From: Gammaproteobacteria bacterium
GTDB lineage: Bacteria > Pseudomonadota > Gammaproteobacteria > Burkholderiales > Sulfuricellaceae
Direction of reading: 5' to 3'
NCBI GenBank assembly: GCA_018824405.1
Contig: JAHJGO010000016.1
Coordinates: 248,001-312,000 of the forward strand
Length of the DNA: 64,000 nt
The notes under the pieces were generated by a model. It was not told the origin of the DNA. It searched no databases and saw only the letters and a program-made list of their open reading frames with translations. Shown here piece by piece: positions 1-64,000 of the stretch (its first letter is position 1; every line of letters starts with the position of its first letter). The position numbers were made by a program, and so were the translations under genes.

Positions 1-273
1 TTCGCCATCACCACCGACCCCTTCATCGTTTTCACCTCCAACATCTTTGCGATCATGGGCCTGCGGGCGCTGTACTTCCTGCTCGCCGACGTGGCGGACC
101 GCTTCCACCTGCTGAAATACGGTCTGGCCATGGTGCTCACCTTCATCGGCACCAAGATGCTGATCGCACCCTGGTATCACGTGCCGGTAGCGGCTTCTCT
201 GGCCATCGTCGCCGTGCTGATCGGCGCCAGCGTAGCTGCCAGTCTGATTGCCACGCGCAGGAGTTCGACCTGA
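1..273 (+). CDS. TerC/Alx-family integral membrane protein (C-terminal part)
   Basis: The reading frame is open from base 1, so the gene starts before the window. The visible 90 residues begin with a [20 protein letters not shown] stretch, then a second hydrophobic segment and a third near the end. This asparagine-containing transmembrane segment followed by LRALYFLL is typical of TerC-type proteins, which are multi-pass inner-membrane proteins linked to metal (manganese or tellurite) homeostasis. The C-terminus ends in a short basic tail (ATRRSST). A terminator hairpin follows about 55 bases downstream. The family call is good; the substrate cannot be told. Confidence 0.8.
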
Positions 274-328
274 TGCTGCTGCGCCTGTTCTGAGTTTTTC
301 TGCTGGGGTGGTAGGAGTCATTAGTCTA

Positions 329-365
329 GGGTCAGGACGGAAACGTTCTGACCCCTTTTCGTTTT
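329..365 (+). terminator. Rho-independent terminator after the TerC-like gene
   Basis: A 10-bp stem (GGGTCAGGAC at 329-338 with GTTCTGACCC at 345-354, one G-T wobble) closes a 6-nt loop and is followed by CTTTTCGTTTT. It separates the TerC-like gene from the next transcription unit. Confidence 0.8.
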
Positions 366-438
366 GAGGTCGCCATTTTTTGTTTTAGTCTGCAAGTGAG
401 GCCGCAAATAGAATAAAAAAAACGGGTAGACTTGATCC

Positions 439-1476
439 ATGGCTTGTAAGGTCTCATTTGTGTACTATTTTTTACTGCTGCTGATGCTGGCCCCCGTACC
501 TGCACTGGCTTTGGATACTCTGCGCGTGCTGGCGTGGCCGGGTTATGCTGACCCCGACCTGGTGCAGGCTTTCGAAAAGCGCCACCATGTCCGGGTTGAA
601 GTGACCCTGATCAGTTCAGATGACGCCTTGTGGGAGCGCCTTTCAAAGCGAGAAGGCGGGGATTTTGATGTATTTGCGGTCAATACCGCCGAATTGCAGC
701 GCTACATCGACAGGGGTATCAGCATCCCGCTCACCCCGGCCAATATTCCCAACACCGCGAAGCAGCAGCCACGTTTTCGCGATCTTTCCGCCATTCCCGG
801 AATTACCCGGAATGGCGCGGTTTACGCCATCCCTTATACCTATTCGGAAATGGGGCTGATCTATGATCGGAAGGTCTTCAAGACCCCGCCCGACTCCTTT
901 GCCTCAATGTGGGACAAGCGTTACAAGGGGCGCGTGCTGGCATTTCAGGCCAGTGCGCACAATTTCTCGCTGGCGGCGACGGTGCTGGGCATGAGAAATC
1001 CGTTTCATATTGATGGAAATGATTTCAGGCGGGTCAGCCGTCATCTGGTCGAGCTCCGGCGCAATGTCCTGTCGTTTTACAGCCAGCCTGAGGAAGCAAC
1101 CGAGCTTTTCATGCAGAACCGTATCGCGCTGCTCTTCGCCAACTATGGTTCGCAACAGGTGAAAATGTTGCAGAATGCGGGGGCAGACATCGGCTATGTC
1201 ATCCCAAAGGAAGGTGCTCTGTCCTGGCTTGATTGCTGGTCGCTGACACGCGGCGTCAAAAACCGCAAGCTGGCGGAGGCGTGGATCGATTACACCTTGG
1301 AGGCGCCTGTCAGCCGGGCATTGACCGAGCGGCAAGGCTTGTCAAATACGCTGGAAGATCCGCCCACGATGCAAAAATCCGACAAAATCATCTGGCTGCA
1401 GCAGGTGGAAGATGCCGCCAGGCGTGCTGCGCTTTGGGACAAAATCATTTCTGGCGACCTGCCGGAGAAATTCTAG
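439..1476 (+). CDS. PotD/PotF-like periplasmic polyamine-type binding protein
   Basis: 345 aa with a signal peptide (hydrophobic core, cleavage probably after ALA near residue 24). The mature start, LDTLRVLAWPGYADPDLV, is the classic opening of spermidine/putrescine-binding proteins of ABC importers (bacterial extracellular solute-binding family). YAIPYTYSEMGLIYDRKVF and the tryptophan-rich WLDCWSLTRG segment also match that fold. No permease or ATPase gene is adjacent. Instead the next gene, 3 nt downstream, is a membrane diguanylate cyclase with a periplasmic sensor region. I therefore infer that this protein works as a ligand sensor for the cyclase rather than as a transporter subunit. The ligand is unproven. 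The RBS before the ATG is weak. Confidence 0.8.
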   Translation: MACKVSFVYYFLLLLMLAPVPALALDTLRVLAWPGYADPDLVQAFEKRHHVRVEVTLISSDDALWERLSKREGGDFDVFAVNTAELQRYIDRGISIPLTPANIPNTAKQQPRFRDLSAIPGITRNGAVYAIPYTYSEMGLIYDRKVFKTPPDSFASMWDKRYKGRVLAFQASAHNFSLAATVLGMRNPFHIDGNDFRRVSRHLVELRRNVLSFYSQPEEATELFMQNRIALLFANYGSQQVKMLQNAGADIGYVIPKEGALSWLDCWSLTRGVKNRKLAEAWIDYTLEAPVSRALTERQGLSNTLEDPPTMQKSDKIIWLQQVEDAARRAALWDKIISGDLPEKF

Positions 1477-1479
1477 CGT

Positions 1480-3219
1480 ATGGCGAAGCTGGATTCAAAA
1501 CTGTTTGGCGACATCAATTTTGGTATTGCCATCAAACTTGGCATTCTGCTCGCTGCATTTGGCGTGCTGGCCAGCGGGCTCACCGGCTACTATACCTTCC
1601 AGGCTACGCGCGACATCCTGATTCGGGAGGCAAGCCAGGATCTTCTGCATTCGACCCAGGTTCTGGGCCGGAGATTTTCGATCATGGCGGGCGAAGTGGC
1701 CAACGACGCGCGTTTTCTGGCACAACTGCCTCGCGCGCACGAAGTTTTCGGATCCGGGAATGCTGCTGAAATTTCACGCCAATCCTTGTCAGAGGAGTTT
1801 AGAAGCCTGCTCTCGGTACATCCTGAATATTTTCAGGCGCGGTTCATCAGTGCAGTGCATAACGGCATCGAACTGATCAGAGTGGACCGTGACGCCAACA
1901 GTCTCAGGATCATCAGTGATCTGGATTTGCAGGAAAAACTGCATTATCCCTATGCTTATGAAACCCTCAGGCTGCCAGAAGGACAGGTGCATTTTTCCAG
2001 AATTGTCATTAACCGCGAAGAGGGTGCGCACGCTGGACTGAAACAACCGACTCTGCAAGTGGCGACGCCGGTGATGGGGCACGATGGTGGCGCGCTAGGG
2101 GTGATCGTGATCAATGTCGACCTGAACCGCCTTTTCGGCCTGCTCAAGGCTGATCTGGGTAGTGAATATCAACTCTATCTTGCCAATCAGGCTGGCGATT
2201 TCCTGATTCACCCGGATAGCGCCATGACCTTCGGTTTCGATTACGGCCGGCGTTTTCTGGTGCAGGATACATTCAAGCCAGTAGCGGCGATTGTCGATAA
2301 ATCCGCCGATACTGCCATGGTGCGCACGCTTTCTGCCGAGCAGCACGACGACGTGATTGGCGGCTTTGCCCGCATTCCGTTCGGGGACCAGTCAGGCCGT
2401 CGCTTTGTCATTATTGGCCTGACTGTCCCGCTTAATAGCGTGCTGGCCGAGACCGATGTTCTGGCCAGAGACAGCCGCCGCATTGTCTTCGCGTTCAGTG
2501 TAATGGCCATCGTCCTGTCGATACTGGTGGCATTTATCTTTGTCCGGCCGGTCAAGCGTCTGGTGGCAGCAGTTCGATCCTTCGCGGAAACGCATGAACT
2601 GACCCCGGTGCCGGTGCACAGCAGGGATGAGCTTGGCTTGCTGGCACGTAGTATCGGCCAGATGCAGGAGGATATACTGGCCCATCTGAACGATCTCGAG
2701 CAGAGAAACGATGAAATGGAACATCGGGCGCAGCACGATGCGCTTACCGGTGCACCCAACCGCGTGATGTTTCACGAACTGCTGCAGTTTTCAATTGGCA
2801 ACGCCCGGCGCAATGGCTCACAACTGGCCGTGCTGTTCATAGACCTCGATCATTTCAAAGAGGTCAATGATACTTATGGGCATGCAGCAGGTGATGCCAT
2901 TCTGATCGAGGTGGCGCGGCGTCTGAAGACGGCAGTACGCGAAAGCGACGCCGTGGCACGCCTCAGCGGTGACGAATTCGTCGTGATGATTCAGCCGGTA
3001 GATGATCCGCAACAACTTGCCGTGATTGCACAAAAACTGATTAAGGCACTGCAGGATCCGATCGAATTCGAAGGGCAATCGCTGCATATCAGCGCCAGTA
3101 TCGGCATCAGCGTCTTTCCCGGGGATGGCGACGACATGGAGCAATTGCTGCATAACGCCGATACCGCGATGTACCATTCCAAACGTAAAGGCCGCAATAC
3201 TTTCCATTTTTATGCCTGA
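1480..3219 (+). CDS. Membrane diguanylate cyclase with Cache-like periplasmic sensor, HAMP and GGDEF domains
   Basis: 579 aa. A transmembrane helix lies near residues 13-37. A periplasmic Cache-like sensor of about 280 residues follows (it includes FQARFI, IRVDRD and GALGVIVINVDLNRLF). A second helix near 335-357 is followed by a HAMP linker and a GGDEF domain that starts about residue 415. The active-site signature is SGDEF (496-500) instead of GGDEF, a variant found in active enzymes. An inhibitory RxxD site (RESD, 487-490) lies exactly five residues upstream, so product inhibition by c-di-GMP is expected. No EAL domain follows. The gene is 3 nt behind the PotD-like binding protein and is probably co-translated with it. 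Confidence 0.9.
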   Translation: MAKLDSKLFGDINFGIAIKLGILLAAFGVLASGLTGYYTFQATRDILIREASQDLLHSTQVLGRRFSIMAGEVANDARFLAQLPRAHEVFGSGNAAEISRQSLSEEFRSLLSVHPEYFQARFISAVHNGIELIRVDRDANSLRIISDLDLQEKLHYPYAYETLRLPEGQVHFSRIVINREEGAHAGLKQPTLQVATPVMGHDGGALGVIVINVDLNRLFGLLKADLGSEYQLYLANQAGDFLIHPDSAMTFGFDYGRRFLVQDTFKPVAAIVDKSADTAMVRTLSAEQHDDVIGGFARIPFGDQSGRRFVIIGLTVPLNSVLAETDVLARDSRRIVFAFSVMAIVLSILVAFIFVRPVKRLVAAVRSFAETHELTPVPVHSRDELGLLARSIGQMQEDILAHLNDLEQRNDEMEHRAQHDALTGAPNRVMFHELLQFSIGNARRNGSQLAVLFIDLDHFKEVNDTYGHAAGDAILIEVARRLKTAVRESDAVARLSGDEFVVMIQPVDDPQQLAVIAQKLIKALQDPIEFEGQSLHISASIGISVFPGDGDDMEQLLHNADTAMYHSKRKGRNTFHFYA

Positions 3220-3370
3220 GTCGACTTTGGCAACCCATGCCTTGCTCGCCATATCCGGCATCAAGTTGCGGAACCACTTGATTGACGCACTGTCAGGACT
3301 TCCTGTGCCGATTATGCTGTATTGTTCGTTTCTTTGATTATTTCGCAAGAGTGCTAAAGGTTGTGCCAGC

Positions 3371-4492
3371 GTGAGTGATTATCCTGTGGTTGACTGGTCA
3401 GAGGCAGACGCCCCCCGCTCTGCCCGCTGGCGTTCGGAGAGCGGGGCACAGCCGCCCAGGCGCGTGATGGTCGCAGATGATCGCATGACGGCTGATGCCG
3501 CCTATCGTCTGGCCTGTGAAGGTACTGCACTGCTGTGGCGGGGAGATTTTCAGAATGCGCGTCAGTTGCTGCAGGCGATGGCACGCCGCATCGATCGTAA
3601 GCCGCGCAAACCGGCTTCTTCGCCGACCGAAGCTTTCCATTTCCATCGCCAGTCCCAGTCTCAGCGTGCACGCATACTGGGAATGCTGTTGCTGCCGCTG
3701 GACGCGGATTACCGCATTCCCTTGCGGCGCGCACCGGATGTGCGGCAAGCCTGCATCGAGGCTTACGGTCCCGGGGTGGAATCCTCGCTGGTCTCGTTGC
3801 GAGAGTTGCTCGGACTGATCGGCGCCCATGAGTGGCGCAAGAAGGGCGTGGAAATCCCCGCGCTTGGCGGACGCATCTATCCTCACTATGGGGTATTTTC
3901 TCCGGTGCGTGGCGAGTACGTTGGGCTGGTGGCCGAGGCGCCGCTGCCTTCGCTGGAGCTGGCCTTCGACATCGGCGCTGGGACGGGTGTGCTGGCCGCA
4001 GTGCTGGCCAGGCGGGGTGTAAAGCGCGTTGTGGCCACGGATCAGGATCCGCGTGCACTGGCATGCGCGCGCGAGAATATCGAGCGGCTTGGGCTGGCGG
4101 CGCAGGTGGAGATTTTCCAGGCCGATCTTTTCCCGGAAGGGCGCGCACCGCTCGTCATCTGCAACCCGCCGTGGCTGCCGGTACGCGCAAATTCGCCGAT
4201 CGAGCATGCAATTTATGATCCGGAGAGCCGCATGCTGCTGGGTTTTCTGGCCGGGCTGGCCGATCATCTGGAAGCCGGCGGCGAGGGCTGGTTGATCCTC
4301 TCGGACCTGGCCGAACATCTGGGATTGCGTTCGAGGGACGAGTTGCTTGCCGCTTTCGACAAAGCAGGTCTGAAAGTGGTCGGAAGGATGGATGTGAAGC
4401 CGATTCATCCTCGTGCTGCGGACAAGACCGATCCGCTTCATGCCGCGCGCGCGGCTGAGGTGACCTCGTTGTGGCGCCTCGCGGTTCGCTGA
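3371..4492 (+). CDS. Class I SAM-dependent methyltransferase with NPPW motif
   Basis: 373 aa from a GTG start. The C-terminal half is a Rossmann methyltransferase: motif I FDIGAGTGVLAAVLA, an acidic motif II (VVATDQDPRAL) and the catalytic ICNPPWLPV motif. NPPW/NPPY marks enzymes that methylate a planar nitrogen in protein glutamine or nucleobases (HemK/PrmC and RsmC/RlmG groups). The N-terminal 180 residues contain a basic linker and resemble no domain I can name. The substrate is therefore open, with an rRNA base or a release-factor-like protein as candidates. The gene stands alone, about 60 nt before metK. Confidence 0.75.
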   Translation: MSDYPVVDWSEADAPRSARWRSESGAQPPRRVMVADDRMTADAAYRLACEGTALLWRGDFQNARQLLQAMARRIDRKPRKPASSPTEAFHFHRQSQSQRARILGMLLLPLDADYRIPLRRAPDVRQACIEAYGPGVESSLVSLRELLGLIGAHEWRKKGVEIPALGGRIYPHYGVFSPVRGEYVGLVAEAPLPSLELAFDIGAGTGVLAAVLARRGVKRVVATDQDPRALACARENIERLGLAAQVEIFQADLFPEGRAPLVICNPPWLPVRANSPIEHAIYDPESRMLLGFLAGLADHLEAGGEGWLILSDLAEHLGLRSRDELLAAFDKAGLKVVGRMDVKPIHPRAADKTDPLHAARAAEVTSLWRLAVR

Positions 4493-4555
4493 GCGGCCGG
4501 GTTTTCTGGAATCATTGAAGTGCAAAACGCACAAAGTAGTCAAAGGGAGTGAATA

Positions 4556-5731
4556 TTGAATACCAGACGTTATCTTTTTACCTCTGAGTCTGTTTCAGAA
4601 GGCCATCCGGACAAGATCGCCGACCAGATTTCGGACGCGATTCTGGATGCTTTTCTGGCCGAAGAGCCTGAGGCCAAGGTGGCCTGCGAGACTTTCGTCG
4701 CGGATAATCTGGTGGTGATTGCCGGCGAGTTCAAAACGGTTCGCAAGGAACTGTTCAGCGAGATTCAGGAGCGCGCCGAGGAGATTGCCCGCCAAGTGCT
4801 GCGAGAAATTGGTTATCGCGATGCAGAAACTGGTATCGACCCGAATACCTGCGAGGTGCAGGTGCGTTTCAATCACCAGTCCATCCAGATTCATAAAGGC
4901 ATCACGCTGGCGGGTGGCGACATCGGTGCCGGCGATCAGGGACTGATGTTCGGCTATGCCTGTGACGAAACTCCTGATCTGATGCCCTATCCGGTCTGGC
5001 TGGCGCATCGTCTCGTGCAACGACAAGCCGAGCTGCGCAAATCCGGGGCTTTGCCCTGGCTGCGCCCCGATGCAAAAAGCCAGGTGACCGTGGCATATGA
5101 AGGGCAGCAGGTGTCAGGCATCGAGAACGTGGTAATTTCCACGCAGATCGAGCGTGATCTTGACCCCGCCTGGGTGACGCAGGAAATTACACGCGAAATC
5201 ATTGACCCGCTGGTGCCGATGGAACTGCGCACGCCGGGATTCAAGCTCTGGGTCAATCCCGCTGGCCCGTTCGAAATCGGTGGCCCGAATGGCGACACCG
5301 GTTTAACCGGCCGCAAGATCATTGTCGACACCTATGGCGGTTCCTGCCCGCACGGTGGCGGTGCTTTTTCAGGAAAAGATCCAACCAAGGTGGATCGCTC
5401 GGCGGCTTATATGGCGAGATATATCGCCAAGAATCTGGTTGCGGCGGGCTACGCAAAACGCTGCCTGGTTCAGCTGGCTTATGCCATCGGGGTGGCGGAA
5501 CCGGTTTCCCTGCTGATTGAAACCTATGGCACAGGAAGCGTGCCGGATAACAAGCTGGAAGCGATGGTGCGCAACACTTTTAATCTGACGCCTCGCGGCA
5601 TCATCGACAGTCTTGATTTACGTCGGCCCATCTACCGGAAAACTGCTGCCTACGGGCATTTTGGACGGGCAGAGCCGGAATTTACCTGGGAACGCATTGA
5701 TCAGGCCCAGAAGCTGGCCATGTTTGAATAA
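4556..5731 (+). CDS. metK: S-adenosylmethionine synthetase
   Basis: 391 aa, full length. It makes SAM from ATP and methionine as a cytosolic tetramer. Family signatures are all present: [17 protein letters not shown] at the N-terminus, [12 protein letters not shown] (ATP-binding hexapeptide region) and [19 protein letters not shown] near residue 265. The start is TTG at 4556; AGGGAG at 4543-4549 is well placed for it, and the preceding GTG at 4549 is out of frame. I looked for a SAM riboswitch in the roughly 60 nt upstream and see none. Confidence 0.97.
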
Positions 5732-5860
5732 ATCGGCTGGGTTCAGAGTAGACTCAACTCGGTAGCGAGAGGAGTGGATGTGCTCACTTGGGAAGGAAGT
5801 CGAATATCCATAAGTCGACCACCTTCAGTATGCCAAACCGATTCGGCCTGCCAGAAATAC
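5732..5860. other. Spacer between metK and ssrA
   Basis: I see no convincing gene here. The convergent genes metK (plus) and ssrA (minus) meet here, and the only structure I recognise is the ssrA terminator at its right edge. Confidence 0.5.
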
Positions 5861-5885
5861 AAAACCCGCTGATTGCTCAGCGGGT
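5861..5885 (-). terminator. Terminator of ssrA
   Basis: A perfect 9-bp stem (ACCCGCTGA with TCAGCGGGT) with a TTGC loop lies 12 nt past the 3' end of the tmRNA. On the minus strand it is followed by TTTTGTAT. Confidence 0.85.
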
Positions 5886-5896
5886 CAGGTCGATTT

Positions 5897-6258
5897 TGGT
5901 GGAGGCGGCGGGAATCGAACCCGCGTCCGCAAGCCCTCTACAGGCAGTTCTACATACTTAGTCCGATTATTTGGTTTTAACCCTTGTCACGCCAACCGGA
6001 CAGGCTGGACTTGGGCGAGTTACCTTTTCTTTAGCACCGGTTCAAGTAACCCGGACCGGCGCGATCTCATGTGAATGACTCTGCTGTCAGTTGCCTGACG
6101 CGGCCCATGAGAGAACCGTTGCAGAGGCTAAGCCTTAAGCGGCTACAGCGAAGTTTTCGTCGTTTGCGACTAGTTTTTTCCAGATGTATTTACGAGGTAA
6201 CTGGTCCTCGGTATGCCCTACGCTGCTTTGCAACCCACGTCGAAACCGGGTCGCCCCC
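5897..6258 (-). ncRNA. ssrA: Transfer-messenger RNA (tmRNA, SsrA)
   Basis: About 362 nt on the minus strand. The 5' end GGGGGCGA pairs with the 3' end CGCCUCC-ACCA to form the acceptor stem, and the T-arm reads GGTTCGATTCC with CCA encoded. The tag frame begins after GGAAAAAACTAGTC and reads GCA AAC GAC GAA AAC TTC GCT GTA GCC GCT TAA, which is ANDENFAVAA. The RNA rescues stalled ribosomes together with SmpB and marks the nascent chain for proteolysis. The ANDEN-AA tag form supports a betaproteobacterial host. Confidence 0.97.
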
Positions 6259-6324
6259 ATGCTTTATATTGACTGAGTCTGTTGGACAAAGTTCAACATG
6301 AGCCTGATTTTATCACAAGGGCCG

Positions 6325-6972
6325 TTACAGAAAGCGTAATAGTTCCGCAGGGTGTTCGATGGAGCCTTGTGAACCCCATTGTTCCGGGTGGTCATCTGCG
6401 CCGAGATAACCATACTGCGCGATGATCGGGAACATACCGGCTGCAATGGCGGCCTCGATGTCGCGCTCGGCATCGCCTACATAGGCACATTGTTGCGGTT
6501 CCACGGCGATTTCACGGCTGGCGCACAGCAGTGGTTCTGGATGCGGTTTGGGATGGGTGCAGGTGTCGCCGCTGATGATGCTGGCTGCGCGTTCGGAGAG
6601 GCCCAGTGCCGCCATGAGCGGGTTGGTGAAGCGCGCGGGCTTGTTGGTGACGACGCCCCATGCAATGCCCTGCTGTTCGAGCGCGTTCAGGGTCTCGGCC
6701 ATGCCTTCGAATAAACAGGTGAGACGACACAGATTGGCCGTATAAAGCTCCAGATACTCCGCTCTCATGTCGGGAAAACGCGCATTTTCCGGGCTCAGGC
6801 CAAAGCCGATATCGAGCAGGCCAACGGTGCCATGGGAGGCATAGGGTCGGATCTGCTGGTGCGGGAGCGGTGGCAGGTTATGCCTGCGGCGCTGTTCGTT
6901 GAGCGCAAACCCCAGATCCAGCGCCGTGTCGGCAAGCGTGCCGTCGAGGTCGAACAAGACTGCCTTGATCAT
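6325..6972 (-). CDS. HAD-superfamily phosphatase (phosphoglycolate phosphatase or MupP type)
   Basis: 215 aa. HAD motif I is FDLDGTLADT (nucleophile and acid Asp), motif II is GVVTNK, motif III K in HPKPHPEP, and motif IV GDAERDIEAA. It would normally be called Gph, which hydrolyses 2-phosphoglycolate. It is the last gene of an operon with ubiG and an MtaD-type deaminase, and the same gene order in Pseudomonas contains MupP, the MurNAc-6-phosphate phosphatase of peptidoglycan recycling. Both activities are possible and sequence reading alone cannot decide between them. It begins 13 nt after the end of ubiG. Confidence 0.85.
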   Translation of the reverse strand: MIKAVLFDLDGTLADTALDLGFALNEQRRRHNLPPLPHQQIRPYASHGTVGLLDIGFGLSPENARFPDMRAEYLELYTANLCRLTCLFEGMAETLNALEQQGIAWGVVTNKPARFTNPLMAALGLSERAASIISGDTCTHPKPHPEPLLCASREIAVEPQQCAYVGDAERDIEAAIAAGMFPIIAQYGYLGADDHPEQWGSQGSIEHPAELLRFL

Positions 6973-6985
6973 GAAGCGTTACCTG

Positions 6986-7705
6986 CTACTCGGCTTCGCG
7001 GCGGCAGGCCATCAGGTAGTTGATGCTCGTATCGTCGCCAAGCGAGTACACTTTTGATAGAGGGTTGTAGCTCATTCCGGTGATCTGGTTGACTGTCAGA
7101 TTCGCTGTGCGGCAGTGTCGCGCCAATTCGGAAGGTTTGATAAATTTGGCATAGTCGTGGGTGCCGCGTGGCAGCATATTGAGCACATATTCGGCACCAA
7201 TTACAGCAAACAGGTAAGCCTTGAGATTGCGGTTGAGGGTGGAAAAGAATACGTGGCCGTCCGGCTTGACCAGCTGGGCGCAGGATTTGACGACACTCAA
7301 GGGGTCGGGAACGTGTTCCAGCATTTCCATGCAGGTGACCACGTCATAGCTGCCTGGCGTTTGCTGCGCCAGCTCTTCCACGGCGATCAGGCGGTAATCC
7401 ACGCTCTGGCCGCTTTCCAGCAGATGGAGCTTGGCAACCTTGAGGGCTTTTTCGCCCAGATCAATGCCGGTCACGTTGGCGCCGCGTGCCGCCATGCTTT
7501 CCGACAGGATGCCGCCGCCGCAGCCTACATCCAGCACCTGCTTGCCCGCCAGACCCGCCAGGCTGTCGATGTATTCCAGGCGTAAAGGATTAATGTCGTG
7601 CAGCGGCTTGAATTCGCTGTTGGGATCCCACCAGTTGTGAGCGAGCTGGCTGAATTTATCGAGTTCGTGGTGGTCGGCGTTTTGCGCCGTGGATGAATTA
7701 CTCAT
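6986..7705 (-). CDS. ubiG: Ubiquinone biosynthesis O-methyltransferase UbiG
   Basis: 239 aa. SAM-dependent methyltransferase performing both O-methylation steps of ubiquinone synthesis. Motif I is [16 protein letters not shown], and the N-terminal [22 protein letters not shown] region (first 20 residues quoted in part) is diagnostic for UbiG. The C-terminus carries [20 protein letters not shown], also typical. Its start overlaps the stop of mtaD by 8 nt, so the two are translationally linked. The downstream HAD phosphatase completes the operon. Confidence 0.95.
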
Positions 7706-9020
7706 GTTTCTTACCTATCTTTTCCTGCCAAAGCGTGGCCTGTTTGAAAAGCTGCTGCTGCGAGAGGGTGAGCAGATTGCCGTTCTCTACCACGGCTGTG
7801 CCGTTGACCCATACATGGGTGACATGCTCGCGGCCGGCTGCATATACCAAATGTGAAATCACATCATAACATGGCATGGTTTCCAGGTTATCGAGCCTGA
7901 TTGCGGTTATGTCCGCTGCCTTGCCGGGCTCAAGCGAGCCGAGTTGGTGATCCAGCCCCAGGGCACGGGCGCCATTGAACGTCGCCATCTGCAACGAATC
8001 AAAAGCGGGCAGGTGATCTGCCTTGCCGCTAATGCCCTTGGCGAGCAAAGCCGCTAGCCGCATTTCCTGAAACAGGTCGAGCCGGTTGTTGCTAGCGGCG
8101 CCATCCGTGCCAAGGCCGACGTTGATGCCCTGTTCCATCATGGCATGGACGGGAGCAATGCCGCTTGCCAGTTTGAGGTTGGAGGTGGGGCAGTGGGCGA
8201 CATGGCAGCCCTGCTGGGCAAATGTTGCCATTTCGTCGTGTTTCAGATGCACGGCATGGACTGCAATCAGATTAGGCGCAAGCAAACCCAGGTTCTGCAG
8301 GCGTTGCAATGGCCTGAGGTGATATTGCTTCAGGCTCTGCTGGATTTCATCTGCCGTTTCGTGGAGGTGAATGTGAATTGGCAAATCCAGCTGTTCGGCA
8401 TAAGTCAGCACCTTGCTCAGTGTTTTGTCGCTGACAGTGTAGGGTGCATGCGGGGCGAGAGAGAAGGACAGCAGAGGTTCCGCAGAAAACTGGTCGCGAA
8501 TGGCCAGACCCTTGTGCAGGTAAGTATCTGCGTCACTGGCATACGGGGTGGGAAAATCCAGTGTAATCAGTCCAATGGTGGCGCGCATTCCGGATTTGAG
8601 GACGGCTTCGGCTGCCGCATCCGGAAAAAAATACATGTCGTTGAAGCAGGTAATACCACCGCGCAGCATTTCCGCACAGGCCAGAAGGGTCCCATCATGT
8701 ACAAATTGCGTCGAAACATGGCGGCTTTCTGCTGGCCAGATATGCTGCTGCAACCATTCCATCAACGGCAGGTCATCGGCCAGGCCGCGCATCAGGTTCA
8801 TGGCGGCATGCGTGTGAAGATTGATCAGCCCGGGAATGAGAACGTGCTCTCCCAGCGTGACTGTGCGGCTGGCAGAAAACTGTGCATGAGCTTCTGGCGT
8901 GGGCAGGATGGCGGCAATATTCCCATCTCTGATAACCACGCTATGGTGGTGCAGAACCTGATGTGCCGGTCGGACAGGAACCACCCAGCGTGCGTCAATA
9001 ATAGTATCGGCTTGTTGCAT
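7698..9020 (-). CDS. mtaD: 5-methylthioadenosine / S-adenosylhomocysteine deaminase (TRZ/ATZ hydrolase)
   Basis: 440 aa amidohydrolase. The metal-binding [15 protein letters not shown] motif, a HIHLHE segment, [15 protein letters not shown] and the [14 protein letters not shown] loop are all visible. Members remove the 6-amino group of adenosine, SAH or methylthioadenosine. It leads an operon with ubiG and a HAD phosphatase; because UbiG releases S-adenosylhomocysteine, a by-product-clearing role fits. The strict substrate preference cannot be read from sequence. Confidence 0.85.
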
Positions 9021-9040
9021 CTCGAATTTTGGCCAAGAAA

Positions 9041-9065
9041 AAAGCCCCGCAGAGGCGGGGCTTTT
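9041..9065 (-). terminator. Terminator of the OmpA-family gene
   Basis: AGCCCCGC and GCGGGGCT form an 8-bp GC-rich stem with an AGAG loop. T-runs on both strands make it potentially bidirectional. It lies 21 nt past the OmpA-family stop codon. Confidence 0.85.
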
Positions 9066-9085
9066 CAGGTGAGTTCAACCCTGGA

Positions 9086-9763
9086 TTACTTCTGGGTTGG
9101 CTTCTGTACTTTAACTTCAACCATCACGCGGCGGTTGGGTTGCAGGCATTCAACCAGTTTCTTGTTCTTGCCACTTTCCTTGCCTTTGATGTCGCTGCAA
9201 GCAACGACGGGTTCAGCTTCGCCCTTGGCTGCAGTTTCAATACGGCCGGCATCAATACCCTGGCTAACCAGGTAATCCTTGACCGCAGCAGCACGGCGCT
9301 CGGACAGTTTCTGGTTGTAGGCATCCTTGCCGATGCGATCGGCATGACCTGTTACCAGAACCACTTCGACTTGTGGGTATTGCTTCATTTTGCCGACAAC
9401 TTCGTCATTCAGTTTCTGCTTGCCATCTGCGCGTACTACTGACTTGTCGAAATCAAACAGTGTTTCGGCTTGCAGAGTGATTTTTTCAAAGGCTGGCTTT
9501 TCCGGTCCGGCAGGAGCGACTGGCGCAGGAGCAGCTGCTTTCTTTTCTTCCTTCTTGATCAGGCTAGGATCGCATTCTGCAATGGCCATGGCCGGTGTCC
9601 AGTAACCGGTTTTCCAGCACTCGTTATAATTGTTTTTAACCACATTGCCACGGGTGTCAATCAGATAGCCTTCTTTCTCCACCGAGTGAGCAAAGGCAGT
9701 ACCAGAAAATGCCAAGCTCAGAATCAGGCTCAGTGTAATTTTTGCAATTTTGTTGTGCGTCAT
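9086..9763 (-). CDS. OmpA-family outer-membrane / peptidoglycan-associated protein
   Basis: 225 aa with a signal peptide (cleavage near FA-HS, residue 26). The short N-terminal region contains the conserved WTPAMAIAECDP segment, then an Ala/Pro/Lys-rich linker (residues ~72-90). The C-terminal OmpA domain follows: LFDFDKSVVRADG, VTGHADRIGKDAYNQKLSERRA and a final RRVMVEVK. That domain binds diaminopimelate in peptidoglycan. There is no N-terminal beta-barrel, so this is the short OmpA-like type common in betaproteobacteria. A clear RBS (AAGGAGAAAA) precedes the ATG. Confidence 0.9.
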   Translation of the reverse strand: MTHNKIAKITLSLILSLAFSGTAFAHSVEKEGYLIDTRGNVVKNNYNECWKTGYWTPAMAIAECDPSLIKKEEKKAAAPAPVAPAGPEKPAFEKITLQAETLFDFDKSVVRADGKQKLNDEVVGKMKQYPQVEVVLVTGHADRIGKDAYNQKLSERRAAAVKDYLVSQGIDAGRIETAAKGEAEPVVACSDIKGKESGKNKKLVECLQPNRRVMVEVKVQKPTQK

Positions 9764-9875
9764 ATTTTTCTCCTTAAATGGTTAATCGGTATATTTTGAA
9801 ATATTTAGAACGAATATAACTTATATATTGTTCATTAGGACACAATTGGCGAAATAATTCAAGTTTATAAGGCGG

Positions 9876-11510
9876 TTAGAGCTTCTTCAGCAGGGTATAC
9901 AGTTCTGTTTTATCACCCTGGCGGCGTCCCTGCCAGATTGGCTTCCATCCCTGTTCTGACTGCTCCGGCAAATTCGCTCCATTCTGAATCAATTTCAGCT
10001 CGCAGTGGCTGTCGTCAACTTCATCTCGTAGTGTGATGATGCCGGCAAAATAATGCAGCAGGGCGCGTTGCGGTTCTCCCAGCTGTTTGCTGCCTATGCA
10101 GTTGTAATTTGATGGCAGGCTGCCTTGCAGGGAAACGATCATGGCGCGATAGCTTTTGTCAGAGTCGAGCCATGGCAGCCAGATTGTGGCAAGCAGTCCC
10201 CAGGCCAGGGTGATACCCAGTGCGGAATTGACAATTCCTCGCAGTGCATTGCGCTTCATGCGCGCGACAACTACTATCCAGGCGGTGCTCAGTGCTGCGG
10301 CCAGAAACAGTGCCAGGCCATTGATATGAACGATATAGCCGGGTTGACGTTTATCGACCCAGTGAGCGACCTCGGTCGGGTGACCGGTCAGTGATGCATA
10401 CCATGCCAGCCACAATACACCGGCAAACAGGCTGAAAGTCATTACGCTGAACCAGTCCAGTGAATTGGCGGCCCCTCTGCGCAGGGAATTGACGGCCGCC
10501 GTGGCCAAAACCGCCAGTGGCGGAAGTAGCGGCAGGGCATATACATCGCGCGCTATGACGGCGGTGCTCAAGACAAGCAGAATTACCAGGAATGCGGTAA
10601 GGGGCAGGGCAATGGCCGGGATAAATCCGTCTTTCCAATTGTGGCGCCACAGTGTCCAGAGTGCCAAGGGAAGGGCGGGCCAGGCAAACCAGGGCAGGAT
10701 GGTGAAGTAATAGCCTGGCTCGTGACTGGCAAGGAGGGGGGTGGACCCGGTCAGATGTCCCAGATTGTTGACCCACAGCCATTCCATGAATAATTCTGGA
10801 GCGCGCTGGTAAAGCAGGAAAGGCCAGATGGCAAGCCAGGGCAGGGCGGCAACGAATGCAATGGCCAGGCAGATTGCATAGCGGCGGCTACGCCAGGCAC
10901 TGGATAGAAAGGGCAGGAGCAAAGCTGTGATGGCAATGATGCCGGGTTCGAACAGGCCTTTGGACATAAAGCCAACGCCTATTCCACTGCCGATGATGAT
11001 ACCCGCAATGACATGGCGGCGCGGTGCCAGTGCCAGACCATAAAGCGCAATCGCAACCCCGGCCAGTAAAGCCGTATCGGTGATGATCTGATGGGTGCGC
11101 ACTACCAGGCCAAGGCAGGCAATCATGATCAGGGCGGTAATGCGACCATAACCTTTGCCCCATAGTTCGCGTCCGGTCAGGCCTGTGAAAAGTAGCGCCA
11201 GCCCCATATAGAACCCGCTGGCGAGGCGGGCGCCGTCATGCAGAGGCAGCCAGCCGGAAAAAATCTTGGCAATAGCCGCAGCGGTCAGGTAGTAGAGTGG
11301 CGGTCTCTCCATGAAGGGTTCGCCGGCCAGCATGGGAATAACCCAGTCTCCACCCTGAAGAATTGAATAGACGAGTCCGAAGCCAGAGGCCTCATCAGGC
11401 TTCCATGGGTCGTGGCCAACCAGTCCGAGCAGAGTCCACAACGCACAAAGCGCGACAACCCAGCTCAGATGGATGTGAGGTGGTTGTCGGAAAGACTCGA
11501 AAAAGGACAT
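9876..11510 (-). CDS. ArnT/PMT-like glycosyltransferase (GT39 family)
   Basis: 544 aa polytopic membrane protein with about 11-12 hydrophobic helices. The first periplasmic loop carries HDPWKPDEA, whose Asp-Glu pair is the family's catalytic signature, and then FMERPPLYY. Relatives transfer aminoarabinose or other sugars from undecaprenyl phosphate to lipid A or other acceptors. The C-terminal soluble part (about residues 440-544) is periplasmic. It stands alone between ompA and rpmE, so the sugar and acceptor are unknown. Confidence 0.8.
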   Translation of the reverse strand: MSFFESFRQPPHIHLSWVVALCALWTLLGLVGHDPWKPDEASGFGLVYSILQGGDWVIPMLAGEPFMERPPLYYLTAAAIAKIFSGWLPLHDGARLASGFYMGLALLFTGLTGRELWGKGYGRITALIMIACLGLVVRTHQIITDTALLAGVAIALYGLALAPRRHVIAGIIIGSGIGVGFMSKGLFEPGIIAITALLLPFLSSAWRSRRYAICLAIAFVAALPWLAIWPFLLYQRAPELFMEWLWVNNLGHLTGSTPLLASHEPGYYFTILPWFAWPALPLALWTLWRHNWKDGFIPAIALPLTAFLVILLVLSTAVIARDVYALPLLPPLAVLATAAVNSLRRGAANSLDWFSVMTFSLFAGVLWLAWYASLTGHPTEVAHWVDKRQPGYIVHINGLALFLAAALSTAWIVVVARMKRNALRGIVNSALGITLAWGLLATIWLPWLDSDKSYRAMIVSLQGSLPSNYNCIGSKQLGEPQRALLHYFAGIITLRDEVDDSHCELKLIQNGANLPEQSEQGWKPIWQGRRQGDKTELYTLLKKL

Positions 11511-11532
11511 GTTTACAGTGTAAGCAACAAAA

Positions 11533-11562
11533 AAGAAAGGCAGCCTGAGCTGCCTTTCTTTC
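11533..11562 (-). terminator. Terminator of rpmE
   Basis: An 11-bp perfect stem (AAGAAAGGCAG with CTGCCTTTCTT) with a 6-nt loop lies just past the rpmE stop. The minus strand continues with TTTTTTG. Confidence 0.85.
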
Positions 11563-11578
11563 TGAGTCGGATGCGAAC

Positions 11579-11782
11579 TTACTTCATGCCGTACTTCTGG
11601 CGGAATTTCTCAACACGGCCAGCGGTGTCAATAGTCTTCTGCTTGCCGGTATAGAAGGGGTGGCATTGCGAGCACACTTCAACGGTCAGGTCTTTGCTCA
11701 TGGTAGAGCGGGTTTTAAAAGTAAAACCACAGCTGCAGTTCACGTTGATTTCGTTGTAGTTTGGGTGAGTATCCGGTTTCAT
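11579..11782 (-). CDS. rpmE: 50S ribosomal protein L31 (zinc-binding form)
   Basis: 67 aa. Four cysteines (C16, C18, C37, C40) in the CSC...CSQC arrangement define the zinc-containing C+ type of L31. HPFYTGKQ and [10 protein letters not shown] are standard for the family. The gene is monocistronic with its own terminator. Confidence 0.97.
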
Positions 11783-11910
11783 GATTCAAATCCTTGCCTG
11801 TTGCTCGGTTTTTGGCATTTGAGTGCCGCGAAAAATGGCGCAATTATCCATGATTCAAGTTGGCTTGGCAAGGTGTTTGTGGTGAATAAAAGCTGCTCTC
11901 GGGGTGCTGC

Positions 11911-12933
11911 TCAGATCAAGTTCTTACGCACCAGTTCGCTTTTCAGGTAGGCATAATAAATGGGTGCCGCAACCACGCCCATGATGCCGAACGCTGCTTC
12001 CATGACCAGCATGGCAAGCAGCAGTTCCCATGCGTGGGAACGGATCTGGGTGCCGATGATGCGTGCATTGAGGAAGTATTCGAGCTTGTGGATCACGATC
12101 AGGAACAGCAGTGAGGCAACAGCGATCTGTAGCGAGTGCCCCAGACTGACGACGACGATGATGGAGTTGGATATCAGGTTGCCGATCACTGGCAGCAAGC
12201 CGGCAAGGAAGGTGATAATGATCAGGGTTTTTGTCAGGGGCAGGTTAACACCTAACATAGGCAGCACCACGACCAGATAGATTGCGGTAAAAAAGGCATT
12301 CAGCGCCGCAATCCTGACCTGGGCAAAGACGATGCGGCGGAAAGCGTCGCCAAGTAGCCGGACTCGCTCTGCCAGTGCGCCCGAGAGGGGGCCATAGCGA
12401 TGTTGCACCGTCACTTCTCGCAGCGAGATCATGGCGCCGATGATCAATCCGATCAGTACGTGAACCAGGGTGCGGCCCATTTCCTTGCCCACGGTCTGCA
12501 CTTCGCTGGCGTGGGTGCGCAGCAGTTCCACTGCGGCGGTCTGGATGCCTTCAGCGCTGGTAGGCAGTTTTTCCACCAGCCAGTCAGGCAACAAGGTACG
12601 CGAGCCTTCGATGATCACCGCCATTTTTTGCAACAACGCGGGAAGTTTTCCGGTATCGCTGTGAAAGAATGCCATCAGGCCGATGGTGGCGAAGGTGATC
12701 AGGGTTGCCATCAGGCTGGCCAGCAGGGCAACTGCAACAATCTTGGCCGGACGTCCGCCAAAGCGGCGCAGATTGATGCGTGCGGCAAGCAGGTGGACCA
12801 GTTCGTACATCAGCAGTCCCGCCAGCAGTGCCGGCAGAAGGCGTGAGTAAACGATGAAAACAAGCAGCACGGCTGTGATCAGCCAGGTGGAAATTTCAAC
12901 ATGGTAGGGGTTGAACTCTTTAGATAGTGCCAT
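11911..12933 (-). CDS. AI-2E family permease (PerM/YdiK-like)
   Basis: 340 aa with about seven to eight transmembrane helices and the long soluble insertion between the second and third helix pairs usual in this family. The conserved C-terminal block includes PVIGNLISNS, the family's central signature, and AWELLLAMLVMEAAFG. Members export small molecules or act as sodium/proton antiporters; the true substrate is uncertain. Its start overlaps the end of waaF by 14 nt, so the two genes share an mRNA. Confidence 0.85.
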   Translation of the reverse strand: MALSKEFNPYHVEISTWLITAVLLVFIVYSRLLPALLAGLLMYELVHLLAARINLRRFGGRPAKIVAVALLASLMATLITFATIGLMAFFHSDTGKLPALLQKMAVIIEGSRTLLPDWLVEKLPTSAEGIQTAAVELLRTHASEVQTVGKEMGRTLVHVLIGLIIGAMISLREVTVQHRYGPLSGALAERVRLLGDAFRRIVFAQVRIAALNAFFTAIYLVVVLPMLGVNLPLTKTLIIITFLAGLLPVIGNLISNSIIVVVSLGHSLQIAVASLLFLIVIHKLEYFLNARIIGTQIRSHAWELLLAMLVMEAAFGIMGVVAAPIYYAYLKSELVRKNLI

Positions 12934-13963
12934 GGTTTTCCTCGTTGATAGCGACGCCGATCTGCTCCCACACGTTTTGCGGCGTCAGTTTCATCAGACA
13001 TTCGAGATGGCCGAGCGGGCATTCGCGTTTGAAGCACGGACTGCAGGACAGATTCAGGCTGAGGATATGCGCCTTGTGTGACAGAGGGGGCGTAAAGCCG
13101 GGGCTGCTGGAGCCGTAGAGGGCGACAAGCGGCTTGTCCAGCGCGGCGGCGACATGCATCAGGCCGGAATCGTTGCTGACGATCACGCTGGCCGAGGCAA
13201 GCAAATCCACCGCTTCATTGAGGCTGGTCTTGCCGCACAGGTCGAGGCAGGTATCCATGCTCAAGCGCGCCGCCTCGGCACCGGCTTCGCCATCCTTGGC
13301 GGAGCCCACAAGCCATACCTGGAAGCCCTTTGCGTGCAGCAGCTTCCCCAGTGCGGCAAAATGCGCTGCCGGCCAGCGTTTTGCCGGGCCATATTCGGCG
13401 CCCACGCATAGCGCTGCAATCCGGGGTTCTGGGTCCAGGCCGAGCTTGCTCAGCGTGGTATGGCGCGTTTGCTCGTCCGTGTTCAGTTTCGGCTGTGGTA
13501 TCGGATTTGGCAGGGGGCTGTCAGGTGAGTCGGCCAGCGCCACAAAGCGTTCCACCATCAACGGTAGCTTATCCTTGTTCAGTTCGCGCACATCATTGAG
13601 CAGTCCCCAGCGCATTTCGCCGCGATAGCCAGTGCGTTTTGCAATGCCGGCGAAAAACGGCACCAGGGCGGACTTCCACGAGTTGGGCAGCACGATGGCC
13701 TGGTCGTACTGCCTTTGGCGCAGCGCTTTACCCAGGTGGTAGCGTGCTGCCAGATTGAATTCACCATGCCCGAATGGGTTGGCAATGGCCTCATGCACTT
13801 CTGTCATGCGCGCCAGCAGGGGCAGTGTCCAGGCAGGCGCCAGCACGTCCAGCAGCAGACCTGGATGAAGCTGATGCAGGCGCATGAACAGCGGCTGCGC
13901 CATGACCATGTCGCCTACCCAGGAGGGGGCGACGATGAGGATTTTGTAGGGTTGCGGGGCCAT
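12920..13963 (-). CDS. waaF: ADP-heptose:LPS heptosyltransferase II
   Basis: 347 aa GT9 enzyme that adds the second heptose to the LPS inner core on the cytoplasmic face. Key signatures are the N-terminal ILIVAPSWVGDMVMAQPLF, LPNSWKSALVPFFAGI, and the nucleotide-sugar loop VSNDSGLMHVAAAL with ALYGSSSPGFTPPL. The WVGDMVMAQ form indicates heptosyltransferase II rather than I. The downstream AI-2E permease is translationally coupled. Confidence 0.93.
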   Translation of the reverse strand: MAPQPYKILIVAPSWVGDMVMAQPLFMRLHQLHPGLLLDVLAPAWTLPLLARMTEVHEAIANPFGHGEFNLAARYHLGKALRQRQYDQAIVLPNSWKSALVPFFAGIAKRTGYRGEMRWGLLNDVRELNKDKLPLMVERFVALADSPDSPLPNPIPQPKLNTDEQTRHTTLSKLGLDPEPRIAALCVGAEYGPAKRWPAAHFAALGKLLHAKGFQVWLVGSAKDGEAGAEAARLSMDTCLDLCGKTSLNEAVDLLASASVIVSNDSGLMHVAAALDKPLVALYGSSSPGFTPPLSHKAHILSLNLSCSPCFKRECPLGHLECLMKLTPQNVWEQIGVAINEENHGTI

Positions 13964-13985
13964 GAGGCCGCAGTTTACCCAATTT

Positions 13986-15088
<1,103 letters not shown>

Positions 15089-15092
<4 letters not shown>

Positions 15093-15637
15093 GAGGATTC
15101 CTTCCATTTGTTCACGGTATAGCGGAACAGTTTGACGTCCTTGTCCCAGAAGTCGGGCGACAGCCCTGCCTTGTGCTTGAGGTGGGCCATGAATTCGGCG
15201 GGTTGCGGCAATTGCTCCCACACCTGCGGCAGGAAAGTGGCGCGGTACGGCCCGTATTCGAACACGATGCCGTCCTCCAGTGGCCGCAATTGCGCCAGCG
15301 CGTCCTGTTCGCTGCTGAAACTGATGGGAGCAAGCGACGAGAGCAGCGACACTTCAACCTGAGTCCTGTCCAGTTCGTCCGCGTCCAGCGGCGCAAAGCG
15401 CGGGTCGCGCAAGGCGGCGGCCAGGGCGTTGGCCTTGATGTCCGACAGCAAGGAACGGTGCGCTTCCAGGCTGCCGATGCAGCCGCGCAGTTCGCCCTGC
15501 TGGGTGAGGGTGACGAAGGTCGCGCCCGGCGCCTCTAGCCATGGGGCGGATTCGTCTGCCTGCATGGATTTGCCAAGCGCGCTGGAAATCGTTGCGCGGG
15601 CAATGGCGAGCAGGGCTTTTCCCTGTTCAGTGGACAT
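15089..15637 (-). CDS. AMMECR1-domain protein (AmmeMemoRadiSam system protein A)
   Basis: 182 aa from the ATG at 15637 (MSTEQGKALLAIAR); an earlier ATG at 15667 would give 192 aa but a larger overlap with the upstream gene. The AMMECR1 core is seen in FVTLTQQGELRGCIGSLEA, where LRGCIG is the invariant motif, and in DPRFAPLDADELDRTQVEVS. It overlaps Memo on one side (11 nt) and the radical SAM gene on the other (4 nt), an arrangement that points to a shared complex or pathway. Confidence 0.9.
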
Positions 15638-16433
15638 GGCCGGACTCTTCAAAGGCAAATGCACCATAACCCACCACGCGGCTGCGGTCCCCCGAAGTGT
15701 CGCCGGAGTTGCGCAGATCCAGTAGATGCGGCTTCAAATGATGGTGCCGTGCGGCCAGCAACAATCCGTTGACCGGTGTGCCTCCGCAAGCCTGCTCGTG
15801 GCTGACCGGCGCGTCCAGGGCCAGAATGGCCTGTGCCGTCTCGCTGTCCACGCGCTTGGCTACATCATAGGGCAGATAATGCGAAAGGTCGGAGCTGATG
15901 ACAATCAGGGTTTCCGGGCCGCCCCATAGTTGTTCCAGCACTTCCGCCACCTCCTCTGGCGTGGCATCGCCCACGGCCAGCGGCACCAGGCTGAAATCGT
16001 CCAGCACCATTTGCAGGAAGGGCAGTTGTACTTCCAGCGAATGTTCCCAGGCATGGACGGGGAAGCTTTCCACCACCTGCGGCAGGCTGGCGGCCCGCGC
16101 CATGGCCTGCTGATCCAGCGCAATGATGCCCAAGGGGGTTTCAAAACTGTCGACGCCGGGCAGCGCCAGTCCGCGTACCGGCACGCGGTGCACCGGGCCG
16201 AGCAGCACCACGCGTTTGATCTGGTGGCGCAGCGGGATGAGCCGGGCATAGGCGCTGGCGGCGATGGGGCCTGAATAGATGTACCCGGCGTGGGGTACAA
16301 TCAGGGCCTTGGGCGGAGTGGCGTCTGCAGGCGCGGCGACAGCGGCCAACATGGCCTGGATGTCGTGTTTCAGGACGCCGGGCTCGCCGGGATAGAAAGC
16401 GCCGGCAACGGCGGCGGGACGGACTTCATTCAT
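15627..16433 (-). CDS. Memo-like protein (AmmeMemoRadiSam system protein B)
   Basis: 268 aa. VRPAAVAGAFYPGEP at the N-terminus, VPHAGYIYSGPIAASAY and SSDLSHYLPYDVAKRVD place it in the Memo family, a fold related to extradiol dioxygenases. The His residues in HAGY, in HAWEHSLEVQLPFL and in DLSHY sit where the family's metal-like pocket lies. It is the first gene of the three-gene operon and diverges from ispD across an 88-nt gap. Confidence 0.92.
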   Translation of the reverse strand: MNEVRPAAVAGAFYPGEPGVLKHDIQAMLAAVAAPADATPPKALIVPHAGYIYSGPIAASAYARLIPLRHQIKRVVLLGPVHRVPVRGLALPGVDSFETPLGIIALDQQAMARAASLPQVVESFPVHAWEHSLEVQLPFLQMVLDDFSLVPLAVGDATPEEVAEVLEQLWGGPETLIVISSDLSHYLPYDVAKRVDSETAQAILALDAPVSHEQACGGTPVNGLLLAARHHHLKPHLLDLRNSGDTSGDRSRVVGYGAFAFEESGHVH

Positions 16434-16467
16434 GCTTACCCCTCCTTGCCTTAACTGACAGTAAAAT

Positions 16468-16499
16468 GGGTATGATCAAGACCTTACTTCATCATACCC
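16468..16499. promoter_or_regulatory. Perfect 9-bp inverted repeat between memo and ispD
   Basis: GGGTATGAT (16468-16476) and ATCATACCC (16491-16499) are exact complements separated by 14 nt, in the divergent gap between the Memo gene and ispD. There is no T-tract, so a terminator is unlikely. A two-turn operator for a dimeric regulator or a leader hairpin are both possible. Confidence 0.45.
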
Positions 16500-16521
16500 C
16501 TGACACAATTCGGATCAAGAG

Positions 16522-17217
16522 ATGACCACCTTTTATGCTTTGATTCCCGCCGCCGGCTCAGGTTCACGTATGGGCGCGCCCAGGCCCAAACAATATCTGG
16601 AAATCGGCGGGCATCCCCTGATTTACTACGCGATTGCCCGCCTCTGCGGCTGCAAGGAAATCGAGCGGGTGTATGTGGTGCTGGCGCGCGACGACGAGCG
16701 CTGGGGCAGCTATGACTGGGAGGCTTTTGCGCCGACGCTGGTGCCCCTGTTTTGCGGCGGGGCGGAACGCTTCGAAAGCGTACGCAATGGCCTCAAGGCC
16801 ATTCAGGATGATGTGGCTGCCGATGACTGGGTGCTGGTGCATGATGCCGCCCGGCCCGGCCTGAGTGAGGAAGCGCTGGGGCGCCTGATTGCCGAAGGCG
16901 GCTCGGACGAAGTGGGCGGGCTGCTGGCCGTGCCGGTGGCAGACACCCTGAAACGCTCCGATGGGGTGCATCACGTCGCCCATACCGAGCCGCGCGCCGG
17001 CCTGTGGCAGGCGCAGACGCCGCAGATGTTTCGCCACGGCACGCTGCTTGAGGCGCTGTCGCAGCCAGGAACGCATGTGCCGACCGACGAAGCGCAGGCG
17101 ATTGAGCAAATGGGGCTGAAGCCCAGGCTGGTGCTGGGGGACAGCCGGAATTTCAAGGTGACTTATGCGCAGGATCTGGAGATGGCGGAATTGCTGTTAA
17201 CTAAGGAGGCAGTATGA
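16522..17217 (+). CDS. ispD: 2-C-methyl-D-erythritol 4-phosphate cytidylyltransferase
   Basis: 231 aa. Third enzyme of the non-mevalonate isoprenoid pathway: MEP plus CTP gives CDP-ME. The CTP-binding loop [30 protein letters not shown], and [13 protein letters not shown] are all present. Its stop overlaps the start of ispF (ATGA at 17214), as in many proteobacteria. Confidence 0.96.
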
Positions 17218-17687
17218 GAATCGGTCAAGGTTTCGATGTACATGCCCTGGTAGAAGGGCGCAGGCTGATCATGGGGGGGGTTGAAGTCCCTTATCAACTG
17301 GGTCTGGCTGGACACTCCGATGCGGATGTGCTGCTGCATGCCATTTGCGATGCGCTGCTGGGCGCGGTGGGGCAGGGCGACATCGGGCGCCATTTCCCGG
17401 ACAGCGATCCGGCATTCAAGGGGATCGATAGCCGCCATTTGCTGCGCGAGGTCGTACGACTGGTGGCGAGCGAGGGTTATCAAGTGGTGAATGTCGATGC
17501 CACGATCATCGCTCAGGCACCCAAAATGGCGCCCTATATTCCGCAGATGGAAGCCAATATCGCGGCCGATCTCGATGTGGATACCGCTGTCGTCAACGTC
17601 AAGGCGACGACCACTGAAAGACTTGGCTATACCGGTCGTGGCGAGGGCATTGCAGCACAGGCGGTGTGCCTTCTGATGAAAGGCTGA
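17214..17687 (+). CDS. ispF: 2-C-methyl-D-erythritol 2,4-cyclodiphosphate synthase
   Basis: 157 aa. Makes MEcPP from CDP-ME 2-phosphate. The zinc-ligand motif GFDVH and [20 protein letters not shown] are present, as is the C-terminal [20 protein letters not shown]. It is translationally coupled to ispD. Confidence 0.97.
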
Positions 17688-17689
17688 AA

Positions 17690-18247
17690 ATGCCAGAGGG
17701 AGAACAGACGGCACGGCTGTTTTTCGCCCTGTGGCCGGATGCCAAGGTGCGGCACGTTCTCGATCAGGCAGGCAGAAAGCTGCACGCGGCCTGTGGCGGA
17801 CGCCGGATGCGGGCGCCTAATGTGCATCTCACCCTGGTGTTTCTTGGTAACGTGGCAGTGACTCGGCTGGACGAATTGCGCGCCGTGGCCGGGAGCGTAT
17901 CGGGTTCTTCTTTTTCCATGACGCTGGATCGACTTGGCTGGTGGCGCCATAACCGGGTGGCCTGGGCTGCGCCGAATGAGACGTCGGAGGAACTTCAGGG
18001 ATTGGTGACCCAGTTGCAGGAAGGTTTGCGCAATGCGGGCTTTACTTTTGACGATCGCCCGGTTTTTTCCCCGCATGTCACGCTGCTCAGAAATGCCCGT
18101 TGCGAGGGAGTCGAGATGCCGCCCCTGTTGCCTCTTGCGTGGGCGGCTGATGCATTCGTGCTGGTGAAGTCGGTGACGAACGATGCCGGTGCGACCTATG
18201 AAGTCATAGGTCGTTGGAGCCTTTCAGAGGAAAATGATGTGCTCTAG
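17690..18247 (+). CDS. thpR: RNA 2',3'-cyclic phosphodiesterase (LigT/ThpR, 2H family)
   Basis: 185 aa from the ATG at 17690, two bases after the ispF stop. The two H-x-T/S catalytic motifs of 2H phosphoesterases are HLTLVFLG (about residue 45) and HVTLLRNA (about residue 128). LFFALWPDAKVRH at the N-terminus is typical of ThpR. The enzyme opens 2',3'-cyclic RNA ends. The 3' end overlaps the convergent next gene by 24 nt. Confidence 0.9.
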   Translation: MPEGEQTARLFFALWPDAKVRHVLDQAGRKLHAACGGRRMRAPNVHLTLVFLGNVAVTRLDELRAVAGSVSGSSFSMTLDRLGWWRHNRVAWAAPNETSEELQGLVTQLQEGLRNAGFTFDDRPVFSPHVTLLRNARCEGVEMPPLLPLAWAADAFVLVKSVTNDAGATYEVIGRWSLSEENDVL

Positions 18248-18664
18248 GTGCCCGGCCAGCTCTTTTTCAGAGGCCTTGGTGTAATCCTTGTCCACATCTT
18301 CGCTCACCAGCTTGCTCACATGGCTGTTGATGCAACCTTTGAGCAGACCCATGAAGGCCGGCGCTGCCACCAGAATGGCGCGCGTGTAGCTGTTCGAGGT
18401 GCGCCCGCTGTCCATCTCGTTTGCCAGTTGCTGGGCGAAGCGCTCCGCCTCGATGTGTTTCGGGGCAGCGGCGGGGACAAATGAACCATGGCCGTCACCT
18501 GCGCCGGGATTGTGGCCGGGGCGGTCTGAGACCAGATTTCCGGCTTTTTCCCGGCTTTCCGGGTGAGCGAGTTCCTTGATTAATTGCAGCCCTTTTTTGG
18601 GGCCATGATTGGCATAAAGACGTGCGATGCTGGCATTTGCGACAAGAATCCAGGTGGTGCTCAT
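18224..18664 (-). CDS. Host-attachment family protein
   Basis: 146 aa from MSTTWILVANASIARLYAN, the first of two possible ATGs that is well placed. This N-terminus and the FAQQLANEMDSGR..YTRAILVAAPAFMGLLK block match the family annotated as protein required for attachment to host cells. The fold resembles a release-factor eRF1 domain 3-like protein. No biochemical role is established for bacterial members outside plant interaction. It is monocistronic and convergent with thpR. Confidence 0.8.
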   Translation of the reverse strand: MSTTWILVANASIARLYANHGPKKGLQLIKELAHPESREKAGNLVSDRPGHNPGAGDGHGSFVPAAAPKHIEAERFAQQLANEMDSGRTSNSYTRAILVAAPAFMGLLKGCINSHVSKLVSEDVDKDYTKASEKELAGHLEHIIFL

Positions 18665-18916
18665 AATGTTCAACACTCCTGATTGTGATTCCATTTGACC
18701 TAGGTGTGATCAGCTGGAATCGAGGTTGGAATTCCATGCGCGAGGGGTAAAACGTCCCACGATGGTTTGTACAGACTAGCACTTTTTTTTTGCTGGTCAA
18801 TTGAGACAGATCAATTTCGCCTTGTCCATGATCGCTGTTCTAGTCCAAACCGCTCAATACAACTTTCCATTGGTGTGTGAAAATCATCCTGAACCATATT
18901 CTAAAGACGAAGACGC
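18665..18916. other. Divergent intergenic region
   Basis: No gene is supported. The stretch separates two divergent genes and holds a run of nine T at 18782-18790. Promoters for both sides should lie here, but I see no clear consensus boxes. Confidence 0.4.
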
Positions 18917-19702
18917 ATGAAAATCTTGACCCTGATTTTAGCTTTGCTGTTTACATCCCAAGTTGTTCAGGCTGGTGATATCCAGCTCAGAAAGATTGTT
19001 ATAAAGTCGGGTGATGTGGATGTCCCGGCGGAAATTGCCATTCCCGCTGGCAAAGGGCCATTCCCGCCGGTGCTTTATATCCATGCCAAGCGGGGCTACG
19101 ACGAAGTGGATCAGCGCCATATTGCCTCGTTAGCTAAGCAGGGTTTCGCGGTGCTGGCGCCGGACTGGCAGGCAGGGCGATTTATCGAACGCTGGCCGTC
19201 GGCTCATGATCCGGCCACGGAAAACGATGTCGAGGCCGGGCTGGATGCGCTCATGGCCTTGCCGGAAGCGTGCAAAATCCCCGTGGGGGTGGTGGGGTAT
19301 TCGCGCGGCGGTTACTACTCGATCCGCTTGGCGGCCAAGCGCGGCAAGGATGTCGCTGCAATCGCCGCCTATGCGGGCCACATGCAGAACCCCAATGCAC
19401 CGGAGCCGGAACAGCTTTTTAGCGTAGCACCGGAGATTGCGCAGATCACCACCCCGCTGCTGTTTCTGATCGGCGAGCAGGATTTCGAATTGCGCCGCAT
19501 TAACGGCGGCCGTGCTTTCTATGCACTATATGAGCGTGGCGTACCTGTCGAGATGCAGTATTACCCGCTGGCGCGGCGCGCGTTCGATTTCCGCAATGAC
19601 CAGACGCCGGAAGAGAAAATTGCCACCCGGCATGCGCGCGAGCGGGTCAGGGGCTGGTTGCAGAAGTATATGAAGCTGGACAAAAACGGGCGCTGCAGCT
19701 AA
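18917..19702 (+). CDS. Exported dienelactone-hydrolase-like alpha/beta hydrolase
   Basis: 261 aa with a signal peptide ending near VQAG (residue 20). The nucleophile elbow is GYSRGGY (Ser in the G-x-S-x-G position), the acid loop is LIGEQDFE, and YPLARRAFDF aligns with the usual catalytic-His segment, where His is normally expected (here YPLARRAF lacks it). HAKRGYDEVD near the start fits the oxyanion region. The changed His position makes activity uncertain. The 3' end overlaps convergent mnmH by 4 nt. Confidence 0.7.
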   Translation: MKILTLILALLFTSQVVQAGDIQLRKIVIKSGDVDVPAEIAIPAGKGPFPPVLYIHAKRGYDEVDQRHIASLAKQGFAVLAPDWQAGRFIERWPSAHDPATENDVEAGLDALMALPEACKIPVGVVGYSRGGYYSIRLAAKRGKDVAAIAAYAGHMQNPNAPEPEQLFSVAPEIAQITTPLLFLIGEQDFELRRINGGRAFYALYERGVPVEMQYYPLARRAFDFRNDQTPEEKIATRHARERVRGWLQKYMKLDKNGRCS

Positions 19703-20745
19703 GTCTTGAGTATCTCTCTTGTCGCCACCTGCATCGCTTCCATACTCAGGCTCTGAGGCTGCAGGATGAGTCCCTCGCCGTAAAGCGGATAGTGCTTGAG
19801 CGTGGACCGGGTATAAGCCGGGTCGTAGTGCTGCTCCAGCAATTCCGCCACCAGTGTGTCCCACTCGCCCTGTTGTGCCATTTGTTGCCAGCGGGCGATG
19901 CGCTCATTGCCGTGGATCTCGGTCAGAAATCCCAGTTTTTGTCCGAGTTCGTTCGGGTCGACGAGAAAGTGCGCGTACTCTTCCTTCAGTAATTCGACCC
20001 GTTGCGCGATGCTCGCTTCGACGCGGATGCACTGGCTTTGCCACATTGCGGCAATGAGCGTTTCAGGCACGCGGACATTGCCGATTTTCTTGCTCTCCGC
20101 TTCGACATAGACCGGCTGCGCAGGGTCGAAGCTGTGCAGCTTGGACCAGATCAGGCTTTCGAAAAATTTCTGTCCCGGCTGGGGCGTGCCGGGCAGGTTG
20201 CCTAGCAGCGAGCCGCGATGGTTGGCCAGGTCTTCCAGGTCCAGTACCTGAGCATCTGCGGCATGCAGTGCCTGCAACAGGCGGCTCTTGCCCGAGCCGG
20301 TGGCTCCACACACCACGCGCCACTGGAAGCGGGCTGGCAGGGTTTGCAGATCTTCCAGTACCTGGCGCCGGTAAGCCTTGTAGCCGCCGTCCAGTTGGCC
20401 GCTATGCCAGCCTACCTGCCCCAGCACGTGGGCCATCGCGCCGCTGCGCTTGCCGCCGCGCCAGCAATAAACCAGCGGGCGCCAGTTTTTCGGCTTGGCG
20501 GCAAAAGCCTGCTCCAGATGCCTGGCGATATTTCGCGATACCAGCGCGGCGCCGGCTTTCTTGGCATCGAAAGAGGAAACCTGTTTGTGCAGGGTGCCGA
20601 TGCGGGCGCGCTCTTCATCGTCGAGTACGGGGAAATTCAGCGCGCCGGGAATGTGGTCCTCGGCAAATTCTGAGGGTGAACGGACGTCGAGGATCTCGTC
20701 AAACTGGTCCAGCTGTGCTAGGTTTGCTTCCTTAACCAATTTCAT
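19699..20745 (-). CDS. mnmH: tRNA 2-selenouridine synthase
   Basis: 348 aa. The N-terminal rhodanese domain has the catalytic cysteine in LVYCWRGGKRSGAM, and a C-terminal P-loop (CGATGSGKSRLLQ) follows. It replaces sulfur by selenium in mnm5s2U34 of certain tRNAs, using selenophosphate made by SelD. SelD is encoded divergently only 14 nt away, which ties donor and user together. Confidence 0.95.
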   Translation of the reverse strand: MKLVKEANLAQLDQFDEILDVRSPSEFAEDHIPGALNFPVLDDEERARIGTLHKQVSSFDAKKAGAALVSRNIARHLEQAFAAKPKNWRPLVYCWRGGKRSGAMAHVLGQVGWHSGQLDGGYKAYRRQVLEDLQTLPARFQWRVVCGATGSGKSRLLQALHAADAQVLDLEDLANHRGSLLGNLPGTPQPGQKFFESLIWSKLHSFDPAQPVYVEAESKKIGNVRVPETLIAAMWQSQCIRVEASIAQRVELLKEEYAHFLVDPNELGQKLGFLTEIHGNERIARWQQMAQQGEWDTLVAELLEQHYDPAYTRSTLKHYPLYGEGLILQPQSLSMEAMQVATREILKT

Positions 20746-20759
20746 GACTCTTCAAAATA

Positions 20760-21800
20760 ATGTCAGCAATTAAATTAACACAGTTCTCCCATGGCGGTGG
20801 CTGCGGCTGCAAAATTGCGCCGGCCCTGTTGAACGAAATTCTCGCCAACATGCCCGCTCGACTGGTTCATCCCGATCTCATGGTGGGAACGGAAACCGGC
20901 GACGATGCCGCGGTCTATCGTCTTAACGACCATCAGGCCATTGTCGCCACCACCGATTTTTTCATGCCTATTGTGGACGATGCCGTGGATTTTGGCCGCA
21001 TTGCGGCAACCAATGCATTGTCCGATATCTACGCCATGGGCGCGCAGCCGATCATGGCGCTGGCCATTGTCGGCATGCCGGTAGGCAAGCTGCCTACCGA
21101 TGTCATACACAATATTCTGGCTGGCGGCGAGGCGGTATGCGCGGCGGCTGGCATCCCCATCGCAGGCGGCCATTCGATCGATTCACCTGAGCCGATTTAT
21201 GGGCTGGTGGCGCTGGGCGTGGTTCATCCCGACAAGGTGAAGCGCAATGTGGGTGCTCAGGAGGGTGACGTGCTGATCCTCGGCAAGGGGCTGGGCATCG
21301 GCATCATGAGCGCAGCGCTGAAGAAGGGGGACTTGTCTGAAGAGGGTTACCGCCAGATGCTGGCGAGCACGACTCAGCTGAACGTGGCTGGCGCCACGCT
21401 GGCCCACATGCAGGGTGTACACGCACTTACCGATGTCACCGGTTTTGCCCTGCTCGGCCATTTGCTGGAAATCTGTCGTGGTTCCAGGCTGGGGGCAGAA
21501 CTCGAATTCGACCGCCTGCCCATCCTGCCGGTGGCGCTGGAACTGGCCAAGCAGGGGTATGTCCCAGGCGCGGCGGCACGCAATTGGGATAGTTATGGGA
21601 GAGAAGTGGCACTGCCCGAAGGCATGGCAGAGTGGAAAAGGAATCTGTTGTGCGACCCGCAGACCAGCGGCGGTTTGCTGGTGGCCTGCGCGCCGGAGGT
21701 GGTTGCCGATGTGCTGGATCTGTTTCGTCAGCAGGGCTTCGATTACGCCCGCGAAATCGGAAGCATGGTGGCGGGCGAGATCAAGGTAAGCGTGCGGTAA
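20760..21800 (+). CDS. selD: Selenide, water dikinase (selenophosphate synthetase)
   Basis: 346 aa. It makes selenophosphate from selenide and ATP. The catalytic region GGGCGCKI has a cysteine rather than selenocysteine. GTETGDDAAVYRL, ATTDFFMPIVDDAVDFGRIA and the C-terminal CDPQTSGGLLVAC all match. It diverges from mnmH with a 14-nt gap, so at least one promoter must lie inside the other gene. No selA, selB or selC is visible in the window. Confidence 0.96.
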   Translation: MSAIKLTQFSHGGGCGCKIAPALLNEILANMPARLVHPDLMVGTETGDDAAVYRLNDHQAIVATTDFFMPIVDDAVDFGRIAATNALSDIYAMGAQPIMALAIVGMPVGKLPTDVIHNILAGGEAVCAAAGIPIAGGHSIDSPEPIYGLVALGVVHPDKVKRNVGAQEGDVLILGKGLGIGIMSAALKKGDLSEEGYRQMLASTTQLNVAGATLAHMQGVHALTDVTGFALLGHLLEICRGSRLGAELEFDRLPILPVALELAKQGYVPGAAARNWDSYGREVALPEGMAEWKRNLLCDPQTSGGLLVACAPEVVADVLDLFRQQGFDYAREIGSMVAGEIKVSVR

Positions 21801-21814
21801 AGCGCTGCGACCAG

Positions 21815-21997
21815 TTAGTTCATTGAATGCAGGCGTGGTTTTGCTGCTTTATGTTCATTGTTGTCGCGGCGGCTTTTCTCGCGCCGACGCTCGGGGCCGG
21901 CATAACAGCTGTCGGCATTTCTGCGGCGGTCGTCAAGACGCCGCTCCAGTGGAATGAACTCGACTTCGTAGACAGGGAGGGCAGACTTGCTTGCCAT
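21815..21997 (-). CDS. Small Arg-rich hypothetical protein
   Basis: 60 aa with a strong Shine-Dalgarno (GGAGGA, about 5 nt before the ATG). The sequence is dominated by ERRLDDRRRN and GPERRREKSRRD, a pattern I have seen in short proteins of unknown role in betaproteobacteria. No domain or signal peptide is visible. It lies alone, convergent to selD. Confidence 0.55.
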   Translation of the reverse strand: MASKSALPVYEVEFIPLERRLDDRRRNADSCYAGPERRREKSRRDNNEHKAAKPRLHSMN

Positions 21998-22135
21998 GAT
22001 TTCCTCCGTTCATTACGTAGTTAACGCTTTCAATATAGCATTTTGATTGAAAAGCGGAAATGAACATTTGTTCATGTTGTTTCTGTAATAATTGGCTTAG
22101 CATTTTGCCATTCCCATCATGGACTCGGATTCTGC

Positions 22136-22813
22136 ATGAAAATCCTTATCGTTGAAGACGACCCTGCAGCCGCTCAGCTTTTACAGCAGGGACTGGCAGG
22201 CCTGGGTTACCGTTCCAGCATTGCTCGTGACGGAGAGCATGGACTGGAGATGGCCCGTGGCGGCAATTTTGACCTGTGGGTCGTGGATGTCATGATGCCC
22301 AGAATGGATGGGCTGACCATGCTGCGGACCTTGCGTGGGGAAGATGACAATACGCCGGCACTGATACTGAGCGCGCTGGGCGAAGTGGATGAACGGGTTG
22401 AAGGCTTGCGCTCGGGTGGCGATGACTATCTGGTCAAGCCTTACGCCTTCAATGAGTTGCAGGCTCGCATCGAAGCGCTGCTGCGCCGCACTCGAAGTGC
22501 ACAGTCCCAGGAGACAGTGCTGGACGTGGGGGATCTGAAACTCGAACTGCTGACCCGCAGAGTGACTCGCTCCGGGCAGGAAATATTCCTCAAGCCACGT
22601 GAATTGCGTCTGCTCGAATATCTCATGCGCCATGCGGGCCAGGTGGTGACCCGCACCATGCTGCTGGAAAATGTCTGGGATTATTATTTTGATCCCCAGA
22701 CCAATGTGGTGGATGTCCATATCAGCCGTCTGCGCCACCAGATCGACAAATATTTCCCTTCCCCCCTTCTCCATACGGTGCGCGGAGAGGGCTATCTGTT
22801 GCGCGCGGAATGA
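22136..22813 (+). CDS. OmpR-family response regulator
   Basis: 225 aa. The receiver domain has the acidic pair EDD (7-9), phospho-acceptor D51 in VVDVMMPRMDG and the KPY lysine. A winged-helix DNA-binding domain follows (VTRTMLLENVWDYYFDPQTN, DVHISRLRHQID). It overlaps its cognate kinase by ATGA at 22810-22813. The combination resembles the CusR/CopR heavy-metal group, but no target operator was identified. Confidence 0.92.
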   Translation: MKILIVEDDPAAAQLLQQGLAGLGYRSSIARDGEHGLEMARGGNFDLWVVDVMMPRMDGLTMLRTLRGEDDNTPALILSALGEVDERVEGLRSGGDDYLVKPYAFNELQARIEALLRRTRSAQSQETVLDVGDLKLELLTRRVTRSGQEIFLKPRELRLLEYLMRHAGQVVTRTMLLENVWDYYFDPQTNVVDVHISRLRHQIDKYFPSPLLHTVRGEGYLLRAE

Positions 22814-24165
22814 AATTTTCCGACTCGGCGCCGGTACGCTTAATTTTTCTATTACTGGTGGTTTATGTATTAAGCGCCGGGCTGATCTTTTTCTTCCTCG
22901 ACTATCAGCTCAACTCTACCCTGACCAAGGGGGTGGATCATACTCTGTCTGAAGAGCGCAGCCTGTTGCAGTTGCAATACCGCGACAATGGTACGGCAGG
23001 CCTGTATCGCGCGATCAAGAGCGAAATCGAAAGCGAGGGCAGCCAGTCTCACGGTTTCCGCATTCTTGATCGGCAAAACCGGGTTACCTATCAGGCTGGT
23101 GGCCTGATCCTGCCTATGGAGAAGATGTTCCCCGGCGTGCGGCAGATGGAGGTCGAGGCGAGTGACGGAAAATCGCATTCCATAAGAGTGATTTCCTTTT
23201 CTCTGGGCGACGGAATGACGGCCTTCACCGCGGTCAGCGTGGAACCGATGATCGCTCTGGTCAGGGATTTTCGCCAGACTTTTATCCTGACTGCCGGCGT
23301 GTTGTCCCTGTTCGGACTGGCGATAGGAATCTGGCTGGTGCGACAGTTTCGCAGCCGGATTGATGTCTTCAACCGGAATACCAACCTGATCATGCAGTCG
23401 GGTGATCTTTCCAGCCGCATGCCGGTTACCGGCAACGACGAACTTTCGGTCCTGGCTGGCAACATGAATGCGATGCTGGAGCGAATAGAACGACTGGTAC
23501 AAGGCATACGCCAGGTGAGCGATAACATTGCACACGATTTGCGTACGCCCATGACGCGCCTGCGTGCCGATGTTCAGGTTGCACTGCAGCAGGAAGATCC
23601 TGAGACATACCATGCGGCGCTGAAAAGAGTGCATAACGAACTGGAAAAGATGCAGAGTATTTTCAGTTCCCTGCTGGCCATCAGCAGGGCGGAATCGGGT
23701 GGGATGCCGGTGAAGCGCGCGGTGGTCGATTTTTCCGAACTGCTGGACGAACTGCTCGAGCTCTACGAGCCCGCAGCCGAGGAGAAAGGCCTGGTGCTGC
23801 AAGGCGAAGTGGCCCAGGGTCTGCTGGTCTACGGTAACCGTCAGCTTCTCGCCCAGATCATTTCAAACTTGCTCGACAACGCGCTTAAATATGTCCCGCC
23901 GGGAGGAGAAATCCGCTTGGGCGCGAATCTCCAGGATAATCATATCAAAGTGCTGGTGGAGGACGGTGGGCCGGGCATCCCTCCAGAGATGCGCGACAAG
24001 GTATTCGAACGTTTTGCACGACTCGATCCAAGCCGCACCATGGCAGGTTCTGGCCTGGGTTTGAGCCTGGTCAAAGCCTTCGTCGAGTTGCACCATGGCA
24101 GTATTTCCATCGTCAACAGCTCCCTGGGGGGGAGCGCATTCCTGCTCGATCTGCCTGCTGCTTAA
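22810..24165 (+). CDS. Sensor histidine kinase (CusS-like)
   Basis: 451 aa. Two transmembrane helices (about 9-30 and 155-178) enclose a periplasmic loop of about 125 residues. HAMP (about 180-232) is followed by the dimerisation/phospho-acceptor motif IAHDLRTPMTRLR with H242. The catalytic ATPase domain shows an N box (LLDNALKY), G1 (VEDGGPGIP), F box (FERFARL) and G2 (SGLGLSLVKA). It is co-translated with the response regulator. The stimulus is unknown. Confidence 0.92.
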   Translation: MKFSDSAPVRLIFLLLVVYVLSAGLIFFFLDYQLNSTLTKGVDHTLSEERSLLQLQYRDNGTAGLYRAIKSEIESEGSQSHGFRILDRQNRVTYQAGGLILPMEKMFPGVRQMEVEASDGKSHSIRVISFSLGDGMTAFTAVSVEPMIALVRDFRQTFILTAGVLSLFGLAIGIWLVRQFRSRIDVFNRNTNLIMQSGDLSSRMPVTGNDELSVLAGNMNAMLERIERLVQGIRQVSDNIAHDLRTPMTRLRADVQVALQQEDPETYHAALKRVHNELEKMQSIFSSLLAISRAESGGMPVKRAVVDFSELLDELLELYEPAAEEKGLVLQGEVAQGLLVYGNRQLLAQIISNLLDNALKYVPPGGEIRLGANLQDNHIKVLVEDGGPGIPPEMRDKVFERFARLDPSRTMAGSGLGLSLVKAFVELHHGSISIVNSSLGGSAFLLDLPAA

Positions 24166-24355
24166 ACGGCGCTGGTCTGCGTTGCGTGAAGATGAGTTCG
24201 CCCGGCTTCACTGCCGGCGGCAATACAGCCAAACAGCCTTACAAAAAATCTAAAAATATCCGGTATTGGCCGTATAGGGCATCCACAACTCTACAGAACC
24301 CTGATCTTCCCATTGGTGGGAAACTGAATTGCTCCTGTTCTAGTAGAAAGTCACC
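24166..24355. other. Spacer after the sensor kinase
   Basis: No gene or terminator is clearly visible. It may contain the promoter for the SPFH gene. Confidence 0.4.
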
Positions 24356-24496
24356 ATGAAGCGCACTCATCTGACGAGCTTGCGCCAGAGCTATTTGCCA
24401 TTCATCATTGGCGAGGCGGAACGCAGCCCGTGGATGGGGTACATGATGCGCGCAATGGATGATGTTGGTGTGGATAAAAACAGCGTCATGAGTTGA
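24356..24496 (+). CDS. Possible 46-aa ORF upstream of the SPFH gene
   Basis: It reads MKRTHLTSLRQSYLPF and ends in VDKNSVMS. There is no strong RBS and nothing I recognise. It could be a leader peptide, a gene remnant or chance. Confidence 0.25.
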   Translation: MKRTHLTSLRQSYLPFIIGEAERSPWMGYMMRAMDDVGVDKNSVMS

Positions 24497-24547
24497 CCGC
24501 CGCATTCTGGAAGACTGCTGATTTCATGCGTGACAAGGAGGAATGAC

Positions 24548-25453
24548 ATGATATTCGGAAAAACGACGGAGGGCGCCGGGAGCACGGCCCGGGGTGCGGT
24601 CGGCAGCGTGGTGAAAAAGGTTTTGCTGGTTCCCTTGCTGTTTTTTGCCCTGGCGTTGCTGTGGAGCATGGTGGGTGTGATCGAGACCGGCAACGTCGGG
24701 GTGCGTACCACGCTCGGCCACGTCAGCCAGGATGAGCTTACGCCCGGCATGTACCTGGTGTTTCCTGCTGTTTCCAGGGTGGAGCAGTTCTCCGCCAAGG
24801 AAATTGCCATCGAGCTCAATGACATGACGCCCAAGGCCAAGGATAACCTCTCGTTGCGGGACATGGATGTCACGGTCTATTACCGCGTGGTGCCAGAGAA
24901 AATCGCGGAAATCATTACCAAGTATGCCAGCCAGTCGGCGCGCATGGAACATGAGAACTTCTGGGTGCCTGCCTACAATCTGGTTTACAGCGTGAGCCGC
25001 AACATCGTCTACGAGGAGGTAGCCAAGATCGACAGCCTGGTGGTGCATACCCGACGCGACGATATCGGGGCCGAAATCCAGAAAAATCTGCAAATCGAGC
25101 TGGAGCGGAATGATTCGGGCGTGTTTCGGGTGTCGCGGGTGATATTGCGTTCCATCACCACCGACCCGGCGATTGAGGAATCGATTCGCCTCGCGGTGTC
25201 GAACCAGAAAAAACTGGAGGCGATGAAAGTGCAGGTGGATATCGCCCAGAAAGAGGCCGAAGTGAAAATCACCGAGGCCAAGGGGATCGCCGAGTCCAAC
25301 CACATTATCAACCAGTCCCTGACCCGGGAATACCTTCAGCATGAGGCCAACCTGGCCTTGCTGAAATTTGCCGAAAAGGGCAACACCAATACCGTGGTAG
25401 TGCCGGCAAACATGAATGTTGCGCCACTGATCGGTATCCCGGCGGCAAAATGA
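24548..25453 (+). CDS. SPFH/prohibitin-family membrane protein
   Basis: 301 aa from the ATG at 24548, which has AAGGAGG 7-8 nt upstream; an in-frame GTG at 24530 lies before the RBS and is rejected. One N-terminal transmembrane helix (about 21-42) is followed by the SPFH/Band 7 domain (IETGNVGVRTTLG, SLRDMDVTVYYRV) and a helical EAKGIAESNHI segment. The prohibitin-like form is expected to make large membrane rings. It stands alone with no NfeD or HflK/C partner nearby. Confidence 0.85.
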   Translation: MIFGKTTEGAGSTARGAVGSVVKKVLLVPLLFFALALLWSMVGVIETGNVGVRTTLGHVSQDELTPGMYLVFPAVSRVEQFSAKEIAIELNDMTPKAKDNLSLRDMDVTVYYRVVPEKIAEIITKYASQSARMEHENFWVPAYNLVYSVSRNIVYEEVAKIDSLVVHTRRDDIGAEIQKNLQIELERNDSGVFRVSRVILRSITTDPAIEESIRLAVSNQKKLEAMKVQVDIAQKEAEVKITEAKGIAESNHIINQSLTREYLQHEANLALLKFAEKGNTNTVVVPANMNVAPLIGIPAAK

Positions 25454-25624
25454 ACGTGCAGTAATTCGTGCCGAGACTGAAACTGGCTGGCATATCAAGG
25501 GCGTTTGTTCAAAATGAGGGCTTGATATGCATAAGGGAACTCTGGAGTAACACCCCCCATATTCTGTGCCATTTATCGCGCAAAATTGTTCCAAAAAAGG
25601 CACGTCCCTACAATGGACGTAAAA

Positions 25625-25667
25625 AAGGCCAGAAACCTTGTATTTGCTTGGGTTTCCGGCCTTTCTT
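25625..25667. terminator. Bidirectional terminator between the SPFH gene and tRNA-Met
   Basis: A 13-bp stem (25625-25637 with 25651-25663, a single A-C mismatch) closes a 13-nt loop. A run of A precedes it and TTTCTT follows, so it can end both the plus-strand SPFH transcript and the minus-strand tRNA transcript. Confidence 0.75.
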
Positions 25668-25688
25668 GGATCGCTTGGGATCGTATTT

Positions 25689-25765
25689 TGGTGGTGATAG
25701 GTGGACTTGAACCACCGACCCCAGCATTATGAGTGCTGTGCTCTAACCAACTGAGCTATATCACC
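25689..25765 (-). tRNA. tRNA-Met (CAT), elongator type
   Basis: 77 nt with CCA encoded. The acceptor stem is GGTGATA/TATCACC, the D-arm is AGCTCAGTTGGTTAGAGC, the anticodon loop CTCATAA and the T-arm GGTTCAAGTCC. The first acceptor pair is Watson-Crick, so it is not the initiator. A CAT anticodon could also belong to tRNA-Ile2, but the body resembles elongator Met. Confidence 0.93.
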
Positions 25766-25779
25766 ATGCGAGAGGCGAG

Positions 25780-25807
25780 ATTTTACGTTTTGCCAAGAAT
25801 TTGTCAA
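25780..25807 (-). promoter_or_regulatory. Promoter of tRNA-Met
   Basis: On the minus strand a consensus TTGACA (-35, complement of 25802-25807) and TAAAAT (-10, complement of 25780-25785) are 16 nt apart. The -10 lies about 15 nt before the mature 5' end. It overlaps the tRNA-Arg promoter. Confidence 0.7.
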
Positions 25808-25819
25808 GTCGGGTATAAT
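25790..25819 (+). promoter_or_regulatory. Promoter of tRNA-Arg
   Basis: TTGCCA (25790-25795) and a perfect TATAAT (25814-25819) are separated by 18 nt, with the tRNA beginning 17 nt further on. It interleaves with the divergent tRNA-Met promoter. Confidence 0.7.
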
Positions 25820-25836
25820 CCAGCGCTTCAAATCAC

Positions 25837-25913
25837 GCGCCCGTAGCTCAGTTGGATAGAGTGTTGGTTTCCGAAGCCAAAGGTCACAGGTTCGACTCCT
25901 GTCGGGCGCGCCA
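25837..25913 (+). tRNA. tRNA-Arg (CCG)
   Basis: 77 nt with CCA encoded. The acceptor GCGCCCG pairs with CGGGCGC, the D-arm is TAGCTCAGTTGGATAGAG, the anticodon CCG sits in TTTCCGAAG and the T-arm is GGTTCGACTCC. Its 3' end is the left boundary repeat of the downstream island. Confidence 0.95.
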
Positions 25914-25917
25914 GTCA
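25902..25917. repeat. Left island boundary repeat (attL-like), 3' end of tRNA-Arg
   Basis: The 16-nt TCGGGCGCGCCAGTCA spans the acceptor end, CCA and four following bases. It is identical to 31868-31883. Confidence 0.65.
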
Positions 25918-26026
25918 CACCCAAAAGTGGGCACTTGATTAGTGTTCACTTTATTTTTGCTAAACTATTTTCCCCTGTGACTGGCTCACCAGATGACACT
26001 CACCCCTTCACGCACACAATTTGTTA

Positions 26027-26491
26027 TTAGGTGATACCAGAAAGGATCAGCGTCAAATTTAATTCATCGCCCATGTCAGGATACTCATACAGCGCAGCGC
26101 CTATAAATGCGTCTGGATGCATCGATTTGTGCAATATTTCAGATACAGGGTAATAATCTTTCTTTAGGGAAACCATGTGTTTGCATTTTATGATTGCCAA
26201 AATGCTTGCTGAAAAAGCGAAATTAATCCCCTTTGACTCAGCCTCGGCCAGCGCGTTTGTCAGAGCAGTTTTGGCCCTTCCTTGACCTGTGGCGCTTGAG
26301 GCCAGAATGAGTTTGTCCCCCTGAAACGAGAGGCAATGCGCAATGTCTGCAGGGTCAAGGTCGACTGGCGCGTCGAGCCCAAAATTTTCAGCGAGACTTT
26401 CCAGCAACCCATCGACTGCATCCGGACATTTCTCACGCAGGTAATCCAATATTTCTGAACACGCTTCATCAGACCAAGCGCTGGATGCCAT
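26027..26491 (-). CDS. Stand-alone FtsZ C-terminal-like domain protein
   Basis: 154 aa from the ATG at 26491, chosen because GGGAG lies 8 nt upstream; the frame stays open further upstream (ATG at 26563 also possible), but that part overlaps repeat and promoter sequence. I align it with the C-terminal domain of FtsZ: DPADIAHCLSF matches DFADVRTVMS, SSATGQGRAKTALTNAL matches the GxASGEDRAEEAAEMAI region, and DAFIGAALYEYPDMGDELNL with the following LILSGIT matches the ATVVIGTSLDPDMNDELRV...ATGI strand. The GTP-binding GGGTGTG domain is absent. Such a piece could interfere with FtsZ assembly or bind a partner. This is my reading, not a search result. Confidence 0.6.
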   Translation of the reverse strand: MASSAWSDEACSEILDYLREKCPDAVDGLLESLAENFGLDAPVDLDPADIAHCLSFQGDKLILASSATGQGRAKTALTNALAEAESKGINFAFSASILAIIKCKHMVSLKKDYYPVSEILHKSMHPDAFIGAALYEYPDMGDELNLTLILSGIT

Positions 26492-26654
26492 ATTCCCACT
26501 CCCGATAATTGATTGACCAAACCCGAGACTATCCGGTTTGTACACGCTAATAGGTAAATGCATTGAGATGATCGGGCCTGAGATGTAATTACTTCGCTTA
26601 ACCACATTACCAGTTCCTAACAGATTCTTCGATGCAAGGAGTATAAATGGTTCT

Positions 26655-26673
26655 GGCGACAGAATTTGACGCC
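26655..26673. promoter_or_regulatory. Island palindrome 1 (between FtsZ-C-like gene and WYL regulator)
   Basis: GGCGACA-GAATT-TGACGCC, an inverted repeat with one mismatch around the same GAATT spacer as sites 2 and 3. It lies 95 nt before the WYL start and on the promoter side of the divergent FtsZ-C-like gene. Confidence 0.55.
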
Positions 26674-26767
26674 ATCGTGTAATCAAATGCGCATTTAGAT
26701 GTTCTTCATGTTGACTGTTTGTATTGGGGCGCATAGATTGAATGGAGACAAAAACAGACGTCGAGAT

Positions 26768-27706
26768 ATGCCTAAGAAACTCTCCACCACGAACAAATGG
26801 GGCCGATGGCTGGCTATTATCCAGTGCCTGCCGCGTGGCGGACGCAAAATCACCACCGAAAGGCTGGTTACAATGCTCGGAGAACAAGGGATGCAAGTCA
26901 GCCTGCGTACTGTGCAGCGAGATTTGGCTGAACTGGTGAGCCACGTTCCCATCGAATCAGACGATGCCAAAGAGAGCGGATGGCGCTGGAAAAAAGATTC
27001 TGCCTGGCTGGTGTCGCCCGAAGCGGATGCATCACAGGCAGTGGCTTGGGCCATGCTGGAACAACTGGCCGGCGGCTTGCTGCCACCAAATATTCAGCGT
27101 TCCATCGCCCCCTTCTTCAAGGCCGCCAGCAAGGGCATGACCAAGCGCGAACAGGCCTGGATGGAAAAGGTGCGCGTGGTGCCAAACGGATTTTCTCTGC
27201 TGCCGCCGAAGATCAGCCCCAAGGTGCATGACTTGGTCTGTGAGGCCCTGTATGAAGGGAAACAACTGGAATTCGACTACAAGCGGGAAGGTGAAACCCC
27301 GAAATACTACCGCGAAGTCAACCCACTCGGACTGGTTCAGGTGGACAGGCAACTCATCCTCGTGGCCACGCATGCCGAAAGCGGCAACGAGCCCCGCCAG
27401 TTCCTGCTGCAACGCTTCGTCGACTTGCGTATGCTGGAGCAAGCGGCAAACAAACCACCGGGATTTTCACTGGACGATTACATCGCCCTGGGTGGTTTCG
27501 GTTTCAGTTCCGGCAAAACCAAACAAGTGGAACTGCACGTTGCACACTGGCTGGGGGTGAAGCTACAGGAAACGCCCTTGTCATCGGATCAGAAAATCGA
27601 CGAGAATGCAGATGGAAGCTGGATCGTCACTGCCACGGTATCGGATTGCCAGGCATTTGACTGGTGGGTGATGTCGATGGGGGAAAATATTTTACGTTTG
27701 GAGTGA
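26768..27706 (+). CDS. WYL-domain transcriptional regulator
   Basis: 312 aa from MPKKLSTTNKWGRW. An N-terminal winged helix (ITTERLVTMLGEQGMQVSLRTVQRDLAEL in part) is followed by a WYL ligand-binding domain (about residues 145-230; YREVNPLGLVQVDRQLILVATH) and a C-terminal WCX-like part. WYL regulators often control phage-defence islands and sense nucleic acid or nucleotides. The palindrome at 26655 is a natural candidate for its own operator. Two plus-strand genes follow it and may be co-transcribed. Confidence 0.88.
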   Translation: MPKKLSTTNKWGRWLAIIQCLPRGGRKITTERLVTMLGEQGMQVSLRTVQRDLAELVSHVPIESDDAKESGWRWKKDSAWLVSPEADASQAVAWAMLEQLAGGLLPPNIQRSIAPFFKAASKGMTKREQAWMEKVRVVPNGFSLLPPKISPKVHDLVCEALYEGKQLEFDYKREGETPKYYREVNPLGLVQVDRQLILVATHAESGNEPRQFLLQRFVDLRMLEQAANKPPGFSLDDYIALGGFGFSSGKTKQVELHVAHWLGVKLQETPLSSDQKIDENADGSWIVTATVSDCQAFDWWVMSMGENILRLE

Positions 27707-27715
27707 AACATAAGA

Positions 27716-28270
27716 ATGACAACAAAAATGAGAAAATATACACGCCGCCCCTTGCCAACGCTGATTACTGTGCAAATTCCTGAATTCAAGCAGCGTCATC
27801 GGGCGACAAGATTACGGAACCACTGTTCTACCGAACCTGAAGATGTTGATGTGTATAAATCAGCCATCCTTAATGGGAGTGATTCACTTCGTGCGGTGAT
27901 CGAGTTGGTATTGTCTTTTCTTGAGGATGGGCCAGACTATGTCACGGGAACAATAAAATGGCTGAAACAATTAAAGGAAGCACTCGATTCCTTAGAAGAA
28001 GCATTGGAAAGTGGCAGCCTCGGCCCGGACGTAACAATTGAAACTGAAGGCGTATCCGACCTCGACGCAATTCTGGATTGCGTGCCCGAGGTTGAAGCAA
28101 ATTTTGACGAAAGACCTGACCCATTTGCGAGCAAATTGCTAAGTTTCTGGCAGGATGAGGTTAGCCACAGAGGGAGGGAACTTATTAATATTTGCACTAT
28201 GTCTGTCGATGTCGTCGCGGCAGAGCATGCGTTTCAGTCGATAAAAAAGTTGCCCTACCCCGTTCGCTGA
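27716..28270 (+). CDS. Hypothetical protein downstream of the WYL regulator
   Basis: 184 aa, 10 nt after the WYL gene; ATGs at 27716 and 27728 are both possible. The N-terminus is basic (RKYTRRPLP). A central hydrophobic-acidic helix (KQLKEALDSLEEALESG) and an acidic C-terminal half follow. I recognise no family. Its position makes it a likely partner of the regulator or of the nuclease-like gene that follows. Confidence 0.7.
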   Translation: MTTKMRKYTRRPLPTLITVQIPEFKQRHRATRLRNHCSTEPEDVDVYKSAILNGSDSLRAVIELVLSFLEDGPDYVTGTIKWLKQLKEALDSLEEALESGSLGPDVTIETEGVSDLDAILDCVPEVEANFDERPDPFASKLLSFWQDEVSHRGRELINICTMSVDVVAAEHAFQSIKKLPYPVR

Positions 28271-28367
28271 GCCGCACCAATTCATTCCTGGCGCTTACCA
28301 GTAGGGATTTTACAGCTGGATGGATACCACCGGGTAAGAGCATCCAAGTATTAACACAAGGGGTAAC

Positions 28368-28994
28368 ATGAGGTCATGTATAGCTGACGCCATATTGAAT
28401 GGAATAGAATTGGCTCATGAAAAATTTTCAAATTTCTCAGGTTATGGATCACTGCTCTCAGCCCCAGAATATTATTTAACCAGTCGAATTGCAGAATCGC
28501 TTCACGATGCTGACCTGGGTTATGTAACTTTGGAACACCACGTCCGTGAAGTTATGACTACCGGAGGTGGACTAAAGCGTGGGCAACCAACAAGGGCGCT
28601 TCGGTTGGATGGTCGAGCAGATATTGTCCTATGGAACGGCGATGATACGCCCCGCGCCATAATTGAAATCAAACACCCCCTTTACGAATACACTGTGCCT
28701 GCGGAGAAGGATATTCAGCGTATCAAGGCAAGTTTCTCATCAGGCAAGGAAGGTCTGCACTCCTTGACGGACGGTGTCTTTGCCTTCTGGACTGGTACTA
28801 ATGCGCCGAAACGGAAGGACTCGTCAGCAAAAGAACGCTTGGAGCGAAAAACAACTGATATCAAGGATGCTGTCTGCAATACTCTTGGAGAAGGATATAG
28901 AGTAACTAGATTCATTCGATCTCATGTGGTTCCAGACGATGAAGGGGAATGGGCGTGGGCCGCCGTGGTCTTTGTCGTGAACAAAGTTGCTTAG
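28368..28994 (+). CDS. PD-(D/E)XK-like nuclease-fold protein
   Basis: 208 aa with a clear RBS (AAGGGG) before the ATG. GRADIVLWNGDDTPRAIIEI followed by KHPL has the arrangement of a PD-(D/E)XK active site: Asp of RADIVLW, then Glu and Lys in IEIKHPL about 15 residues on, and a KDIQRI helix behind it. The rest is unlike any restriction enzyme I can name. In an island with a WYL regulator it could be a defence effector. Catalysis is inferred only. Confidence 0.6.
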   Translation: MRSCIADAILNGIELAHEKFSNFSGYGSLLSAPEYYLTSRIAESLHDADLGYVTLEHHVREVMTTGGGLKRGQPTRALRLDGRADIVLWNGDDTPRAIIEIKHPLYEYTVPAEKDIQRIKASFSSGKEGLHSLTDGVFAFWTGTNAPKRKDSSAKERLERKTTDIKDAVCNTLGEGYRVTRFIRSHVVPDDEGEWAWAAVVFVVNKVA

Positions 28995-29097
28995 GTTAGG
29001 TTTAGGATACGCCAAAACATCTTATGTGTATGTAACAGTTAAAAGAGAAGCGAAGTGACACACCCTCCCCCCACCGTCTGTAATGCTATCAAATTGT
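28995..29097. other. Convergent spacer in the island
   Basis: Short non-coding gap between convergent genes; no structure noted. Confidence 0.4.
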
Positions 29098-29397
29098 CTA
29101 CTTGAGGATGATTCGCCACATCCCCTGATACCCACCTTCCTGCCAGTATCCTTCCAGAATTTCGCCGTCCGGAAGGAAACGGTGCAGTGATGTCTGACCT
29201 TTCCGCTCTGGGGCAGTAAGATGAAAGTGTCCGTCCCCATTATTTTTGCCGCGATATTCGACCCAACCATCCTCGTCATGATAGGAAATCACCATTTCTT
29301 GGTCGTCGATCTTGACTTGGTAGCCTTCGTCGCGCAGTAGTGCTGAACGTTCATCGTAGTAAATTACATCGACAATGCAATTCTGCCAGACAGTCAT
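29098..29397 (-). CDS. Small acidic island protein, paralogue A
   Basis: 99 aa with an AAAGGAAA RBS. Its body shares a pattern with the gene at 29935-30477: YY-x-ER, ISYHDEDGWVEY, GDGH-x-L, SLHRF, ILEGYWQEGGYQGMWRI. Trp/Tyr-rich beta strands suggest a small all-beta fold. No known family is evident. A half-site GCGTCA of the island palindrome lies 71 nt before the start. Confidence 0.7.
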   Translation of the reverse strand: MTVWQNCIVDVIYYDERSALLRDEGYQVKIDDQEMVISYHDEDGWVEYRGKNNGDGHFHLTAPERKGQTSLHRFLPDGEILEGYWQEGGYQGMWRIILK

Positions 29398-29572
29398 GGA
29401 ATTTTCCTTTGTTTTGTATTGGCCGTTTTACCAGAGTTCGGAACATTGTTACACAATCATAAGGCTGGCGTCAGTTGACTCTATGTTGGTCGCCACGCCG
29501 CCTTAATCTCACCTGATCCCTGGCCATCTCCGGGGGGACTCATGGACATGTGCAATTCAGCGCATGACCCAC

Positions 29573-29908
29573 TTAAAAATCACAGGCCTGGATTACCGCC
29601 GCAGCCGGACCGACTAGATTGTCGCTATCACCGGGCTGGCGCAAGGCTGGCGAAGCGAAAGATGCCATGGCCTCTTCCGGGTGGTCGCGCATGTAGGCAT
29701 AAACCCCAACACCGCAACCACTTCCATCCGCGACCCTTTGTATCTGTTCGCATTGCAGGGAGGTGATGTCTCCTGCCTGTGAATTTCCATAAACACCGGC
29801 TTCGCCCAGGGCGGAAAGCCCCGTGGTGACGCAACCGGCCGAGGGGGGCTTGCCGCAGGACGCAAGAGTGGCGAGCAAAATGATCGGCAGAAAGGACGTG
29901 ATATGCAT
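29573..29908 (-). CDS. Small lipoprotein
   Basis: 111 aa from MHITSFLPIILLATLASCG, an export signal with the lipobox LASC. The mature part has several cysteines (CVTTG, CEQIQ, GCGVG, ACDF), so disulfides are likely in the periplasm. GGAG lies 7 nt before the ATG. It sits between the two paralogous island genes. Function unknown. Confidence 0.7.
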   Translation of the reverse strand: MHITSFLPIILLATLASCGKPPSAGCVTTGLSALGEAGVYGNSQAGDITSLQCEQIQRVADGSGCGVGVYAYMRDHPEEAMASFASPALRQPGDSDNLVGPAAAVIQACDF

Positions 29909-29934
29909 GATTTTCTCCAAGTTTGGTTATGCGT

Positions 29935-30477
29935 TTATGTCCAGGAAAGGCTCAGGATGAAACCGGCGAGTCGGCGAACCTCCTTGCGGGTAATGTCTTC
30001 AGGTATTCTGAAACTGACTGTCTCATCCTCGCGCAGCGGGAAACGGTAACGATTGCGGCGTGGACCCCAATCATCTTCATCCTCCCCGGCGATTAACCGG
30101 TCGAGTTCGTCAGCAGTACCTTCGCCCTCATCGGCAGAATCCTGAATTTCATCGCCGGTCACTGTATCGCTGATTTCACCCAACTCGATTCGCCACATGC
30201 CTTTGAGGCCATTTTCTTCCCAGTATCCTTCGAGAATCGAGCTGCTGGGGAAGCGATGCAGGCTGGCTCTGCCCTGTACTTCCTCGCACTCGAGCACATA
30301 GTGTCCATCACCGCTTTCATTCCCGGAATATACGGTGTAGCCATCTTCGCTTTCGTAGCTAATCGCGATTTCTCCGCTTTCTTCATTGATTCTGACTTCG
30401 CAGGGCATACGTTCCGCTGCCTCCTGGCTGGAATAATAGGTCCAGCAGGTGGCGTTTTTGTAAAAGGGTGTATCCAT
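29935..30477 (-). CDS. Small acidic island protein, paralogue B with C-terminal extension
   Basis: 180 aa from MDTPFYKNATCW, with AAGGAAC before the ATG. The N-terminal 95 residues match paralogue A (ISYESEDGYTVY, GDGHYVL, ASLHRF, ILEGYWEENGLKGMWRI). After an acidic linker comes a tail, RFPLREDETVSFRIPEDITRKEVRRLAGFI (quoted partly), a motif I have met at the C-terminus of many unrelated bacterial proteins. A perfect palindrome site lies 60 nt upstream. Confidence 0.7.
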   Translation of the reverse strand: MDTPFYKNATCWTYYSSQEAAERMPCEVRINEESGEIAISYESEDGYTVYSGNESGDGHYVLECEEVQGRASLHRFPSSSILEGYWEENGLKGMWRIELGEISDTVTGDEIQDSADEGEGTADELDRLIAGEDEDDWGPRRNRYRFPLREDETVSFRIPEDITRKEVRRLAGFILSLSWT

Positions 30478-30536
30478 GATCGTTCCTTCGTCGCTGTGGT
30501 TAATTTGCAAGTTCAGAAGGATATTACGATGGTATG

Positions 30537-30553
30537 GCGTCAGAATTTGACGC
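30537..30553. promoter_or_regulatory. Island palindrome 2
   Basis: GCGTCA-GAATT-TGACGC, a perfect 6-bp inverted repeat, 60 nt upstream of the minus-strand gene that starts at 30477. Confidence 0.6.
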
Positions 30554-30567
30554 TATTGGGCCATTGG

Positions 30568-31029
30568 TTATTTTGTTAATTGGTTGCATATCTCGCACAG
30601 CAGGCTTATGTGCGGCCATGATCTAATGCTTCCCTCCGCGCCACAGTACTCACAAGTCTTCGATGCCCGTTCCTGTGCGCGTGTAATGATTTCCAAAATT
30701 CGCTCCCTGATGGCAGGCGAAAGGTCAGCTTTCATGTCTTCGTCTTGATTTCCATCAGTTGCTACAGACTCGAATTCAACAATGCCTTCGGGGCACACCG
30801 CGCTGATAATGACTTGGTGTTTCGGCCCCCAATACATTGTCAACCTTCCCCATTTCTCCTTGATCTGAATCCAGTGAAATTTCCGCAGATCGTCCTCACT
30901 CAGCATGTTTTGGATTTCCTGACACACGTGGGCAACGATGGGCATCCAACCGGGACCAATGTTGATGCCCAGCCAGTAGGGGCCGCCCGAGAATTGCTGT
31001 GGGTACTGGTTGATGATGTTTTTGTCCAT
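30568..31029 (-). CDS. Hypothetical protein with C-terminal zinc finger
   Basis: 153 aa with an AGGTGG RBS. The first part contains IGPGWMPIVAHVCQEI and IQIKEKWGRLTMYWG, a pattern I recall from many short uncharacterised proteins. The tail CEYCGAEGSIRSWPHISLLC-EIC gives two CxxC pairs, so zinc binding is likely. Function is unknown. A palindrome site lies 67 nt upstream. Confidence 0.7.
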   Translation of the reverse strand: MDKNIINQYPQQFSGGPYWLGINIGPGWMPIVAHVCQEIQNMLSEDDLRKFHWIQIKEKWGRLTMYWGPKHQVIISAVCPEGIVEFESVATDGNQDEDMKADLSPAIRERILEIITRAQERASKTCEYCGAEGSIRSWPHISLLCEICNQLTK

Positions 31030-31095
31030 GTCACGGCCACCTGCTTCGTTGCTGAAGGTTAATTTCCAAGTTGGGAAGTAGATTGCGCTGGCCTG

Positions 31096-31112
31096 ACGTC
31101 AGAATTTGACGC
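31096..31112. promoter_or_regulatory. Island palindrome 3
   Basis: ACGTCA-GAATT-TGACGC, 67 nt upstream of the gene starting at 31029 (minus). The spacer is identical to sites 1 and 2. Confidence 0.6.
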
Positions 31113-31227
31113 TGCTGTTTTATGCAGCTGTTTGCCATTTCCAATATAGGGAGTGGATTAGATTTTCCGTGACACCATGCAGAGCCGTATTGATACATGC
31201 ACATCCGAATTTAGTTCAAAACCAAAA

Positions 31228-31244
31228 GCGTCAGTTTCTGTCGC
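31228..31244. promoter_or_regulatory. Island palindrome 4 (diverged)
   Basis: GCGTCA-GTTTC-TGTCGC, one mismatch in the right arm and a different spacer, 76 nt upstream of the plus-strand gene at 31320. Confidence 0.4.
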
Positions 31245-31319
31245 CTATCTTGCCTATCCTTGGGATCTAAATCAGCGGCTTTGCTGATTTCGCGGTTCAC
31301 AAATATTGATGGGGGAAAT

Positions 31320-31727
31320 ATGGCTCAGATGAAAGAAATGTTAATGGAGCAACTTGAGGGTCTGCTAACTGACACTTCTCATAGCAGGCGACTGGCAAGA
31401 AGGCTTGTTGTCCTGGCGGGATGCTTGGCAGAGGGTCCCATGCCGGAAGAAATGCAACACCAATTGACGTCATTATCAAGGCTGATGGTATTGCAGGATA
31501 TTCTTGACCCCTTGACCGAATCACTGAATCGGATGGCATACAAAATTGGCTATGCAAACTCGGAACAAGCTCAAATGCGTGACTCATCTCCAGAAATTGT
31601 TGCCATCCTGGGACAGATCGAGGAAGTCCGACGCCAGATGGCTGAAATCGATCCGATCAACTTTGCCGAAATTATCACCTGGGTTATTTCCCTTGCGAGG
31701 GGGCAAAAACTTTGGTTAAGGAAATGA
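31320..31727 (+). CDS. Hypothetical island protein
   Basis: 135 aa from the ATG at 31320, preceded by GGGGGAAAT. It is mostly predicted helix (MKEMLMEQLEGLL, RRLARRLVVLAGCLAEG, LGQIEEVRRQMAEI). I recognise no family. It is the last gene before the right boundary repeat of the island. Confidence 0.65.
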   Translation: MAQMKEMLMEQLEGLLTDTSHSRRLARRLVVLAGCLAEGPMPEEMQHQLTSLSRLMVLQDILDPLTESLNRMAYKIGYANSEQAQMRDSSPEIVAILGQIEEVRRQMAEIDPINFAEIITWVISLARGQKLWLRK

Positions 31728-31867
31728 GCTATGACCGGAGCCAAGATGGCCGCAGCCAAGTGACCACCCCAATCGGGACTTGTAAGCACCAGCGCCCGGA
31801 TTCGCCTGAACTCGCGTGCCAATCGCGGCAAGGAAATCGACTCGTTCCCGCGCCCAGATTCATCTCT

Positions 31868-31883
31868 TCGGGCGCGCCAGTCA
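31868..31883. repeat. Right island boundary repeat (attR-like)
   Basis: Exact copy of the 16 bases at 25902-25917. The roughly 45 bases that follow also resemble those after tRNA-Arg (GGGCACT, TTAG-GTT), as expected for an older integration or duplication. Confidence 0.6.
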
Positions 31884-31974
31884 TGCAAGAATCCGGGCAC
31901 TCGTTTTAGCGTTGCCCATTTTTATCTCAGCGCTAATGTATTCAGGGGCGGCAATAATCCTGAATTCAGGTCTG

Positions 31975-33303
31975 TCAGACCTTGCCCGCTTCGGTGCAGC
32001 TATCCGGGGCCAGCAGCAGAAGGTCGCTGGTTTTCTGCAGTAGTTGGCTCTGACCTTCGATTTCTGCCAAGGCAGCTTGATATTCCAGGGAAATTTTCTG
32101 CATCAGTTCCTGAAAAACCGGTTGGGGCACTAGGTCGAACTGCATCTGGACTTCGCGCAGGGACTCGCGGGCCGTTTGTGCCTGGCTTTTTATAACCTCC
32201 AGCCGGGTTTGGGCGAGTCTGAGGTTTTCGAACGCTTGTGCGGTATTTAGCTGGAGGTCCAGCCGAGCCTGGTCATCGAGGGTGCGATTCACCATTACGG
32301 CAGCATTGAGCCGGTCCTTGTTGGCGCGTTCGGCCTCCTGAAAGCCGGCTGGCATGTGAATGCTGACACCACCCGTGGCTGCATAGCCACGCCTGTCGCT
32401 GGCGAACTCGTCAACGTAGCTCACGCCCAGATGGAGGCTTGCATTCAGGCTGCTGCCGGCATCGATTTCCCGGTTGTACAGCAGGGCTTCGCGTTGTGCT
32501 TTGAGGTGTTTGAGCTCTGCCGAATGGCGTTCCGCGGATTGAGTGAGGTTTGCGCTGGACAGGCAAAGCTGCGGAAGATCCGGCTGTATCGGCTGAAAGA
32601 CCTCGATTCTCTGGCCCAGAATCGAATGCATGGTATTCAGTGCCACGCGCTGCAGGGCACGGAAGCGTTGCTGTTCACCCCGTGCGGCAGCCAGCTCGTT
32701 GTTGAAGCGCAGATGTTCGCTGCCGGTCCACATTCCCTTCTCATGCAATTTGCTGGCTGCGGGCTGATTGGCGGCCAGCGTTTCGACATACTGTCCGGCC
32801 AGTTGCTCTGCCTGACTGTATTGCCAGTACAGGGTGTATTGCTTGCGCAGCTGATTCAGCAAATGAAGCCGTGCGGCATCGAGTTCGATCGAATTCAGCA
32901 GGAGTTGTGTTTGTGCGGTCTTTGTCGCCTCAAGTTGCTGCGCGCGGCCACCAAGCAGCGGGTAACTCAACCCGACATAAGGCTGCAAGGCATTGTAGTT
33001 GCGGGTCAGGCTGCTGGTGACGATCTGTCTGTGATGTCCGGCATCCAGCCTGCCGGCGATTTGCATGCCTTCTTTGGCCTGCTCCTGGCGTATCAGGTGT
33101 TGTGCATAACCGATTTGAATTTCCTTTGCCTTGAGATGCAAAGATGAAGCAATCCGGCCTTCCAGTTTGGATAGCGGCAAAGAGTCGGCCAGAGCCGCTA
33201 GCGGTTCGAAAATGGTGCCCAGCATTGCCGCCAGCATCGTGATGCGCAATTTTGCCAGACAGAGCGGTTTTATCCTGCTGTCACCCTTTGATGTGTCAAG
33301 CAT
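31975..33303 (-). CDS. TolC-family outer-membrane channel
   Basis: 442 aa from the ATG at 33303, five bases after a GGGGG run; the frame extends upstream without an RBS. A signal sequence (AMLGTIFEPLAALAD) is followed by the alpha-helical repeat pattern of TolC proteins, with long coiled coils and an AFENLRLAQTRLEVIKSQAQ stretch near the end. It is the last gene of a polysaccharide operon and would be the outer-membrane exit of an HlyD-like adaptor (35666-36766) rather than of an RND pump. Confidence 0.8.
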   Translation of the reverse strand: MLDTSKGDSRIKPLCLAKLRITMLAAMLGTIFEPLAALADSLPLSKLEGRIASSLHLKAKEIQIGYAQHLIRQEQAKEGMQIAGRLDAGHHRQIVTSSLTRNYNALQPYVGLSYPLLGGRAQQLEATKTAQTQLLLNSIELDAARLHLLNQLRKQYTLYWQYSQAEQLAGQYVETLAANQPAASKLHEKGMWTGSEHLRFNNELAAARGEQQRFRALQRVALNTMHSILGQRIEVFQPIQPDLPQLCLSSANLTQSAERHSAELKHLKAQREALLYNREIDAGSSLNASLHLGVSYVDEFASDRRGYAATGGVSIHMPAGFQEAERANKDRLNAAVMVNRTLDDQARLDLQLNTAQAFENLRLAQTRLEVIKSQAQTARESLREVQMQFDLVPQPVFQELMQKISLEYQAALAEIEGQSQLLQKTSDLLLLAPDSCTEAGKV

Positions 33304-33346
33304 ACAAACCCCCTTTTTTATATGTTCTGGTGTTTGTCTGGTTCTC

Positions 33347-34654
33347 CTACCAATGCGGAGTCCTGGCCCAGATTCTTTTTGGCACATAGGGGTGCCAGAG
33401 ACGGATACGCAGAAATTCGCGCAGCATGGAAAGCAGTTCCACCATGTGAATGGGCAGGCGGTAAAAAGGGTAGAGCGGCGCCAGCCAGAGCATTCTGAGC
33501 CGGGGTGTGGCGGCGATGTCGTGCGCGATCAGCAGCTTGACGAAGATAAAGAAGGTGGTGAGCCAGTACACGACCGTCAGCAATGCAGGTGTGGAGAATG
33601 GATCGGTGACAATGAAATAGAGCACGCTCCACAGCGCAAGAAAGGGAATAATGACGCGGAACAGCAGAATATCGGCGAAGACAAAGGCGTTGACGATGCC
33701 AAAGCGCCAGAAGTGATAGAGATCGCCTTGCTTGTGCAGGCGGATCTTGACCATGTTCCGGGTCCAGCGGCTGCGCTGACGCAGCAGCCAGCCGTAGCGG
33801 TCGGGCACATCGGTCCAGACGATGGCATCCAGCGCGAAGCGCAGTTTCCAGCCCTGCTTGCGCAGGCGCAGCGTGAGGTCGGTGTCGTCTCCCAGCCCGG
33901 AATCGTAACCGCCCAGCTGGCGCATGGCGGCAGCACGGAACATGCTGCCGGCACCGGGCAGGATGGACAGCAGGTTCAAGGGCGCGCGCCACATTCTTGA
34001 GATGCTGACGTTCATCGCATATTCGCATTCCTGAAAGCGGGTGACCCAGTTCCGGGGTGCATTTCGCACGCGCAGGTTCGCGGTAACGGCGCCCACTTTT
34101 GCGTCGGAAAAAGGGGCGAGCAGGTGCTGGATGATGCCCGGCTGCATTTCGCAGTCCGCATCCGGCACAAAAATGAACTCCCCGCGTGCCATCACCAGTC
34201 CGATATTCAGGCTGCCAGGTTTGCCGTTGTGGTTTTTGGCTTCGAATACCCGAACCCGGCCGGTTTTCTCCCATTTGCGGGCGCGTGCCACGCTGTCGTC
34301 GCTGGAATGATCATCGACAAAAATGATTTCAAGCTTGTGATAACCGCATTGCAGCGTGGACAGAATCATTTTTTCGATGCTGTCACCGGCATTGCGTCCC
34401 GCGATGATGACAGAAACCAGCGGGTTGACGGGCAGGCCAGAGCCAGAGCTCGGGAAGAGCGCCCGGGGGTAAAACAGGCTGACCAGCCAGAGCAGAATGT
34501 CGGGCAGCACAAAACGCATCAGGATCAGAACCAGAAACCAGAAAAACAGATTGGCGGATGTCAGCAGTTCGCCCAGCATATGCGACATGCCGCCCATGCT
34601 GACCAGGCTCAGGGGCGAGAGGAAATAGTTCAGGAAGCCGTTCAGGTGTTCCAT
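33347..34654 (-). CDS. Processive family 2 glycosyltransferase (membrane polysaccharide synthase)
   Basis: 435 aa. One or two N-terminal helices are followed by a GT-A domain: SVIIAGRNAG, IFVDDHSSDD, the DxD motif VPDADCEM, the catalytic-base region GLGDDTDL and the QxxRW-like RQRSRWTRN. Three or four C-terminal helices follow. This is the layout of PgaC, cellulose and hyaluronan synthases, which polymerise UDP-sugars and extrude the chain. The start overlaps the TackOD1-like gene by 13 nt. The sugar polymerised is unknown. Confidence 0.88.
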   Translation of the reverse strand: MEHLNGFLNYFLSPLSLVSMGGMSHMLGELLTSANLFFWFLVLILMRFVLPDILLWLVSLFYPRALFPSSGSGLPVNPLVSVIIAGRNAGDSIEKMILSTLQCGYHKLEIIFVDDHSSDDSVARARKWEKTGRVRVFEAKNHNGKPGSLNIGLVMARGEFIFVPDADCEMQPGIIQHLLAPFSDAKVGAVTANLRVRNAPRNWVTRFQECEYAMNVSISRMWRAPLNLLSILPGAGSMFRAAAMRQLGGYDSGLGDDTDLTLRLRKQGWKLRFALDAIVWTDVPDRYGWLLRQRSRWTRNMVKIRLHKQGDLYHFWRFGIVNAFVFADILLFRVIIPFLALWSVLYFIVTDPFSTPALLTVVYWLTTFFIFVKLLIAHDIAATPRLRMLWLAPLYPFYRLPIHMVELLSMLREFLRIRLWHPYVPKRIWARTPHW

Positions 34655-35634
34655 GATTGCTCCGCCAGCTGGCTCGCTACATCGCCTTCCTGATTAAGAT
34701 CGATCACGTGCGCCTGCAGTGCAGCGCCGGCACCGGCAATAAAGCGCCTGAGCCAGATATCCGCCCCGGCCTTGTCCGTTGCCGGCAACAGGAGCAACAG
34801 CCGGTCTTCGGTGTAACGTCCGATCTTGTCTGAATTACGCAGGTTTTCTGCCATATGAAACACCAGTCTCTCCGTTTCTGTGTCATCGGCCGTGGCGAGC
34901 TTGATCATGATCAGGCTGAAGGCCGTTCCATAGCGCTTGGCGCGGCGCATCTCGTCCTCCAGCAGGAACATGAAAACATGCTTGCGATAGATCGGGTGCC
35001 CGTCTCCTTCCAGCAGCAGTTCTTCTTCCTGGTCGTAGAGGCGGCCATTGCTCAGCGCAGCCATGCCGAGCGAGTTCAGCCGGAAGCTGTGGATGTCCTT
35101 GTGCAGCAACTGGTCGCCGGGCGTGCGTGTCTGGCAGTTCATGCACAGGCCTTCCACTTCCGGAACCTGGAAAGAGGCGTGGCAGCTGTGGCAAGTGAAA
35201 TTCTCGCCCGGGATGTCGTGGTCGGTGCCAAGATCCGTCAAGTGGCCATGGCATTTCGGGCAGATTCGTCCCTTGCCGTTATGGACAAAGGTTTCGGCTG
35301 GCGCCACGTAGCCGCAGCGGAAATGGTGCAAGAGCGAAACCGGCGAGATATGCGAAGACTTGCAGGACGAGCAGGCTTCACGCACATTGACGTGATGGCT
35401 GCCGCAGGAAGGACATACGCTCAGGCGGTCGAAAAACAGTTTGTCCAGATAGTCTGCCGAGGCAAGATATTCCAGACCCTGCAGCATCTGCCCGGCAACG
35501 TCCGGTTCGGATTGTGGGAAAAGGGTGTAGCCATCGATATGTTCGGCCTGCCACTGAGGCAGCAAGTGGCCGCCGCGCTGCTGAACCTGCTGCAACACCG
35601 TCATGGGTTCGCCATACTTGTTTTCGGTATCCAT
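34642..35634 (-). CDS. Zinc-ribbon (TackOD1-like) protein with degenerate GGDEF-like domain
   Basis: 330 aa from the ATG at 35634 (GGAGGA 7 nt upstream). A cysteine array C74xxC77, C88xxC91, C107, C125xxC128, C148xxC151 and C164xxC167 matches the TackOD1 zinc-binding output domain as I remember it. From about residue 215 the fold resembles GGDEF (DEMRRAKRYGTAFSLIMIKL, LRNSDKIGRYTEDRLLLLLP); YTEDR (274-278) replaces GGDEF, so it cannot make c-di-GMP but might bind it, as PelD does. It sits between adaptor and synthase genes, so control of polysaccharide synthesis is plausible. Confidence 0.65.
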   Translation of the reverse strand: MDTENKYGEPMTVLQQVQQRGGHLLPQWQAEHIDGYTLFPQSEPDVAGQMLQGLEYLASADYLDKLFFDRLSVCPSCGSHHVNVREACSSCKSSHISPVSLLHHFRCGYVAPAETFVHNGKGRICPKCHGHLTDLGTDHDIPGENFTCHSCHASFQVPEVEGLCMNCQTRTPGDQLLHKDIHSFRLNSLGMAALSNGRLYDQEEELLLEGDGHPIYRKHVFMFLLEDEMRRAKRYGTAFSLIMIKLATADDTETERLVFHMAENLRNSDKIGRYTEDRLLLLLPATDKAGADIWLRRFIAGAGAALQAHVIDLNQEGDVASQLAEQSWNT

Positions 35635-35665
35635 TTTCATTCCTCCCCTTTGCATCCGGATCAGG

Positions 35666-36766
35666 TTAACTCATGCTCCAAAGCCATTCGCCCCATGATG
35701 AAACGGGGATTCTGACCTGCACCCTGGCATCGAAAATCAGCTTCTCCCGCACTGCCGGGTCGAGCTTTTCCATGTTGTCCAGGGCGATTTTTACCGGGCG
35801 GTACTGTGACCACTGCTTGTGCTGCCAGAAATAACGGGTCAGCGACTCCGGCAGTTTGGAAGCTTCAGGCGTCAACGCCGTGATTCGCCCCGGCAAGGTT
35901 TCCGCGATGCCAGGGATGCTGACATAGGCAGGCATTCCGACACTGAGGCTGGAGATTTCCGACAGGTCGGTGAAGACCATTACATAAGCCCGGTCGATGT
36001 CGAAAATGCGATAGATCGGCGCCCCTGCTTCGACCACGGCATTCGGGCGTGCGGTGCAATCGAGCACCTGGCCGGAAACGGGCGAGAGAATCGGTTGCGT
36101 GCTGACGCGCTTGCGGGCTTCATCTATCAGGCTGAGCTGCTGTTCCAGAGAAGCGATTTTTTCCACGCTGCCTTTTTTGATTTGAGCCAGATTTAACTGC
36201 GACTTTTGCCAGGCTTCCCTGAGTGCAGCCGATTCCGCAGATGCCCGCAGCCAGTCCGAGCGGGCGGCATCGCGCGCCACCCGTCCGATGGCGCGGGCAT
36301 CGTGCAATTCGTCATAAGCCTGGGAGAGCGACTTGTTCTTTTCCGCTGAAGACACTGCGGCCTGATAATTTTGCCGCGCCATCTGAACCTCGCTTGCCGC
36401 AACGGCAGTGCCCTCATTCTGGTTGATCTGTTCCAGGTGCAACGATGTCAGCCGGGCCTGGTAGTCGGATGCATATTGCTCGTCCAGAATAAAATTGCTC
36501 ACGATGACCAGCGGATCGCCCGCCTTGACTTTGCTGAAGCAGGTTGTGAGCTGCTGGGTAATCTGGGCGCGGTAAAGCGGGGAAACCGGTATCAGATCGC
36601 CGTGCAGCAGTCCTTCCACGCGTACATTGGCGGGTGGTACGGCGATCGCATAGGTGATCGTTCCACCTATCAGCAGGGCCAGGGTAATTTTTGTCCAGCG
36701 GCGTTTGCCACTTGCCGCCTTCTCGTCTGATGTCTGTTTTTGCAGGGGTTTTCCGCGGAAATGCAT
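35666..36766 (-). CDS. HlyD/Alg44-like membrane-fusion adaptor
   Basis: 366 aa from the second ATG (36766), six nt after AAGGAG. A cytoplasmic basic N-terminus and one transmembrane helix (about 27-46) are followed by a lipoyl half-motif, a long coiled coil (about 90-210), a second half-motif (ILSPVSGQVLDC) and a beta-barrel domain (VGMPAYVSIPG). Such adaptors bridge inner-membrane synthase and outer-membrane channel. The TolC-like gene of the same operon is the obvious partner. Confidence 0.82.
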   Translation of the reverse strand: MHFRGKPLQKQTSDEKAASGKRRWTKITLALLIGGTITYAIAVPPANVRVEGLLHGDLIPVSPLYRAQITQQLTTCFSKVKAGDPLVIVSNFILDEQYASDYQARLTSLHLEQINQNEGTAVAASEVQMARQNYQAAVSSAEKNKSLSQAYDELHDARAIGRVARDAARSDWLRASAESAALREAWQKSQLNLAQIKKGSVEKIASLEQQLSLIDEARKRVSTQPILSPVSGQVLDCTARPNAVVEAGAPIYRIFDIDRAYVMVFTDLSEISSLSVGMPAYVSIPGIAETLPGRITALTPEASKLPESLTRYFWQHKQWSQYRPVKIALDNMEKLDPAVREKLIFDARVQVRIPVSSWGEWLWSMS

Positions 36767-36768
36767 GA

Positions 36769-37665
36769 TCATCTCCTTGATGTCGTCAGGATGGAAGTCA
36801 GGGATGGATAGTCGTTGATCGCAATCCCCCGGTAGAACGGTGAGCTACTTTCCAGGCGTGCGTCGATCTCAAGCAGGGCCGCGCCGAAATGTACGAAAGA
36901 GGTTCTGGCGTAGCTGATTTTTTCGTTGGCCCCCCGGTTGGTGGTGACGCCAAACCACCACGGTTTTTTCATCGCATCAAGTTGGCCAATCGCTTTTGCG
37001 GCGATGCGCAACCCTTCGCCGGGAGAGCTGCGATAGGCCATCATGATCGCAGCGTCAAGATGGCCGGCGGCGCTTTCCAGCACGGATTTTCCTGCCTCTT
37101 CTGGAGCTGCGATACCGGAAAAGAACGGGACCACAGCTGCTGCCAGGGGGAGTTTGATGATCCGGCTGGCTTGGCGGATATTGCCCAGCACATCGAGATA
37201 ACCCCGGATAGCCTGTTCGCGTGCGCCGGTTTTCCACTCCGGCAGGGCATGGGGCTCGATATCCAGGCACAAACCGTCGAAAAGATGGCTGCGCTGCTGG
37301 AATTCGAGCAGCTCTGCAACTGCCCTGGGGATTTGCCCGCCACGGCGGCTCCAGGCCGGGTCGCCGGAAACGGCATAGAAGGCGATGCCGGATTCGCGGC
37401 AGGCATGGATGACCGCAGTCTGCTTTTTACCGCCTGAAAATAATTGCGCGCGCTCGCCCGGCGGGATCGAGTAAAACACGCTGCGGAAATTGTATTTCCG
37501 CACCAGTGCCATGACTTCATCCGATTCGGACAGAGGGGTGCGCCATACCCACAGGCTTTTGGGGATGGTGGTGAATGTGCCGCTGGCAAGTGCCCGTCCG
37601 GGCTGGCCCGCGAGTGCAAGGCCAAACCCCGCGGCCAGGGTCTTGAGGCATAGTCGGCGCTGCAT
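36769..37665 (-). CDS. Exported TIM-barrel glycoside-hydrolase-like protein
   Basis: 298 aa from MQRRLCLKTLAAGFGLALA. The twin-arginine pattern RRLCLKTL before a moderate hydrophobic stretch suggests Tat export. The mature part has barrel-like strands (SVFYSIPP, IAFYAVSGDPAW, FDGLCLDIEPHALPEW, DAAIMMAYR); the D-x-E in LDIEP is placed like a glycosidase acid. PgaB of the PNAG system carries a comparable hydrolase-like domain, so a role in trimming or binding the polymer is reasonable. Substrate unknown. Confidence 0.65.
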   Translation of the reverse strand: MQRRLCLKTLAAGFGLALAGQPGRALASGTFTTIPKSLWVWRTPLSESDEVMALVRKYNFRSVFYSIPPGERAQLFSGGKKQTAVIHACRESGIAFYAVSGDPAWSRRGGQIPRAVAELLEFQQRSHLFDGLCLDIEPHALPEWKTGAREQAIRGYLDVLGNIRQASRIIKLPLAAAVVPFFSGIAAPEEAGKSVLESAAGHLDAAIMMAYRSSPGEGLRIAAKAIGQLDAMKKPWWFGVTTNRGANEKISYARTSFVHFGAALLEIDARLESSSPFYRGIAINDYPSLTSILTTSRR

Positions 37666-37677
37666 GATCATGGCTAT

Positions 37678-38895
37678 TTAAGCCCTGGCAGGCTGCAGAC
37701 AAACGATTCCGGCAGGCTCGTCAGCGACGGGTTGCTGCCAGCCGTGCTTCCAGTCAACTTTGGGCAGAATGGAGGCTTCGTTGACCTTGGCCGCTCCATC
37801 CATAGCCTTGGTTAACATGTGCCCGATAACGCCGTTGCTCAGCAGGTGCGGCTCTAGCCCCAGTCCAGGCAAGCCGGAATGTTTCGCGTGGTAATAGTGG
37901 TCCTCCTGTTCCACGCGCGGGTTGCGCAGGTGCTGGATTTCCACTTTCAGGCCCTGTTCGGATGCGCTTTCCCGGACCCGTTCAGCCAGCTCCATGATGG
38001 AGAATTGTTCCGTGAACTGGTTGAAGACCCGGAATTCGCCCCGGCCTGCCGGGTTTTCCACGGCCAGTTCGATGCAGCGCAGGGTGTCGCGGATGTTGAG
38101 GTAACCCCTGATCTGCCTGCCGCTGCCATACACGGTGAGCGGCATGCCGATGGCGGCCTGTACCACGAAACGGTTCAGCACCGTGCCGAAGATGTCGTCG
38201 TAGTGGAAACTGGTGCACAGCTCCGGATCGTTGCCGATTTCATCGGTGTCGATGCCGTAGACCACGCCCTGGTTCAGGTCGGTGACGCGGAAATCCCACA
38301 TCCGGCTGGCGAATTCCAGGTTGTGTGAATCGTGGACCTTGGACAGATGGTAGAGGGAGTGGGGCTTCTTGGGATACAGCACCCGGTCCTTGCGGCCGTT
38401 GTGCGTGACTTCCAGCCAGCCTTCTTCGATGTCGATATTGGGCGTGCCATATTCCCCCATGGTTCCCAGCTTCACCAGATGGGCCTGCGGGCAGTGCTCG
38501 CGCATGGCGAACATGACATTGAGCGTGCCGATCACATTGTTGCACTGCGTATACACGGCATTTTCCTGATTCAACATGGAGTAGGGGGCCGAGGGCTGTT
38601 CGCCGTAGTGGATGATGGCCTCGGGGCGGAAATCACGGCAGATATCCTGCATGAGCTGCCCGTCATCGGCGATGTTCCCGATCACCGTGTCGATGTGCTG
38701 GAATTTTTTCTGGCGCCAGCGCCGGGCGCGCTCTTTGAGCGTCGGGACCGGTTCGAGCGGCGTAGCGCCGACCTCTTCTTCCCAGCCGCGCTTGGCCATG
38801 TTGTCCACCACCATGACCTCGTGGCCGCGTGCGGAAAAATGCATGGCCGTAGGCCAGCCCAGATAACCATCACCACCCAGAATGCAAATTCTCAT
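37678..38895 (-). CDS. SqdB-like UDP-sulfoquinovose synthase / NAD-dependent nucleotide-sugar epimerase
   Basis: 405 aa extended SDR. The Rossmann motif is GGDGYLGWPTAMHF; HYGEQPSAPYSM, KLGTMGEYGTPNIDIEEG and the YxxxK motif SLYHLSKVHDSHN are those of SqdB/SQD1, which makes UDP-sulfoquinovose from UDP-glucose and sulfite. No sqdX glycosyltransferase for sulfolipid is next to it. As first gene of a polysaccharide operon it may instead supply a sulfonated sugar to the polymer. A related epimerase activity cannot be excluded. Confidence 0.85.
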   Translation of the reverse strand: MRICILGGDGYLGWPTAMHFSARGHEVMVVDNMAKRGWEEEVGATPLEPVPTLKERARRWRQKKFQHIDTVIGNIADDGQLMQDICRDFRPEAIIHYGEQPSAPYSMLNQENAVYTQCNNVIGTLNVMFAMREHCPQAHLVKLGTMGEYGTPNIDIEEGWLEVTHNGRKDRVLYPKKPHSLYHLSKVHDSHNLEFASRMWDFRVTDLNQGVVYGIDTDEIGNDPELCTSFHYDDIFGTVLNRFVVQAAIGMPLTVYGSGRQIRGYLNIRDTLRCIELAVENPAGRGEFRVFNQFTEQFSIMELAERVRESASEQGLKVEIQHLRNPRVEQEDHYYHAKHSGLPGLGLEPHLLSNGVIGHMLTKAMDGAAKVNEASILPKVDWKHGWQQPVADEPAGIVCLQPARA

Positions 38896-39202
38896 GATCC
38901 TTCTCCCTGTGTCGGAACGATTAAGCCGCTAGACGCTTTAAGTTATAGCCCAGGGAGACAGGTCAGCAGAATGGGGTGAATACCCTATTCAGTAGTAGGC
39001 TGCATTACTGAATGCACGGTAGAAGCCAGCTGCAGCGAGCATGTTTTCGTGGCATGGGCCGGGCGATGAATATGCTGTGCAAAGCGTGTTTGATAGGGAA
39101 TATACCGGTCGAACTTACAGCATCCAGTGTATTGCCGGAAATCGGGTGATTGCCTAACTTTGAAAGCACAGCAGATGGCTGGGTTTTTACAACAGGTGAA
39201 TC
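38896..39202. other. Divergent promoter region of the polysaccharide operon
   Basis: 307 nt between sqdB-like (minus) and the transglycosylase (plus). No gene is supported. The promoter of the six-gene operon must be here, but I see no unambiguous boxes or operator. Confidence 0.45.
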
Positions 39203-39820
39203 ATGAAACTGCCGGGATATATCTTCGCTTCTTTGTGTTTGCTAGGATTCGGCCTGAGTCCGGCTGCACGGGCGAATATCTATGCCTATACCGCAGCAGA
39301 CGGCAGCGTGAGCCTGAGCAATGTGCCGGCTGATCAGCGCTACAAAACCCTTGTTTCCGAACACGGCGGAGTGCCTGACTTCAAGCCTGTGGCGAAGCCG
39401 CTCCGCTCGTCCACCCGTGCCGGTAAAATGCAGTATGACCAGATCGTCGAGGAAGTCGCCAGTGCCCATGGGCTTGATGGCGCGCTGCTGCATGCTGTCA
39501 TCTCGGTGGAGTCGCACTACAATCCACGAGCTGTTTCCAGCAAGGGCGCTGCCGGTCTGATGCAGCTCATGCCGGCGACGGCTAAGCGTTACGGTGTTTC
39601 GGATGCGTTCGACCCGGCCCAGAATCTGCTGGGCGGCGCGAAATACCTGCGCGACCTGCTGACCCTGTTCAACAGCGACGTAAGCCTGGCGCTGGCCGCT
39701 TACAATGCCGGCGAAAATGCCGTGATCAGGAATGGCAACCGCATTCCACCGTATCGCGAGACCCGGGAATATGTTCCGCGCGTGCTGGACTATTACCACC
39801 AGTATCAGGACCGGCTCTGA
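39203..39820 (+). CDS. Lytic transglycosylase (SLT family) with N-terminal DUF4124-like segment
   Basis: 205 aa with a signal peptide (cleavage near ARA-NI). Residues 27-55 (IYAYTAADGSVSLSNVPADQ) are the DUF4124-like segment. The SLT domain has the catalytic Glu in HAVISVESHYNPRAVSSKGA, then AAGLMQLMPATAKRYGV and ALAAYNAGENAV. It cleaves peptidoglycan glycan strands to 1,6-anhydro ends in the periplasm. The gene diverges from the polysaccharide operon. Confidence 0.92.
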   Translation: MKLPGYIFASLCLLGFGLSPAARANIYAYTAADGSVSLSNVPADQRYKTLVSEHGGVPDFKPVAKPLRSSTRAGKMQYDQIVEEVASAHGLDGALLHAVISVESHYNPRAVSSKGAAGLMQLMPATAKRYGVSDAFDPAQNLLGGAKYLRDLLTLFNSDVSLALAAYNAGENAVIRNGNRIPPYRETREYVPRVLDYYHQYQDRL

Positions 39821-39831
39821 TCGGGCGCGCC

Positions 39832-40221
39832 ATGCTGATGAAAAAATTCAATGCACTGATCGTCGATGACAATGAAGTCTTTCGTCAGTCATTGCAGCGT
39901 ATTCTGGCGCGGCATTTTCCTTTCATGCTGGTCAGTCAGGCCGGTGACGGGGACGATGCCCTGAATAGCGTGGCCAAACGAATTCCCGATCTGATTTTCA
40001 TGGATATACGGATGCCGGGAAAAAGTGGCCTCGACATCATCCGCATCATCAAAAATGTGGACACCCATCCCATGATCTGCGTCATCACCAGTTTCGACCT
40101 GCCCGAGTACCGCGATGCCGCATTCCATAGCGGGGCAGATCACTTCATCATCAAGGATGAATCGACCGAGACCGCAATCGTCTCCATCGTGGCCGATATG
40201 CTGTCCGGGCTTTCAGCCTGA
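39832..40221 (+). CDS. Single-domain response regulator (receiver only)
   Basis: 129 aa, 11 nt behind the transglycosylase gene. It is a CheY-type receiver: DDN near residue 11, phospho-acceptor Asp in FMDIRMPGKSG, Thr-like switch in ITSFD and the KDE lysine. It resembles the receiver of LuxR/NarL regulators but ends before any HTH domain. It may act by protein contact. No kinase gene is adjacent. Confidence 0.85.
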   Translation: MLMKKFNALIVDDNEVFRQSLQRILARHFPFMLVSQAGDGDDALNSVAKRIPDLIFMDIRMPGKSGLDIIRIIKNVDTHPMICVITSFDLPEYRDAAFHSGADHFIIKDESTETAIVSIVADMLSGLSA

Positions 40222-40306
40222 TTGTTGCCCATCGTGGATATCAGAGGCGATGCAAAGAAGACGTGGTTCATCACAGGCGATTGGAGCGACCCCTCGATCG
40301 TTTAAG

Positions 40307-40630
40307 TTAAGGGGCACGCCGCTTTTGGCGCGACCCGCTTGAACGAGGGGTTGGACTGTGTGACGGCTCAACAAGACGTCCGGTGACAAATTTGTGAAGT
40401 ACGCTAGCCATGAGTGTTTGATAAGGAATGGCTTCCTCCGCAGCCTTGGCCTGAATGTCTTCAAGATCACGAGAGGAAATGCGAATATTGACGCGCTTGT
40501 CTTTGACGAGCGATGCCGATGCTATTGAGGAAAAACGTGCAATTTCAGCCTTGAGATTGGGCACGGACTGCCATTCACCTCTTTCAAAGGAGGCCAGAAT
40601 TTCCTCTTCAAGTTTATTTTCTTTATCCAT
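40307..40630 (-). CDS. BrnA/CopG-type antitoxin
   Basis: 107 aa. VNIRISSRDLEDIQAKAAEE followed by IPYQTLMASVLHKFVTGRL is a ribbon-helix-helix of the CopG/BrnA kind. The Lys/Arg-rich tail (SRQKRRAP) is expected to be disordered. It starts 1 nt after the toxin stop, in the toxin-first order seen for BrnTA. It should neutralise the toxin and repress the operon. Confidence 0.8.
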   Translation of the reverse strand: MDKENKLEEEILASFERGEWQSVPNLKAEIARFSSIASASLVKDKRVNIRISSRDLEDIQAKAAEEAIPYQTLMASVLHKFVTGRLVEPSHSPTPRSSGSRQKRRAP

Positions 40631-40631
40631 T

Positions 40632-40910
40632 TCAACTGCCCTCAGTCAAATAGTTGCGGGTAGCTTTCCTGCTCGGAATGATCGTTTTCAGGAAGACTTC
40701 ACTTTCTGTCTCCACAAACGGCACCAAATAGGCATAGCCTCGAATCCGAACCACCAGCATGCGTTGGTTCGGGTACTGGCCTGCATTTGGGTGGTCTTGA
40801 ACATCAAGAATGCCACCATGCGACATGGCCGAAAGTACCTCCTCAAAGGAAACGCCCCGTTCTGCCTTGAGGCGGATATTCTTTTCGGTATTCCAATTCA
40901 CAGGCTTCAT
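40632..40910 (-). CDS. BrnT-like toxin (DUF497 family)
   Basis: 92 aa. WNTEKNIRLKAERGVSFEEVL at the N-terminus and SRKATRNY at the C-terminus are the family hallmarks (the usual WDxxKxxxNxxKHGVSFEEA and SARKAT). BrnT toxins are RelE-fold ribonucleases. The first gene of the toxin-antitoxin operon, 40 nt from the attC-like site. Confidence 0.8.
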   Translation of the reverse strand: MKPVNWNTEKNIRLKAERGVSFEEVLSAMSHGGILDVQDHPNAGQYPNQRMLVVRIRGYAYLVPFVETESEVFLKTIIPSRKATRNYLTEGS

Positions 40911-40950
40911 GCTTATCCATGATACGCCTGTGTGCTTTATGGCATCAAGT

Positions 40951-41014
40951 GCCTAACGAATTCACCGGCCTTCGCGGCTTTTCGCGCAGGTCCGGTTGAT
41001 ATGTAGGGTTAGCC
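40951..41014 (-). repeat. attC-like recombination site (integron cassette end)
   Basis: Read on the minus strand it starts GGCTAAC and ends GTTAGGC, with inner arms ATCAACCGG and CCGGTGAATT that pair around a bulge and a central GC-rich palindromic part. The stop codon of the GNAT gene lies inside the first core, as in integron cassettes. There is only one copy and no integrase gene, so this is a proposal. Confidence 0.4.
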
Positions 41015-41497
41015 GTCGATTTCTTTGGCATAAACATCGTATTTGACTCCGTGAATCATTGGTGCGGCGGACTTCCACTTGAAGTCCATGCGTTGGTACA
41101 TCGGTAGAGCTATGTGCATAAGCTCGCTTGTGTGAAGAGCAAAGACAGACGCGCCATCACGCTTGGCACGGCGCAGACACTCCTGCGCCAACGCGCGACC
41201 GATACCACGGCCACGAAAATCGGGGGCAACAACAAGCATTCGCATGATCGGCCACTCTGGCCGAAAGAATTCTGGTTTTGGCACACCGGGGCCAACATAT
41301 GCGACAGCACCAATGATCTGACCTTCCTCCGCAGCAACAATGACTTCTCCAACATCGACAAGCGCAAACAAATTTCCAATCTTTTCCTGAAACGCCGGCC
41401 AATCGTGGTATGAGTCTTTGAACTGCTCAAAGGCCAGCAGAGCCAGAGCATTGACTTGCGCTGAATCGTTCGGCAGATACTCGCGGACTACGGGCAT
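41009..41497 (-). CDS. GNAT-family N-acetyltransferase
   Basis: 162 aa. The acetyl-CoA motif A is VAPDFRGRGIGRALAQECLRR (part), preceded by MRMLV and followed by ALHTSELMHIALPMYQRMDF, the usual C-terminal half of the fold. The substrate could be an antibiotic, a polyamine or a protein N-terminus. The stop codon is embedded in the attC-like site, so the gene may be a cassette. Confidence 0.85.
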   Translation of the reverse strand: MPVVREYLPNDSAQVNALALLAFEQFKDSYHDWPAFQEKIGNLFALVDVGEVIVAAEEGQIIGAVAYVGPGVPKPEFFRPEWPIMRMLVVAPDFRGRGIGRALAQECLRRAKRDGASVFALHTSELMHIALPMYQRMDFKWKSAAPMIHGVKYDVYAKEIDG

Positions 41498-41897
41498 GGA
41501 TGCTTTCGACGGCTAAGGAATGAAAGGGACTTCCCCGTCCCGAGGGTGCGGCGAAGTAGCCGCAAACGGCACGGAAAGTGCCAAGATGGAAAGAGTCATT
41601 TTCATCGAAATCGCCAGGATGGGGATGTCATAAGCATTATCCCCATAGGGATTGATCTCGCCAAGTATATTGTTGCAGTTCACTGTACGCCACCCCCATT
41701 CCCCTAGTACCTGCCTACAGTCATTCACCCACTGCCAAGTGAAGCTTCAGCGGTAGCGAAATGCAGTCTTTGCCTCGGTGTCAATTTGTCGCACTTCATG
41801 AACAATCTGTCACATGGATTACAGCGACGCAGATGGAAATCCCATCCGCCTAATCCGGGGCAGGCAATTTTGCTTCATGTTGAGAGAGGGAGGCGTT
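41498..41897. other. Region upstream of the giant exported protein
   Basis: About 400 nt. A 71-codon minus-strand frame (41513-41728) exists but has no recognisable protein features and only a poor RBS, so it is not annotated. The promoter of the 41898-56999 gene series should lie near 41700-41880. Confidence 0.4.
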
Positions 41898-44800
41898 ATG
41901 AGAACCGATGCCATGAAAAATGTTAAGGGGGTGCTGCAGAATTTGCGGCGGCTGGTTTTTGCATCGTTGCTGCTGTGCGTGTTGAGCCCGCAGTATGCGG
42001 CGGCGCTGAGCATCAATGTCACCGGTTCGGATGGTGCTGCCGTTACGGGCTACCGCTGGCTGGTGGAGGAAGATGCCACCAGGGATTCGAAGCCGGGCGT
42101 GCCGGCTGACGGCAGCAATCTGGCCTTGAGCTTCCATGCCAGCTACATGCCGGTGGTTGCCGCGGGCAACAGCACCGATCCGGCCAAGTCACCCGCGGCG
42201 CTTGCGCTCGACCCGCTGAAGCGCTACTACGTCTCGGTTCTGCCTGACGGCGGGTACCAGATGGGCGGCGCCGCAATTGCGGCGGGACAGTCGGCGGTAA
42301 ACATCGTGGTGAACAAGACACCGATCCCGACTGCGCAGATTTCCATCTTCGTATTCAATGACAACCAGCCCATCAACGGCGCACCGGATCTTCCTCAGGA
42401 AACCGGGCTATCCGGCTTCTCCATTACCCTGAAAGAAGCGGGAGGCACCTATGGCGCTTCCGGTGGCCAGGTGATCCAGGATGCGTTTGGTAATCCCATC
42501 GGCACCGAGTATCAGAAGAATCCGGACGGTTCCCCCGTGATGATTGGCGATGCGCCGGTCATTACCACCAAGGGCACAGGGTTCATCAAATCCGGTGCAG
42601 ATGGCACAGCGCTGATCAAGTATCTGGTGCCGGCCAAATATACGCTTGAGGTGATCCCGCCGGCTGGTTCGGGCTATATCCAGACGTCCACCATCGAGGG
42701 CACCAAGGGTATCGATGCCTGGGTGAAAGCCAACGAACCCAGCTTTTTCCAGGAATTCGGCCCGCCCGGACATCATCTGTTCATCGGCTTCGTCAAAACA
42801 GCCCTCAAGGACGCCACGGTGCTGAACGGCGCCAGCACGATCAGCGGCAAGGTGGTCAACATGCACAGCGCCAGACCGCCGGATTTTGCCTTTTATAACG
42901 GCGATCCCTTCCCGCAGTGCTGGATTGGCCTGAACGAGCTGGCCGTTGCTGGCGGTCGCGCAGTCTTCACCAAGGCCTGCAATGCAGACAGCACCTTCTC
43001 CATTCCCAATGTCAGGTCTGGAACCTACCAGCTGGTCATCTGGGACGAGAATCTGGATGTCGTTATCGCCTCTACCAATGTCACAGTGCCGCCGGGTGGC
43101 GGGGCTGTCGATCTGCAGGAAGTGCCGGTTTTCAACTGGTTCCAGCGGCTTGAAAGCAGGGTGTTTTTCGACGCCAACAATAACGGATTCCGCGATGCCG
43201 GCGAAGCCGGAATTCCGGGTCAGGCCGTCAATCTGCGTTTCCGTGACGGCAGCGTCTACCAGTCCCAGGCCACCGATGCGAATGGCGAGGTCCAGTTCAA
43301 TGAAGTATTCCCCTTCTTCAACTGGCTGGCAGCCGAGGTCGATTTCGCCCGCTTCAAGGCCACCGGTGCGACCATCGTGGTGGATGCGGGTGGACCCATT
43401 CCGCCTGATGGCGGCTGGGCAATGCCATCCTGGAACAAGCTCAACCCGCAGCCGCAGTCCGAGAATGGCGGCCTGCCATACCGTACCGAAACCGGCCCGG
43501 TCCTGGTCCAGGCTTTCCAGGGATTTCTCGGCCAGACCAACGTGATCGAGTGGGGCAAGAACAACTATGCGGCTGGCGAGAACGGCGGTATTTCCGGCAT
43601 TGTTTTCTACGCCACCACCCGTGCCGAGGAAGATCCGCGTTTTGCCGCGGTGGAAAACTGGGAGCCGGGCATTCCGCGCGTGCAGGTGAACCTGTATCGC
43701 GACTGCAACGCCGACGGCATTGCCGACAAGCCTGACTGCACTGCAACCAGCGGCCTGAATACGGTTGCCAGCGTGGTTCTGGCCGATACGGACAACTGGC
43801 CATTCGGGAATTTCCCCGCTGCCGAGGACAACGACCGCAACGCTAACGGCGTATTCGACCAGGGCGATGCTTACGATATCGCCACCACCGATAGCTGGGA
43901 CGACAATCAGCCTTCCGGTTGCCAGGGCACGCCTTTCGTTTCTAATGGCCACACCACGGACTGCTATGACGGCCTGCGCAATTTCAACCAGGTTCGTCCG
44001 GGTGTGTTTGACGGCGGCTATGCCTTCGGCGGCGGTGCCGGCAAGCCGGAACTGCTTCCCGGCAAATATATCGTCGAATCGGTGACGCCTCCCGGCTACC
44101 TGACGGCGAAGGAAGAGGACAAGAACGTCGATTTCGGCGACACCTATCAGCCGGGTACGCTGGCGCTTCCTCCTCTGTGCGTAGGTGACCTGCACACCGT
44201 TCCGAACGAGCTGACGCTGTTCCCCGGCGTGGCTTCCGCTTTTGCCGGCCAGCAGCGTCCTCTGTGCGATCGCAAGAGCGTCGATGTGGTTCAGGGCAAG
44301 AATACGGCTGCGGACTTCTTCATGTTCACCGAAGTGCCTGTGGCCAGCCATATCGTCGGCATGATTCTCAACGATGTGGCCAACGAGTTCGATCCCAATG
44401 CCCCGACTTTCGGCGAGAAGCAGGCGCCATCCTGGGTGCCGGTATCGATCCGCGACTGGAGCGGACGTGAGATTTCCCGCGTCTATTCGGATCAGTGGGG
44501 GACTTTCAATGCGCTGGTACCTTCCTCTTACTCGATGAATATTCCCATGCCATCGGGCGTGTCTCCCAACATGCTCACCACCTGCATGAACGATCCCGGC
44601 CCGATCAATGACGGCAGCGGCAATCTGGTGATCGATCCTTACTTCGACCGTCAGTACAGCCAGTTCTGCTATACCTTCCAGTATCTGCCGGGCAAGACCA
44701 CCTACCTGGATACGCCAGTGCTGCCGGTGGCTGCTTTCGCCGGTCCTGGACAATTCCCGGTGGATTGCGAGTTCAGCGACGGCACCCCGGTGGTGTACAC

Positions 44801-46946
44801 GGTGAACGGCAGGGCAACGTCGAATACCGGTGGCGGCTACGTGACCCAGAACGGTCCTTATGTGCCGCAACGCGTCGTCGACCAGACCCAGTTACCCACC
44901 CTGACCATCGTTTCTGCCGGAACCGTGAATGTGCCCAACCCGTCCTACGACGGCACGGCGAGTATGCCCAAGATGATTCCGCGTGACTTCGGTTTCGGCA
45001 GCGGCGGCACGGTCACCATCGGCGGCGCAGCGGTGACAGTCACTTCCTGGAGCAGCAGCCTGATCGAGGTGAACGTGCCATTCGGCACGCCAACCGGAGA
45101 ACTGGTGGTCAAGCGTGCCGATACCGGCAAAGCCTCGCTGCTTGGCGTGACCGTGACCGTGGGCGGCAAGCCGCCGACCCTGGTCCAGCCTGGCAGCAGT
45201 ATCCAGACGGCCATCAATGGCGCCTTGCCTGGCGACCTGATCATGATTGCCCCCGGCCGTTACGACGAGCTGGTGATCATGGACAAGAAGGTGAAACTGC
45301 AGGGCTGGGGCGCACTGGCGACCAATATCAATGCTGCCAAAGTGCCGGCCGAGAAGCTTGCCAAATGGCGCAGCGATATCTCCCTCAAATACGCCAATGG
45401 TGGTGCAACCCGCACCTTTGACCTGGTGGCCGGACAGACTGTCGGCTTCAACGGCCCCGACAACGAGCCTGCCCTGTTCAATACCGAGGAAGGCCCAGGC
45501 ATCATCGTGCTGGCCAGGATTGGTGAGTTCATCAGCACCAACAGCGCCCGCATCGACGGCCTATCCATCTCCGGCGGCGACAGCGGCGGTGGTATCTTCG
45601 TCAACGGCCATGCCAAGTACCTGGAGATCAGCAACAACAGGATCTTCAGCAACTACGGCACCTACGGCGGCGGCATCCGCGTCGGCCATCCCAACGTGGA
45701 TAACAACGGGGCGGACAACGACTTCCTCAAGATCCACAACAACCACATCACCCAGAACGGTGCTGCGGGGGGTGTCGGTGGCGGTGTGTCGATCTATGCC
45801 GGTACCCAGGTGTATGACGTTTCCAGCAACCATATCTGCGGCAACTTCAGTGCCGGACATGGCGGCGGCATCGGCCATCAGGGCAGCAGCAACCGCGGTG
45901 TGATTGCCGGCAACACGGTGATCTTCAACCAGTCCTTCAACCAGGGCCTGAACGTCTCCGGCGGCGGCATCTTTGTCGGCGGACAGGCGCCGATCGTGGC
46001 CGGCACGCTCTCTCCCGGTTCCGGCAACGTGACCGTATCCGGCAATCTGGTCCAGGGTAATCAGGCTGGTGCCGGCGACGGCGGCGGTATCGCGGCCCAG
46101 TTCGTCAACGGGACGGATATCGTTCCTGCTCCCAACAACGAATCGACCTGGTACAGGCTGGTGCTGGAAAACAATATGGTGGTGAATAACCTGGCAGGCA
46201 TGGCGGGTGGCGGTATCTCCCTCCAGGATGTGGCGCTGTCGACCATTGCCAATAACACGGTCGCCGGCAACCAGAGCACGGCCACGGCAGGCGCCGCCTT
46301 TGCGCCTGGCAGCCCGAACCTGTCCACGGCTCAGCCGGCGGGGATTGTTTCCCGTGCTCATAGCACGCTGCTTGCCAACACCATCGGCAACGGCCCACGG
46401 GTAAGCCCTTACAAGCGCTACGCCAACCCGACGCTGGTAAACAACATCGTGTGGCACAACCGCTCGTTCTTCTGGAGTATCGACAGCTCCACCATACCAG
46501 CCACCTTCGGGTTGCAGGCCAATGCGGCGAATCCGAACTGGGATCTGGCCGTGCTGGGAACCGCAGTGCCGTCCCTGCTGGATCCACGTTTCAGCGATCT
46601 GAGCAATGCCACGGGCTATCACCCGAGCAACCGGGCGGTTGATCCGATGTTCGTCAGCGAGGCAATGATAGGCGGGCGCGGGGAGACCATCCAGCAACCG
46701 GAGTTCACCACCGGAATCACGACCGCTCCGGCCTTCGACGAAGGCGGCAACTGGATCGACGTGCGCTTCGGCATCGGTGCACTGTCCGTTCCAGGATTGC
46801 TCAGCCCGGCCGGCAATTTCCACCTGCAGGCAGGCTCCCCGGTCATCAATCAGGGTACCCAGGTAGTGGGTGTGACGCCAGTCGCCGACATCGATGGGCA
46901 AGCCCGCTCGAACCCGCCCGATATCGGTGCGGACGAGCAGCAGTAA
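41898..46946 (+). CDS. Giant exported protein with SdrD-like, IPT/TIG and right-handed beta-helix regions
   Basis: 1682 aa from the ATG at 41898, 4 nt after GGGAGG; the frame runs 84 nt further upstream without an RBS. A signal peptide (LVFASLLLCVLSPQYAAA) leads to Cna/SdrD-B-like modules, with calcium-type FFDANNNGFRDAGEAGIPG near residue 420 and NANGVFDQGD near 650. An IPT/TIG-like domain (FGFGSGGTVTIGGAAVTV) follows, then a parallel beta-helix from PGSSIQTAINGALPGDLIMI to the closing PDIGADEQQ. It looks like a cell-surface or secreted scaffold. It heads the cupredoxin gene series and probably shares its transcript. I know no named homologue. Confidence 0.85.
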   Translation: MRTDAMKNVKGVLQNLRRLVFASLLLCVLSPQYAAALSINVTGSDGAAVTGYRWLVEEDATRDSKPGVPADGSNLALSFHASYMPVVAAGNSTDPAKSPAALALDPLKRYYVSVLPDGGYQMGGAAIAAGQSAVNIVVNKTPIPTAQISIFVFNDNQPINGAPDLPQETGLSGFSITLKEAGGTYGASGGQVIQDAFGNPIGTEYQKNPDGSPVMIGDAPVITTKGTGFIKSGADGTALIKYLVPAKYTLEVIPPAGSGYIQTSTIEGTKGIDAWVKANEPSFFQEFGPPGHHLFIGFVKTALKDATVLNGASTISGKVVNMHSARPPDFAFYNGDPFPQCWIGLNELAVAGGRAVFTKACNADSTFSIPNVRSGTYQLVIWDENLDVVIASTNVTVPPGGGAVDLQEVPVFNWFQRLESRVFFDANNNGFRDAGEAGIPGQAVNLRFRDGSVYQSQATDANGEVQFNEVFPFFNWLAAEVDFARFKATGATIVVDAGGPIPPDGGWAMPSWNKLNPQPQSENGGLPYRTETGPVLVQAFQGFLGQTNVIEWGKNNYAAGENGGISGIVFYATTRAEEDPRFAAVENWEPGIPRVQVNLYRDCNADGIADKPDCTATSGLNTVASVVLADTDNWPFGNFPAAEDNDRNANGVFDQGDAYDIATTDSWDDNQPSGCQGTPFVSNGHTTDCYDGLRNFNQVRPGVFDGGYAFGGGAGKPELLPGKYIVESVTPPGYLTAKEEDKNVDFGDTYQPGTLALPPLCVGDLHTVPNELTLFPGVASAFAGQQRPLCDRKSVDVVQGKNTAADFFMFTEVPVASHIVGMILNDVANEFDPNAPTFGEKQAPSWVPVSIRDWSGREISRVYSDQWGTFNALVPSSYSMNIPMPSGVSPNMLTTCMNDPGPINDGSGNLVIDPYFDRQYSQFCYTFQYLPGKTTYLDTPVLPVAAFAGPGQFPVDCEFSDGTPVVYTVNGRATSNTGGGYVTQNGPYVPQRVVDQTQLPTLTIVSAGTVNVPNPSYDGTASMPKMIPRDFGFGSGGTVTIGGAAVTVTSWSSSLIEVNVPFGTPTGELVVKRADTGKASLLGVTVTVGGKPPTLVQPGSSIQTAINGALPGDLIMIAPGRYDELVIMDKKVKLQGWGALATNINAAKVPAEKLAKWRSDISLKYANGGATRTFDLVAGQTVGFNGPDNEPALFNTEEGPGIIVLARIGEFISTNSARIDGLSISGGDSGGGIFVNGHAKYLEISNNRIFSNYGTYGGGIRVGHPNVDNNGADNDFLKIHNNHITQNGAAGGVGGGVSIYAGTQVYDVSSNHICGNFSAGHGGGIGHQGSSNRGVIAGNTVIFNQSFNQGLNVSGGGIFVGGQAPIVAGTLSPGSGNVTVSGNLVQGNQAGAGDGGGIAAQFVNGTDIVPAPNNESTWYRLVLENNMVVNNLAGMAGGGISLQDVALSTIANNTVAGNQSTATAGAAFAPGSPNLSTAQPAGIVSRAHSTLLANTIGNGPRVSPYKRYANPTLVNNIVWHNRSFFWSIDSSTIPATFGLQANAANPNWDLAVLGTAVPSLLDPRFSDLSNATGYHPSNRAVDPMFVSEAMIGGRGETIQQPEFTTGITTAPAFDEGGNWIDVRFGIGALSVPGLLSPAGNFHLQAGSPVINQGTQVVGVTPVADIDGQARSNPPDIGADEQQ

Positions 46947-46957
46947 GCGGGTAACCC

Positions 46958-46986
46958 GACTCGCCGGGATTTTGTTCCGGCGAGTC
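46958..46986 (+). terminator. Intercistronic hairpin between the giant gene and MCO1
   Basis: A perfect 10-bp stem (GACTCGCCGG with CCGGCGAGTC) with a 9-nt loop, 18 nt before the next start codon. No T-tract follows, so it may act as a partial attenuator or an mRNA-processing/stability element rather than a full terminator. Confidence 0.45.
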
Positions 46987-47004
46987 GATCAAAGGAGAAG
47001 GATC

Positions 47005-48204
47005 ATGAGTGCAAAACATCTTTTCAAACTCACTGTTTCTCTGACAGTCGCGGCTTTTTGCGCTGCCACGGTTCCCGCAACGGCTGCAGTCTTCGTGCAG
47101 TGCCCGGGAGACACCAACGGGGATGCCATTCCGGATGGACCGGTCGATCCGAACGTGGTGTGCAAATCACTCACTGCCGGTGACGGATTCGTCACCATGG
47201 CGGACGGCAGGGTGCTATACAGCTTCGGTTTTCACGATGTCACCGGCGTCCCGCCGGACCAGGTATTCGCCCAGGGCGAACTGGCAGCCGAATTCGCGGC
47301 ACCCACGATCGAGCTCAAGGAAGGCAACCGGTTTTTTCTCAGCATGACCAATGTTGGCATGGTGATGCGTCCTGACCTGTTCGATCCGCATACCGTGCAC
47401 TTCCACGGCTTCCCGCAGGCGGCACCGGTATTCGACGGCATGCCTGAAGGGTCCTTCGGGGTGAACATGGGCTCGAGCATGACTTATTTCTATAACGTCA
47501 TGGAACCCGGCACCTTCATGTATCACTGCCACCAGGAAGCCACCGAGCACATGCAGATGGGCATGCTGGGCAACCTTTACGTGCGCCCGGCCCAGGACGG
47601 GCAAACCAAGGTGTACAACGGCAAGACCTATACCCGGTTTGCCTATAACGATGGGGACGGATCAACCGGCTACAACAAATCCTATCCCCTGCAGTTGAGC
47701 GGCTTTGACCATGTTTACCACGAGTTGCATATCGCTGTTCAGCCCTTGCCGTTCTCCACGATGCGCGACACCTATCACATGATCAACGGGCGCGGCTATC
47801 CCGATACGGTCAATCCCAACCCGCTCCCGGCTCCAGCCGAAAACGGCGGACTGGTATCGCAGAAGCTCAGCTCGCTGATCCAGATAAACCGGACGAGCGA
47901 AGGGGAAAAGCTGTTGCTGCGCCTGTCGAATCTAAGCGTCACCAACTATTACACCATTACCGTTCTCGGTTTGCCGATGCGGGTGGTCGGCGGTGGCGGC
48001 CACATCGCCCGTGGACCTGACGGCAAGAACCTCGCCTACAACACCAGTTCGGTCACGATCGGCGGCGGCGAATCGGCGGATGTTCTGGTCGATACCGCAG
48101 GCGTCCCGGCAGGAACCTATTTCCTGTACACCACCAATCTCAATTACCTGAGCAACAACGATCAGGATTTCGGCGGAATCATGACCGAAATTGTCGTCAA
48201 CTGA
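47005..48204 (+). CDS. Multicopper-oxidase-like protein 1 (type-1 copper plus half of a trinuclear site)
   Basis: 399 aa with AAAGGAGAAG before the ATG and a signal peptide (cleavage near ATAAV, residue 29). The first cupredoxin domain contains DPHTVHFHG (H129, H132, H134) and YHCHQEATEHMQMGM (H174, C175, H176, H182, M187). That is a full type-1 copper site plus two of the four HxH motifs a trinuclear centre needs. The second domain has no copper His (YYTITVLGLPMRVVG, TYFLYTTNLNYLS). On its own it cannot build a trinuclear cluster within one chain; the missing HxH pairs are in the next gene. Confidence 0.85.
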   Translation: MSAKHLFKLTVSLTVAAFCAATVPATAAVFVQCPGDTNGDAIPDGPVDPNVVCKSLTAGDGFVTMADGRVLYSFGFHDVTGVPPDQVFAQGELAAEFAAPTIELKEGNRFFLSMTNVGMVMRPDLFDPHTVHFHGFPQAAPVFDGMPEGSFGVNMGSSMTYFYNVMEPGTFMYHCHQEATEHMQMGMLGNLYVRPAQDGQTKVYNGKTYTRFAYNDGDGSTGYNKSYPLQLSGFDHVYHELHIAVQPLPFSTMRDTYHMINGRGYPDTVNPNPLPAPAENGGLVSQKLSSLIQINRTSEGEKLLLRLSNLSVTNYYTITVLGLPMRVVGGGGHIARGPDGKNLAYNTSSVTIGGGESADVLVDTAGVPAGTYFLYTTNLNYLSNNDQDFGGIMTEIVVN

Positions 48205-48241
48205 CGCGATCGCCACGAACCGAGAAACAGAGGAGGACGAC

Positions 48242-49531
48242 ATGAACCCGCTGATCCGCAAGCTACTGAAAACACTTGGAGTAGCCATGATGCTGCCGCT
48301 CATGGCCGCCGCCAATATGGCGTGGGCCGTGGTGGACGGTGTTGCCGCAAACACTTTTGAACTGACAGCCAGGGCGGACTATATCTCCAGCGCGGACGGC
48401 AACGTCCATTACGCCTGGGGCTATGCCAGCGGCACCGGAAGAATGCAGTACCCGGGCGTGACCATGATCGTCAACCAGGGCGATACCGTGACCGTCACCC
48501 TGAGCAACGATCTGCCGGTTCCCGCCCCGGTGTCCATCGTGTTTCCGGGGCAGAACAACGTTGTCGCCAGCGGCGGCACCCCCGGTCTCATGACCAACGA
48601 GGTGTTGCCCGGCGGCGGCAGCGTGACCTATACCTTTGTTGCCAGCAATCCCGGCACCTATCTCTATCACAGCGGCAGCAATCCATCGCTGCAGGTCGAG
48701 ATGGGGCTGCTGGGTGCGCTGATCGTGCGCCCCGGTGCCGATCCGCTGCATCAGGCATATGCTCATCCCAACACCAGCTTCGACCATGAATACCTGTTCC
48801 TGCTGACCGAGATGGATCCGCAGATTCATGCCCAGGTCGATGCCCAGGTAAGCGCGAATCCGCTCCTGGCACCGGTGGTGGATACCAGCACCTTCCGCCC
48901 GACCCTGTGGTTCCTCAATGGCCGCAATTCGCCGGACAGCATGCTCGATGCCAACGTGCCATGGCTGCCGACACAGCCCTACAATTGTCTGCCGCGCATG
49001 CATGCCGGCGAGAAGATCCTGCTACGCGTGGTCAATGCCGGGCGCGATCTGCATCCCCTGCATACCCACGGCAACAATACCTGGATCATCGCCCGCGATG
49101 GGCGTCTGCTGGAAAGCGCGCCGGGAATGGGGCCTGATCTGGCCGAGTCCACTTTCACCATTCGCGCCGTGCCGGGCGAAACCTATGATGCCACCTTCGA
49201 ATGGACCGGCAAGGGTCTGGGCTGGGATGCCTATGGGCATGCTCCGGGCGACCCACTGGCCCCGAACGAGTATGCCGCCGATCATGGCAAGCCCATCCCG
49301 GTGATCCTGCCCAATGTCCAGGATCTATCCTACGGCGCCCATTACAGCGGCAGTCCATACCTGGGGCAGTTCGGCGCGTTGCCTCCGGGGCAGACCCCGC
49401 AAGGTGAAAACGGCGGCTACTTCCATATGTGGCACTCCCACAACGAGAAGGAAATAACCAACGACGATATCTTCCCCGGCGGAATGATGACCATGCTGAT
49501 CATCGAACCGTCCGGTGTGACCATACCGTAA
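48242..49531 (+). CDS. Multicopper-oxidase-like protein 2 (other half of the trinuclear site, no type-1 Cys)
   Basis: 429 aa from the ATG at 48242 (GAGGAGG upstream) with a signal peptide. The first cupredoxin domain is degenerate: SIVFPGQ stands where HxHG is expected, and YLYHSGSNP lacks the second His. The second domain has HPLHTHG (H271, H274, H276) and, at the C-terminus, MWHSHNEKE (H398, H400), with Ser in place of the type-1 Cys. So it gives exactly two HxH motifs and no type-1 site, complementing the preceding protein. The gap between the genes is 37 nt. Confidence 0.85.
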   Translation: MNPLIRKLLKTLGVAMMLPLMAAANMAWAVVDGVAANTFELTARADYISSADGNVHYAWGYASGTGRMQYPGVTMIVNQGDTVTVTLSNDLPVPAPVSIVFPGQNNVVASGGTPGLMTNEVLPGGGSVTYTFVASNPGTYLYHSGSNPSLQVEMGLLGALIVRPGADPLHQAYAHPNTSFDHEYLFLLTEMDPQIHAQVDAQVSANPLLAPVVDTSTFRPTLWFLNGRNSPDSMLDANVPWLPTQPYNCLPRMHAGEKILLRVVNAGRDLHPLHTHGNNTWIIARDGRLLESAPGMGPDLAESTFTIRAVPGETYDATFEWTGKGLGWDAYGHAPGDPLAPNEYAADHGKPIPVILPNVQDLSYGAHYSGSPYLGQFGALPPGQTPQGENGGYFHMWHSHNEKEITNDDIFPGGMMTMLIIEPSGVTIP

Positions 49532-49547
49532 TCCAGGGAGAGCGATC

Positions 49548-51455
49548 ATGAAAATCAAAGTGCTACATATGAAAAAAATTGCGCAGGCACTGGCGCTGAC
49601 GGGGATGGTGACGATCGCCACCCCGATCATGGCGGCCAGCTACAACCTGCGTGCCGAAGCCTTTCCACTCACCATGCCGGACGGCGTGGTGGTGCAGATG
49701 TGGGGCTATGCGCTCGACGGCGCATCCTGCGCGGCACCGCCCTGCGCGGCGACGATTCCGGGCCCGGCATTGAGCGTGCCGCCGGGCGACACGACGCTGA
49801 CCATCAACCTCACCAACAATTTGCAGGAAGCGACCTCGATCGTCATTCCGGGCCAGGTGACCTCCATGAACCCGGTGTATGCCACCAACACTTCCGGCAA
49901 ACAGGTGGTGAAATCCTTTACCCACGAAGCAGCGGCGAGCGGCGGTAGCGCGACCTACACATGGAGCAGCCTGAAGCCGGGCACCTACCTGTATCAAAGC
50001 GGCACCCATCCCCAGGTGCAGGTACAGATGGGCCTCTACGGTGGTCTGACCCATGATGCGGCAGCCGGCCAGGCTTATGCCGGAGTCGCCTACGACAGCC
50101 AGATACTGCTGCTGTTCAGCGAGATCGACCCCTTGCTGCATGAGGCTGTAAGCACGCCCGGCGGTTACGGACCAGGCGCGCCCATGAGCAGCACGCTCGA
50201 TTACCAGCCCAAATATTTCCTGGTCAACGGCATGCCGTTTACCGTTTCCGATGCGCCCCTGCCCCTGCAGGCCGGGCAGCGCACCCTGTTGCGCTTCATC
50301 AATGCGGGCCTGATGACTCACGTTCCGGTCATCAACGGCATGGACATGCAGCTGGTGGCGGAGGACGGCAATCTCTATACCTGGCCGAAAAAACAGTATT
50401 CGGCCCTGCTGCCGGCGGCAAAAACGGTGGATGCGGTGCTTACGCCACAGCTTCCCGCCGGTGCGACATTGGTCAACTACCCGCTTTATGACCGCCGCTT
50501 GTACCTGACCACCGGCGCGGCAGCCGATGGCGGCATGTTTGCCCGGATGGTGGTCGCCAATGGCGTCAGTAGCCCCGTGATGACATCCACTCCCGTCGTC
50601 AACGCCGCCATCAACACGCTTTACAGCTACCAGCTGACGGCCAGCGACCCGGATGGCGGCCCGCTGACCTTCTCCCTGGCCAGCGCGCCAGCCGGAATGA
50701 CGCTTGACGGCGCCGGCCTGATTACGTGGACGCCCGTCAGCACCGGGATACAGCCAGTCACCGCGCGGGTGACCGACCCGACCGGCCTGCGTTACGACCA
50801 GGAGTTCAATATCTCCGTCACTGCCGCCAATCGCGCGCCGCTGACCGCCGACGATACCGCCACGGCACTGCTGCGGACAGCCGGCGTGACCTACCCGGCC
50901 GTCACGATCAATGTGCTGGCCAACGATATGGACCCGGATGCACCAGCCAATAACATCGATCCGGCCACGGTATTCCTGACCACGGTGCCGGATAGTGGTG
51001 GCTGGGCAATCGTCAACCCGGACGGCAGCATTTCCTACCGGCCAGCGGTGGGCTTCAACGGCGTCGAAACCTTGCGCTACAAGGTGAGGGATACGCTGGG
51101 CATGGCATCCAACCCCGGTGCCTACGTGCGCGTCACGGTCAATCCAGCCAATCAGGCTCCGGTCCTGGCGGACGATACCGTAGCTGCACCGGTGAGGACG
51201 GCGGCGCCATATCCTGCCGTGATCATCAACGTGCTGGCCAACGATTCCGACCCGGACGGCACGCTCGACCCGGCTTCGGTATGGATCACAGTCAGCCCCA
51301 ACAAGGGCGGCTGGGCGGTCGCCAACCCGGATGGCAGCATTTCCTACCGTCCCAAGGCTGGCTTCGTCGGCACCGAAACCCTGCGCTACAAGGTAATGGA
51401 TAACCTGGGCCTGGCGGCACCGGTCGCCGCCTACGTGCGGGTTAATGTGCAGTAA
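49548..51455 (+). CDS. Cupredoxin-like protein 3 without copper ligands, with Ig-like and cadherin-like repeats
   Basis: 635 aa, RBS GGGAGAG. Residues about 28-335 align with protein 2 (TSIVIPGQ, GTYLYQSGTHPQVQVQMGL, NAGLMTHVPVING) but have lost every HxH motif. A putative Ig-like domain (about 342-425) and two cadherin/VCBS-like repeats of about 105 residues (from 428 and 535) follow. The repeats nearly match those in the nearby subtilisin. I infer a structural or surface-anchoring subunit rather than an enzyme. Confidence 0.8.
   Translation: MKIKVLHMKKIAQALALTGMVTIATPIMAASYNLRAEAFPLTMPDGVVVQMWGYALDGASCAAPPCAATIPGPALSVPPGDTTLTINLTNNLQEATSIVIPGQVTSMNPVYATNTSGKQVVKSFTHEAAASGGSATYTWSSLKPGTYLYQSGTHPQVQVQMGLYGGLTHDAAAGQAYAGVAYDSQILLLFSEIDPLLHEAVSTPGGYGPGAPMSSTLDYQPKYFLVNGMPFTVSDAPLPLQAGQRTLLRFINAGLMTHVPVINGMDMQLVAEDGNLYTWPKKQYSALLPAAKTVDAVLTPQLPAGATLVNYPLYDRRLYLTTGAAADGGMFARMVVANGVSSPVMTSTPVVNAAINTLYSYQLTASDPDGGPLTFSLASAPAGMTLDGAGLITWTPVSTGIQPVTARVTDPTGLRYDQEFNISVTAANRAPLTADDTATALLRTAGVTYPAVTINVLANDMDPDAPANNIDPATVFLTTVPDSGGWAIVNPDGSISYRPAVGFNGVETLRYKVRDTLGMASNPGAYVRVTVNPANQAPVLADDTVAAPVRTAAPYPAVIINVLANDSDPDGTLDPASVWITVSPNKGGWAVANPDGSISYRPKAGFVGTETLRYKVMDNLGLAAPVAAYVRVNVQ
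50829..51452 (+). repeat. Two cadherin/VCBS-like coding repeats in MCO-like gene 3
   Basis: Copies begin at 50829 and 51150 and share DD-TA, PYPAV-INVLANDxDPD, GGWA-NPDGSISYRP and ETLRYKV. They resemble the three copies in 53676-54653 at DNA level too. Confidence 0.75.
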
Positions 51456-51546
51456 AGGATGACAGGCCGGGTTCTTTTTGCGCCGCCCGATAGCAAGGGC
51501 GGTGCAAATCAGAATCGGATGCTCAAGCCGTAAACAGGAGAATGTG

Positions 51547-52071
51547 ATGGAAGCACTGAAAAAACGCATCACCCATGATGGCCGGCGCTCCGAGCTGGGT
51601 TTCTGGAGCCTGGTGACGGCACTTTGCATCATTTTTATTGCGCTGGTTTTTTCCGGCTGTTCCAGTACGGCCGCGCGACAGGACACCGTGTCCGGAGCAA
51701 GCGCCGAACCTGAAAAATTCGAGGACTGCCGGAATGTGGACAGTCTGGGCATCCGGATCGGCGGAATGAACCTTTCCGCAGCCGGCAGCATGCTCGATTT
51801 CCGCTACCGCGTTGTCGACCCGGCCAGGGCTGCTCCGCTGTTCGACCGGAAGATCCGGCCCTATCTGCTCGACGAGTCGAGCGGTGCGGCCTTCGGCGTC
51901 CCGGATACGCCCAAGCTGGGGCAACTGCGGACGACGCGGCGCAACAGCGATGCTGCGACTGGCAAGGATTATCACATCCTGTTCGCCAATCCGGGGCATC
52001 TGCTGAAAACAGGGCAGAAAGTTTCCCTGGTGATCGGCGATATCAGGGTAGAAAACCTGGTCGTTCGATAG
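51547..52071 (+). CDS. Lipoprotein associated with the multicopper oxidase series
   Basis: 174 aa from the ATG at 51547 (AGGAGAATGTG). A long basic N-terminus leads to a hydrophobic segment and lipobox FSGC (near residue 37). The mature part has LDFRYRVVDPARAAPLFDRK and YLLDESSGAAFGVPDTP, then YHILFANPGHLLKTGQKVSL. I believe this all-beta domain accompanies copper/cytochrome gene clusters, but I cannot name a function. It follows MCO-like gene 3 by 91 nt. Confidence 0.7.
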   Translation: MEALKKRITHDGRRSELGFWSLVTALCIIFIALVFSGCSSTAARQDTVSGASAEPEKFEDCRNVDSLGIRIGGMNLSAAGSMLDFRYRVVDPARAAPLFDRKIRPYLLDESSGAAFGVPDTPKLGQLRTTRRNSDAATGKDYHILFANPGHLLKTGQKVSLVIGDIRVENLVVR

Positions 52072-52080
52072 TTTTAACGT

Positions 52081-52150
52081 GAAGGGTGAAGGGTGAAGGG
52101 TGAAGGGTGAAGGGTGAAGGGTGAAGGGTGAAGGGTGAAGGGTGAAGGGT
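52081..52150. repeat. Tandem 7-bp repeat, ten copies
   Basis: The unit GAAGGGT is repeated ten times without error, followed by a decayed GAAAAGT-GAAATGG. It lies between the lipoprotein and the subtilisin gene. The uniformity points to slipped-strand expansion. Confidence 0.95.
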
Positions 52151-52180
52151 GAAAAGTGAAATGGGTTACACGTTTCACCT

Positions 52181-52250
52181 TTCACAGCGAGGGCTCAGCC
52201 CAAGCGGTTTCACGTTTCACAGTAGAGGCGCAGCCCAAGCGGCTTCACAC
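52181..52250. repeat. Two imperfect 35-bp direct repeats upstream of the subtilisin gene
   Basis: TTCACAGCGAGGGCTCAGCC... (52181) and TTCACAGTAGAGGCGCAGCC... (52216) each end in AAGCGG-TTCACR. Complementary TTTCAC and GTGAAA arms in this stretch could fold with the preceding 7-mers. Confidence 0.75.
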
Positions 52251-52304
52251 TTCACCTGTTTCACGATTCCGGGCGGCAATTTGCCATGCCTGTGAGGGGG
52301 GAGC

Positions 52305-54656
52305 ATGAAAAACACGGAAAATTATTCTCTGCATTACTGGCTGGGTGCGTTGCTGCTGGCCTTGCTGTGCAGCACCGTTGCCGAAGCGGCGGTGATCCAG
52401 GCCGAACTCGAAAACGAACTGGCTGTCCGTGCGCCTCACGAGGAGATGGCGGTCATCATTTCCATGTCGGACAAGGTGAATCCACGCCTGTTCAAGGTCA
52501 GGAACAAGCGCCAGCATGATCCGGAGCACGTCAGGGCGCTGCGGCAACGCGCTGTCATCACTCAGGCTCCGGTGAAAAGATTCCTGGAAGGCAGGGGCGG
52601 GAAGCGCATCCGCGAACTGTGGGTCATCAATGGCATTGCCGTGAAGGTTCGCGCTGATGCCATACGTGACCTGGCTTCCCGCCCCGGCATTGAAAGCGTA
52701 CGCCTCGATACCCTGCTCCAGGCACCGGCTGTCAGCCAGGGCAGCACGGCGATTCCAGAATGGAATCTGCTTGCCGTGCAGGCCCCGGAGCTGTGGTCGC
52801 TGGGGTATGCTGGCAGCGGTGTCGTGGTGGCTGGCATGGATACCGGCGTCGATGTGAACCACCCCGATCTGGCCAGCAGCTGGCGCGGCGGAAGTAACAG
52901 CTGGTACGACCCGCACGGCGAGCACCTTACGCCCTTCGACCTGAACGGCCATGGCACTCAGACCATGGGCATCATGGTGGGCGGGGCGATGGGCGGCACG
53001 TCAATCGGCGTGGCGCCGGGCGCGCGCTGGACAGCAGTAAAGCTGTTCAATGATGCCGGGCAGGCTGCCTACAGCGATATCCACCTGGCCTTCCAGTGGC
53101 TACTGGACCCGGATGGCGACGCGGCGACGGCGGATGCGCCGGACGTGGTGAATGCCTCCTGGTACCTGTCGGGCACCACCGGACAGTGCTTCAGCGAATT
53201 CAACCCGGATATGGAAAACCTCAAGGCCGCCGGGATCGCGCTGGTTTTTGCCGCCGGCAACAGCGGCCCGGCGCCTCTGAGCAGCGTGAGCCCCGCCAAT
53301 AATCTGGCCGGTTTCTCTGCCGGGGCGGTGGATTCGTCCCTGAGCATAGCCAGTTTCAGCAGTCGTGGCGTGTCTCCCTGCGATGGCGGGATTTATCCGA
53401 AAATGGTTTCGCCCGGCGTCAATATCAACACTTCAGACCTTTCGTTTGGCGGATTGCCGCTCTATGCCATGGTTTCCGGGACATCCTATGCCGCGCCGCA
53501 TGCCGCCGGGGTCATGGCGCTGCTGACCGGCGCATTTCCTGCCGCGAGCGTCGCCGACATCGAGACCGCGCTCACGCAGAGCGCACTGGATCTCGGGATC
53601 GCCGGGCCGGACAACAGCTATGGATACGGCATCACCCATGCCAGGGCGGCTTACGATCGCTTGCAGGCGGCCACCAATCAGCCTCCGGTCGCTGCCGACG
53701 ACAGCGCCACCGCAGCGCAGCGCAGCAGCGCGCCTTACCCGGCAGTCATTATCAACGTGCTGACCAACGACACGGATCCGGATGCGCCCGCCAACACCAT
53801 CGACCCGGCCACGGTGTTCCTGACTACGGTGCCGGATCAGGGCGGCTGGGCGGTCGCCAACCCGGACGGCACGATTTCCTATCGCCCGAAAGCCGGATTC
53901 AGCGGAACCGAGACCTTCCGCTACAAGGTGCGCGATACGCTCGGGCTGGCCTCGGTTTCCGCCGCCTTCGTGCGGGTCAGCGTTGCTGCGCCGCCACCAT
54001 CTGCCAACCGTCCGCCGCTGCTGCTTGACGATGCGGCGACTGCGCCATTGCGGACGGCCGGCGTTGCCTACCCGGCGGTGATCGTCAACGTGCTGGCCAA
54101 CGATTCCGACCCGGATGCACCCGCCAATACCATCAACCCAGCCACGGTGTTCCTGACCACGACTCCGGACCAGGGCGGCTGGGCTGTCGCCAATCCGGAT
54201 GGCACGATTTCCTATCGCCCCAGGGCCGGATTCTCCGGGCTTGAAACCTTCCGTTACAAGGTGCGCGATACGCTCGGGCTGGCTTCCGTCTCGGCTGCTT
54301 TTGTGCGGGTCACCGTCACTGCGGGCCCCATTGCCGCCAACCAGCCGCCGCTACTGGCCGACGATGCGGCCAGTGCACCGCTGCGCACAGCAGGCATTCC
54401 CTACCCGGCGGTGATCGTCGACGTGCTGTCCAACGATGCTGACCCGGATGCGCCTGCCAACGCCATCGACCCGGCCACGGTGTTCCTGACCACGGTTCCG
54501 GACCATGGCGGCTGGGCTGTCGCCAACCCGGACGGCACGATTTCCTACCGCCCGAAAGCCGGCTTCAGCGGAACCGAGACCTTCCGCTACAAGGTGCGGG
54601 ATACGCTGGGACTGGCGCCGGACAGCGGTGCCTTTGTGCGGGTGCCGGTGCTATAG
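52305..54656 (+). CDS. Secreted subtilisin-like (S8) serine peptidase with three cadherin-like repeats
   Basis: 783 aa, GGGGGGAGC before the ATG. Signal peptide (ALLCSTVAEAA) and an inhibitor-like propeptide (to about 140) come first. The S8 domain has catalytic Asp (VAGMDTGVDVNHPDL), His (GHGTQTMGIMVGG), the oxyanion Asn region (FAAGNSGPAP) and Ser (VSGTSYAAPHAAGVMAL). Three repeats of about 110 residues start near 458, 568 and 679. It may process the surface proteins of the cluster. Confidence 0.93.
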   Translation: MKNTENYSLHYWLGALLLALLCSTVAEAAVIQAELENELAVRAPHEEMAVIISMSDKVNPRLFKVRNKRQHDPEHVRALRQRAVITQAPVKRFLEGRGGKRIRELWVINGIAVKVRADAIRDLASRPGIESVRLDTLLQAPAVSQGSTAIPEWNLLAVQAPELWSLGYAGSGVVVAGMDTGVDVNHPDLASSWRGGSNSWYDPHGEHLTPFDLNGHGTQTMGIMVGGAMGGTSIGVAPGARWTAVKLFNDAGQAAYSDIHLAFQWLLDPDGDAATADAPDVVNASWYLSGTTGQCFSEFNPDMENLKAAGIALVFAAGNSGPAPLSSVSPANNLAGFSAGAVDSSLSIASFSSRGVSPCDGGIYPKMVSPGVNINTSDLSFGGLPLYAMVSGTSYAAPHAAGVMALLTGAFPAASVADIETALTQSALDLGIAGPDNSYGYGITHARAAYDRLQAATNQPPVAADDSATAAQRSSAPYPAVIINVLTNDTDPDAPANTIDPATVFLTTVPDQGGWAVANPDGTISYRPKAGFSGTETFRYKVRDTLGLASVSAAFVRVSVAAPPPSANRPPLLLDDAATAPLRTAGVAYPAVIVNVLANDSDPDAPANTINPATVFLTTTPDQGGWAVANPDGTISYRPRAGFSGLETFRYKVRDTLGLASVSAAFVRVTVTAGPIAANQPPLLADDAASAPLRTAGIPYPAVIVDVLSNDADPDAPANAIDPATVFLTTVPDHGGWAVANPDGTISYRPKAGFSGTETFRYKVRDTLGLAPDSGAFVRVPVL
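53676..54653 (+). repeat. Three cadherin/VCBS-like coding repeats in the subtilisin gene
   Basis: Copies start at 53676, 54006 and 54339 and read NxPP..DDxAxAxxRxAxxPYPAV in outline, ending GTISYRPKAGFSGTETFRYK. They are near-identical in places to those of MCO-like gene 3, which suggests recent exchange or duplication. Confidence 0.8.
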
Positions 54657-54702
54657 GAGAAAGACGCATCCGCTGAATCATCACAATGAAGGGGGAATCC
54701 GA

Positions 54703-55350
54703 ATGAATACGGGAAAAAAATCAGTCATCCATGCCCGGCAGCCATTCTGGGCACTTACCGTCACGCTGCTATCGCTCGGCCTCGGCCTGGTTTCAGGAGC
54801 GGCGCGGAGCGGCGAGCACGATCACCACGGCCATGGAATGGATGCCATGCGCGGCGTCTACACGCGTTCAGTCAATTCGTACAACATCCCCGACCTCAAG
54901 CTGGTGGACATGAACGGGACAGCGGTTTCCCTGCGTGAGGGGCTGGGCGGAAAAGATCCCGTCATGCTGAATTTCATTTTCACCACCTGCACCGCGATCT
55001 GCCCGGTGATGAGCGCAACCTTTCACCATGTGCAGGATCAGCTCGGCCCGGACAGCGGCAAGGTGCGCATGATCTCGATTTCCATTGATCCGGAACACGA
55101 TACCCCGGCCCGGCTGCGGGAATATGCCAGCAAGTATCAGGCAGGCCCGCAATGGAAAATGCTGACCGGGAGCGCAGAAAACAGCATTGCCGTGCAGCGG
55201 GCTTTCGATACTTTCCGTGGGGACAAGATGAATCACGCACCGGCCACCTTCCTTCGGGCGGGTGGCGCGGACAAGCCCTGGATCAGGCTGGACGGGTTTG
55301 TCAGCGCGCCGGATATCGTCCGTGAGTATCGCCGCCTGGCCCCCAGATGA
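54703..55350 (+). CDS. SCO1/SenC-family copper chaperone
   Basis: 215 aa from the ATG at 54703 (GGGGGAATCC). A basic N-terminus and transmembrane anchor/signal (ALTVTLLSLGLGLVSGAA) precede a His-rich patch (EHDHHGHGMD) and a thioredoxin-like domain. The copper CxxxC is TCTAICP and the distal His is in KMNHAPATFL. SCO proteins deliver copper to CuA or other copper enzymes; here the recipient could be the multicopper proteins upstream. ATGA overlap with the next gene. Confidence 0.92.
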   Translation: MNTGKKSVIHARQPFWALTVTLLSLGLGLVSGAARSGEHDHHGHGMDAMRGVYTRSVNSYNIPDLKLVDMNGTAVSLREGLGGKDPVMLNFIFTTCTAICPVMSATFHHVQDQLGPDSGKVRMISISIDPEHDTPARLREYASKYQAGPQWKMLTGSAENSIAVQRAFDTFRGDKMNHAPATFLRAGGADKPWIRLDGFVSAPDIVREYRRLAPR

Positions 55351-56999
55351 GGAGGCTGCTCGCCATGCTGCGCCTGATAGCGTTTCTGCTGGCCGCGCTG
55401 TTTGCCGGCATGACAGCGGCGGCTGATGCTGTCACCGCAGCGGATGGCAAGCGCATCTACCGCGAGGGGCTGTTGCCTTCCGGGTTGCCCTTGCGTGGCA
55501 TGGTCCAGAACGGGGTCGAGCTGAGCGGCGGCGATGCAGCTTGCGCCAAGTGCCACCGCCGCAGCGGACTGGGCGGCGGCGAAGGGCAGAATACGATTAT
55601 CCCGATTGCCGGGCGCCAGCTATTTTCCAGGCCCGAGGTTCGCGGTTCAGAGCGGGTGCGCGCCCTGCTGGATGTGGATGAAATTCGCGCGCCCTATACC
55701 GGGGCCAGCCTGGCGCGCGCGCTGCGCGAGGGGGTCGACCCGGCCGGGCGCAAGCTGGACCCCCTGATGCCGCGCTTTGCCCTGAGCGATGCCGAAATCG
55801 CGCCGCTTGCCGCCTATCTGAAAACGCTCTCCGTGGAACCGGCGCCGGGCGTGACGGATAGTGAAATCCATTTCGCCACCATCATTGCGCCGGGCGTCGC
55901 GCCACAGAGCACTCGGGCAATGCTCGACGTGCTGCACGCGTTTTTTCGCGACAAGAATGGCGGCACCCGGCTGGAAAGCCGCCGCAAGGCCGCCGGCACA
56001 GAGCAGATGTATCGCGTTTACCGCAAATGGGTGCTGCACGAGTGGACATTGTCCGGTTCGCCCGAAAGCTGGCAGGAACAGCTTGAAGCGCGTTACCGGC
56101 AGCAGCCCGTGTTTGCCGTGTTGAGCGGAATCGGCGCAGGCAGCTGGCGCCCGGTGCACGAATTCTGCGAGCAGGCAGAAATTCCCTGCGTGTTTCCCAA
56201 TGTGGATTACCCGGAAATCGCCCGGCCCGGATATTCGACGCTGTATTTCTCGCGCGGTGTCGCGCTGGAAGCCGAGGTGCTGGCAAAACACCTGGCGGAT
56301 AACCGGCAGGCCGGCCATTCAGGCCGGATCGTGCAGGTGTTCCGCGACCACGCTGCCGGGCGCATGCCGGCGCAGGCCTTGCGTTTGGCCCTGCAGCGTC
56401 ATGGGATCGAAGAGGTGTCAGACCATCCGGTGTCGGGCGAAACCCCTGTTTCGCCTGCATTCTGGTCGCGCCTGCTCGACGAGGCCCGGCCCGGCGTGTT
56501 GGTCCTGTGGCTCGATGATGACGATATCGGCAATCTGCATGGCCAGGGCGAGATGCCGTCCGGCATGGAAAATATCTATATCTCCGGCAGCCTGATTGTG
56601 CGGCCCTGCCGGGTGCTGCTATTCGGCGACTGGCTGGAGCGGATGCGGCTGGTGTATCCGTTCGAGCTGACGGAGCGGCGTCAGCAGCGCCTGTCGCGCG
56701 TGAAGCACTGGCTGGCAGCCAGAAAAATTGCGCCAGTGAACGAGCGCATCCAGTCCAGCACCTATTTCGCGGCCACGATTGCAGGCGATGCCCTGTCCCA
56801 CATGGGAGATACGTTTTCGCGCGATTACTTTATCGAACGCGTGGAGCACATGACGGAACAGTCCCTGTCCTCGGCCATTTATCCTCGCCTCAGTCTCGGG
56901 CCGGGGCAGCGTTTTGCTTCCAGGGGCAGTTATGTGGCGAGATTTCCGGGGGAAGGGGAGTACATGCTGGTGCCGGTGAGCGAGTGGATCGTGCCGTGA
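55347..56999 (+). CDS. Cytochrome c fused to a periplasmic-binding-protein-like domain
   Basis: 550 aa. A signal peptide (LIAFLLAALFAGMTAAA) is followed by a mono-haem domain with CAKCH (about residue 66-70) and a distal methionine candidate in PLMPRF. From about 170 the chain looks like a type-1 periplasmic-binding/ABC substrate-binding domain (IHFATIIAPGVAPQSTRAML, IPCVFPNVDYPEIA). The fusion would join electron transfer to ligand binding in the periplasm. Translational overlap with SCO1 suggests a joint role. Confidence 0.85.
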   Translation: MRRLLAMLRLIAFLLAALFAGMTAAADAVTAADGKRIYREGLLPSGLPLRGMVQNGVELSGGDAACAKCHRRSGLGGGEGQNTIIPIAGRQLFSRPEVRGSERVRALLDVDEIRAPYTGASLARALREGVDPAGRKLDPLMPRFALSDAEIAPLAAYLKTLSVEPAPGVTDSEIHFATIIAPGVAPQSTRAMLDVLHAFFRDKNGGTRLESRRKAAGTEQMYRVYRKWVLHEWTLSGSPESWQEQLEARYRQQPVFAVLSGIGAGSWRPVHEFCEQAEIPCVFPNVDYPEIARPGYSTLYFSRGVALEAEVLAKHLADNRQAGHSGRIVQVFRDHAAGRMPAQALRLALQRHGIEEVSDHPVSGETPVSPAFWSRLLDEARPGVLVLWLDDDDIGNLHGQGEMPSGMENIYISGSLIVRPCRVLLFGDWLERMRLVYPFELTERRQQRLSRVKHWLAARKIAPVNERIQSSTYFAATIAGDALSHMGDTFSRDYFIERVEHMTEQSLSSAIYPRLSLGPGQRFASRGSYVARFPGEGEYMLVPVSEWIVP

Positions 57000-57063
57000 T
57001 TCTGTTTGCCATCAAAAACACATACCTTTTGTTCACCCGCTGCAACCGCAAAGGAGAAACGCC

Positions 57064-57450
57064 ATGAGAATCGCCAAACGAGATATACCCGTCAGAATCA
57101 ATGCACCAGGAGCCGTAGCCCGGCAAAAGACGAATTTCGGTGATGCTAGCGGGTACGGCATGATCAGCGGGGAGTACTTTTCTCTCGGCGCCGGTACGGA
57201 TATTTCGCCACTGCTTCAGGGGCTGGAGGGCGATCTGTGCCAGTCTCCCCACTGGGGATATCTGTTGCATGGTGAACTCACCATCACCTATGCAGACGGT
57301 ACACATGAAAAAACGCACAGCGGTGACCTGTTCTACTGGCCCCCAGGTCACACGGTCAAGGTTGGGGCAGATGCCGAAGTTATCCTGTTCAGTCCGCAGC
57401 ACGAGCACAGTGCGGTCATTGATCACATGCTTGCCAAGATGGCAGGCTGA
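57064..57450 (+). CDS. Cupin-domain protein
   Basis: 128 aa with AAAGGAGAAA before the ATG. A cupin motif is visible in HWGYLLHGELTITYADGTHE and in GDLFYWPPGH, with His residues at metal-binding positions. It is predicted cytosolic. No enzyme class can be assigned. The gene lies 60 nt after the cytochrome fusion gene and may be unrelated to it. Confidence 0.75.
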   Translation: MRIAKRDIPVRINAPGAVARQKTNFGDASGYGMISGEYFSLGAGTDISPLLQGLEGDLCQSPHWGYLLHGELTITYADGTHEKTHSGDLFYWPPGHTVKVGADAEVILFSPQHEHSAVIDHMLAKMAG

Positions 57451-57512
57451 AATGGCGGATTCGGTGATATCGCAACCAAGCAGATTCATTGCCATAAGGA
57501 AGGAGTGGAGTG

Positions 57513-57887
57513 ATGAAAAACAATCCCGTCGTCTGGTTTGAAATCTATGTGCAGGATATGGATCGTGCCAGGAAATTCTACGAAACCGTCTTACAACTCA
57601 AGCTGGAAAAGATGGACAGCCCGGAAGTGGAAATGTGGTCTTTTCCGGCGGAAATGGACCGATGGGGCGCTGGCGGGTCTCTTGTCAAAATGGATGGGGT
57701 TCCCTCCGGTGGTAACAGCGTCCTGATTTACTTTTCTTGTGAAGATTGTAAAGCGGGGGAAAGCCGAGCCGAAAATGCAGGTGGGCGCATCAAGCAAAAG
57801 AAGATGTCCATTGGCGAATACGGCTACATCTCGCTGGTTTTTGACACCGAAGGAAATATATTCGGCCTGCATCAATGCAATAAGTGA
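57513..57887 (+). CDS. VOC-family (glyoxalase/dioxygenase-fold) protein
   Basis: 124 aa from the ATG at 57513 (AAGGAAGGAG upstream; an in-frame GTG sits just before). VVWFEIYVQDMDRARKFYE is the opening of vicinal-oxygen-chelate proteins such as PhnB-like enzymes, and ISLVFDTEGNIFGLHQ the usual ending. Function within the superfamily is open. Confidence 0.82.
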   Translation: MKNNPVVWFEIYVQDMDRARKFYETVLQLKLEKMDSPEVEMWSFPAEMDRWGAGGSLVKMDGVPSGGNSVLIYFSCEDCKAGESRAENAGGRIKQKKMSIGEYGYISLVFDTEGNIFGLHQCNK

Positions 57888-58021
57888 TGAGTGACACGCC
57901 GATTCAAGGGGAAACCCGTGGCCGTTTTCCTGCCCCCCGTTATCCGCACAAGTGATTATGAATGAGGATGATCGGGGGGCGCATGGAGAGAGTGAGGTCA
58001 GTAGTTTATTGACGCTTCACT
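57888..58021. other. Convergent spacer
   Basis: 134 nt between the VOC gene and the small exported protein gene. No structure noted. Confidence 0.4.
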
Positions 58022-58309
58022 TCAGCACTTTGCATCGAGGATAGTTGGGCCTTCCGCAGAGCAAAAATGAGCGCGCTGTGTGGTGGACTCCATTTTTACC
58101 TCACGCGGCTCGCCGTATGCGGCTTTGCCCTCACGTTCAGTGAGATTGCCGGCGCAATTGGGTTCGAAAGCAGTCGACTCATTTGCGCAGAACGCAGATT
58201 GAGTCTGGGTCGGCATGCCTGAAGCCGTGGCGGCATATGCGCCGCTTGCAGCAATTGAGGTCAATCCGATAAACAATGATGCCAAAGCCAGAAGTAACTT
58301 GTTTTTCAT
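58022..58309 (-). CDS. Small exported protein, paralogue of the gene at the right window edge
   Basis: 95 aa with a good RBS (AGGAGAAC) and a signal peptide cut near AYA-AT (residue 26). The mature part contains QSAFCANESTAFEPNCAG, EREGKAAYGE and AHFCSAEGP, so cysteines are probably paired in the periplasm. The same motif set recurs in the fragment at 63888-64000. No function is known to me. Confidence 0.7.
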   Translation of the reverse strand: MKNKLLLALASLFIGLTSIAASGAYAATASGMPTQTQSAFCANESTAFEPNCAGNLTEREGKAAYGEPREVKMESTTQRAHFCSAEGPTILDAKC

Positions 58310-58574
58310 GATGTTCTCCTTACAAGCTGTTGAAAAACGGATAGTCGTACTCCGTCATATTCAGTCGCATTCAGCCACCGAAAAACCTGAGTAATATTGT
58401 CAGGTAATCGTAAGATGCAGCAAATGGATGAAAGTTCCGGGACGGGCTTGTCCGTTTAACATGAAACTCGCGTAGCGAGCTTGCACCCCCTCTCCCGCTA
58501 GCGGGGGAGGGCAGGGGTGGAGGAAAAAGTCATGACGCGCTTCATGGTCTGGGGTGGGATATTTGCCATGCTCC
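58310..58574. other. Intergenic region with inverted repeats
   Basis: Contains no supported gene. Two hairpins lie inside: 58467-58479 and 58488-58511 (given separately). Confidence 0.45.
58488..58511. repeat. GC-rich inverted repeat (REP-like)
   Basis: CCCTCTCCCGC (58488-58498) and GCGGGGGAGGG (58501-58511) form an 11-bp stem with one wobble and a 2-nt loop. The flanking CACCCC/GGGGTG can extend it. The CTCGC-GTA-GCGAG hairpin sits at 58467-58479. This look is common for interspersed repeats in proteobacteria. Confidence 0.6.
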
Positions 58575-59393
58575 TTAGTCCCTGGTGGCCAGAAGCACGG
58601 TTGCAGCGTGCTCTGCGCCTTGATAGGCCGTATGAAATTCCTGCCGGGCCTTGAGGGCATGGATCAGCTGTTGCAGGCCTTTTTTCCCTGCCGCGGCATA
58701 CCAGCGCGCGACTTCCTGCCTGGCCGTGCCATAGGATAGCTGCATGTTGACGCCGTTAACGCCGGTGACGCGGTTCCAGTCGGCCATGCTGGCCAGTTCG
58801 CTGAGCTGCGGCGAGCCGTCCCCTTTGCGGCAGGCCTCTTCCCACGCCTCGTCCGAAAACTCGTGGGCCATGCTGACCATGACTGCCATGCCCTCGTCAA
58901 ACCATTGGGGCACCTTGTCGAGAATGTCTGGCATGTCACCCAGCCGCGCCGCCAGTTCGACATGCGAAAGTTCGTGGCTGATGATGGCGGCTCGCCAGCC
59001 GCGTGGGGAAATCAGGATGGTATTGCCGCGGGTATAACCGAGTCCGACTCCGCCGAACTTGCGGTAGCACGCCATGCTGGAGCAGAACAGGATGTCCGGC
59101 CTGGAAAGCAGTTCGCCGTAAAAATAATCGACTCTGACTCTGGCTTTATCCACCAGATTGAGTAAATCAGAAACATATTCCGGGCCGACTTCCCGGTCGA
59201 CGAAAATATGCGGCGCGATTTTCACCAGGCCATCTTCCACCGGTTGCAATACACGGGGACTGGCGATTCTGTCATGCAGGTGGTCGAGACGGTTCTGTGC
59301 CTTCACGGTGCGCGCCGGCCCCACTCCACCGCAACCGGGCAGCAGAATGATGGTCACCAGAGCGGCTACCAGGATGGGAGTCAACTTTGCCAC
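58575..59393 (-). CDS. Gluzincin-like metallopeptidase lipoprotein
   Basis: 272 aa from a GTG at 59393, with GAGG 9 nt upstream; a TTG at 59411 is in frame but lacks an RBS. The lipobox LLPGC gives a lipoprotein. The zinc motif is HELSH, with the third ligand likely the Glu of WFDEGMAV about 30 residues on. The layout is that of MA-clan peptidases. The natural substrate is not known. The gene is on its own strand block before the ABC operon. Confidence 0.7.
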   Translation of the reverse strand: MAKLTPILVAALVTIILLPGCGGVGPARTVKAQNRLDHLHDRIASPRVLQPVEDGLVKIAPHIFVDREVGPEYVSDLLNLVDKARVRVDYFYGELLSRPDILFCSSMACYRKFGGVGLGYTRGNTILISPRGWRAAIISHELSHVELAARLGDMPDILDKVPQWFDEGMAVMVSMAHEFSDEAWEEACRKGDGSPQLSELASMADWNRVTGVNGVNMQLSYGTARQEVARWYAAAGKKGLQQLIHALKARQEFHTAYQGAEHAATVLLATRD

Positions 59394-59550
59394 TAGTCTG
59401 ATCCTCGCCAAAAAATCCGAAATGGGATAAGTGTCGAAAAAACACCCATTGAACGCTGTTCGAGAAGCGCCAATAGAGTACAGATTTATAAATCCTGAGT
59501 TGACCTATGTCAACATCTGTTTGGCCATGTTGATGTTCTGCATGTTCAGA
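59394..59550. other. Intergenic region
   Basis: 157 nt with no supported gene. Confidence 0.4.
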
Positions 59551-60591
59551 TTACAGCTGGAGCGGGCGCCAGTAGCCCGTCAGTTCCAGATAGCCGCGGC
59601 CGATTTCCTGCCCGGCTTCCATGGCGCGCACTGCCCCCTCCCAGTAAATCGTTCCGGTCGTGGCGCGGGCATCGTTTTCCTGGTCGTCCATCATGGGTTC
59701 CAGCTCGAATTCGAGAGTCCCGGCGTTGATGCGCCAGGCGACAGGGTAGCGTGTTCCGTTGCGCGGCGAGCGCCAGTGGCGCAGGGGCGTGAAGCGGATG
59801 TCCACGGGTTTGAACCAGGTCAGGGTTCCATCCGGCTTTCGATAAGTTCCTCCGGCCCAGCGCACGCTGCCGTTCCTGGCACGAATGCGGAACAGCATCA
59901 GGGCGCCGCCGTCGGCAAGATTGAGACCGGTCCAGTCCCAGCCGACTGCGTCCTGTTCCAGATAGCTGTCGGACCATTCGTGGTCCAGCCAGGCCGTGCC
60001 CGTGACGGAAAATGAATTGTCTTGATGCGTGAGAGTGCCGCTGGCTGCAAGCTGGGGCAGGCTGTAGTAATGGCTGCTGGCATCCGCTCCGGCGCCCTTG
60101 CGGCTAAGGCCGCCGGGCCCGTGGAGCAGGGGCGTCTGTGCGGGTTTGAAGTCGAGCGCGAGACGGAAGTCCCGCGCCGGGAGCGAAAGGGTATAGCCAT
60201 CCCCGGACTGGCGCAGTGACCAGTTGTCGATCCAGACGTCGGTCTTCCCTTCCAGAGCCTCGGCCAGGCCGAAACCGGCGCGCGCCGCACGCTGATCTCC
60301 CAATAGTCGCCCGATGGAAGGGTCGCTGATGGCGGCATGCGCCAGGATGATCTGGTGCGGGGCGAAGCGGCTGGGATTTTCAGCGCTTTCCTCATTGCGG
60401 CTGCGAAAAAAGGTAATCTGAAAGCCAAAATTCCTGCCGTCTTCCGCATGCAGCCAGCCGGTGACATACCACCATTCGGTGCGCAGATCCGGATGGCTGC
60501 CGGCATCGTGGGGCAGGACGATCTCCGCCTGAACGAATGTGCGGGGCCAGAGCATGGCCAATATCACCAGCCATGACAGGGCGCGGCGCAT
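59551..60591 (-). CDS. AttH/CrtC-like lipocalin-fold secreted protein
   Basis: 346 aa from the ATG at 60591, which overlaps the permease stop by one base (TGATG). A signal peptide (LVILAMLWPRTFVQA) precedes HPDLRTEWWYVTGWLH (hallmark of the AttH/CrtC family), ASSHYYSLPQL, and AWLDHEWSD. Members include the carotenoid hydratase CrtC, but an ABC-linked AttH protein is more likely given the neighbours. Substrate unknown, probably a lipid or hydrophobic compound. Confidence 0.85.
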   Translation of the reverse strand: MRRALSWLVILAMLWPRTFVQAEIVLPHDAGSHPDLRTEWWYVTGWLHAEDGRNFGFQITFFRSRNEESAENPSRFAPHQIILAHAAISDPSIGRLLGDQRAARAGFGLAEALEGKTDVWIDNWSLRQSGDGYTLSLPARDFRLALDFKPAQTPLLHGPGGLSRKGAGADASSHYYSLPQLAASGTLTHQDNSFSVTGTAWLDHEWSDSYLEQDAVGWDWTGLNLADGGALMLFRIRARNGSVRWAGGTYRKPDGTLTWFKPVDIRFTPLRHWRSPRNGTRYPVAWRINAGTLEFELEPMMDDQENDARATTGTIYWEGAVRAMEAGQEIGRGYLELTGYWRPLQL

Positions 60592-63107
60592 CACCAGTCC
60601 TCGCGTACCGCATGCACCGGGTCGCAGCTCATGGCATGGCGGCCGGCAAGCACGGCGGTAAAAGAGGCTGCGAGAATGAGCGACGCAGAAAGCCCGAACA
60701 GCAGTTGCCAGGGGGGATAAAGTTCCATGCTCCAGTGGAAGGATTGACGGTTGACCACGAGAATCAGAATGAGTGCAATCAGCCATCCCAGCAGCAATCC
60801 CACCAGCGCGCCCAGCGTGCTGATCATGGCGCCTTCCAGGCCGAACATGGCGCCGATCTGGCGGCGCGACATGCCGATGTGGCGCAGCATGCCGAACTCG
60901 TTGCGCCGCGCCAGTGCCTCAGAGCCGAAGCTGCTGCTGACGCCGAGCAGGCCGATCAGCACCGCGACGGCTTCCAGAATGTAGGTGACCGCGAAGCTGC
61001 GGTCGAATATCTCCAGGCTGATGGCGCGGATTTTGCCGGGCTGGGCGATATCCAGCCACGCCCCGTTTGGGATGCGCTCGCGCAGCAGGGCTGTCACGGC
61101 ATCGGCGGAAATGCCGCTTTCAAGCCACAGGGCGGCTGAATCGGCGCGCCAGTCTGCCGTGAGCTGAATATACAGCGCCCGGTCGATGGCGATGGCGCCG
61201 GACTGCCTGGCATAGTCGCGCCAGATTCCGGCGACCGTGAATTCAACCTGCGCGCCGCCAATGGGGAGTTCGATGCGCTGCCCGGTGCGGTAGCCATAGA
61301 GGTCGGCAACCGCCTCGGATATCCAGGCCGGCGGCGGATCGCCCGATACCCTGGCCGCGCCGGTTTCAGTGAGGGGCAGAATTTCGCTGATTGTGCGTCC
61401 CATGAGGGGACGGGCAATCAGGGTCACGGGGGCGGCGCCGGGGCGCAGCAACAGGTCGCTGCTGCGCAGGAAATCTGCCTGCCGGATGCCCGGCGTCTGA
61501 CGGATCAGGGTTTGCGTTTCCGGGTTGATGAACGCGGTTTCCACGCGCTGTGCAGCGCGCAGATACAGGTCGGCCGGCAGGATTTCCTCCAGCCAGTGCT
61601 CCACCGAGTGGCGGAACGATCCCACCATGATGGCCATTGCCACCATCAGGCTGAAACTCACCACGATGGCGCCCATGCTGATGGCGGCACGCCCAGGCGC
61701 ACCGTGCAGTTGCGCTCGGGCGATCTGGAGCGGCACGGAACGGAAAGCGGGTAGCCAGCCAAAACTTCTGGCCGCAAGCGCTGGCATCAGCAGCACGGTG
61801 CCCAGCAACATCAGGGCGATGGAGAGATAGCCGAACAGCGGCAATCCGGCGACCGGCGGCAAGGGTGTCAATGCTGCTCCCAGGACGAGTAGCGCCAGAC
61901 CGGGCCAGGTGATCCCGGCCCTTGCAAGTGCGCGTTCCCGGTCGCCCGGCTTGAGTGCCTGGGCCGGCGGCGTGCGGGCGCTTTCGATTGCCGGCGCCAA
62001 GGCGCCAAGCATGGCGGCACAGATGCCGAGCGCAAAAAATACCGCCAGGCTGCCGGGAGCGGCGATGGTTGCCTGAGCCACATTGTGGAAATAACCCCCG
62101 CCCAGATCAGCGCCAAAATGACGCAGGCCATGGAATGCGACAAGATAGCCCAGGACGATGCCCAGCGCTGCCCCAACCGCGCCAATCGCGGCACCCTGTG
62201 CCAGCAGCAGCCAGGACAGGGTGCTACGCGTGACGCCCAGCACTCGCAGCAGCGCAATCTGCGCGCGACGCCGCAGAACCGTCATGGCCTGGGTGGTGAA
62301 GACCAGGAACGCGCCGGTAAACAGGGCGACCATGGCCAGCACGTTGAGGTTGACCCGGTAGGCGCGTGACAGACTGGCTGCACGTTCCCCGGCGGCAGCG
62401 GGCTTGATGGCCTCGACGCCGGGCGGCAGGCTCGCTGCCAGCTTGCGGCGGAATGTGTCGACAGGCACGCCGTTCCCGAGGCGCAGATCCACCCGGCTGA
62501 TACGCCCCAGAGACAGAAAGCGCCATTGGGCCGCTCCGATGTCCATCACGCCCAGGCGCTGCCGGTAGCTCTCCTGAGGCAGGATGCCAGCCAGGCGCAA
62601 CTGCACCGGCGCAAGGCCGGCCTGAAGGGTGAGGTTGTCACCCGGCCTGACTCCCAGCCATTGGGCCGCAGAGGCGCTGAGGAAAACGGCTTGCGGGTCG
62701 AGCATCGACGCGGCGGCGGGATTCCCATCGCCATTTTCAATGGCCAGAGGCAGCAGACGGGAAGCGCGGAATATATCCACGCCCAGCAACCGGAGTGTTT
62801 CGCTGCGGCCCGGCAGCTTCGCCTCGACCTCCAGCACCGGGCTGGCAAGCGCCACTTCCGGCATGTTTGCCAGATATGGATAGATGGCTTCGTTCATGCC
62901 GGTGGCGGGCCCCTGGACGGTCAGGTCGGCCTGCCCCGACACGTTGCGCACGGCCTGGGAGAATTCGCCCACTGCGGCCCGGTTGACGAGATGAATGGAC
63001 ACGCCCAGGGCAACGCCCAGCGCGATCCCCAGCAGGCTCATGAAGATGCGTCCGGGGTGATCGCCGACAGGGCCCGTGACGGCCTTCATGATTGCCAGCC
63101 GGTTCAT
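60591..63107 (-). CDS. FtsX-like ABC transporter permease (MacB/LolE type, ten-helix form)
   Basis: 838 aa with an N-terminal helix (LLGIALGVALGVSIHLV), a periplasmic domain, three helices, a short middle part, a second periplasmic domain and three or four C-terminal helices, so two FtsX halves are fused. ISLEIFDRSFAVTYILEAVA and the GMLRHIGMSRRQIGAMFGLE motif belong to this permease class. It pairs with the LolD-like ATPase (4-nt overlap) and the AttH-like protein. Confidence 0.85.
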   Translation of the reverse strand: MNRLAIMKAVTGPVGDHPGRIFMSLLGIALGVALGVSIHLVNRAAVGEFSQAVRNVSGQADLTVQGPATGMNEAIYPYLANMPEVALASPVLEVEAKLPGRSETLRLLGVDIFRASRLLPLAIENGDGNPAAASMLDPQAVFLSASAAQWLGVRPGDNLTLQAGLAPVQLRLAGILPQESYRQRLGVMDIGAAQWRFLSLGRISRVDLRLGNGVPVDTFRRKLAASLPPGVEAIKPAAAGERAASLSRAYRVNLNVLAMVALFTGAFLVFTTQAMTVLRRRAQIALLRVLGVTRSTLSWLLLAQGAAIGAVGAALGIVLGYLVAFHGLRHFGADLGGGYFHNVAQATIAAPGSLAVFFALGICAAMLGALAPAIESARTPPAQALKPGDRERALARAGITWPGLALLVLGAALTPLPPVAGLPLFGYLSIALMLLGTVLLMPALAARSFGWLPAFRSVPLQIARAQLHGAPGRAAISMGAIVVSFSLMVAMAIMVGSFRHSVEHWLEEILPADLYLRAAQRVETAFINPETQTLIRQTPGIRQADFLRSSDLLLRPGAAPVTLIARPLMGRTISEILPLTETGAARVSGDPPPAWISEAVADLYGYRTGQRIELPIGGAQVEFTVAGIWRDYARQSGAIAIDRALYIQLTADWRADSAALWLESGISADAVTALLRERIPNGAWLDIAQPGKIRAISLEIFDRSFAVTYILEAVAVLIGLLGVSSSFGSEALARRNEFGMLRHIGMSRRQIGAMFGLEGAMISTLGALVGLLLGWLIALILILVVNRQSFHWSMELYPPWQLLFGLSASLILAASFTAVLAGRHAMSCDPVHAVREDW

Positions 63108-63778
63108 GCCGCATCCCTGGGGAAAAGCCCTTCCGGATTCAGCACGTAGATGCGGTCAGTCGTGGCGGCAGCAGCAGGGGAGTGGGTAACCAGAATGCCC
63201 GCCGCGTTGCCTTGCCTGACCTGATCCCGCAGCAAGGCCTGGACATGGGAGGCACTGACCGGGTCCAGATTGCCGGTGGGTTCGTCCGCCAGAATCAATT
63301 GCGGGCGGTGGGCCAGAGCGCGGGCAATGGCCACGCGCTGCATTTCACCTCCGGAAAGTTCGCGCACAGGGCTACCGCCTCGTCCCGCTAGCCCGATCGA
63401 TGCCAGCAGGGAGGAAACACGCTCGCTCGCATCTCTCTCCGATACGTCGTTAAGGGCAAGCGGCAAGGCAATGTTCTGGGATACGGTGAGGTAGGGCAGG
63501 AGGTGAAAGGCCTGGAATACGAAGCCCATTTTCTGCCTCCGCAGCCGGGTGAGGCGGTTATCGTCCAGCCCGACAAGCTCGCAGCCGTCGAGCCGGATCG
63601 AGCCATGGTCCGGCATTTCCAGACCGGCGATGAGGTTGAGCAGGGTAGATTTTCCGATGCCGGATTCGCCCATGATGGCGATGTATTCGCCGCGCGCCAC
63701 CTCCAGCGAAACATCGTGCAGCACCTCCCGGCTTTCGGGGCAAAGAAACGATTTGCCGAGATTGCGGATACTGAGCAT
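63104..63778 (-). CDS. LolD/MacB-type ABC transporter ATP-binding protein
   Basis: 224 aa from the ATG at 63778; an in-frame TTG lies 15 nt earlier. Walker A is GESGIGKST, the Q-loop [14 protein letters not shown], the signature [15 protein letters not shown], Walker [13 protein letters not shown] and the H-loop VTHS. It overlaps the permease by 4 nt. Together with the permease it should move lipids or substrates out of the inner membrane. Confidence 0.93.
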
Positions 63779-63887
63779 GGCGATGGCCTTCAATCTTCAG
63801 ATATTACCGGGCCCCGGACGTTCTGGTTACTGGCCCCGGCCTTGCATCCCCGTTGCAGGGGGTGGAGGCCGGCTATTTGCATCGATC

Positions 63888-64000
63888 TTAGTAGTTTGGC
63901 TCGAAAGCATTCGCGCCCTCAGTTGAGCAGAACTGAGAGCGAGCCCTGGCAGGAGCGGCTCTTTCCTCCAGCGCTTCACCGTAAGCGGCTTTTCCCTCCA
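63888..64000 (-). CDS. Small exported protein (C-terminal part, cut by window edge)
   Basis: The minus-strand frame, read in from the window edge, gives EGKAAYGEALEERAA, then SQFCSTEGANAFEPNY and a TAA at 63888-63890. EGKAAYGE and FC-x-E-x-FEPN repeat motifs of the complete gene at 58022-58309. So this is a paralogue whose start lies outside the window. It is far too short here to judge export directly. Confidence 0.65.
   Translation of the reverse strand, partial: EGKAAYGEALEERAAPARARSQFCSTEGANAFEPNY

Follow-up and report, generated by a model that had tools for sequence, protein, structure and literature searches.

Can the trinuclear copper centre of a multicopper oxidase be assembled from two different gene products? 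To our knowledge, multicopper oxidases have been described with every copper ligand on a single chain or on copies of the same chain. The question is raised by three consecutive genes in a 64,000-nucleotide stretch of DNA from a Sulfuricella relative (the window), which encode the paralogous two-domain cupredoxin proteins P1, P2 and P3 and in which a first-pass annotation had suspected a centre common to two polypeptides.

Copper ligands of P1, P2 and P3

The coordinates and residue numbers that this annotation had given for all three genes proved correct on re-checking (Table 1). Multicopper-oxidase Pfam models match P1, P2 and P3. P1 has HxH motifs at residues 132 (HFH) and 174 (HCH) plus H129, H182 and M187; in its domain 1 these make up a complete type-1 site together with half of the eight histidines of a trinuclear cluster. 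The remaining four are found in domain 2 of P2, which has HxH motifs at 274 (HTH) and 398 (HSH) plus H271; domain 1 of P2 has no copper ligand set. P3 is a close paralogue of P2, and its earlier description as a ligand-free homologue with repeats holds: its sequence contains no HxH motif, and Big_9/tandem-95 repeats are present in addition to the Pfam match. The suggestion that P2 had lost its type-1 cysteine applies at most to domain 1, which lacks one, the position being serine in 81 of 84 aligned rows and never cysteine; domain 2 need not have lost one, because type C two-domain oxidases hold the type-1 site in domain 1 (PMC13151041).

Table 1. Positions of the three cupredoxin genes, their ligand motifs and neighbouring genes in the window
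Feature	Coordinates	Strand	Description
Giant protein	41814..46946	+	1710 aa; SdrD_B, fn3_3, choice-of-anchor Q
P1	47005..48204	+	399 aa; two-domain cupredoxin protein, Sec-like signal peptide (by eye)
P1 H129-T-V-H132-F-H134	47389..47406	+	type-1 His and two cluster His
P1 H174-C175-H176	47524..47532	+	two cluster His either side of type-1 Cys
P1 H182...M187	47548..47565	+	type-1 His and axial Met
P2	48242..49531	+	429 aa; two-domain cupredoxin protein, half of cluster in domain 2
P2 H271-P-L-H274-T-H276	49052..49069	+	His in 84/84 rows
P2 H398-S-H400	49433..49441	+	His in 84/84 rows
P3	49548..51455	+	635 aa; P1/P2 paralogue without ligand set, then three tandem-95/Big_9 repeats
Small lipoprotein-like protein	51547..52071	+	lipobox-like LVFSGC; 41/46 long loci
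S8 subtilase	52305..54656	+	tandem-95 repeats resembling those of P3; 31/46 long loci
SCO1/SenC-family protein	54703..55350	+	20/46 long loci
MofC-like protein	55347..56999	+	c-type cytochrome domain (one CxxCH) and periplasmic-binding domain; 20/46 long loci

Conservation, gene order and distribution

The alignment comprised 84 rows, namely the window and 83 further loci that were the best-scoring of 362 relatives (82 distinct loci and 83 distinct rows, as one contig is present twice, as L009 and L012), and these loci spread over about ten phyla as judged by record title. Each ligand is invariant wherever the contig covers the residue (80/80 to 84/84). H129, H132 and H134 of P1 are histidine in 80 of 84 rows, H174-C175-H176 is present in 81 and H182 and M187 in 82; the other four, three and two rows have gaps, and every exception derives from a P1 cut by a contig end (L027, L043, L044, L056). 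No row has a ligand set in domain 2 of P1 or domain 1 of P2, and all four domains beyond P1 domain 1 (P1.D1) and P2 domain 2 (P2.D2) are without one. The type-1 site and two HxH motifs noticed earlier in P1 and the two HxH motifs in P2 are thus not only present but conserved, and because the ligands are invariant across the aligned rows, their distribution over P1 and P2 is not due to chance. Histidines at P2 143 (55/84 rows), P3 150 (29/82) and P3 258 (50/82) are only partly kept and are, as far as the alignment can tell, remnants of an older ligand set.

The order P1-P2-P3 was constant over the 83 loci. P2 follows P1 on the same strand in all 83, and P3 comes next in 81/81 loci where it was found; in the two loci without P3 the contig ends just after P2. 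A search for fused versions, proposed with the first-pass annotation, returned neither a P1-P2 nor a P2-P3 fusion in these best-scoring 83 loci, with 282 weaker relatives left out. P1 matches and strong P2 matches each occur in six of 399 genomes, and these six are the same for both. When 398 genomes of the phylum were searched with P2, only two carriers passed E 1e-20, and within the family 3 of 22 genomes have P1; the distribution of the module is broad but patchy. Distances of P1, P2 and P3 correlate with r 0.68–0.78, which indicates shared inheritance but is confounded by species history, and P3 is the least conserved (median distance 0.55 versus 0.42–0.44 for P1 and P2). Other oxidase genes were recorded in nine host genomes.

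The giant protein encoded upstream is joined in one frame with P1 in 11/83 relatives and with P3 in 4/83, and on account of these joins it probably belongs to the complex of P1-P3 as a scaffold or adhesin. The SCO1/SenC-family protein possibly delivers copper. SCO1 and the MofC-like protein, a name that follows PMC5566968, are each missing from 26 of the 46 long loci, considering retrieved flanks only.

Structure models and structural relatives

Concatenated AlphaFold models were obtained for P1-P2 (pLDDT 88.3, pTM 0.89) and P1-P2-P3 (pTM 0.84). Both are concatenations read through stop codons, a set-up that favours contact. In each case only the top model out of five was retained; pLDDT was lower in the others, falling to 67.5 in one set and 78.5 in the other. 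Type C trimers were probably part of the AlphaFold training data. Complex modelling, which had been suggested earlier as a check on whether the HxH motifs converge, yielded confident models, whereas convergence itself lacks support from coordinates or inter-domain error.

The three-domain oxidase 6vow superposed on the P1-P2 model over 380 of 409 residues at 3.0 A (Z 26.7, model residues 26..792; VIA-align, 23rd of 50 matches). Such a fit would require laccase domains D1-D2-D3 to lie on P1.D1, P1.D2 and P2.D2, an assignment inferred from the aligned ranges; it is the fit that a P1.D1/P2.D2 interface calls for. Among the matches listed in a first VIA run nearly all covered the P2 part, so that the absence of laccases there is uninformative. 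Thermus laccase matched the three-protein model with a TM of 0.70 by target over 767 columns, and the P1-P2 model with only 0.48 by target (Foldseek). Ceruloplasmin was rejected as a whole-model match to the three-protein model: its domains align in order, but with an rmsd of 34 A and a TM of 0.21. We read this misfit as a ring order in the model (P1.D1 to P2.D2) opposite to that of ceruloplasmin. Alone, the misfit would also be compatible with no fixed order; the pTM values and laccase matches make us prefer the opposite order.

By structure, the nearest solved relatives of the single proteins are 3g5w and 2zwn, both for P1 (Z 31.7 and 31.6) and for P2 (Z 29.1 and 29.4), with matches spanning 272–284 residues. 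The former is the blue copper oxidase of Nitrosomonas europaea and the latter a metagenome laccase, both of type C. They also came first for P1 in a profile search; in another sequence search (single-sequence or profile) its top solved match was 3gdc. For P2 the top solved match, single-sequence or profile, was ascorbate oxidase, with 3g5w and 2zwn almost level. The HxH pair in domain 2 of 2zwn aligns with that of P2.

Proposed assembly and alternatives

The idea of a trinuclear centre common to two polypeptides gains support from complementary half-sites, whose invariance is established here together with the constant pairing and gene order and the homology to type C oxidases, and from the confident models. 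The shared P1-P2 centre remains a prediction from sequences and models; copper, complex and activity are unmeasured. We consider it probable that P1, P2 and P3 form one heterotrimer of type C architecture with unlike subunits, in which one of three possible sites was kept. Type-1 copper would be bound in P1 domain 1 by H129, C175, H182 and M187, and the trinuclear cluster would lie at the interface with P2 domain 2, liganded by P1 H132, H134, H174 and H176 and by P2 H274, H276, H398 and H400. P3 would be the third wall that closes the ring, a membership proposed from paralogy, gene order and one model. Either the P3 repeats or a fusion with the giant adhesin-like protein might tether the enzyme. 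The type-1 copper would receive electrons from an extracellular reductant, for which a metal such as Fe(II) is the likeliest candidate, and from there they would travel through H174-C175-H176 to the cluster and reduce O2; SCO1 and the MofC-like cytochrome, where present, may serve copper supply and/or electron exchange. The 1:1:1 stoichiometry, O2 chemistry, metal substrate and surface location are inferred.

P1 and P2 could instead be separate homo-oligomers without a shared cluster, P1 a blue-copper electron carrier and P2 a copper binder lacking type-1 copper. Each has its own signal peptide and ribosome-binding-like sequence (by eye), and known two-domain oxidases are trimers of identical chains (PMC13151041), but this would leave the invariant cluster-type histidines of both proteins partnerless, and P1 and P2 co-occur and are, by inference from the models, fitted P1.D1 against P2.D2; we regard it as very unlikely. 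It is somewhat less improbable, though still doubtful, that the centre is common to P1 and P2 in another stoichiometry (a P1-P2 dimer, a hexamer or a mixed trimer) with P3 as a mere accessory or tether. That would suit a protein without a ligand set that varies more than P1 and P2 and in many cases runs on into repeats or the giant protein; yet P3 has kept two cupredoxin domains, is a close paralogue of P2, follows it wherever found, and is accommodated in the three-protein model with high pTM.

A possibility we take more seriously, while not favouring it, leaves the complex as described and changes its direction or substrate, with electrons exchanged between mineral and MofC-like cytochrome, or with oxidation of Cu(I), Mn(II) or phenols. 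By record title, several of the hosts come from groups known to be largely anaerobic (Desulfobulbaceae, Geobacter relatives), so that O2 reduction as the only role fits poorly. A full trinuclear cluster is nonetheless the hallmark of O2 reduction. The presence of a MofC-like cytochrome gene in 20 of the 46 long loci and the requirement of OmpB for Fe(III) oxide reduction in Geobacter (PMC5566968) speak for such a role, whereas the higher abundance of the Sideroxydans cluster Slit_1812-1818 on magnetite (PMC12016527) fits Fe(II) oxidation. The most likely interpretation of P1-P2-P3 remains a heterotrimeric oxidase that is exposed at the cell surface and has a single active site, with copper content, stoichiometry and substrate untested.

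If two gene products do build one centre, a textbook enzyme family would gain a further architecture. The further-reaching proposal, that this is a third multicopper-oxidase architecture, an obligate heterotrimer whose two-domain subunits differ from one another and which has just one, asymmetric active site, located at the cell surface, attached to a giant adhesin, spread over about ten phyla and engaged in mineral electron exchange, is one we advance tentatively, with slightly more doubt than belief. If true, the heterotrimer would be a living intermediate, supplying the duplicated-but-unfused stage expected between homotrimeric two-domain and fused six-domain enzymes, in a module that is widespread and linked to magnetite growth in Sideroxydans. 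A centre made by two gene products also predicts that the proteins of this cluster, each of which is annotated as a multicopper oxidase in its own right, would show no activity if produced singly.

Comparison with known multicopper oxidases

Type C oxidases are homotrimers in which the cluster lies where domain 1 of each chain meets domain 2 of its neighbour. They resemble P1 and P2 in having two cupredoxin domains per chain (Pfam and structural matches), and P1, though not P2 or P3, in the type-1 site of the N-terminal domain; ligands from two protomers would be a further likeness, given the predicted P1.D1/P2.D2 interface cluster, in which distances between histidines were not measured. In contrast, in known type C oxidases the D1 and D2 ligand sets occur together on every chain, and the identical chains form equal sites, whereas P1 and P2 have the halves on separate genes, giving at most one site per trimer. 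From this ligand distribution we argue for unlike chains rather than a homotrimer, the oligomeric state being inferred. Copper nitrite reductase, with its type-2 copper pattern HxxDxH and HCA, was rejected as a model, as histidine at P1 132 (80/80) and 176 (81/81) is the cluster pattern.

Six-domain oxidases (ceruloplasmin, MnxG) are pseudo-trimers of six cupredoxin domains with an interface cluster; they are one chain, whereas P1-P2-P3 are separate genes, fused in 0/83 loci. MnxG needs MnxE and MnxF, and the multicopper oxidase is encoded by mnxG only (PMC5622069). Profile comparison and motif order lend no support to MofA and OmpB, put forward in the first-pass annotation as single-chain relatives, as a fused form of P1-P2. 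The chains compared come from the same bacterial order and are labelled MofA-like on the basis of neighbouring genes and motifs rather than by name; no profile match between them and P1-P3 was significant (hhalign against a profile of three sequences only: best probability 23, E 0.0009, 45 columns), and no Pfam family was found in the two scanned (L146 left out). Their type-1 motif lies near residue 500, after an N-terminal ligand-free stretch, and L147 has HIH and HDH near 945 and 1051. MofA and OmpB, putative metal oxidases, are single long chains, whereas in the window and all 83 loci the P1-P2 motifs are divided between two genes; MofA/OmpB and P1-P3 are alike in being secreted and in their MofC-like and SCO1 neighbours (PMC5566968), neighbours that the MofA-like chains have too.

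Searches of the open-access literature, which were not exhaustive, turned up no multicopper oxidase described as having a split or hetero-oligomeric centre; the cluster itself is already in print. Slit_1812-1818 of Sideroxydans lithotrophicus ES-1 comprises three tandem cupredoxin genes, SCO1 and a MofC-like cytochrome, and we take it, from the published description and not from sequence, to be the same module as P1-P3. Two of its cupredoxin proteins have canonical oxidase motifs, without complementarity being stated in the text available, and the roles of the cluster proteins are not known according to its authors. The third gene lacks multicopper oxidase motifs and has adhesin- and polysaccharide-lyase-like domains (PMC5566968, PMC12016527), and these extra domains resemble the fusions of P3 with the giant protein in relatives of the window.

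Predicted copper ligands are divided between P1 and P2

P1, P2 and P3 all match multicopper oxidase Pfam domains, P3 most weakly, and are paralogous across both cupredoxin domains, D1 and D2 (hhalign P1-P2 E 8e-28, P2-P3 E 1.6e-38). By eye, a ribosome-binding-like sequence precedes each gene, and the three N-termini resemble Sec signal peptides and lack a twin-arginine motif. The assembly containing the window has a size of 3.03 Mb. Ligand roles in P1 and P2 were presumed from position in standard oxidase motifs: D1 of P1 has a type-1 set (H129, C175, H182, M187) and the cluster histidines H132, H134, H174 and H176, and D2 of P2 has the cluster histidines H274, H276, H398 and H400, with H271 in front. 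Between them, P1 and P2 thus have the ligands of a single type-1 site and a single trinuclear site.

Genes and sites of the window and, where named, of a related locus
Feature	Position	Strand	Length
TackOD1 protein	34642-35655	-	
Giant protein	41814-46946		
P1	47005-48204	+	399 aa
P1 E178 to E181	47536-47547		
P2	48242-49531	+	429 aa
P3	49548-51455	+	635 aa
S8 subtilase	52305-54656		
Large frame of locus L141	2809-6138	-	1110 aa

In an alignment of 84 rows (the window and 83 loci, of which L009 and L012 lie on the same contig), every P2 ligand position has His in 84/84 rows. Depending on the residue, a P1 ligand occurs in 80, 81 or 82 rows, and all missing ones are gaps where a contig end truncates P1, as happens in four of these genes. 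Equivalent positions never make a ligand set in D2 of P1 or D1 of P2 (84 rows), nor in either P3 domain (82 rows). The coordinates and complementary ligand sets proposed for P1 and P2 in the first-pass annotation were confirmed, as was its view of P3 as a ligand-free homologue with repeats, three Big_9/tandem-95 repeats following the cupredoxin part (Pfam). Partial ligand remnants persist at P2 H143 (55/84), P3 position 150 (His in 29/82) and P3 H258 (50/82), which suggests, by inference from the alignment, that all three proteins descend from a complete oxidase and lost sites in turn. Between the HCH motif and H182 of P1, E178 (80/84; one Thr, three gaps) and E181 (82/84; two gaps) are nearly invariant, and we infer that they could form a metal-ion acceptor or metal-substrate site beside the type-1 copper.

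The tandem-95/Big_9 repeats are common to P3 and the S8 subtilase and are ~53–69% identical between the two proteins in a comparison with the genome of a congeneric sister (G015); this likeness suggests a putative repeat exchange inside the operon.

Distribution and gene neighbourhood

The P2 profile retrieved 362 relatives from genome contigs at the cut-off, and the best 80 of these plus L009–L011 make up the 83 loci. By record title, carriers among the best 80 of 362 belong to Pseudomonadota and Deltaproteobacteria/Desulfobacterota groups, Nitrospira, Myxococcota, Bdellovibrionales, Acidobacteria, Planctomycetes, Verrucomicrobia, Hydrogenedentes, Bacteroidales and Dehalococcoidia. Metagenome bins make up most of these, and lone odd placements may reflect binning errors. 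The distribution is patchy: across the phylum, 2 of 398 genomes carry P2, and in the order P1 occurs in six and P2 in seven of 399 genomes (E 1e-25), the same six carrying both and the seventh, G006, having a P2 match of E 2.1e-28 in a 317-aa frame.

P1 lies upstream of P2 on the same strand in 83/83 loci, and P3 is next after P2 in all 81 loci where it was found, the other two (L053, L078) stopping just past P2. Fused versions, whose search the first-pass annotation had proposed, were absent: no P1-P2 or P2-P3 fusion occurs among the 83 loci (best 80 of 362 relatives and L009–L011). All 46 loci that span 19 kb or more (45 of them distinct) contain the giant protein, P1, P2 and P3; within the fetched flanks the lipoprotein is found in 41, the subtilase in 31, and SCO1 and the MofC-like cytochrome in 20 each. 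The giant protein shares one frame with P1 in 11 loci, where P1 lies toward the C-terminal end of the giant protein, and with P3 in four, where P3 is at the N-terminal end; because of these common frames it is probably part of the same putative complex. The two arrangements resemble what a circular permutation of the module would give. Elsewhere in the window, a TackOD1 (Thaumarchaeal output domain 1) protein is encoded in what looks like an exopolysaccharide/secretion gene cluster, together with a glycosyltransferase and with HlyD-like and OEP genes.

Predicted structures and function

Of the solved structures, 3g5w and 2zwn, which we take to be type C two-domain oxidases, rank first for P1 both in the profile search and structurally (Z 31.7 and 31.6, 284 residues, 2.5 A); for P2 they rank first structurally (Z 29.1 and 29.4, 272 residues). 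The first sequence match is 3gdc for P1 and 2zwn for P2, whose D2 HxH pair aligns with that of 2zwn; by profile, ascorbate oxidase comes first for P2, almost level with 3g5w and 2zwn.

Complexes were modelled as single-chain concatenations, from loci with the genes in one frame and the single intergenic stop read through. Best-of-five models were confident for P1-P2 of L024 (57 rows; pLDDT 88.3, pTM 0.89) and P1-P2-P3 of L067 (34-row alignment; pLDDT 80.2, pTM 0.84), with mean pLDDT of the others down to 78.5 and 67.5, respectively. The longest stretches with pLDDT <50 are the gene junctions (379–408 in P1-P2; 391–424 and 844–876 in P1-P2-P3). By length and family presumably a three-domain oxidase, 6vow superposes on the P1-P2 model over 380/409 residues at 3.0 A, between model residues 26 and 792. 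Because P1 ends at residue 376 and its two domains cover ~284 aligned residues, the remainder, which stops in the final strand of P2 D2, is most simply inferred to be that domain, which would place laccase domains 1, 2 and 3 on P1 D1, P1 D2 and P2 D2. The laccase cluster interface lies between domains 1 and 3 and would fall on P1 D1/P2 D2, as inferred from ranges without residue-level alignment or distances. The three-protein model agrees with this predicted assignment, in that it matches Thermus laccase (TM 0.70 by target, 767 columns) and does not match ceruloplasmin as a whole. On the P1-P2 model, Foldseek aligned Thermus laccase less well (TM 0.48).

On the evidence of sequences and predictions, half-sites, pairing, type C likeness and models thus support the earlier proposal of one copper centre common to two polypeptides, and we consider one trinuclear centre shared by P1 and P2 probable; mechanism and substrate are not established. 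Judged from its published description, Slit_1812-1818 of Sideroxydans ES-1 is presumably the same module. According to 2025 proteomics, late cultures on magnetite had more of it than cultures on Fe(II)-citrate, and the authors of that study regard its involvement in oxidising solid Fe(II) as plausible (PMC12016527). In a likely cycle, an electron donor would reduce the type-1 copper of P1, and electrons would pass through H174-C175-H176 to the shared P1/P2 cluster and on to O2. Some carriers belong to mostly anaerobic lineages, which counts against an O2 cycle, as does the lack of SCO1 and of MofC, each in the flanks of 26/46 long loci.

Comparison with known systems

Three tandem multicopper oxidase genes of S. 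lithotrophicus are already published, with canonical motifs in two proteins and none in the third (PMC5566968, as far as its text was available). The available parts of the accounts of this cluster (PMC5566968, PMC12016527) do not mention complementarity of the motifs, nor did the open-access literature searched yield any account of a split multicopper centre. Single chains like MofA/OmpB, which the first-pass annotation named as relatives, adjoin MofC and SCO1 homologues in L146 (at least 1605 aa), L147 (1988 aa) and L149 (at least 2339 aa); no Pfam model matched in the two of these three chains scanned. Their motif order may represent a type-B-like layout, by which a one-site oxidase would have been reached independently. 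The large frame of L141 adjoins a MofC homologue. It matches fn3 weakly and has HFH and HCH close to the C-terminus, as well as a terminal stretch of HQH repeats; it is apparently a different putative oxidase with the same MofC partner.

Mnx is a hetero-complex, yet, in the text available, mnxG is its sole oxidase-encoding gene (PMC5622069). In two-domain oxidases the cluster is coordinated by residues from two protomers of a trimer, and type C has its type-1 site in the N-terminal domain (PMC13151041, available portions). P1 and P2 repeat the type C layout, with the first half-site (D1) from P1 and the second (D2) from P2, but do not meet its requirement for identical chains. As far as sequence and prediction allow, P1-P2-P3 would work like a type C oxidase without identical chains, and we class it as a variant of type C.
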